Shown here: positions 1 to 22,264 of the stretch, piece after piece
Position numbering within the stretch: position 1 is the first letter of the stretch
How the letters are laid out: each line of letters begins with the position of its first letter
Origin: a virus
Length of the DNA stretch: 22,264 nt
IMG/VR virus record: IMGVR_UViG_3300017746_000187
Coordinates: 1-22,264 of that record
Direction: 5' to 3' (one strand)
Notes under the pieces: model-generated
Databases searched by the model: none
Told to the model about the DNA's origin: nothing
Seen by the model: the letters and a program-made list of their open reading frames with translations, nothing else
Translations under genes and position numbers: made by a program

Positions 1-600
1 TATAGCACCAGCAGATATACTGAATTTTTTTCCAATAGGTAACCTTGCTCTTAATTCAGCTGAGTTATAATTTAAGTTAATTTTACCTACTTCCCTAGCT
101 TGTATTTTTGCGATATGATATTTGCCTGTATGTTTTAGGAAATAATTAAAGTTAGTAAAATCTTCACCTCTCCATCTTTCCTTTTCAAAGTGAAATTGAT
201 ATTCTAAACCTTTAAAAGCAGATGTAGGTGCAGAGAAAGCTAATTGGTTTTCTGTACCATCATAAAAGTTTTTAGGTTTTCTTTCATAATCGAATCTAGC
301 TAATTTTCTAATTCCAAATCCATATCTGTAATCAAATGGAAATACTTCTGTATTATCTACTACGTCAGGGATTGAATATAAACTACCGTCTTGGTTAGTT
401 CTTAAAAAGAAAGTAGGCTCTGCTGCCTCAATTGAATTTGAAATATCACCAGCTCCATATACCGTACCATATTTTAAAAAGTCAGTATAAAGGTCTTTTA
501 AAAAGCTACTTTTTTCTTTAATTGGAGTTTTAAGTATCTCTTGGCCTTGTAGTGTTGGTGAAAATATGATGAATGCAACAATTAATACTAATATCCTCAT
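1..600 (-). CDS. Secreted, probably outer-membrane protein, partial (3' end outside window)
   Basis: The frame opens with ATG at 598-600 and stays open to base 1, giving 200 visible residues with no stop; the C-terminus is outside the window. Residues 1-21 form a clear signal peptide: short Met-Arg start, hydrophobic stretch ILVLIVAFIIF, then SPTLQGQE, with likely cleavage around Gly19/Gln20. No lipobox cysteine is present. The mature part is rich in aromatic and charged residues (for example FDYRYGFGIRKLARFDYERK), and near the window edge it shows alternating polar/hydrophobic strands (KINLNYNSAELRARLPIGKK) like outer-membrane beta-barrel strands. I do not recognise a named family. A phage-made surface protein could alter receptors or block superinfection, but that is inference. 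It lies 54 bases downstream of nrdA and has its own AT-rich leader with a box resembling those of the late genes, so it may be transcribed separately. Confidence 0.8.
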   Translation of the reverse strand, partial: MRILVLIVAFIIFSPTLQGQEILKTPIKEKSSFLKDLYTDFLKYGTVYGAGDISNSIEAAEPTFFLRTNQDGSLYSIPDVVDNTEVFPFDYRYGFGIRKLARFDYERKPKNFYDGTENQLAFSAPTSAFKGLEYQFHFEKERWRGEDFTNFNYFLKHTGKYHIAKIQAREVGKINLNYNSAELRARLPIGKKFSISAGAI

Positions 601-622
601 ATTACGATCTATTTATGTTTAT

Positions 623-632
623 CGATAAATAT
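623..632 (-). promoter_or_regulatory. Candidate promoter box (ATATTTATCG)
   Basis: On the minus strand the leader of the secreted-protein gene reads ATATTTATCG, 22 bases before its ATG. It matches 8 of 10 positions of the ATATTTATAA box found in front of the tail tube, tape measure and 69-residue genes. The overlapping TTTATCGATAAA is a perfect 12-base palindrome, so an operator is also possible. AT-rich DNA produces such matches by chance, and this is the weakest of the four copies. Confidence 0.3.
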
Positions 633-654
633 GTGAAGATATTTTTAGATTCGT

Positions 655-2367
655 CTATCCATCACAAGAGATGCAATCTGCTTGGCGACTTCCAAGATCT
701 CCTTTAATAACCGAATCAGTTCGCAAATAATAGAATGTTTTGACACCCAATTTCCAACCTTCCATATGCACTTGATTAATCCATTTTGGGGAATCATTAG
801 GATCAAATGAAAGATTTAATGATTGTGTTTGATCTATATATTTTTGCCTTTCAGCTGCTTGTTTTACTAATTCTAATTGATTTGTTTCAGAAAATGTTAA
901 AAATACTTCTTTTTCTTCAGATGATAATATATTATCTGGTAAACCTAATACTGATCCTCCTTCTTGTAACATTTGTTTCCACCATTTTTCTTTATTTTCA
1001 CCTTTAGATTCAAGTAAAGATTCAAGTGATTTGTTTTTTCTAATAAATGTTCCTTTAGCACCATTAAATGTATAAACATTAGCAGGTAAAGGTTCAATAC
1101 CAGCTGATATACCACCACAAATAACAGAATTTGATACTGTAGGGGCAACTGCTAGTAAATGAGTATTTCTCATACCCGTTCCTCTACACCATAAAGGTTC
1201 TCCATACTCAGCTGCTAAATCCATAGAAGCTGTTTCTGATTCCATTCTAATTTTATTAAAAATATTTCTAGTGTGTACTGTAGATGCTACTGAATTAAAG
1301 GGTAAATTTTTCTGTTGTAAAAAGGTATGCCAACCCATTACACCTAAACCTAATGCTCTACCTTTAGAAGCATGCTTATGTGTTCTTTTTAATGATTCTT
1401 TACCATTTGATTTATCAATAAATTCTTGCATTACTCCATCTAAAAACCAAATTGCAGTTTGAATACAGTCTGTATCCTTAAATTCTTCCCATTTAGCTAA
1501 ATTAAGAGATGATAAACAACATATAAAAGAATGTTCTTCATCTGTAAATAATGTAATTTCAGAACAAATATTAGTCATAGTAACATCTAAGTTATTCATT
1601 CTATAAGCAATAGGATTATTTTTATTAACATTATCCTTATACATTATATAAGGTTCTCCTGTTTCCATTCTTGATTTTAAAACTTTAGCCCAACGATTCA
1701 TAGAATCTGAGTCTCTGGCTTCTAATTTTCTCATAAATGAATCACCTACAACTACACATTGATGTAAGTTTAAACATTGTCTATTAGGATCTCCTTTAGG
1801 TCTTCTAATTTCTAAAAATTCATCTATATCTCCATGTTCAATATCTAAATTAACAGATGCTGCGCCCCTTCTAACATTTCCTTGATTAGTTGCAATAATT
1901 GATGAATCATAAATTTTACACCATGGAACTACACCTTCACTTTTACCATTTCCTGTAATATATTCTCCACGTTTTCTAATGCGGGATACACTAATACCTA
2001 CACCTCCGCCAGATGCTGTTAACTTCATTAGTTCTGCGTTAGTTAAACCAATTCCACGTATAGAATCGGGTGTATCTACACCAAAACAACTAATAGGTAA
2101 ACCTCTATCAGTACCCATATTAGATATAACGGGGGATGCTAATCCTATCCAACCATTCCAAATATATTTAAAAAATTTACTTGCTAGTTCTGGTTTTTTA
2201 AGTCTATGTGCTGCGGCATTTGCTACTCTTTTATATGCTGTTCTTACATTTTCACCAGGCAATAAATATCCTTTGCTAATGGTTGCTAATGAAATTTCAT
2301 CCATCCATTCTGGGTATTGTTTTCCAGCTTCCCAATTACTATAATCTACTATTAAATTATTATCCAT
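655..2367 (-). CDS. nrdA: Class I ribonucleotide reductase, large (alpha) subunit NrdA
   Basis: This enzyme reduces ribonucleoside diphosphates to deoxy forms with NrdB, feeding phage DNA synthesis in the cytoplasm. In a 570-residue protein starting at the ATG at 2365-2367, the key residues are visible: Cys94 and Cys283 (active-site redox pair), Asn266-x-Cys268-x-Glu270 (thiyl radical and catalytic acid), Tyr546-Tyr547 (radical transfer) and a C-terminal Cys565-x-x-Cys568 shuttle pair. The GGGVGISVS segment follows Cys94. The 15-residue spacing from Cys268 to Cys283 matches the eukaryotic-type spacing better than that of E. coli. At 570 residues it is far shorter than the usual 750-790. The N-terminal ATP-cone is missing, so dATP feedback at that site should be absent. 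I chose the ATG one base after the nrdB stop; a longer frame with GTG at 2401-2403 only adds 12 residues read out of frame from the nrdB 3' end. Confidence 0.96.
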   Translation of the reverse strand: MDNNLIVDYSNWEAGKQYPEWMDEISLATISKGYLLPGENVRTAYKRVANAAAHRLKKPELASKFFKYIWNGWIGLASPVISNMGTDRGLPISCFGVDTPDSIRGIGLTNAELMKLTASGGGVGISVSRIRKRGEYITGNGKSEGVVPWCKIYDSSIIATNQGNVRRGAASVNLDIEHGDIDEFLEIRRPKGDPNRQCLNLHQCVVVGDSFMRKLEARDSDSMNRWAKVLKSRMETGEPYIMYKDNVNKNNPIAYRMNNLDVTMTNICSEITLFTDEEHSFICCLSSLNLAKWEEFKDTDCIQTAIWFLDGVMQEFIDKSNGKESLKRTHKHASKGRALGLGVMGWHTFLQQKNLPFNSVASTVHTRNIFNKIRMESETASMDLAAEYGEPLWCRGTGMRNTHLLAVAPTVSNSVICGGISAGIEPLPANVYTFNGAKGTFIRKNKSLESLLESKGENKEKWWKQMLQEGGSVLGLPDNILSSEEKEVFLTFSETNQLELVKQAAERQKYIDQTQSLNLSFDPNDSPKWINQVHMEGWKLGVKTFYYLRTDSVIKGDLGSRQADCISCDG

Positions 2368-2368
2368 A

Positions 2369-3355
2369 TTAAAATATTGATGCGGCGTCCCAATTTTGAA
2401 CACCTTTACTATAATTAGTTACTCTATTTGCAAAGAAATCTGTATGTTGTTTTCCACCTGATAAATTATCAAACCAACTCATTCTTTGTACTGCTTCTTG
2501 ATCTATTCCATTAACAATTGCATCATATCCTAGATCGCTCATTTTTGTATTTACTCTGTGTTTAATAAATGATATTAAATCATATTTTGGACATCCCTTT
2601 AAATCTCCCATTTCGTAAACAGTATCAATAAAATCAAGTTCTAATTTTAAAGATAGCTTTGCTGCTTCTTCAATATCAGATCTTAATTCAGGAGTGTCAA
2701 ATTCAGGGTGTTCTTTTAGTAAAGTTCTAAATAACCAACATCCAGCATCTGAATGTAATGATTCATCTCTGATACTCCATTCTACTATTTGACCTACACC
2801 TTTTAGTTTATTATCTAATTTAAAGGATAATAAAACAGCAAAAGATGAAAATAAATTAACTCCTTCTGTAAATGCAGAAAAAATTGCTAATGATTTAGCT
2901 CTTTCATGCCAATTAGGAGTACCATCATGAGAATCTCTAACTTCAGTTAGTGCTTCTATTTTAGCCATAGTTGCCTCATCTTCTAAAAATTCAGCAAAAT
3001 CATCTAAACCTAATTCTTCATTTAATAAAGAATAAGCTTCAGCGTGTATAGTTTCAAAAGCACCAAATGTAACTGCCATTTTAATTACTTCTGGTTTTCT
3101 AAACCATTTTGTAACTAAAGATGACCAATAATCATTTACTACAGTTTCTGTTTGAGCAAAACCTTTTAAAATCGAACCAATAATATTTTTTTCTACATCT
3201 GTTAAATTTTGTTTCCAATCATTAACATCAGACATCATTGGAACTTCTGTATGTAACCAATGTGCTTGTTGTTGTTTCATCCAATAATCATGAGCAACTG
3301 GGTATTCAAATGGTTTATAAACAATACGTTCTTGTAATAAAGATTTTTTTGGCAT
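2369..3355 (-). CDS. nrdB: Class I ribonucleotide reductase, small (beta) subunit NrdB
   Basis: This 328-residue subunit holds the di-metal centre and tyrosyl radical that start catalysis in NrdA. Metal ligands can be assigned by spacing: Glu70, Glu101 and His104 (FETIHAEAY), Glu164 (FTEG), and Glu198 and His201 (RDESLH). Tyr108, four residues after His104, is in the radical-tyrosine position, so this is a tyrosyl-radical enzyme rather than the Phe-containing manganese/iron (class Ic) type. The first ligand is Glu where E. coli has Asp84, as in chlamydial R2. The ATG at 3353-3355 follows an A-rich leader without a Shine-Dalgarno sequence, 17 bases after the helicase stop. nrdA begins one base after this stop, so the two subunits are probably translationally coupled. 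The C-terminal NWDAASIF tail is the expected NrdA-docking end. Confidence 0.96.
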   Translation of the reverse strand: MPKKSLLQERIVYKPFEYPVAHDYWMKQQQAHWLHTEVPMMSDVNDWKQNLTDVEKNIIGSILKGFAQTETVVNDYWSSLVTKWFRKPEVIKMAVTFGAFETIHAEAYSLLNEELGLDDFAEFLEDEATMAKIEALTEVRDSHDGTPNWHERAKSLAIFSAFTEGVNLFSSFAVLLSFKLDNKLKGVGQIVEWSIRDESLHSDAGCWLFRTLLKEHPEFDTPELRSDIEEAAKLSLKLELDFIDTVYEMGDLKGCPKYDLISFIKHRVNTKMSDLGYDAIVNGIDQEAVQRMSWFDNLSGGKQHTDFFANRVTNYSKGVQNWDAASIF

Positions 3356-3372
3356 TTTTAATGTTTTTAAAG

Positions 3373-4755
3373 TTATTTTAAGTTTTCTCGAAAACCTTCT
3401 AATTTTTCACGAAGTAAAGCTTTATCAAATTTGTCTGTATCAGTATCAAATCTGTTGGTTTGGGTTTTAGGTGCTACATATTCATCTTCTTCTAAATCCG
3501 TATTATAATTATGTACTTCAAAATGACCTGTTGCTGTATCAGCTTTAACAGCAAATGTAAGACCATCCATACCATATCTATTTTTCATTATATGAAATCT
3601 ACCTGTACCCTTAACTTTATCTTCTTTTTTCCTTGATAAAGACATTGAAAAATCGGTAATCATAAGCTTGTCATAAGAACCTGCAGCTTTATCACCTTCA
3701 ATAATCTCATCTTTTGCACCAGCACGGTTAACTTGAGAAACTGACCAAATAGGTATATCTAATTCTCTAGCTAATCCTTTTGTGCTAGTATAAATATCGT
3801 CAATTTCGTCCTTACGCTCCCTATTTTTCTTTCTTGATGAAAGTAAATCAACATAATCAATAAGTATTAAATCTGCTTTGCATCCCATATTTGCAACTTT
3901 CGCAATATGAGATTCAATAGTTGATACTGTTGCCCTACCTGTTGGGAATTCTTTAATAATAAGTCTACCAGGTAGCTGAGGTACTATTTCTTCTGCCTTT
4001 GGTTTTAGTAACTCATGTTTATTAACTGGAATTTGGGTGAAAAAAGCATCATATCTTTTTCCTACATAATCTTCACCCAACTCCAATGTATAGTGAAGAA
4101 CGTTATATCCCAGTCTAACAGCATACCCTCCCAATGCTACAAGAGACCACGATTTACCACCTCCAGGATTACCAAAAATAAGACCAAAATCTCCATTTCC
4201 CAATCCGCCTTGTAATAGTGTGTTAATCCTTTCCCAAGGAGTAGGTATAGTCGTACGAGAGTTTTCTCGATAACGTTCTTCGATATCTTTATTATATTCA
4301 TGTCCTACGTTTTTATCTTGACCAGCTTTTAATGCTCCATCAACTAAAAACCTAATACCATCAAAATCACCTGCTTTTAACAAATCAACTGATGACATTA
4401 ATGCTTTTTTTAATTGTTGGTTTTTACAAAAATTAGTAAATTCTTCCTGAACATATTTTAAATCTTCATCAGATGATACATAAGCTAATTTTAGTTGTTC
4501 TTTAATAGATAATTGTAATACATCATTATCTATTTTTTGTAACTCAATTTTTAAGGTTTCAAGATTTGGAGTTGTATGATACTTATCATAATACTTTAAA
4601 ATCTCTTTAATTACCCACTTATGCGCACTATTTTCAAAAAATTCTTCACTAATAATATCATGTATATTTGTTAAAAACTCTTTATGAGTTAATAAGGATG
4701 ATATTGCTTTAATTTGAAATTCTGGTCCGTAATTATTTAATGTGTGTAATGTCAA
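3373..4755 (-). CDS. gp41: Replicative DNA helicase, DnaB/T4 gp41 family
   Basis: A 460-residue hexameric 5'-3' helicase that would unwind the fork and, by family analogy, recruit primase. The C-terminal RecA-like core shows Walker A GNPGGGKS at residues 195-202, Glu225 in HYTLELGEDY (position of the catalytic glutamate), Walker B DLILIDY at 295-301, and the DnaB sensor motif SVSQVNRAG at 338-346. The N-terminal 150 residues are helical and match the position of the DnaB-type N domain. Length is close to T4 gp41 (about 475 residues). It starts with ATG at 4753-4755, inside a four-base overlap with the upstream 5' nuclease stop (ATGA), so translation is likely coupled. The acidic, Asp/Thr-rich segment at about 420-445 is a probable flexible linker. 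No separate primase gene is visible in the window. Confidence 0.93.
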   Translation of the reverse strand: MTLHTLNNYGPEFQIKAISSLLTHKEFLTNIHDIISEEFFENSAHKWVIKEILKYYDKYHTTPNLETLKIELQKIDNDVLQLSIKEQLKLAYVSSDEDLKYVQEEFTNFCKNQQLKKALMSSVDLLKAGDFDGIRFLVDGALKAGQDKNVGHEYNKDIEERYRENSRTTIPTPWERINTLLQGGLGNGDFGLIFGNPGGGKSWSLVALGGYAVRLGYNVLHYTLELGEDYVGKRYDAFFTQIPVNKHELLKPKAEEIVPQLPGRLIIKEFPTGRATVSTIESHIAKVANMGCKADLILIDYVDLLSSRKKNRERKDEIDDIYTSTKGLARELDIPIWSVSQVNRAGAKDEIIEGDKAAGSYDKLMITDFSMSLSRKKEDKVKGTGRFHIMKNRYGMDGLTFAVKADTATGHFEVHNYNTDLEEDEYVAPKTQTNRFDTDTDKFDKALLREKLEGFRENLK

Positions 4756-5792
4756 TTTTTATAACCTTTAAAGTGTGAAAATTTATCGTTTAACCATATT
4801 TCTAAATTCCTAATCATTCCTCCTAATTTATCTTCATTATAAATTTGAACAAATAATTTAGGTTCTAGTTCTGGGAATTCCTGTTCAATAACATAATCAA
4901 CATATTCTATTTGTTCCGCATCAACCATAGGTTTACTTAAATCCATGATTTTAAAACTATTTTCTAATTTTACTCTATCCTGAATTATCCTCGAATATAC
5001 AATATGTTCTTTAAATTTCCTAGCAGATATATCAAAAATATCTTCTAATGTTAAAACCTCAGTTTGTAATTCAGGGAATCTTTTAAATATACCTTTTTCA
5101 CCTAATCCCTTAACTCCCGGGATTTTATCTGAATTATCTCCTAATAATGTTTTATATAAAATAAAATTTTGGGATAATACACCAAATTTTTGTAAAACCG
5201 TATCAGAATTATAATATTCTTTCTCCATTGGTCTATATAATATTATTTTATCAGTTACTAACTGTACAAAATCTTTATCACTAGAAACAATAAAAACGGT
5301 TGAATTAAATTTTTTAACTAATTTTTCGGATAATACGGCTATAATATCATCAGCTTCTACCTTATCAATTATAGTTGTTTTAATAGATAATAACTTTAAA
5401 TATTGAATTAAACGTACTATTTGATCAACTTTAGCATCATGTTCATCATCTAAATCTTCAAATACTTCCCAATTAGTAATTCGTTGTAAATTTCTTCCTG
5501 ATTTGTATTCGGGGAGCAGGTTTTTACGGTTTGTTGCCGATCCTGCTCCATCGAATACTACATAAACAGATGTAGGTTGAGTCTGATTTATTAAAGCACC
5601 TAAACTACGAAGGAATCCACCTAACCCACCAATGTGAACACCATCAGGATTTACCATATTTAACATTGCAAAATTCCTAAAAAATAGATTTAATCCATCT
5701 ATTACTAAGACTTTATCATGTTTTTTTAAAGTTGGCTCCTCCCTTTGCTCTTGGACTTCGTCCAATAGCTTAAATAGTTCTTTTTGCTTCAT
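4752..5792 (-). CDS. 5'-3' exonuclease, FEN/T4 RNase H type
   Basis: This 346-residue structure-specific 5' nuclease is expected to remove RNA primers and flaps during lagging-strand synthesis, as T4 RNase H does. The acidic metal-binding residues are all visible: Asp32 in VLVIDGLNLFFRN, Asp81 in VVFDG, Glu146/Asp148/Asp149 in VEADD, Asp172/Asp174 in SSDKDF, and Asp219/Asp222 in LGDNSDKIPG. The helix-hairpin-helix segment NSDKIPGVKGLGEKG at 220-234 binds DNA downstream of the flap. Length is slightly above T4 RNase H (about 305) because of an N-terminal charged extension of roughly 25 residues. It sits five bases after the uvsX stop and overlaps the helicase start by four bases. The family also includes the 5' nuclease domain of Pol I; here it is a separate protein, and the polymerase in this window lacks that domain. 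Confidence 0.94.
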   Translation of the reverse strand: MKQKELFKLLDEVQEQREEPTLKKHDKVLVIDGLNLFFRNFAMLNMVNPDGVHIGGLGGFLRSLGALINQTQPTSVYVVFDGAGSATNRKNLLPEYKSGRNLQRITNWEVFEDLDDEHDAKVDQIVRLIQYLKLLSIKTTIIDKVEADDIIAVLSEKLVKKFNSTVFIVSSDKDFVQLVTDKIILYRPMEKEYYNSDTVLQKFGVLSQNFILYKTLLGDNSDKIPGVKGLGEKGIFKRFPELQTEVLTLEDIFDISARKFKEHIVYSRIIQDRVKLENSFKIMDLSKPMVDAEQIEYVDYVIEQEFPELEPKLFVQIYNEDKLGGMIRNLEIWLNDKFSHFKGYKN

Positions 5793-5797
5793 AATTA

Positions 5798-6871
5798 TTA
5801 TACTGGTTCTTTCTCGAAGTGTGAGATGTCTTGAATTTCTTCCCCTTCTTCAACTACATCAAAATTCATTCCACCTAATACTTTTGCCCATTCCTTGGCA
5901 TTATCATCTTTGTATTTCTTAAGTTGATTTGGTTCATCTAATAAAAAACCATGAGGGGTCATTACAATTTTACCTCTTGTAGTAACACCATTAATATGGT
6001 TTTTATCAATTTGTAAGTTAGCACGTTTAGCAAATTCTACTTGCTTGCCATCTTTAATTGCTTTAATTTTAGATGTTCCAGCAGACATAATATTACCAAA
6101 TGTAACTACAAATGTTGAATCAAACCACATTGCATAACCACCCTTATTCATTAATTTAGGTTTACCCATAGGTGATTCTGGTTTTAATGTCCAAACTTTA
6201 TTAACACAAACTAAAGTATTAGTAAATGGTGATGACTCTTTTCTTGATAATGTAATTTTTTGATTAACATTATTCCCAAATTGAGTTGACATCGCGCCTG
6301 CATTCCATTCATTGTTGTTTTTATTTGATTTAAGTGACATTTCACAAGGTACAGAACCAATACTATCCCATAGGAATAATAAATCATAAGGTAAATTACC
6401 TCGTTTTTGTTCATCCATTAAATCTAAAATAAATCCAGCAACATCTTCAATAGAATTAAGTGTTTCTCTATCAACATAAATAAAATTACCATCATAATTA
6501 GTAATTTCTCCATTTTCGTCTTTTTCTATGTTAATATCTAATCCCATTTGAACTGCATGCTCCCAATTCCATTTCATTTCTGTGATAATAAAAACAGGCA
6601 GTATCCCATTATTTTGGGCGGATACTGCTGCTTCTATCATCGCTGTTGTTTTACCTGTGTCAGAATGACCTCTAAGTAAAACAATGTGCCCCATAGGTAT
6701 ACCTGGTATAGAGGTAACTTCTTGAAAGGCAGGAGAGAGGGGTATCCATTGTTGATCTTTGAATTTAATATTCTTGTCTAGTCCCTTTTTATTCTTAAAT
6801 TCATTTAAATTAAATTTACTTTGAATTTCTTTAGAGACTGCCGCCGATAGTGATTTTTTCTTTCTGGCCAT
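5798..6871 (-). CDS. uvsX: UvsX-like recombinase (RecA/Rad51 superfamily)
   Basis: A 357-residue strand-exchange ATPase for recombination-dependent replication and repair. Walker A is GHSDTGKTT at 68-76, preceded by PMGHIVLLR. A glutamate in ITEMKWNW (Glu98) is in the catalytic position, Walker B is DLLFLWDS at 163-170 followed by IGSVP, and the segment GAMSTQFGNNVNQ (192-204) is in the place of DNA-binding loop L1. The N-terminal 40 residues are Lys-rich, fitting a filament-interface region. The C-terminal tail is acidic (EEGEEIQDISHFEKEP), as in other RecA-type proteins where it modulates DNA binding. Length is near T4 UvsX (about 390). It starts two bases after the stop of the ssDNA-binding gene and runs into the 5' nuclease gene, matching the functional pairing of UvsX and gp32. 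No UvsY-like mediator gene was recognised. Confidence 0.93.
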   Translation of the reverse strand: MARKKKSLSAAVSKEIQSKFNLNEFKNKKGLDKNIKFKDQQWIPLSPAFQEVTSIPGIPMGHIVLLRGHSDTGKTTAMIEAAVSAQNNGILPVFIITEMKWNWEHAVQMGLDINIEKDENGEITNYDGNFIYVDRETLNSIEDVAGFILDLMDEQKRGNLPYDLLFLWDSIGSVPCEMSLKSNKNNNEWNAGAMSTQFGNNVNQKITLSRKESSPFTNTLVCVNKVWTLKPESPMGKPKLMNKGGYAMWFDSTFVVTFGNIMSAGTSKIKAIKDGKQVEFAKRANLQIDKNHINGVTTRGKIVMTPHGFLLDEPNQLKKYKDDNAKEWAKVLGGMNFDVVEEGEEIQDISHFEKEPV

Positions 6872-6873
6872 AT

Positions 6874-7716
6874 TTAAAAGGGTAGATCGTTTGGTTCATT
6901 ACTTTTTTTGTCGTCGAATAAAGAATCAAATTGATCAGTTTTAGTTTTCTTAGATTTAGAAGTATCTAATGAAAACTTAGATGGCGCTGGTTGTTTAGCA
7001 TCATCAAAATCATCATTTGGTTCTGATATAATAGTACCTTCATCCTCTATTTCAGGAGCTAACCATTTTTCTAATGCGGATTTCATTTCATCAAAAGTGA
7101 ATTTTTTAAATTCGCCATTAGGGTCTGGTTGTTCTGCTTTCCATTTTTCAACTTGGGCAGCATCACTACTAAGTGGAGTTTGTTTTAATCTAACTCTAAC
7201 TGATGATTTATTATATTGTGTTCCTGTAGCTTCAGGTCCTACTGTTTCAATAGTAAGGTCTCTACCGTTTACAATATCAGTATAATCACCAATTTCTTCG
7301 TCGACAGCAAGTGAAAGTAATTCTTCGTAAATTAATTTTCCGAATTGCCATAATCTAACACCTTTATCTTCTTCTCCTCTAACAATTACAGGAGCAAAAA
7401 TACGTGTTTTAGGGTCTAGTTTCTTAGCTAAAACATAATTTTCTTTATTATATTCTTCTCTAAGTTTACTAGCAAATGAAGCTATAGGGTCTTTATCACC
7501 GAAATTAAGTGGTGAAATCATAACTTTATTTGTAATACCATAATAGAACTTAAGTTCTGTAAATGGGTTGTTAGAATTGAAAGCACTAGGCACAATTCTG
7601 ATCTGTTGTTTACCTACAGTAGGTCTCCAAAATGTCAAACTATAATCTCGTTTTTGACCTTGTGGTTGTTTTTGTTGGAGGGTGTCCAACTTCTGTTTAA
7701 GCATTGATAAATCCAT
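6874..7716 (-). CDS. gp32: Single-stranded DNA-binding protein, gp32-like
   Basis: A 280-residue protein expected to coat ssDNA at the fork and coordinate polymerase, helicase and UvsX. The N-terminus (MDLSMLKQKLDTLQQKQ) is a short helical segment like the gp32 cooperativity region, followed by the beta-rich stretch YSLTFWRPTVGKQQIRIVP found in marine T4-like gp32 proteins. The core resembles an OB-fold. It contains no cysteine and no histidine, so the zinc site of T4 gp32 is absent. The C-terminal 60 residues are low-complexity and acidic, ending FDSLFDDKKSNEPNDLPF. The terminal Asp-Leu-Pro-Phe closely resembles the Asp-Ile-Pro-Phe tip of bacterial SSB rather than the gp32 tail. It is the first gene after a 60-base leader holding a hairpin, and leads uvsX by two bases. 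The family call rests on context plus these features. Confidence 0.82.
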   Translation of the reverse strand: MDLSMLKQKLDTLQQKQPQGQKRDYSLTFWRPTVGKQQIRIVPSAFNSNNPFTELKFYYGITNKVMISPLNFGDKDPIASFASKLREEYNKENYVLAKKLDPKTRIFAPVIVRGEEDKGVRLWQFGKLIYEELLSLAVDEEIGDYTDIVNGRDLTIETVGPEATGTQYNKSSVRVRLKQTPLSSDAAQVEKWKAEQPDPNGEFKKFTFDEMKSALEKWLAPEIEDEGTIISEPNDDFDDAKQPAPSKFSLDTSKSKKTKTDQFDSLFDDKKSNEPNDLPF

Positions 7717-7740
7717 AATTTTATAACTTTTTTTTAATGT

Positions 7741-7778
7741 AACTATAATATACGAACCAGAATTTGGGTATCCAAATT
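7741..7778 (-). promoter_or_regulatory. Hairpin leader before the ssDNA-binding gene (possible autoregulatory operator)
   Basis: On the minus strand a 7-base-pair stem (AATTTGG and CCAAATT, loop ATAC) spans 7778-7761, about 45-62 bases before the ATG. It overlaps the stop codon of the preceding gene. The loop ATAC is complementary to GTAT at 7753-7750, so a small pseudoknot is possible. The remaining leader to the ATG is almost pure A/T and unstructured. T4 gene 32 has a pseudoknot at a similar distance followed by an AU-rich leader, to which gp32 binds to repress its own translation. No T-run follows the stem, so it is not a simple terminator. A promoter could also lie here (TATATTATA). Confidence 0.4.
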
Positions 7779-8244
7779 ATAGTTCAATTATTTTGTGAAT
7801 TTTTGTATTTAATTGATTTAACTCATTATGTTGAGTTAATAAAATACAATTTTTATAATGTTGCCAATTTACTTGATAAGAAGAATCTACAACACCACCA
7901 TTTAATTTTTTAATTAATTCATTTAAAGCATTAATGGTGTAAAGAGTATTCGACTCTTTTTTTCTGTGGACTAAAATTGTATTATCTGGGATAGTGTGAA
8001 CGTTACCTTGGTCTACATTATATGTAATGACATACTCATCCTTACCAGCTATTTCAAGAACAAATAGTTTGTTATATATGATAACATATTTACTTTTGAT
8101 TTCCTCTAATAGGCCATCTAAGTTATCTAGGTCAGTAAATGTACAGAATAGTTTATTATTCAAATCTCCAACGGTTTTGATGTCAGTTACAACATCATAA
8201 TTCGCGTTATACGTATTTGTTTCTTTATCTAAAGTCGTAATCAT
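7777..8244 (-). CDS. Hypothetical protein, 155 residues, between DNA polymerase and ssDNA-binding genes
   Basis: I do not recognise a family. The frame starts with ATG at 8242-8244, inside the last 20 bases of the polymerase gene, and ends at TAA 7777-7779, so it is co-transcribed with replication genes and may be translationally coupled to the polymerase. The protein is acidic to neutral with alternating beta-strand-like segments (KYVIIYNKLFVLEIAG, DEYVITYNV) in the first half and a Leu/Asn-rich helical segment (LYTINALNELIKKLNGG) in the second. There is no signal peptide, membrane segment or cysteine cluster. Its position suggests a role with the polymerase or in replication control, but nothing in the sequence shows this. 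Confidence 0.75.
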   Translation of the reverse strand: MITTLDKETNTYNANYDVVTDIKTVGDLNNKLFCTFTDLDNLDGLLEEIKSKYVIIYNKLFVLEIAGKDEYVITYNVDQGNVHTIPDNTILVHRKKESNTLYTINALNELIKKLNGGVVDSSYQVNWQHYKNCILLTQHNELNQLNTKIHKIIEL

Positions 8245-9493
8245 AGCCCTGTTTTATTTTTGTGTTAAATTTGTATTTAGTAAATATACTATTAATTGAT
8301 TCCATAACCTCGGTTTCATCTTCACTATAATCGAATAAGAATGAATCATATGTATATAATATTAATTTTGTTTTTTTACCTCTTAATTCCTTTAATATAT
8401 CCCACAGTATACGAACATTCATTGACGTCTCCAAGTTTTGTAGCAAATAATTAAATAATTTTTGCGGATTCATTTCCTTATAATAATCTTTTTGATAAAC
8501 GTAATTTGAAATCGGACACACAATATCCTCTCCTTGATAAAAATCGAGCCACATATTATGTATATACTCTTTTATTTTTTGAAAGTATTCCAGATGTTCA
8601 TATTTTTTAAATACTCCTCCATACAATTGTTTAAATGTTAACTCTTTTGATTCTTTATAACTTACTCCGTAAAGTTGTTGTAAATGACTATGAATATCAC
8701 TAGTGGGGAAATTATAATCGATGAGACGACAAGACAAACTAGGATGGTAAGCACTAATATCAATTTCATAAAGAATATCATTAGACGGTATAAAAGATTT
8801 TCTACATCCATTTTCTTTGTTAAGTGCTGCATAATTTACTCCTTTAAATTTATTTGATGGTCTTGTAGTTAGTGTTTTTAAGTTGTACTGACTGTAGACT
8901 CGTTTACTATCAACGGGATGGAAGTGTTCTTCGAATTTAGGTACGTGTATTTGTAATCCATTTCGCTCGATAGCGTTGAATACCACGGATACTTTATTGT
9001 TAAAGAATTCATCATATTTAGTTGGTTTATTGTTAATATTCGTTTTTAAATTTTCAAAAATGGTTTCACACAATTCATAGTGTTTTACTATAGGGACTAC
9101 CTCATTTATATTTGGTTTATCCTTGTTTTTATAATATAGTATTTCATGTGCTTTAGTTAATTCCGGTATATACGTATTAGGTGGTGTGTTTATGTCATAA
9201 AGAGCTTTGTTTGGAAAATAATGTAATGTTTCTTTTTTATCTCTACAATATAAAACCTCGAATTTATCTACGATTTCGTCTATACGCGTTTTTAACACAC
9301 CTAAACTTTCACTATGTGTAATACATAACATATAGCCTTTATGTGCTTTTAACGGTCTAATATACACTAAACTTACGCTATTTAGCGTAGGGTGCACATT
9401 ATGACTACTCGGTATTACTTCAATGAATGCTTTTTTATAACCACTATTTAATAAAACCTCGAGTTGACTATCCTCCTCTATTAACCAATACAT
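8225..9493 (-). CDS. Reduced family A (Pol I-type) DNA polymerase
   Basis: A 422-residue polymerase. Family A landmarks appear in order: VVFNAIERNGLQI (170-182, start of the polymerase region), TTRPSN (209-214, the T-x-R motif), RKSFIP, motif A EIDISAYHPSL with Asp245, DIHSHLQQLYG (266-276, cf. DIHxxTA in Pol I), motif B with Lys283, Phe287, Tyr291 and Gly292 at the exact 4/4/4 spacing of the O-helix, and motif C YTYDSFLFD with Asp383. Unusual: motif C reads Tyr-Asp-Ser instead of His-Asp-Glu, the position of the steric-gate Glu in motif A is His250, and the Arg754 position appears to be Tyr279. Only about 30 residues separate IERNG from T-x-R, against about 110 in E. coli, so the thumb is nearly gone. 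Residues 1-165 match a 3'-5' exonuclease layout, but the catalytic acids seem lost. The 35-base AT-rich gap upstream (9494-9528) separates it from the structural genes. No family B gp43 is present in the window. Confidence 0.88.
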   Translation of the reverse strand: MYWLIEEDSQLEVLLNSGYKKAFIEVIPSSHNVHPTLNSVSLVYIRPLKAHKGYMLCITHSESLGVLKTRIDEIVDKFEVLYCRDKKETLHYFPNKALYDINTPPNTYIPELTKAHEILYYKNKDKPNINEVVPIVKHYELCETIFENLKTNINNKPTKYDEFFNNKVSVVFNAIERNGLQIHVPKFEEHFHPVDSKRVYSQYNLKTLTTRPSNKFKGVNYAALNKENGCRKSFIPSNDILYEIDISAYHPSLSCRLIDYNFPTSDIHSHLQQLYGVSYKESKELTFKQLYGGVFKKYEHLEYFQKIKEYIHNMWLDFYQGEDIVCPISNYVYQKDYYKEMNPQKLFNYLLQNLETSMNVRILWDILKELRGKKTKLILYTYDSFLFDYSEDETEVMESINSIFTKYKFNTKIKQGYDYDFR

Positions 9494-9528
9494 AAAACCT
9501 TTTTATTTGCCGTAATATAATAAAAAAA

Positions 9529-10365
9529 CTAGTAACCTCCACTTGATCCTCCACTTGTTGTTGTAGGATTTGTATTTTCTTTTACTACTTGATTTATTCT
9601 TTCCATTGAGCCACTTATAGGTACTAGTAAATCATGTGGTGTTAAAACATGTTTTGCCCCAACCATGGGTCCTTTATCAGGGTGAACATGATATAGTCCA
9701 ACATATTCTTTACCTGTTTTTCTTACTATAAATTCTCCTCCTTTTGTCTCTAAATTATTTGCTGCTGTAAATTTAAAATATTGTGAAAATTGTTTTTTAA
9801 AGTAATTAGTAAAACCATATATGTTGTTTCTAGTTTCTACTAGTTCAACTATATTTTTATTTACATTATAAACTTCTTTTTCTTTTCCTGTTAAAATCCA
9901 ATTAATAGAAATTGGAAAGTAAAAATCCCACTGTACCGAATTATTTTTAGAATTAAATATTTCATATTCTTCTTTATTTACCTCCATATAAATAAATTCA
10001 TTACTTTTTAATAAAAAATACCTTTGGAACTCTCCTAATTTATAGTCTGATTTTGTTGGGAAGGGAAGAGATGATAGAGGAGGTCTAGGTGATTTAGCAT
10101 TTATATTTCTACCTTTTGAATGATAATAAGCATCATTAATAATATAATAAGATTCAGGTAATGGTTCACTATCTTCTGATTTTTCAGGTGGTGCATTTTC
10201 TACTAATAGTTTATTAGGTTTATCTTGAGGGTTTTTACCTGTGTAAAATTCTCTATCAGAGGTTTCAAAATAAGGACCGATATATTCTTTACCAGTAGAT
10301 GGGTCAAATAACTCACCTGAGTTAGCGTAAAGATTTTCTATTATTTGTGATTTTGGATAGTACAT
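9529..10365 (-). CDS. Putative baseplate/virion protein with duplicated TGKEY module
   Basis: This 278-residue protein has no enzyme motif I recognise. It carries the same module twice: GELFDPSTGKEYIGPY at residues 17-32 and GEFIVRKTGKEYVGLY at 210-225, aligning without gaps and continuing to shared Asp and Gly positions (to 43 and 236). The second copy runs into HVHPDKGPMVGAKHVLTPHDLL; I recall similar Tyr-His-x-His/Met-x-Gly modules in structural proteins of marine phages. The region between is charged and Tyr/Phe-rich, with a Pro-rich stretch near 93-104. The tail TTTSGGSSGGY is low-complexity and probably flexible. The ATG directly follows the stop of the 1160-residue hub gene (TAA-ATG), so it belongs to the baseplate operon and is its last gene. 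A structural role is inferred from context. Confidence 0.75.
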   Translation of the reverse strand: MYYPKSQIIENLYANSGELFDPSTGKEYIGPYFETSDREFYTGKNPQDKPNKLLVENAPPEKSEDSEPLPESYYIINDAYYHSKGRNINAKSPRPPLSSLPFPTKSDYKLGEFQRYFLLKSNEFIYMEVNKEEYEIFNSKNNSVQWDFYFPISINWILTGKEKEVYNVNKNIVELVETRNNIYGFTNYFKKQFSQYFKFTAANNLETKGGEFIVRKTGKEYVGLYHVHPDKGPMVGAKHVLTPHDLLVPISGSMERINQVVKENTNPTTTSGGSSGGY

Positions 10366-13300
10366 TTATGATAATTTAGTATTTTGTGTATCCCAATCTT
10401 TTTGTGGTTTACCTGGGTTATCATTTTCTGCATTTTCTAATGCTACATCTCTATTAAATTGTACAAAGAAATGAACAGCATCTACATAACCTCCAAAATC
10501 ACCACCCCACATTAATCCAGCTTTTTGTGCTTCAGATACTATACCTTGTGAAATCCACGGGTTTCTTTCTTTCTTTTTCATCCATCTACCTTTTGGATCT
10601 ACAACACTAATGTCAGCCCCCGCAGCATAATTATGAACTGATTTTCCTGGTGCTGCGTTTTTAGGATTTTCTGCTCTTAGTTCTACTGATCGAGAAAATG
10701 GTCTAAATACAGCATTTATATAAATTTTATAATCATTATATCCTCCATTTAACATATTAGTATACCAAGTTCTAAAAGTATTTTGTACGTTTACATTCAT
10801 ATAACTTACAGCAGTTTCTAAAGAAATCTTTTTCCCATAAGTACTACTATTAACAGGAATACCATTTATATCTCTATTATCAAAAAATTCTAAGGGATCA
10901 TCAGTTAAAAGACCAGAAGTATCTGATAGACCACCGGGATCAATTGGTCCTGTATTTGCTGCAACATCTGCTTCACCATCATTAATACTTACAGCTGACA
11001 TATTTGTAAATGGAGTTTTAGGTTTATTTTCAACATCAGGAACAGCTAAAGTACCAATTGAAGTTGACCAATTATTATCACTAATACTATGGTCTACTTT
11101 ATCAATAATAAATTTTAATGCTTCATTATATGCTGGAGGTAGGAATTGTTGTCTTAATGACATACCATTGTAAATTTTAATACCAGACATACCTTCAAAG
11201 GTTATACCTAATTTTATAGGAATAAAACCTGATTTTGGGGAAGGTCTATTAGTTTCAGCAAATATTCTTTCATTTAATAAATTAGCAAACCCATTAAAAC
11301 ATTGATGTCCTTCACTAATAAAATCATCAGACATATTAGTGTATAAAGCATTACGAGTTTTAACTGTAATAGTTTTAAAATCTGATTTTTCAGCATCCAT
11401 TGGAATTTTAGCTTCACCACCAAAGGCTCTTACTAAATAAAGATCATAATTTGAAGCATATTGTTCAGATTCATCATACATATACCTTTGTATAGCTGAT
11501 ATGAATTTTCCTGTAGGTGTTTTTGATACGAAATCTGTTATAAAATCTTTAACTATTAATGCAGCATTTAATCCTTTAGATAAAGTTAAAAATGTATAAT
11601 AAGTAACATTAGCAAATCTTACACCTTTATAAGTTACATTTTTTCTAACATTAATTGCTTTACTAAATTCATCTTGACTATTTCCTAAATTTTGCCCAGA
11701 TTGTAATTCTGCTTCAGGTAGAGAAGTACTTTTTTTACTAAAAACTAAATTTAGTACTTCTCCTCTAACTTTTTCATTAGCTAAACCTCCAAATAAAAAG
11801 TTTGATACTTTTGCACCTGTGGTTTCTTCTCCTTCATCCCAAGCTTTATCTTGTTCTCCTGTTCCTTCATTAGTGTAATCAAAACCAGGGGAATCAATAA
11901 TTGATGGGTTTGTTCTGTCCATTAAACCTATATTCCATTTTGAAAAAGCAGTTGCATCTGTATTTTTAGTTGAACTTCCTTGTGCTGTTGCTCCAATAGA
12001 AATTTGGCTAGAAAGTTCAGGTGTTATATTAGTTTCAAAACTAAAATCAGTAACAAAATTAGAAGAACCAGAAGGACTATAACCAAATATTTCAAATGAA
12101 TCTCTTTTTATTAAACCTAAATTAGCAATTGGATTATTATCAATTATAGTAACAGTAATATCATCTTTCATTATTACTTCTAATTCCATTATATTACCTA
12201 ATGCTTTATTTATACCTCCTACTATTCTTGTTAAAAATTCAAAAAGGTTTAATTCTCCTTTTTTATCTGTTTGTTGTAAAATTTCAGCTATAAATTCAAA
12301 GTTAACATAAATATTCATTACCCTACCATAATAACAATCGCCTTTATTATAGGTAAATTCTTTTAAATCATTTAAATACCCCGGATATTTTAATTCTTCT
12401 AATTGGCTATCTGCTGTTTGGAAAAATTGGGGTTTGATTAAACATACTTTAGGGTCTAATGAAATTAAATTTGGATATGAATTACAAATATTAGATTCTT
12501 CTTGATAATCAAAATCTAATTGTACTTCTGGGTTTGATTTCATTATTAAAGGAGCAATTTTTGTTTGAACTGCTTCCATTAATTTTCCTAAAGTCATATA
12601 ATAATTAAAATTAGGTAAATCAATTGAAGGATAATTATCTGAATTTCTAGCCCATGATAAACCATCATAGTGTTCTCTAGAATGTTCCCATGAAAAATAA
12701 GGACCTTTTACACTTGCATTTACACCTTCACTGCTTCTATCTGCCCATTTAATATCTCTTACTTTTTGATACATAAAATAAGAAATTTGGGAATCTCCAG
12801 CTGTACCTACAATAGCAGAATCTTCAATTTCACCAAGCCCTTTTGCACCTATACCAAAAAATCCTGATTGGCTATCTATATCATCTAATTTTTGTTGGGC
12901 TGATAAAGCTAATACCTTATTTCTTGCACTAATAGATTCAATAACATCTCCTAAAGTTATTAAATCAATAGAAATATCATAAGTTCCATCAGGATTAAAA
13001 CTCCAATCAAAATTTGTTACTTTTCCAAAAAAACCATCATAATTATAGGAACACTTTCTTCTTTTGTCATTAATCTTTTGTAGCATTGATTTTTGGGTTT
13101 CTTTTGCTGTCTTAAAAAATGCATCTTCTATTACTGTAGTACCTACTTTTTGTATATTACCTTCTCCATCTAAGTATTTATCAAACCCCCATTCTAACAT
13201 CATTGTATAACCTAATCTTAGATATAATAACTCTATTAATTCAAATTGAAATTTATTATAAGCTTTTAAAGAAACTTTAGCTTTACGAATAGAACCCCTA

Positions 13301-13848
13301 TTTATACATTCAACACTAGCCTCAATTAATCCAGGTGCTGGTGAAAGACCAAAATCTGAACCACCTAAACCATAAGAATTGTTTGAATTCCAAAGACTAT
13401 TATTTTTAGTAACACCAGATCTTTGATTATATTTTAAAAATTTACCTCCTTCATCAAATACTGCTTCTGATAAAGTATTAAATAAAATACATTTTTCTGC
13501 TAATTGGTTACCTACAAAATTTTCAGTATCTTGAAGACCTATATTTTTTAATCTTTGTATTCCATCTGGTATTCCATCTTTATCAGCATCAATTGCTCCT
13601 GCTTCAAAAACTTTAGTTCCCTCAGCGGCATTAGTTCCAGCGGCTTGTGCTTGAAAATCTGCTTTAGTATTTTCACCAAGTATATAAACAGAAGATGCTA
13701 GTTTTAACCAAGCATTTCTATTATTTAAAAATTGAATTTGTTGTGGGGTCCTTTTATTAAGGTATCCACTTCCATGTGTTTTTTGTCTATTTTGGATTTC
13801 TAAATAAACACCCTCTTCAAATTGTTCCCCAATTATATTTCCAGTCAT
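10366..13848 (-). CDS. Baseplate hub protein with C-terminal M15-type peptidase domain
   Basis: A 1160-residue virion protein. Residues 276-305 (GKVTNFDWSFNPDGTYDIS, then a GDVIES end) resemble hub or tail proteins of T4-like marine phages. Residues 87-96 (DADKDGIPDG) form a DxDxDGxxD loop typical of calcium binding. The middle is long and beta-rich without a motif I recognise. Residues about 1010-1135 form a zinc peptidase domain: SVHNYAAGADIS with His1072 and Asp1079, and DAVHFF with Asp1123 and His1126, the H-x6-D plus D-x-x-H layout of M15 (VanY/endolysin) enzymes that cut peptidoglycan stem peptides. This would open the cell wall during injection, the job done by the lysozyme domain of T4 gp5. 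The C-terminal 25 residues are hydrophilic. The gene lies five bases after the LysM gene and directly abuts the next gene. Confidence 0.85.
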   Translation of the reverse strand: MTGNIIGEQFEEGVYLEIQNRQKTHGSGYLNKRTPQQIQFLNNRNAWLKLASSVYILGENTKADFQAQAAGTNAAEGTKVFEAGAIDADKDGIPDGIQRLKNIGLQDTENFVGNQLAEKCILFNTLSEAVFDEGGKFLKYNQRSGVTKNNSLWNSNNSYGLGGSDFGLSPAPGLIEASVECINRGSIRKAKVSLKAYNKFQFELIELLYLRLGYTMMLEWGFDKYLDGEGNIQKVGTTVIEDAFFKTAKETQKSMLQKINDKRRKCSYNYDGFFGKVTNFDWSFNPDGTYDISIDLITLGDVIESISARNKVLALSAQQKLDDIDSQSGFFGIGAKGLGEIEDSAIVGTAGDSQISYFMYQKVRDIKWADRSSEGVNASVKGPYFSWEHSREHYDGLSWARNSDNYPSIDLPNFNYYMTLGKLMEAVQTKIAPLIMKSNPEVQLDFDYQEESNICNSYPNLISLDPKVCLIKPQFFQTADSQLEELKYPGYLNDLKEFTYNKGDCYYGRVMNIYVNFEFIAEILQQTDKKGELNLFEFLTRIVGGINKALGNIMELEVIMKDDITVTIIDNNPIANLGLIKRDSFEIFGYSPSGSSNFVTDFSFETNITPELSSQISIGATAQGSSTKNTDATAFSKWNIGLMDRTNPSIIDSPGFDYTNEGTGEQDKAWDEGEETTGAKVSNFLFGGLANEKVRGEVLNLVFSKKSTSLPEAELQSGQNLGNSQDEFSKAINVRKNVTYKGVRFANVTYYTFLTLSKGLNAALIVKDFITDFVSKTPTGKFISAIQRYMYDESEQYASNYDLYLVRAFGGEAKIPMDAEKSDFKTITVKTRNALYTNMSDDFISEGHQCFNGFANLLNERIFAETNRPSPKSGFIPIKLGITFEGMSGIKIYNGMSLRQQFLPPAYNEALKFIIDKVDHSISDNNWSTSIGTLAVPDVENKPKTPFTNMSAVSINDGEADVAANTGPIDPGGLSDTSGLLTDDPLEFFDNRDINGIPVNSSTYGKKISLETAVSYMNVNVQNTFRTWYTNMLNGGYNDYKIYINAVFRPFSRSVELRAENPKNAAPGKSVHNYAAGADISVVDPKGRWMKKKERNPWISQGIVSEAQKAGLMWGGDFGGYVDAVHFFVQFNRDVALENAENDNPGKPQKDWDTQNTKLS

Positions 13849-13853
13849 AACTT

Positions 13854-14174
13854 TTATATTTCATTTAATTCATTATAACTAGATATGATAGATCCTACTT
13901 GAGATGGTATTCTTAATTGAATACCCGGGGTAATAAAATAAGAACCTTGGTTTAATGAATTATTAGCAATTGATATAATCCACCATAAAGATGAATCACC
14001 ATAATATTGTTGAGCTAGTTGATCAAATCTATCTCCTATTTCAGCATAAACATAAGTATCTTCATAATTTAAAGGAACATTAGGATATTTAGTTGTACCA
14101 TAATATCTTTTGCCTTTTAAAGTTTTATATTCATTACTTTTTTTAAATACGGGAATATTAGTATATCTAGCCAT
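13854..14174 (-). CDS. LysM-domain baseplate protein (gp53-like)
   Basis: A 106-residue protein. From about residue 41 to 95 it has a LysM-like fold signature: YVYAEIGDRFDQLAQQYYGD, then SLWWIISIANNSLN, and PGIQLRIPS at the end. This matches the small LysM proteins of contractile tails (T4 gp53, tail protein X relatives), which join the hub to the wedges. Such structural LysM domains usually hold the baseplate together rather than bind peptidoglycan. The N-terminal 40 residues are basic and Tyr-rich. Its ATG overlaps the preceding stop by one base (TAATG), so translation is coupled to the 685-residue gene. T4 gp53 is longer (about 196 residues), so this may be only the domain-carrying half of that function. 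Confidence 0.75.
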   Translation of the reverse strand: MARYTNIPVFKKSNEYKTLKGKRYYGTTKYPNVPLNYEDTYVYAEIGDRFDQLAQQYYGDSSLWWIISIANNSLNQGSYFITPGIQLRIPSQVGSIISSYNELNEI

Positions 14175-16231
14175 TATGTAGTATCTTGTGGTTTTTGAGG
14201 AACATAATTGTTTTTATCGTAATTATTATTACGTCCATTATTTAATGATATATATCTTTCTTTTCCATAATTTGAAATAAAGTTTCCATCAGCACCTAAA
14301 TAATCTGTTTGTTTAAAAGAATTTTGTTGTATTCTAGGTACAAAATCATGTATTGGTACAAAGTTAAACCCAGACACTTTTATAATCATAGGTAATTCTT
14401 TAACTGTTGGGTCTGAACCTCCCTCATCATTGATACTAATATCCCAAGGTGAATCATCAGGCACATCTAAAGACATACCAGTTATTAATCCAGGTTGTTC
14501 ATAAAACCAACCACCCATTGTTAATGTAATAAGATTTCCTTGCATATACCCGGCATCTGAATAATCTGGTGCTAAAGATGAAGCTAAATAGTTTAACTTT
14601 TGATACATTGGAATTAATTCATTCTTAGATTGTGCAGCTACTGTCCATGCTAAAGAAACTGTTCTATCAAACCCTTGGTATTTATAGTAATTTTCAGCTC
14701 TGCCCATAAATTTCTGAGTCATCCAATCAGCAGAATAACTATCACTCATACTGTCAATAAAAGCTCTAAAATGAATGTAAGTTTTATTATTTGGGTCATC
14801 ATTATTTATTATACCAATTCTAAACTTAACTAAATCATTTTTAATACCAAAGCCATCATTACTATTACTTGAAATTACATTAGCTGAATTATATAAAGGT
14901 AAAGCATTTAATTTATCTAAGGGTTCAGATTTATTATTACCTGGTATTATTTTTCCTGCTGTATAACTTTTAATATTTCCTCTAGCAGATGGATTTCCTA
15001 AGTTTACTCTTTGTTCTATATTTTTTGTTACATAATCAGGTGAAGCTGGTATGATTGGGGAATCATTAATTAAAGTTTTCCTAAAATCAGGTTTAATTCC
15101 TGTTGCTGTTCTTTCCTGATTTTGTATGTCATAATAGTTTTCTATTTGTTGTTGATTAAATGCAGCAAAACCAAGAGAAACTCCACTAGTACTACCTGAT
15201 AGTATTAGATTATTGGGAGAAAAATAAACTGGTGCAGCTGAACCACTTTGATTTGTAACATTATTATTATAAACAGATCTAACTCCAAATAAAGAATCTA
15301 AAGGATTAAATGAACCAGAAAGATTAATTACATTTTTGTCAATAAATTGAGTTAAACTAGTTAAACTTGGATTACTACCGATATTTAAGGCTGATTGGGC
15401 TGCTTTTGCTAAAGGTGGTAAAGGAAACAAATCTGTAAATGAGCCAGTTAATTGAATGGTGTTTGGCAAAAAAGTTATAGTTCCAGTATTACCTTCTTGA
15501 TTAATACCAGTTCTTTGGTCATTAAGCATATTAATTGTAGTTGTACCAACTCCTAAAGTTGATCCAGGACCACCTGTATACTTATAAAGAATATTATCTC
15601 CTTGTTTCGAATTAATCTTAGGTAAAAATCCTAATAATCTACTTCTTTTACCATCAGGCCCTCCGTCTGTAATCTCAATATAAGTTGGTAATGTTAATCC
15701 CTTAGGTTGAGTTTGAACATCACCAGGCTCTCCACCTAACATTGGATTAAATGGGTTTAATCCTTGTTTATTTGGATGAACGCCAACACCTGTTCCTACT
15801 ACAGAAGCTATTGTTGATAAAGGAGTATAAATTCCTTGATTTAATGCTAAATTATCAGCAATAAACTGTCCGATAGCAGATAAAGGATCACCAGATGGTG
15901 TATTATCAGGTTCATTTTTATATTTTATGTAACCTGTATTTGTATTTACATTTGAAAGGGAAAGTGCATTTTGTTTTGCAATAAATAAAGGACCATTAGG
16001 ACTACGAAAATCGAATAACATTTGTGTCATTCGAGATACGTCGTTAACAATAGCTTTAGGAAATAGTGTACCTCCTCTTAATAAAAAATCTGGTCCTCCA
16101 GTTCGTCCTACATCTTGAAAACTAGAGGGAATATCTTTTACTATATAGGGTTGGTTACTATTACCACCACCAACTAAATCTTTACCAAACTTAATTGATT
16201 TTAAGTCCGTCCTAAGATCAACTAATCCCAT
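14174..16231 (-). CDS. Putative tail-tube initiator or baseplate hub protein
   Basis: A 685-residue protein in the baseplate operon. The C-terminal part (about 465-640) is the informative one: VKFRIGIINNDDP, KTYIHFRAFIDSMSDSYSAD, then GNLITLTMGGWFYEQPGLI, VPDDSPWDIS and LPMIIKVSGFNFVPIHD. This order of a membrane-tube-like beta sandwich with a DDSPWDI turn and an 'IxVSxxFxPIH' strand is seen in tube-initiator/hub proteins of contractile tails (T4 gp48/gp54 type), so I propose that role. The N-terminal 450 residues are Gly/Asn/Ser-rich, low in charge, with repeated F-x-P-N...L-S/T-G-S segments near 254-265, 300-308 and 337-348. No catalytic motif was found. It starts three bases after the stop of the 69-residue gene. 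The exact T4 counterpart is uncertain. Confidence 0.6.
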   Translation of the reverse strand: MGLVDLRTDLKSIKFGKDLVGGGNSNQPYIVKDIPSSFQDVGRTGGPDFLLRGGTLFPKAIVNDVSRMTQMLFDFRSPNGPLFIAKQNALSLSNVNTNTGYIKYKNEPDNTPSGDPLSAIGQFIADNLALNQGIYTPLSTIASVVGTGVGVHPNKQGLNPFNPMLGGEPGDVQTQPKGLTLPTYIEITDGGPDGKRSRLLGFLPKINSKQGDNILYKYTGGPGSTLGVGTTTINMLNDQRTGINQEGNTGTITFLPNTIQLTGSFTDLFPLPPLAKAAQSALNIGSNPSLTSLTQFIDKNVINLSGSFNPLDSLFGVRSVYNNNVTNQSGSAAPVYFSPNNLILSGSTSGVSLGFAAFNQQQIENYYDIQNQERTATGIKPDFRKTLINDSPIIPASPDYVTKNIEQRVNLGNPSARGNIKSYTAGKIIPGNNKSEPLDKLNALPLYNSANVISSNSNDGFGIKNDLVKFRIGIINNDDPNNKTYIHFRAFIDSMSDSYSADWMTQKFMGRAENYYKYQGFDRTVSLAWTVAAQSKNELIPMYQKLNYLASSLAPDYSDAGYMQGNLITLTMGGWFYEQPGLITGMSLDVPDDSPWDISINDEGGSDPTVKELPMIIKVSGFNFVPIHDFVPRIQQNSFKQTDYLGADGNFISNYGKERYISLNNGRNNNYDKNNYVPQKPQDTT

Positions 16232-16234
16232 TTA

Positions 16235-16444
16235 TTACTCAGGTAAGTTATTCACGTACTTACTACTTTCTTTAATAGAAGCAGCTAACTGAGTAGGACT
16301 TGGTAAATTATTCATAAATGGTTTTCCATCTAATGAATATTCATTATGTAAAGTAGATAATGCTTGATCCACTATTGGTGGAGAATTACCATCTAAACCT
16401 GTTAGTGAAGATTCACCCGCTTTTAATTTATTTAATAGACTCAT
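16235..16444 (-). CDS. Small hypothetical protein, 69 residues, first gene of baseplate operon
   Basis: ATG at 16442-16444 and a stop three bases before the next gene mark it as a real small gene in the operon. The protein is hydrophilic, with no membrane segment and no cysteine. It contains two similar Leu-Asp-Gly segments (TGLDGNSPP and YSLDGKPFM) and ends in a Ser/Lys-rich helix. I do not recognise a family. Position right after the tape measure gene suggests a tail or baseplate accessory protein, which is inference only. A candidate promoter box lies 15 bases upstream of its ATG, so it would open a transcript covering the genes down to 9529. Confidence 0.65.
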   Translation of the reverse strand: MSLLNKLKAGESSLTGLDGNSPPIVDQALSTLHNEYSLDGKPFMNNLPSPTQLAASIKESSKYVNNLPE

Positions 16445-16459
16445 AATTAATTATTTTTA

Positions 16460-16469
16460 TTATAAATAT
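16460..16469 (-). promoter_or_regulatory. Candidate late promoter box (ATATTTATAA)
   Basis: The minus strand reads ATATTTATAA, ending 15 bases before the ATG of the 69-residue gene, in the 29-base gap after the tape measure stop. The same ten bases precede the tape measure and tail tube genes. The gap is nearly pure A/T, so the match alone is weak; the recurrence is the evidence. Confidence 0.42.
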
Positions 16470-16473
16470 TGTG

Positions 16474-18876
16474 TTATTGAACTGAATATAAACCTACTGG
16501 TGATATTTGAGGTTTTTTATTATTTTGTTGTACTAATGTAGCTAATAAGGCATTTGTTTTACTATTATCATTCATTGCTACTGTTCCTGCTGGTGAAGAA
16601 ACAACATCATTACCCCTAGGAAATAAATTAGTTCCGGCAATAATAGTATCTTTGTTATTTAAAGAAATTGCACCTTCAGGTCCAAATAAAGTTCTATCAC
16701 CATAACCTGGTCTTCTTGTTGGGGATGAAACCATATCATCTGCAGTAGCTAATCTTTTTAGCATACCCGCCCCTGCTAATGTAGCTGCAGTTGCTAAGGC
16801 AAACCCAGCTGGTCCCATAAATGAGAAATTTTTATAGGCATTACTTGCTATATCAACAATAGCAGTTGCAATCGATTTTGCAAACACAAGTCCTAAAATT
16901 GTAACAATACCACCTAATACTGGTAATATTAAAGTTAATCCATCTAACATTAATTTTACAGCAGCTGCAATACCATTAAAAACAGGAAGTAAAATATTAA
17001 CAACTGGTTCAACAATTTCCATTACTACACCTGCAATACCCATAAAAGAATCTAGTACTTTTTTAATTGTTTTTTCAAATCTTTCTGATACACTAGCTTG
17101 GTCTTCTAAAGTCGATAATCCATCTTTAGCAATTTCTTTTTGGGCTTGAGCTAAACCAACTTCTTCTATTCTTTTATCTAATATAGCTTGCCTTCTTTCT
17201 GCTTCTTCTCCTGTTGCTCCCGCTAATTGTTCTTGAACAAATAAAGTTTGAGCAATATCTTCTCTACTCATTCCTAAAGATTTAGCTAAAGCATCTTGTT
17301 GGATTCTATTCATTTTAGAAAATTCAGCTGATGATCCAACTTGTGTTGATATTTCTTTTGCTAAAGTTGCTAAATCATTATCTAAAGCTGCTTGTCTTGC
17401 TTTTTCTAAATTAATATCTTTACCTAATAATAATTCAGCTTCTAATTCATTAGCAATAGAACTTTCAAAATCAAGTAAACTATCGGCTATTGCTTCTACT
17501 TGATCTAATTCCATACCTAATGCCTTTGCTGAAGCAACAGCATCAGCAATTAAAGCTGGATTTTTCCCAAATGATAGAGTTGTTGCAGCTGAAACATTAG
17601 CTATATCTTTTAATAATTCTTTTTCATTAAGTAGTACACCATTTTGCATTGCTGAAACTTTAGCTTGAGCTAAAAATTCTCCTGTGTTTTCTTTTAAAGA
17701 TTGTCCATTTGCTAAAGTTAATGATTGGATACCCATTAACTCTTCATTAGTAAAACCAGCTGCTTCTCTTAATTTAGTAAACGTAATTAAATCTTCTTGA
17801 TTCAACATTACATTAGTACCTAATGTTTTATTAATTTCTTGTAAGCTTTCTAATAACCCTTGAGAACTAACTAATGAACTTTTTAATTCACCAGAAGATA
17901 AACTTGCAAAAGATCTTTGTAAGTCTCTTGCTTCACCCACTGTCATATTTAAATTCTTAGCAACTTCCCCCGATGTTTTATCTAACATCGTTACTGTTTT
18001 TACAATAGCAGTAAAAACTGCAGCCGCAATATTAGCTGGTTTAAAGGCATTAAGTAATTGTGCACCTAATACTTTAGCACCTGCAGCCATACCAGCTAAT
18101 CCACTACCAGTTTTCATAGTAGCTTCCTTAGCAGCCTCTAAAGCTTCTTCAGCATCTATAACATCACCAAGAAGGGGTATTTTAGAAATACCTTTTAAAA
18201 CACCACCAAAAATTCCTAGCTTACTTTCTGCATCTTCAATTGCTTTCTTTTGTGCTAATCTTTTTTTATTTTCTTCTTCTAATAATTTTAAGTTTTGTTC
18301 AGTAAATAAAGCTTGTTGTTGAGCAGTTGATAAACCTTCTACTTGTCTATCTAGAGTAGCATTTCTTGTTTTTAATTCTTTTTCAATTGATGATAATCTT
18401 TTTTCATCAAATTTTTCTCCTCCTTCAGCAGCTTCAAGAATAGCTTCTCTTTCCTTTTGCAACTTAGACATATTAGTTAAAGTTGCTTTTACATTAGCTA
18501 CCTCTGCTCTTCCCTGTTTTCCAATATTAGTTCTAAGACTATTTTTTACTTTTTCAGCTTTAAGAATTGCTTCTTCATTTGCTAAAATTTGTTTATCTAA
18601 AGATTTAATATCATTTAAACCAGTTTTTTGGTTTAAAATTTCTTTGTTAATTTTTTTATTTACACTAAGGAGATTTGAATCAAATTGATTAACTTTAGAT
18701 TTGATTCCAACAGATTCTTTTAAAACTTCAATTATACCTGAAGAAATACCAAGATCATCTTCTTTTACAGCATTACTCCTTTGACGAGCAGCAGTTAGTT
18801 CTTTTTCAAGTCTAATTTCTTCTTGTTTGGCAGCATTAATTTGGTCCTGCCTTTTTAATTCTTCTTTTGAAGCCAT
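16474..18876 (-). CDS. Tail tape measure protein
   Basis: An 800-residue protein expected to set tail length and pass into the cell envelope on injection (T4 gp29 role). Residues 1-40 and about 90-220 are charged coiled-coil sequence rich in Lys, Glu, Gln and Leu. The middle (about 240-300) is Ala/Gly-rich, followed by long helical stretches. A hydrophobic region near 625-700 (LLPVLGGIVTILGLVFAKSI, then ALATAATLAGAGML) contains likely membrane-spanning helices, typical of tape measures. The C-terminus carries LFGPEGAISLNNKDTIIAG, a segment I recall near the end of tape measure proteins of marine T4-like phages. Position after gp26/gp51-like chaperones and before the baseplate operon supports the call. 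At about 1.5 angstrom per residue, a tail near 120 nm is predicted (inference). Confidence 0.88.
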   Translation of the reverse strand: MASKEELKRQDQINAAKQEEIRLEKELTAARQRSNAVKEDDLGISSGIIEVLKESVGIKSKVNQFDSNLLSVNKKINKEILNQKTGLNDIKSLDKQILANEEAILKAEKVKNSLRTNIGKQGRAEVANVKATLTNMSKLQKEREAILEAAEGGEKFDEKRLSSIEKELKTRNATLDRQVEGLSTAQQQALFTEQNLKLLEEENKKRLAQKKAIEDAESKLGIFGGVLKGISKIPLLGDVIDAEEALEAAKEATMKTGSGLAGMAAGAKVLGAQLLNAFKPANIAAAVFTAIVKTVTMLDKTSGEVAKNLNMTVGEARDLQRSFASLSSGELKSSLVSSQGLLESLQEINKTLGTNVMLNQEDLITFTKLREAAGFTNEELMGIQSLTLANGQSLKENTGEFLAQAKVSAMQNGVLLNEKELLKDIANVSAATTLSFGKNPALIADAVASAKALGMELDQVEAIADSLLDFESSIANELEAELLLGKDINLEKARQAALDNDLATLAKEISTQVGSSAEFSKMNRIQQDALAKSLGMSREDIAQTLFVQEQLAGATGEEAERRQAILDKRIEEVGLAQAQKEIAKDGLSTLEDQASVSERFEKTIKKVLDSFMGIAGVVMEIVEPVVNILLPVFNGIAAAVKLMLDGLTLILPVLGGIVTILGLVFAKSIATAIVDIASNAYKNFSFMGPAGFALATAATLAGAGMLKRLATADDMVSSPTRRPGYGDRTLFGPEGAISLNNKDTIIAGTNLFPRGNDVVSSPAGTVAMNDNSKTNALLATLVQQNNKKPQISPVGLYSVQ

Positions 18877-18888
18877 TAAGGTATTTTA

Positions 18889-18898
18889 TTATAAATAT
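18889..18898 (-). promoter_or_regulatory. Candidate late promoter box (ATATTTATAA)
   Basis: ATATTTATAA on the minus strand, ending 12 bases before the tape measure ATG (18874-18876), in a 24-base gap. It is identical to the boxes before the tail tube and 69-residue genes. It could equally be part of an AT-rich translation leader. Confidence 0.42.
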
Positions 18899-18900
18899 GA

Positions 18901-19275
18901 CTATTTAAAACTACTTTTACCTTTGAATTTTTTAAGGTTTTGTTCTGCGGTTTTGTATTGGTGGGAAGTTTTAGCAAATTCTGGGGCATTTACTTTACCA
19001 TCTGAGGAAACTAATGTTTGTTTACCTTTACCCTCGGATGCTTCTTTTTGTTTTTTATTTTCTTCTTTATAGTAATTATCAATTTCAGAAAATGTAAATT
19101 TTCTTAACCAAATCGGCATATTATAAATGGTTTCAAAGTCATAACCACCTTTACCGTGAAATAAAATATTATGGATTTGAGTAAATAAACTCTTCCTGAC
19201 TAGGGGTGCTGCCTTAGGCGTCAGGCCAAAAAAAGTTAAGCCCAATGGGCACTGCGACCTCCTCCCCGCTATCAA
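18901..19275 (-). CDS. gp51: gp51-like hub assembly protein, probably made as a frameshift extension of the gp26-like protein
   Basis: The open frame spans 124 codons after a TAG stop. The first possible start is TTG at 19273-19275, and the first 16 residues are only an alternate reading of the gp26-like 3' end. The recognisable part starts after the seven-T run: SLFTQIHNILFHGKGGYDF, then ETIYNMPIWLRKFTFSEI, similar to what I recall of gp51/hub-assembly proteins of T4-like marine phages. The first in-frame ATG is the Met of YNMPIW, inside this conserved part, so normal initiation would truncate it. Every other complete gene here has an ATG start. The tail is Lys-rich. Most likely it is expressed by +1 (or -2) slippage on TTT TTT T at 19234-19228, giving a gp26-gp51 fusion of about 346-347 residues. 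An independent TTG start is the alternative. Confidence 0.72.
   Translation of the reverse strand: MIAGRRSQCPLGLTFFGLTPKAAPLVRKSLFTQIHNILFHGKGGYDFETIYNMPIWLRKFTFSEIDNYYKEENKKQKEASEGKGKQTLVSSDGKVNAPEFAKTSHQYKTAEQNLKKFKGKSSFK
19211..19267 (-). promoter_or_regulatory. Probable programmed ribosomal frameshift site
   Basis: In the gp26-like frame the codons are AAC TTT TTT TGG CCT GAC GCC TAA, with seven T at 19234-19228 and the stop at 19216-19214. Slipping +1 (or -2) on the T run joins the gp51-like frame. Just upstream are a perfect hairpin GCCC-ATT-GGGC (19250-19240) and a Shine-Dalgarno-like GGGGAGGAGGT (19267-19257), 22 bases before the run. Downstream GGCCTGACGCC and GCCTAAGGC can form small stems. 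G+C is 41 of 70 bases at 19201-19270, against 16 of 70 at 19391-19460 in the same gene. Confidence 0.6.
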
Positions 19276-19942
19276 CTACATAAGTTAAGTCAATATCTGG
19301 CTGTGTTTTTTTAACATGCTCTCTAAAAGCACGAGAATCACGAGCCAATAAATAATTATCTACAAATTCTCTAATATCTTTTTTTTCTTCATTTCCATCT
19401 ATTGATAGAATCATATTTTTTAATCTAGTAGTTAATTCAGGAGATGAATCTTTATTAACTTTTTTTAACCCATTAATTTCTCTATCAATTGCTTTTTCAT
19501 CTTTTCCAGTAAGTAATTTATAAGTTAATACTGAACTGTTAGAAGGTAAAGTATAAGAAAACTCATTTTTACCTTGTTCTATAGAGGATTCATCAAATGG
19601 TTTATTTTCTAAAGTACTTAAATCAATAGTGTAATTACTACTACCTATTGTTACTTCATAATCTTTTCCATATCCTAAAATTCTACATCCTACTAATAAA
19701 GCATTTTTATCACCTACTACTAAATCATCAATATTAATTTTTGAATTAATAATTAATGATTTTAATAATTTATCTAATACAATACCTTTTTGGATATATG
19801 ATTGATTAGTTAATATATCTTCTTGTTTAGCAGTCATATATTTCATTTCTACTTTCCCAGAAGATAATGGGTTTTCTTTTGGATATACTTTTCCTTTTGA
19901 AGGTAAGTCTATCTCTTCAGTGGGGAATTTAAAATCAGCCAT
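19214..19942 (-). CDS. gp26: Baseplate hub assembly chaperone, T4 gp26-like
   Basis: A 242-residue protein of the T4 gp26/baseplate chaperone family. Family-type features are an N-terminal FPTEEIDLPSKGKVYPKENP, the segment MKYMTAKQEDILTN (about 34-47), a Cys-containing GCRILGYGKDYEV, and a C-terminal DSRAFREHVKKTQPDI plus VPIGLNFFWPDA end. In T4, gp26 helps assemble the hub; by position before the tape measure gene it also corresponds to the G-type tail chaperones of other phages, which are extended by frameshifting. ATG at 19940-19942 lies in a 39-base AT-rich leader just after a terminator, so it should have its own promoter, although no clear box is visible there. The last 20 codons use GGG, GAG, GTC, CCC and GCC, unlike the A/T-ending codons of the rest, pointing to selection on the nucleotide sequence at the frameshift site. 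Confidence 0.86.
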   Translation of the reverse strand: MADFKFPTEEIDLPSKGKVYPKENPLSSGKVEMKYMTAKQEDILTNQSYIQKGIVLDKLLKSLIINSKINIDDLVVGDKNALLVGCRILGYGKDYEVTIGSSNYTIDLSTLENKPFDESSIEQGKNEFSYTLPSNSSVLTYKLLTGKDEKAIDREINGLKKVNKDSSPELTTRLKNMILSIDGNEEKKDIREFVDNYLLARDSRAFREHVKKTQPDIDLTYVVDSGEEVAVPIGLNFFWPDA

Positions 19943-19981
19943 AGTCTTTATTTAATAACGTTTGTTAATACATATCAATAT

Positions 19982-20008
19982 AAAAAAAAAGCTTGGCGGA
20001 GCCAAGCT
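19982..20008 (-). terminator. Rho-independent terminator after the tail tube gene
   Basis: On the minus strand, an 8-base-pair perfect stem (AGCTTGGC and GCCAAGCT, loop TCC) is followed by eight more T. It lies 27 bases downstream of the tail tube stop and 40 bases before the gp26-like ATG. It is the only strong terminator I found in the window. It separates the abundant sheath/tube transcript from the low-abundance chaperone and tape measure genes. The reverse strand has only a weak T stretch, so it acts mainly leftward. Confidence 0.88.
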
Positions 20009-20034
20009 ATTTTTAATATTTCTTTAAACTTGTA

Positions 20035-20523
20035 TTAGAAGTTTAAGATACAATAATCAGGTTGTACGGTTAATGATAATTCTTGCGCAGCATTTTCATT
20101 ATCCCAGTTATAATCACCAAATCCAGCTTCTGTAATTAAAGCTCCTTTAATAATCCATTCAGAAACAATATCACCTACTGGTCCTAATACATTAAATGTA
20201 AGATCTTTTTTATAAAAATCACTGTATCCATCTCTACCAGTTACTGATTCGTGATGTAATCTAACCCATTCCATTACCGCTTGAGCTCCTGACGGTGTAA
20301 TAGGATCAAATAATGTCATTGAAACTGTATTCCAAAGAGTTTTTCCTTTTACGTATCTTGCAACGTTGATGTGGTTTAATTGAACTGTACCTTGTGTTAG
20401 TGAAACAGCTCCAACTCCTTTAATCTGGTAAGAAGGAATTCCATCAACATATAAGATAAATCTATTTTGTTGCTTTGGCTCAAAAGCTGTGTAAAATATT
20501 TCGTTTGGGTCTAATATTGCCAT
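20035..20523 (-). CDS. gp19: Tail tube protein, T4 gp19 family
   Basis: A 162-residue major tail protein that forms the inner tube through which DNA passes. The family pattern is clear: an N-terminal NRFILYVDGIPSYQIKGVGA, QGTVQLNHINVARYVKGK, WNTVSMTLFDPITPSGAQAV, WVRLHHESVTGRDGYSDFYK, and a C-terminal strand set EWIIKGALITEAGFGDYNW with ELSLTVQPDYCIL. Length equals T4 gp19 (163 residues). The start ATG at 20521-20523 is preceded by an A/T-rich 47-base leader with an ATATTTATAA box. It follows the sheath gene as in T4, and a terminator comes right after it, so sheath and tube are probably expressed to high level from common or adjacent transcripts. Confidence 0.95.
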   Translation of the reverse strand: MAILDPNEIFYTAFEPKQQNRFILYVDGIPSYQIKGVGAVSLTQGTVQLNHINVARYVKGKTLWNTVSMTLFDPITPSGAQAVMEWVRLHHESVTGRDGYSDFYKKDLTFNVLGPVGDIVSEWIIKGALITEAGFGDYNWDNENAAQELSLTVQPDYCILNF

Positions 20524-20545
20524 TTTATCTAATTATTTATTCTTG

Positions 20546-20555
20546 TTATAAATAT
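20546..20555 (-). promoter_or_regulatory. Candidate late promoter box (ATATTTATAA)
   Basis: ATATTTATAA on the minus strand, ending 22 bases before the tail tube ATG, in the 47-base gap after the sheath stop. Same sequence as the boxes before the tape measure and 69-residue genes. A separate tube promoter would suit the high copy number of the tube protein. Confidence 0.42.
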
Positions 20556-20570
20556 TCTATTTTTATTTTT

Positions 20571-22264
20571 TTACGCTGGGAATTCAACTCCTGTTGGCAG
20601 TACGTTGAAATCCAAAATTATAAATTCAGCTGTTTTAGTTGGTTGTAAATAAATCGCACCTACTAATTCGTTTCTATCAATTACATCTGGTGTATTGTTA
20701 GTTTCATTCATTACAACTTTAAACGCGTATAATCCTTGTCTTTGTTGTACTGATTCTAAGTATGGGTTAACTTGGCTTAAGAAATTATTTCTTGTAGCTA
20801 TTGTATTTTGTTCAAATACTAAGTTATCTGATACTTGAGTTATGAAGCTTTTTAAAGTAATTAATAATCTTCTAACATTTACTCTATCTAAAGCACTTGC
20901 TTTAACTTGTAATGTTTTTTGTCCAAATACTACAACTCCTCTTCCTGGGAATGTAGCTATTGGATTTACATTTGCAGTGTATAAAGTATCTCTATTACCT
21001 GATGTTAATTTTCTCTCGGCTCTAATTACGTTACCTAGCGATCCTCTAATTAAACCTGCTGGAGCGAACCATGGTTCCGATGAAGCATCAGTGAATGAAT
21101 ATACACCCGGTATAAACGCAGAAGCTGGCGACCAAACCGTTTGTCCACTAGTTGGATCTATTGATTGTAGCCAAGGCCAATAAGTAGCAGCATAACTTGA
21201 ATCAAATGCTGTTGAACTATTAACTGTTGCAGAAACTGTGCTTCCATATTTTGAAACATCTATTACTGCTATACAATCTTGTCTATTTTCTGCTAATGCT
21301 ACTAATGAATTAACTTGAACAATATGTGCTGCATATGTTGAGTCAGCTATTAGTCCTGGTGTTACTATTACATTAAAATTATATTCGTCTTGATTATTTA
21401 ATAATGAAATTGATTGTGAATAATCTGTAGCAGTTAATCCTTGAATATTTGTGTTAGAAATATCTTGATTAAATTTCATTGGTGACGTTGCAGCTTGTAC
21501 ATTGTATCCTAAAGCACCTGTAAATGATCCTGAACCTGCTACTGGGATAAATTCATGATAAGAAGTTAAAACTCCATTAAATGAACCACTTGAAGCAACT
21601 CCATTATTATCAAAGAAATTTGGTGTTGGAAGGTTTACTTGTTTTACTGATATGTATTTACTTTTATTTACATAGCTTCCTGAAGCTTGTACATAATAAT
21701 CGGCACCATCTTGTCTAATATTGTAACTTTGGTTACCTATCACTTTTTCAATATAGTTGGCAGCAAACGGATCAAGTGATAAATTATTCCAAGTTTCTAA
21801 AATTGATTTTTGATTTGATGTATCATTACCTTGTCTTACTATAATAGAAAAGATACCTGAACCAGTGTTAACACCACTAATTTCCCATCTAACATTATCT
21901 AAAGATCCTGAATCTAAAGTACCACCAGACGAATCTGCAGCTTGAAGATTATTCATTATAGCACCTTCTGAAATCGTTTGTATTTGTAGTGATTCTGAAG
22001 TAGCTACATTCATTATACCTGAATTACCTGAACCGGCTGTACTACCTGAAGTAAATGCAGGTGTGAACTCACCATGAGTAACTCTAGTAACTAAAAGGGA
22101 CGTGCCTCCTTGTCTAAAATAGTTATTTGCTGTAGCCGATGTCAAATATCCATACTCTGTAGAAGCACTTTCTACTGTGGTACCAAATATTGCTGGATAT
22201 TCACTAAAAGAAGTAAATAGAGTAGGTATTGCAACTGGGCGTTTTAGAGCTGGTACGATAATAA
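20571..22264 (-). CDS. gp18: Tail sheath protein, T4 gp18 family, partial (5' end outside window)
   Basis: The contractile sheath subunit. The frame is open to the right edge; 563 residues are visible, beginning IIVPALKRPVAIPTLFTSF, so the real start is beyond 22264. An in-frame TTG at 22143-22145 is not the start: the upstream residues SFSEYPAIFGTTVESASTEY are typical sheath sequence. The N-terminal segment GGTSLLVTRVT, the central variable beta domain (Gly/Ser-rich, about 90-270), and the C-terminal core (NPIATFPGRGVVVFGQKTL, then DRVNVRRLLITLKSFI, and EFIILDFNVLPTG near the end) all fit gp18. The complete protein is probably only slightly longer than what is seen. The gene precedes the tail tube gene by 47 bases. 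Confidence 0.95.
   Translation of the reverse strand, partial: IIVPALKRPVAIPTLFTSFSEYPAIFGTTVESASTEYGYLTSATANNYFRQGGTSLLVTRVTHGEFTPAFTSGSTAGSGNSGIMNVATSESLQIQTISEGAIMNNLQAADSSGGTLDSGSLDNVRWEISGVNTGSGIFSIIVRQGNDTSNQKSILETWNNLSLDPFAANYIEKVIGNQSYNIRQDGADYYVQASGSYVNKSKYISVKQVNLPTPNFFDNNGVASSGSFNGVLTSYHEFIPVAGSGSFTGALGYNVQAATSPMKFNQDISNTNIQGLTATDYSQSISLLNNQDEYNFNVIVTPGLIADSTYAAHIVQVNSLVALAENRQDCIAVIDVSKYGSTVSATVNSSTAFDSSYAATYWPWLQSIDPTSGQTVWSPASAFIPGVYSFTDASSEPWFAPAGLIRGSLGNVIRAERKLTSGNRDTLYTANVNPIATFPGRGVVVFGQKTLQVKASALDRVNVRRLLITLKSFITQVSDNLVFEQNTIATRNNFLSQVNPYLESVQQRQGLYAFKVVMNETNNTPDVIDRNELVGAIYLQPTKTAEFIILDFNVLPTGVEFPA

Follow-up and report, generated by a model that had tools for sequence, protein, structure and literature searches.

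Divergent DNA polymerases related to family A were described in large phages by Yutin et al. (2024, Virol J; PMC11348598). The passages of that paper on divPolA1 give it a truncated thumb, an inactivated exonuclease and a conserved palm, and report it from 14 phages of 155-190 kb, Flavobacterium phage immuto included, where it is encoded beside a regular DNA polymerase of family A, B or C. Immuto gp001 is the protein so named in immuto. The same passages connect the gene context of divPolA1 with genome replication in general terms, and describe the context of the regular polymerases as less obvious. In the literature, the name divPolA1 was found only in this paper and its preprint.

The window analyzed here is positions 1 to 22,264 of the IMG/VR virus record IMGVR_UViG_3300017746_000187, a 22 kb fragment. 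It encodes a new member of this already published family:

8225..9493, minus strand: divPolA1-type family A DNA polymerase, 422 aa plus stop (homology, conservation and profile matches; family named in PMC11348598)

The window polymerase was found to be homologous over its full length to immuto gp001 (35.4% identity over 96%, E 7e-70), which is the closest annotated relative, followed by the uncultured phage LR756508 and Microcystis phage Mel-JY01. As a single sequence it had no match in Pfam, PHROG or PDB sequence searches. A family alignment was built from 94 non-redundant relatives with 23-84% identity to the window protein, 27 of which matched PF00476 (best 5.7e-12), and immuto gp001 scored above the curated cut-off of that profile (43.9 vs. 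34.3 bits). Searching PDB with the family profile gave weak matches to Taq (E 0.4 to 0.9) with the motifs in the correct register. When the family was compared by hhalign to a profile of Pol I, T7 and phage PolA, residues 194-406 were aligned through motifs A, B, and C with an E of 1.3e-5 and a probability of 80%, and the family A match is therefore beyond chance. Motifs A, B, and C were found in this order in the 422-residue reading frame and across the 94 relatives, in agreement with a sequence-only reading of the window. A right-hand palm is seen in the published models of relatives (PMC11348598, in the passages on this family), and from these and the sequence the window protein would be expected to have the same fold.

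Searches of IMG/VR returned hundreds of stretches carrying divPolA1 (137, at least 592, 312, and 109 per search; the sets may overlap). This confirms the published family, known from 14 genomes, and shows it in hundreds of virus contigs of marine and freshwater origin. The lineage is distinct, as had been suggested from the sequence, but it is not new, since it corresponds to divPolA1 as described in those passages of PMC11348598. Contigs with divPolA1 were also present in several bacterial bins, among them Flavobacteriales and Winogradskyella, so flavobacterial hosts fit. One relative with 40% identity is carried by contig JAIOYD010000025 of a Rickettsiaceae bin (locus L177), which may be a misbinned phage contig. 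No plasmid-borne relatives were found, and viral contigs searched with the uncultured LR756508 homologue gave no relatives. Positions 7288-22263 of the window are 99.8% identical to IMGVR_UViG_3300017757_000044 (36,780 bp), which prolongs the window on one side.

The regions of the polymerase that could be aligned to known family A enzymes were the following:

8852..8869, minus strand: T-T-R-P-S-N motif, residues 209-214, its Arg corresponding to Pol I R668 (T209, R211, P212, and N214 in 94/94)
8744..8761, minus strand: motif A D-I-S-A-Y-H, with D245 as catalytic residue and H250 at the steric gate (both in 94/94; aligned to DYSQIE)
8618..8659, minus strand: O helix/motif B, residues 279-292, with Y279 at the R754 position, K283, F287, Y291, and G292 (conservation and alignment)
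8438..8452, minus strand: N348-Q352, corresponding to Pol I N845/Q849 (94/94; alignment)
8342..8350, minus strand: motif C Y-D-S, with D383 as catalytic residue (D383 in 94/94; Ser 55, Ala 39)
8870..8956, minus strand: short linker at the place of the Pol I thumb, residues 180-208 (33 vs. 125 residues from ERNG to T-x-R)
8984..9493, minus strand: vestigial 3'-5' exonuclease-like region without the DEDD acids, residues 1-170 (weak Pol I exonuclease profile match, column counts, and published models of relatives in the passages on divPolA1)

T209, R211, D245, H250, K283, Y291, G292, N348, Q352, and D383 were invariant in all 94 relatives, and F287 was kept in 93. The steric-gate Glu of family A is absent from motif A and is replaced by His in every relative. 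The O-helix Arg (R754 in E. coli) is likewise absent, with Tyr in 90 of 94 family members at the position of Y279. Motif C reads Y-D-S in 55 relatives and Y-D-A in 39. A His at the steric gate and a Tyr-Asp-Ser motif C had both been noticed in the window protein, and conservation across 94 relatives makes the His and the YDS/YDA motif traits of the family and not accidents of the window genome. The loss of R754, here a Tyr, together with that of the steric-gate Glu could mean a changed or lost chemistry.

The fingers are reduced. The distance from the motif A Asp to the O-helix Lys is 38 residues vs. 53 in E. coli Pol I, exactly as had been stated before, and that from the O-helix Lys to the motif C Asp is 100 vs. 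124 in the same alignment. The thumb is missing: the 33 residues measured between ERNG and T-x-R, vs. 125 in E. coli Pol I, are close to the sequence-only estimate of about 30 vs. 110. In the N-terminal half, the proposed register of FIEVIP against FAFDTE was recovered by profile alignment, although weakly (score 23.0; the highest among 30 column shuffles was 18.3). An intact DEDD site was looked for in the sequence of this half, and the aligned DEDD positions were found to hold no conserved set of acids among the 94 relatives; position 25 is E or D in 74 and position 27 is Ile in 84. The loss of the exonuclease acids that had been read from the window alone is thus a family-wide trait, and the 3'-5' exonuclease site of the window polymerase appears inactivated, as judged from what is a weak alignment.

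The polymerase gene is followed on the same strand by a small gene, termed the partner below, and by genes for replication and recombination:

7777..8244, minus strand: partner gene, 155 aa, no known family (20-nt overlap with the polymerase gene end; co-occurrence)
6874..7716, minus strand: gp32-like single-strand DNA-binding protein (PF08804, 2.9e-11)
5798..6871, minus strand: UvsX-like recombinase (phrog_97, 1.1e-15)
4752..5792, minus strand: 5'-3' exonuclease of the Pol I N-domain/T4 RNase H type (PF02739, 2.3e-35)
3373..4755, minus strand: DnaB/gp41-type helicase (phrog_19, 2e-78)
2369..3355, minus strand: ribonucleotide reductase small subunit (phrog_86, 1.1e-77)
655..2403, minus strand: ribonucleotide reductase large subunit (syntenic with immuto gp010 NrdA; gene order)

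The order divPolA1, partner, gp32-like protein, UvsX, 5'-3' exonuclease and DnaB/gp41 helicase was found in all 65 loci that extend 6 kb or more downstream, and ribonucleotide reductase genes usually come next after the helicase. Upstream of the polymerase, among tail genes, positions 10366-13848 of the window encode a protein of 1160 aa with a C-terminal M15 peptidase-like domain (PF13539, 2.2e-6).

Co-occurrence of divPolA1 and the partner was strict. Of the 265 divPolA1 loci whose downstream sequence exceeds 700 bp, 264 have a partner homologue there; the one that does not (L089) is a truncated excerpt of LR756508, in which the partner follows 1.5 kb further on. Conversely, all 80 partner loci taken from IMG/VR had the divPolA1 gene upstream, and a search of 50,697 phage records placed the partner in exactly the same six as divPolA1. 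The partner is also better conserved than the polymerase, with 60% vs. 35% identity to immuto and 42% vs. about 28% to Mel-JY01, and its conserved core lies around V-H-R-K-K-E-x-N-T-x-Y-T-I-N-A-L-N. It had no convincing match in Pfam, PHROGs or PDB, and the part of the text of PMC11348598 that deals with divPolA1 contains no mention of it. By eye it resembles RegA, but homology was rejected by hhalign (probability 0.1%, a level that shuffled columns reach as well). The partner may be an obligate subunit of divPolA1. A reliance on gp32-like or other partners, as suggested from the sequence, is plausible, with the gene at 7777-8244 and not gp32 alone as the best candidate.

A separate full-length polymerase of family A or B was found in all 11 divPolA1 records of 150 kb or more, two of which (G001 and G002) look like near-duplicates. 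In the immuto clade this is a PolA of about 780 aa with the DTE motif and the steric-gate Glu, represented in immuto by gp199 (777 aa), where the DTE exonuclease motif is intact and both a thumb and the Glu of the steric gate are present. The others, including the relatives nearer the window, have a family B polymerase. No regular polymerase was seen in five contigs of 37-120 kb, all of them fragments, nor within the 22 kb window, itself a fragment. A gp61/DnaG-type primase was present in 6/6 large relatives tested. In three relatives the family B polymerase was found split between motifs B and C into one ORF of about 560 aa and one of about 310 aa (L517 811-3422 in G001, L518 1171-3770 in G010, and L516 1016-4287 in G005); in G005 the two halves are separated by about 640 bp with small ORFs. 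In LR756508.1, a 484 kb uncultured phage record, divPolA1 occurs together with a family B polymerase in fragments and with a match of the DNA polymerase III alpha type (47415-48068 and 260623-266900).

Since all 11 relatives of at least 150 kb also encode a full-length polymerase, divPolA1 is unlikely to be the replicative polymerase. The suggestion that the window protein is a phage replicative polymerase therefore finds no support, as far as its relatives tell. An accessory polymerase, distinct from the main replicase of the phage, is the most likely identity of divPolA1. We propose, with a probability of just under 60%, that divPolA1 is a catalytically competent, proofreading-deficient and thumb-deleted family A polymerase, which large T4-like phages, probably of flavobacterial hosts, carry in addition to their main replicase and most likely use for short-patch synthesis. 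It would be of low processivity and synthesize short patches of DNA in Okazaki- or recombination-linked synthesis, together with the 5'-3' exonuclease, UvsX, gp32 and helicase of its operon. Gaps left after primer removal by the 5'-3' exonuclease would be filled by divPolA1, so that the two proteins would amount to a Pol I with its two activities in two genes, and recombination intermediates formed by UvsX and gp32 would be extended by it. In place of the missing thumb, the partner protein would take care of gripping the DNA or of recruitment. That the operon is constant while the family of the main polymerase differs between clades argues that divPolA1 serves a recombination/lagging-strand module and not one particular replicase.

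Gene position can also be read the other way. It is divPolA1, and not the regular polymerase, that sits in the replication operon with the SSB, the recombinase, the 5'-3' exonuclease and the helicase, and the context of the regular polymerases was described as less obvious in the passages cited above (PMC11348598). divPolA1 could then be the main replicative polymerase, with processivity lent by gp32, the helicase and the partner, while repair would fall to the full-length A or B polymerase. We consider this unlikely, as it would leave the replication of a phage of about 160 kb to an enzyme without proofreading or a thumb, while a regular polymerase is present in all 11 large relatives, and that of immuto has an intact exonuclease, thumb and steric gate. 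A role in translesion synthesis or damage tolerance during recombination-dependent repair, as in other open-handed exonuclease-free polymerases, would agree with the lost exonuclease, the reduced thumb and fingers, and the nearby uvsX. No sequence feature separates such a role from plain gap filling, and we regard it as an improbable assignment.

The active site bears on two further explanations. T7-type RNA polymerases have no steric-gate Glu and use HDS in motif C. As the steric-gate Glu is an invariant His in divPolA1 (H250 in 94/94) and its Y-D-S/A motif C resembles HDS, the enzyme could make or extend primers with a relaxed choice of sugar, using the family A fold in the manner of a PrimPol or Pol alpha. 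The His gate makes such a role possible, but a bulky His may still exclude the 2'-OH, and the separate gp61-type primase in all six large relatives tested weakens it, also in the form of divPolA1 as the only primase; we find it quite unlikely. The replaced equivalents of R754 and the steric-gate Glu and the lost thumb could even indicate a structural or regulatory subunit that is no longer an enzyme. Both catalytic Asp residues and other active-site residues are, however, invariant in 94/94 relatives, which a scaffold would not need, and this explanation is highly improbable.

The pairing with the partner could matter, as a polymerase lacking thumb and exonuclease was in every case accompanied by one small, very conserved protein of no known fold, and divPolA1 keeps its place in the recombination operon while the main replicase changes family between phages. 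A bolder version, put forward here tentatively and with the odds against it, would make divPolA1 one half of a new type of obligate two-subunit polymerase. The small protein encoded downstream (129-162 residues) would be the other half and take over the DNA-gripping role of the deleted thumb, and sugar selection would be altered by the His at the steric gate. The pairing makes it testable whether a polymerase can outsource its thumb.

Compared to immuto gp001, the window polymerase has the same truncated thumb, inactivated exonuclease, conserved palm and operon, and in both clades divPolA1 is extra to a regular DNA polymerase (for the window, a 22 kb fragment, this holds for its clade). It differs in motif A (DISAYH vs. 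DFDGYH), in a finger region that is 7 residues shorter, and in a regular polymerase of family B in its clade vs. family A in immuto. divPolA2 from barbaviruses and Vibrio phages (AUR84708; described in the corresponding passages of PMC11348598) is likewise a supplementary family A-like protein; it is about 430 aa long and lacks both an exonuclease and a canonical thumb. Unlike divPolA1, divPolA2 keeps a Glu at the steric gate of its apparent motif A and is described in those passages as having a variable gene context. Kinship of the two was rejected, as no significant sequence match was obtained (hmmsearch -0.1 bits, hhalign probability 0.2%). With E. coli Pol I (Klenow) and T7 gp5, divPolA1 shares palm and fingers, motifs A, B, and C, and the equivalents of R668, K758, F762, Y766, N845, and Q849. 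It differs from these enzymes by the absence of about 90 thumb residues, the apparent loss of the DEDD site, the changes E710 to His, R754 to Tyr and HDE to YDS/YDA, and a 5' nuclease encoded as a separate gene of the operon. As with T4 gp43 and regA, a small gene adjoins the polymerase gene in a T4-like replication cluster, but the partner at 7777-8244 has no profile similarity to RegA by hhalign.

Follow-up and report, generated by a model that had tools for sequence, protein, structure and literature searches.

The 3' end of the gp26-like gene in this viral DNA raises the question of how the reading frame that overlaps it is translated. The window, by which we mean the whole stretch of 22,264 nucleotides analysed (IMG/VR record IMGVR_UViG_3300017746_000187), carries in order, all on the minus strand, a tail tube gene (20035..20523; phrog_4542 tail tube, E=4.1e-21), a pair of overlapping ORFs and a long ORF of 800 residues (16474..18876) in the tape-measure position; the equivalent position in Flavobacterium phage immuto is annotated as tape measure. 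ORF1 (19214..19942) encodes 242 residues from an ATG to a TAA at 19214-19216 and ends ...CCC ATT GGG CTT AAC TTT TTT TGG CCT GAC GCC TAA, which from AAC onwards is as the original prediction described it, save that 11 bases, not 12, separate the T run from the stop. The frame of ORF2 is open from 19275 down to 18901 and lies in +1 relative to ORF1. It had been said to have no ATG before its conserved part, and this is correct; there are TTG codons at 19275 and 19245, neither of which is conserved in relatives. This +1 relation, the absent starts, a conserved slip site, a GGAGG and a spacer hairpin can all be read directly from the letters. We consider it highly probable that together they mark a programmed +1 ribosomal frameshift in a T4-like tail assembly chaperone gene, giving a short TAC-N and a long TAC-NC, the equivalents of lambda G and GT.

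The strongest support for this reading comes from relatives. Protein searches of viral contigs gave 74 distinct homologous loci, immuto included. ORF2 is in +1 relative to ORF1 in all 74, the sequence TTT[T/C]TTTGG is present in all 74, and 69 of the 74 have no ATG in the ORF2 frame ahead of the conserved part, so the alignment of homologues that had been proposed as a check comes out in favour of the prediction. In 39 of the 74 there is no ATG, GTG or TTG in this stretch, and in 21 an ORF2-frame stop falls within 6 nt of the T run. A DNA motif search of viral contigs (GGAGG-N23-TTYYTTTGGCCTGA) yielded at least 78 new loci; all of those listed are gp26-like (33-74% identity) and have a +1 ORF2 that stays open for 51 codons or more, or as far as the contig reaches. 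Because these loci had been selected by the motif, a divergent zinc-ribbon subfamily was sampled via protein similarity to one of them, and ORF2 is again in +1 in 25/25 loci. The same relation occurs in phages Mel-JY01, SP-15, LIS04, GXN1 and LR756508. On sequence grounds, the +1 relation in 74/74, 25/25 and 78/78 listed homologues means that the overlap is neither chance nor assembly error, and the fusion of gp26-like and gp51-like tail chaperones by frameshifting, as first proposed, is strongly supported. ORF2 itself evolves as a protein, since 59% of its differences are at codon position 3 and none of 72 loci has an internal stop. The locus thus has what characterises lambda G/GT: an overlapping pair between the tube and tape measure genes, a fixed frame, a site prone to slipping and an ORF2 that lacks a start of its own.

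Evidence for the putative chaperone role comes from homology and fold. ORF1 matches phrog_150 'baseplate hub' (E=9.7e-7). The ORF1 and ORF2 parts were folded separately as plain translations; the AlphaFold model of ORF1 (pLDDT 89) resembles the baseplate hub proteins of T4-type phages (best E 1e-19), with a Foldseek match to the SP-15 baseplate hub subunit at TM 0.81 and a weak match to the HK97 tail assembly chaperone 2ob9 (prob 0.35). The ORF2 model is helical (pLDDT 72), and a fold search with this low-confidence model returned nothing significant. Against PF12322, ORF1 of the window scores 18.3 bits, below the Pfam gathering cut-off of 24.5, and its relatives L107, L110 and L112 score 56-100 bits. 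Direct comparison of the ORF1 profile with T4 gp26 or the cyanophage fusion gave no signal; ORF1 is connected with T4 gp26 indirectly, by phrog_150, by intermediate phages and by the fold search. PF12322 is matched along almost all of its length by T4 gp26 (216 bits) and by T4 gp51 (178 bits), and gp51 has an extra C-terminal domain (phrog_634) matching the cyanophage ORF2 family; T4 therefore encodes the short and the long chaperone separately, in two genes. This agrees with the identification of gp26/gp51 as T4-like tail chaperones by Vladimirov, Gautam and Davidson in 2022, as represented in PMC12846349 and PMC10885494. The earlier statement that gp26 and gp51 are separate in T4 is right in that they are two genes on opposite strands, but gp51 is not merely the C-terminal part. 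Elsewhere in the window, the C-terminus of a 1160-residue protein (10366-13848, minus strand) resembles, by eye only, a VanY-type peptidase fused to a hub-like protein.

We suggest that most ribosomes would stop at the ORF1 TAA and release TAC-N. A minority, with UUU (19234-19232) in the E site, peptidyl-tRNA on the second UUU (19231-19229) in the P site and UGG (19228-19226) waiting in the A site, would slip one base forward, re-pairing from UUU to UUU, or from CUU to UUU in some relatives. The P-site tRNA-Phe would then sit on UUU 19230-19228, and GGC (19227-19225) followed by CTG and ACG would begin the post-slip ORF2 (18901..19227, minus strand), a T-like C-terminal domain of 108 codons plus TAG. 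The predicted product is a TAC-NC of 346 residues with the junction ...PIGLNFF/GLTPK..., the stroke marking the slip. By analogy with lambda, many short copies may coat the tape measure protein and a few long ones recruit tube subunits. How far the ORF1 stop lies from the slip codons varies from locus to locus, and that stop never occupies the A site when the slip would occur; the slip therefore needs no stop codon. Both the occurrence and the efficiency of frameshifting we infer from these features.

The most interesting part of the locus lies upstream of the slip site, in a composite 5' element whose role as a stimulator is putative. The overlap block had been noted for its G+C content, and it is the G+C-richest 70-mer of the window (41/70 at 19198-19267); only 7 of 22,194 such 70-mers reach at least 41/70, all of them overlapping this block, and the rest of ORF1 has 25.5%. 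The GGGGAGGAGGT stretch and the GCCC-ATT-GGGC hairpin (19240..19250, minus strand) picked out within the block are both present and both have conserved counterparts in relatives; TTTTTTTGGCC is found once in the window, with 0.03 expected. The GGAGG of the Shine-Dalgarno-like element GGAGGAGG (19258..19265, minus strand) ends 23 nt upstream of the T run. This distance is exactly 23 nt in 56 of the 74 loci and 26 nt in 8; GGAGG is absent from 9 and is therefore not strictly required. The slip site and GGAGG are precisely where codon choice in ORF1 becomes extreme. The adjacent GAG GAG codons upstream of the slip (61/62 and 64/64 against a background of 10%) rank, together with GAC after the slip, as the three most anomalous codons of ORF1, and they sit where ORF2 is not translated. 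In the zinc-ribbon subfamily GGAGG stands at exactly 23 nt in 23/25 loci, mostly written not as GAG GAG but as TCG GAG (Ser-Glu), TCG making up 11% of the subfamily's Ser codons. As rare codons preserve GGAGG in two amino-acid contexts, it is the nucleotides and not the amino acids that are kept.

Between GGAGG and the slip site the spacer folds into hairpins that differ in sequence, GCCC/GGGC here and GGCC/GGCC, ATGCC/GGCAT, GCTCCC/GGGAGC or ACCG/CGGT elsewhere. As a control, 60 shuffles were made in which a codon could trade places only with codons for the same amino acid in the same column; none was as stable as the real spacers (mean energy -4.86 versus -3.24, sd 0.16). The zinc-ribbon subfamily behaves in the same way (-6.44 versus -5.06, sd 0.31; 0/60), and in a third subfamily of seven sequences the difference is not significant. 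The evidence that the hairpins are more stable than chance would have them is good but not final, as related sequences can inflate the contrast. A possible outer stem with GGAGGAGG in its loop (19251..19272, minus strand) is weak in the window and clearer in a sister subclade, the one subclade in which it scores for covariation (0.342, against at most 0.188 when slid); it was rejected as a group-wide feature because it is absent in the zinc-ribbon subfamily. No conserved RNA structure was found 3' of the site (mean z 0.08 over 45 loci), and a search of Rfam gave no match.

The presence of a perfect Shine-Dalgarno core within a coding region is set against its absence where genes begin: no Shine-Dalgarno-like 4-mer was found at any of the 74 ORF1 starts or at the starts of the 16 window genes. 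This is as expected for phages of Bacteroidia, the host class we infer here, whose ribosomes mostly ignore Shine-Dalgarno sequences (PMC9976891). A gene for ribosomal protein bS21, which could change Shine-Dalgarno use, was not found in immuto or in the tested window-group contigs, which are mostly fragments. Phages Melnitz-3 and Mel-JY01 (L227, L228) and LR756508 (169725-169877) do encode bS21.

We propose the composite element, made up of GGAGG, the slip site 23 nt from it and the hairpin in between, as the probable stimulator of the slip. In the window 5 nt separate the hairpin from the T run that follows, which puts the hairpin's end about 8 nt upstream of the P-site codon; it would for this reason refold while the message emerges from the ribosome, and the refolding, perhaps aided by pairing of GGAGG with 16S rRNA, could pull the mRNA 5'-ward. 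The prfB gene of Flavobacterium johnsoniae retains AGGAGGU beside its CUU-U site (PMC8710568), so pairing with rRNA during elongation is possible in such hosts. Whether GGAGG and the hairpin at their fixed 23 nt amount to a new kind of 5' stimulator of +1 frameshifting, in hosts whose ribosomes largely ignore Shine-Dalgarno sequences, with the message drawn backwards through the ribosome as the RNA refolds or pairs with rRNA where it exits, we regard as evenly balanced. Shine-Dalgarno stimulators are known at 3 nt (+1) or 9-14 nt (-1) from the site (PMC5009743), and a distance of 23 nt fits neither range unless the hairpin shortens it. This mismatch, together with the nine loci without GGAGG, is what speaks for GGAGG and the hairpin serving some other purpose, such as pausing for chaperone folding or the binding of a regulator, which would leave the frameshift itself unaffected. 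Such a role is a possibility of some weight, though the less likely one to our mind: the spacing to the slip site is fixed across subfamilies and the spacer folds, both of which argue for a stimulator.

The direction of the slip can be judged from its variants. The site TTT TTT TGG (19226..19234, minus strand) is TTT TTT TGG in 71 and TTT CTT TGG in 3 of the 74 loci; TTCTTTTGG replaces it in a related subfamily. TTC TTT TGG is used in the subfamily about 40% identical to phage LR756508, and TTC TTT CGT in phage GXN1; the conserved core is UU[U/C] [U/C]UU UGG CC. The original prediction allowed a +1 or a -2 slip. Taken alone, the T run of the window would equally permit the P-site tRNA-Phe to move back two bases, as reported for phage Mu, with the product ...NFFFGLT.... 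Across the relatives a -2 shift becomes improbable, because in the TTC TTT TGG members, and likewise in GXN1, it would place tRNA-Phe on UCU, whereas re-pairing in +1 is good in every variant (YUU to UUU, UUU to UUC). The variants UUC UUU UGG and UUU CUU UGG narrow the predicted shift to +1. ORF2 is in +1 in all group members, not in the -1 frame served by a canonical X XXY YYZ heptamer, and UUU UUU UGG, UUU CUU UGG and UUC UUU UGG all allow a YUU-U slip in the P site of the RF2 type. The stretch GGCCTGACG (19219..19227, minus strand) codes for WPD in frame 0 and GLT in +1. Directly after the slip CCT is used in 74/74 loci (background 47%) and GAC in 72/73 (background 12%), because GGCCTGAC is conserved there and is coded in both frames.

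A +1 frameshift would be unnecessary if ORF2 were a separate gene begun internally at TTG, GTG or the CTG within GGCCTGAC, with the help of GGAGG. The perfect Shine-Dalgarno core could be taken this way, the annotation of T4 gene 26 includes an internal start in the same frame (26'), and a GTG follows GGAGG by about 5 nt in 22 of the 74 loci, though in the ORF1 frame. A start at the GTG/ATA that follows GGAGG was considered and rejected, as the codon is not conserved. We hold internal initiation to be very unlikely, since the ORF2 frame has no conserved start and in 39/74 loci none at all, GGAGG is some 30 nt from the CTG, the window genes make no use of Shine-Dalgarno sequences (0/16), and separate starts would leave the frame relation unfixed. 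That such a start can arise in evolution is seen in the related loci L212 and L216 (about 3190-3260), where the T run is interrupted and ORF2 lies in another frame, with an ATG and a leader of its own. An arrangement of this kind was originally held to speak against a frameshift. In these two loci it appears from their sequences to be a loss of the frameshift with a separate ATG and a new leader in its place; L212 and L216 can be taken as natural controls for what the slip site does. Transcriptional slippage, in which RNA polymerase would drop or add a U at the T run for ribosomes to read normally, has in its favour the seven consecutive T of most members, but is scarcely credible, as the TTTCTTTGG, TTCTTTTGG and TTCTTTCGT members hold the +1 relation with T runs of only 3-4 and a GGAGG at fixed distance better fits a ribosomal signal.

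The proposed +1 ribosomal frameshift would carry the frameshifting of tail chaperones over into +1 in a large, uncultured group of T4-like phages. The two-version chaperone strategy is already known, as are T4 gp26/gp51 as chaperones. Frameshifting also has a precedent in T4-type settings: -1 slips on T runs in T4-like phages are attributed to the 2022 paper by those who cite it. As far as checked, and with that paper known to us through citing papers, what is new is the +1 version and the composite 5' element. The signal is very specific (all of the at least 78 motif matches listed are in a gp26-like gene) and offers a natural system in which to study the way RNA upstream of a slip site drives ribosomes forward. 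There is also a consequence for annotation, in that short genes called 'gp51' or hypothetical downstream of gp26 in such phages look like the C-terminal remainder of a fusion. Those annotated in immuto, SP-15, Mel-JY01, Melnitz-3 and P-HM1 (L002 4839-4949, L112 3321-3440, L106 4776-5012, L114 3256-3399, L224 3220-3381) probably represent incomplete calls of the C-terminal domain reached by the frameshift.

Among known systems, lambda G/GT (Xu et al. 2004; PMC5009743) shares the overlapping ORFs between tube and tape measure genes and the short and long products with a common N-terminus, but shifts by -1 and not +1, at another slip site, with a plain heptamer in place of a 5' signal. Phage 0305phi8-36 (PMC2147016) has a G/GT pair without frameshift, as do T4 and apparently L212/L216, whereas the window keeps it. 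The closest likeness in mechanism is to prfB (RF2) of F. johnsoniae (AGGAGGU AU CUU UGA C; PMC8710568), in which a YUU-U P-site slip to UUU in +1 also has a perfect Shine-Dalgarno core upstream, in what is probably the same host class. The differences are that GGAGG ends 26 nt from the P-site codon here and about 3 nt in prfB, that UGG and not a stop occupies the A site, and that a hairpin fills the spacer. In the bypassing of T4 gene 60 (PMC5009743) a stem-loop 5' of the take-off codon is likewise proposed to pull exiting mRNA, though over 50 bases and not one, and in an unrelated sequence and gene.

The T4-like phages themselves provide the last comparison. The T4 proteins belong to a homologous family, and T4 is listed as an exception to the tail chaperone frameshift in the review PMC5009743; its two genes on opposite strands are replaced here by one frameshifted pair. 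In the accounts available to us, Kyanoviridae and others have the same two domains fused. Cyanophage 'gp51' has been noted to be without its first ~200 residues (PMC3037559), a shortening that the present reading accounts for: these proteins look like the -1 frame parts of a fusion. Many -1 members among the cyanophage-like loci L170-L195 combine a U UUU UUC heptamer with an ATG 5 nt past the ORF1 stop, and in them frameshift and separate start may coexist. In L114-L197, in the stretch 10-20 nt before the T run, GAGGGG or GAAGGA often stands about 8 nt ahead of the cyanophage -1 site, which is reminiscent of Shine-Dalgarno stimulation of the dnaX type. ORF1 ends Phe-Phe in the T4-like loci too, and the relation is -1 in 58/58 distinct cyanophage-like loci, with a U UUU UUN heptamer in those that were parsed, whereas the window group is +1 with YUU UGG; within a single protein family, then, the slip has switched direction while staying at its Phe-Phe position.
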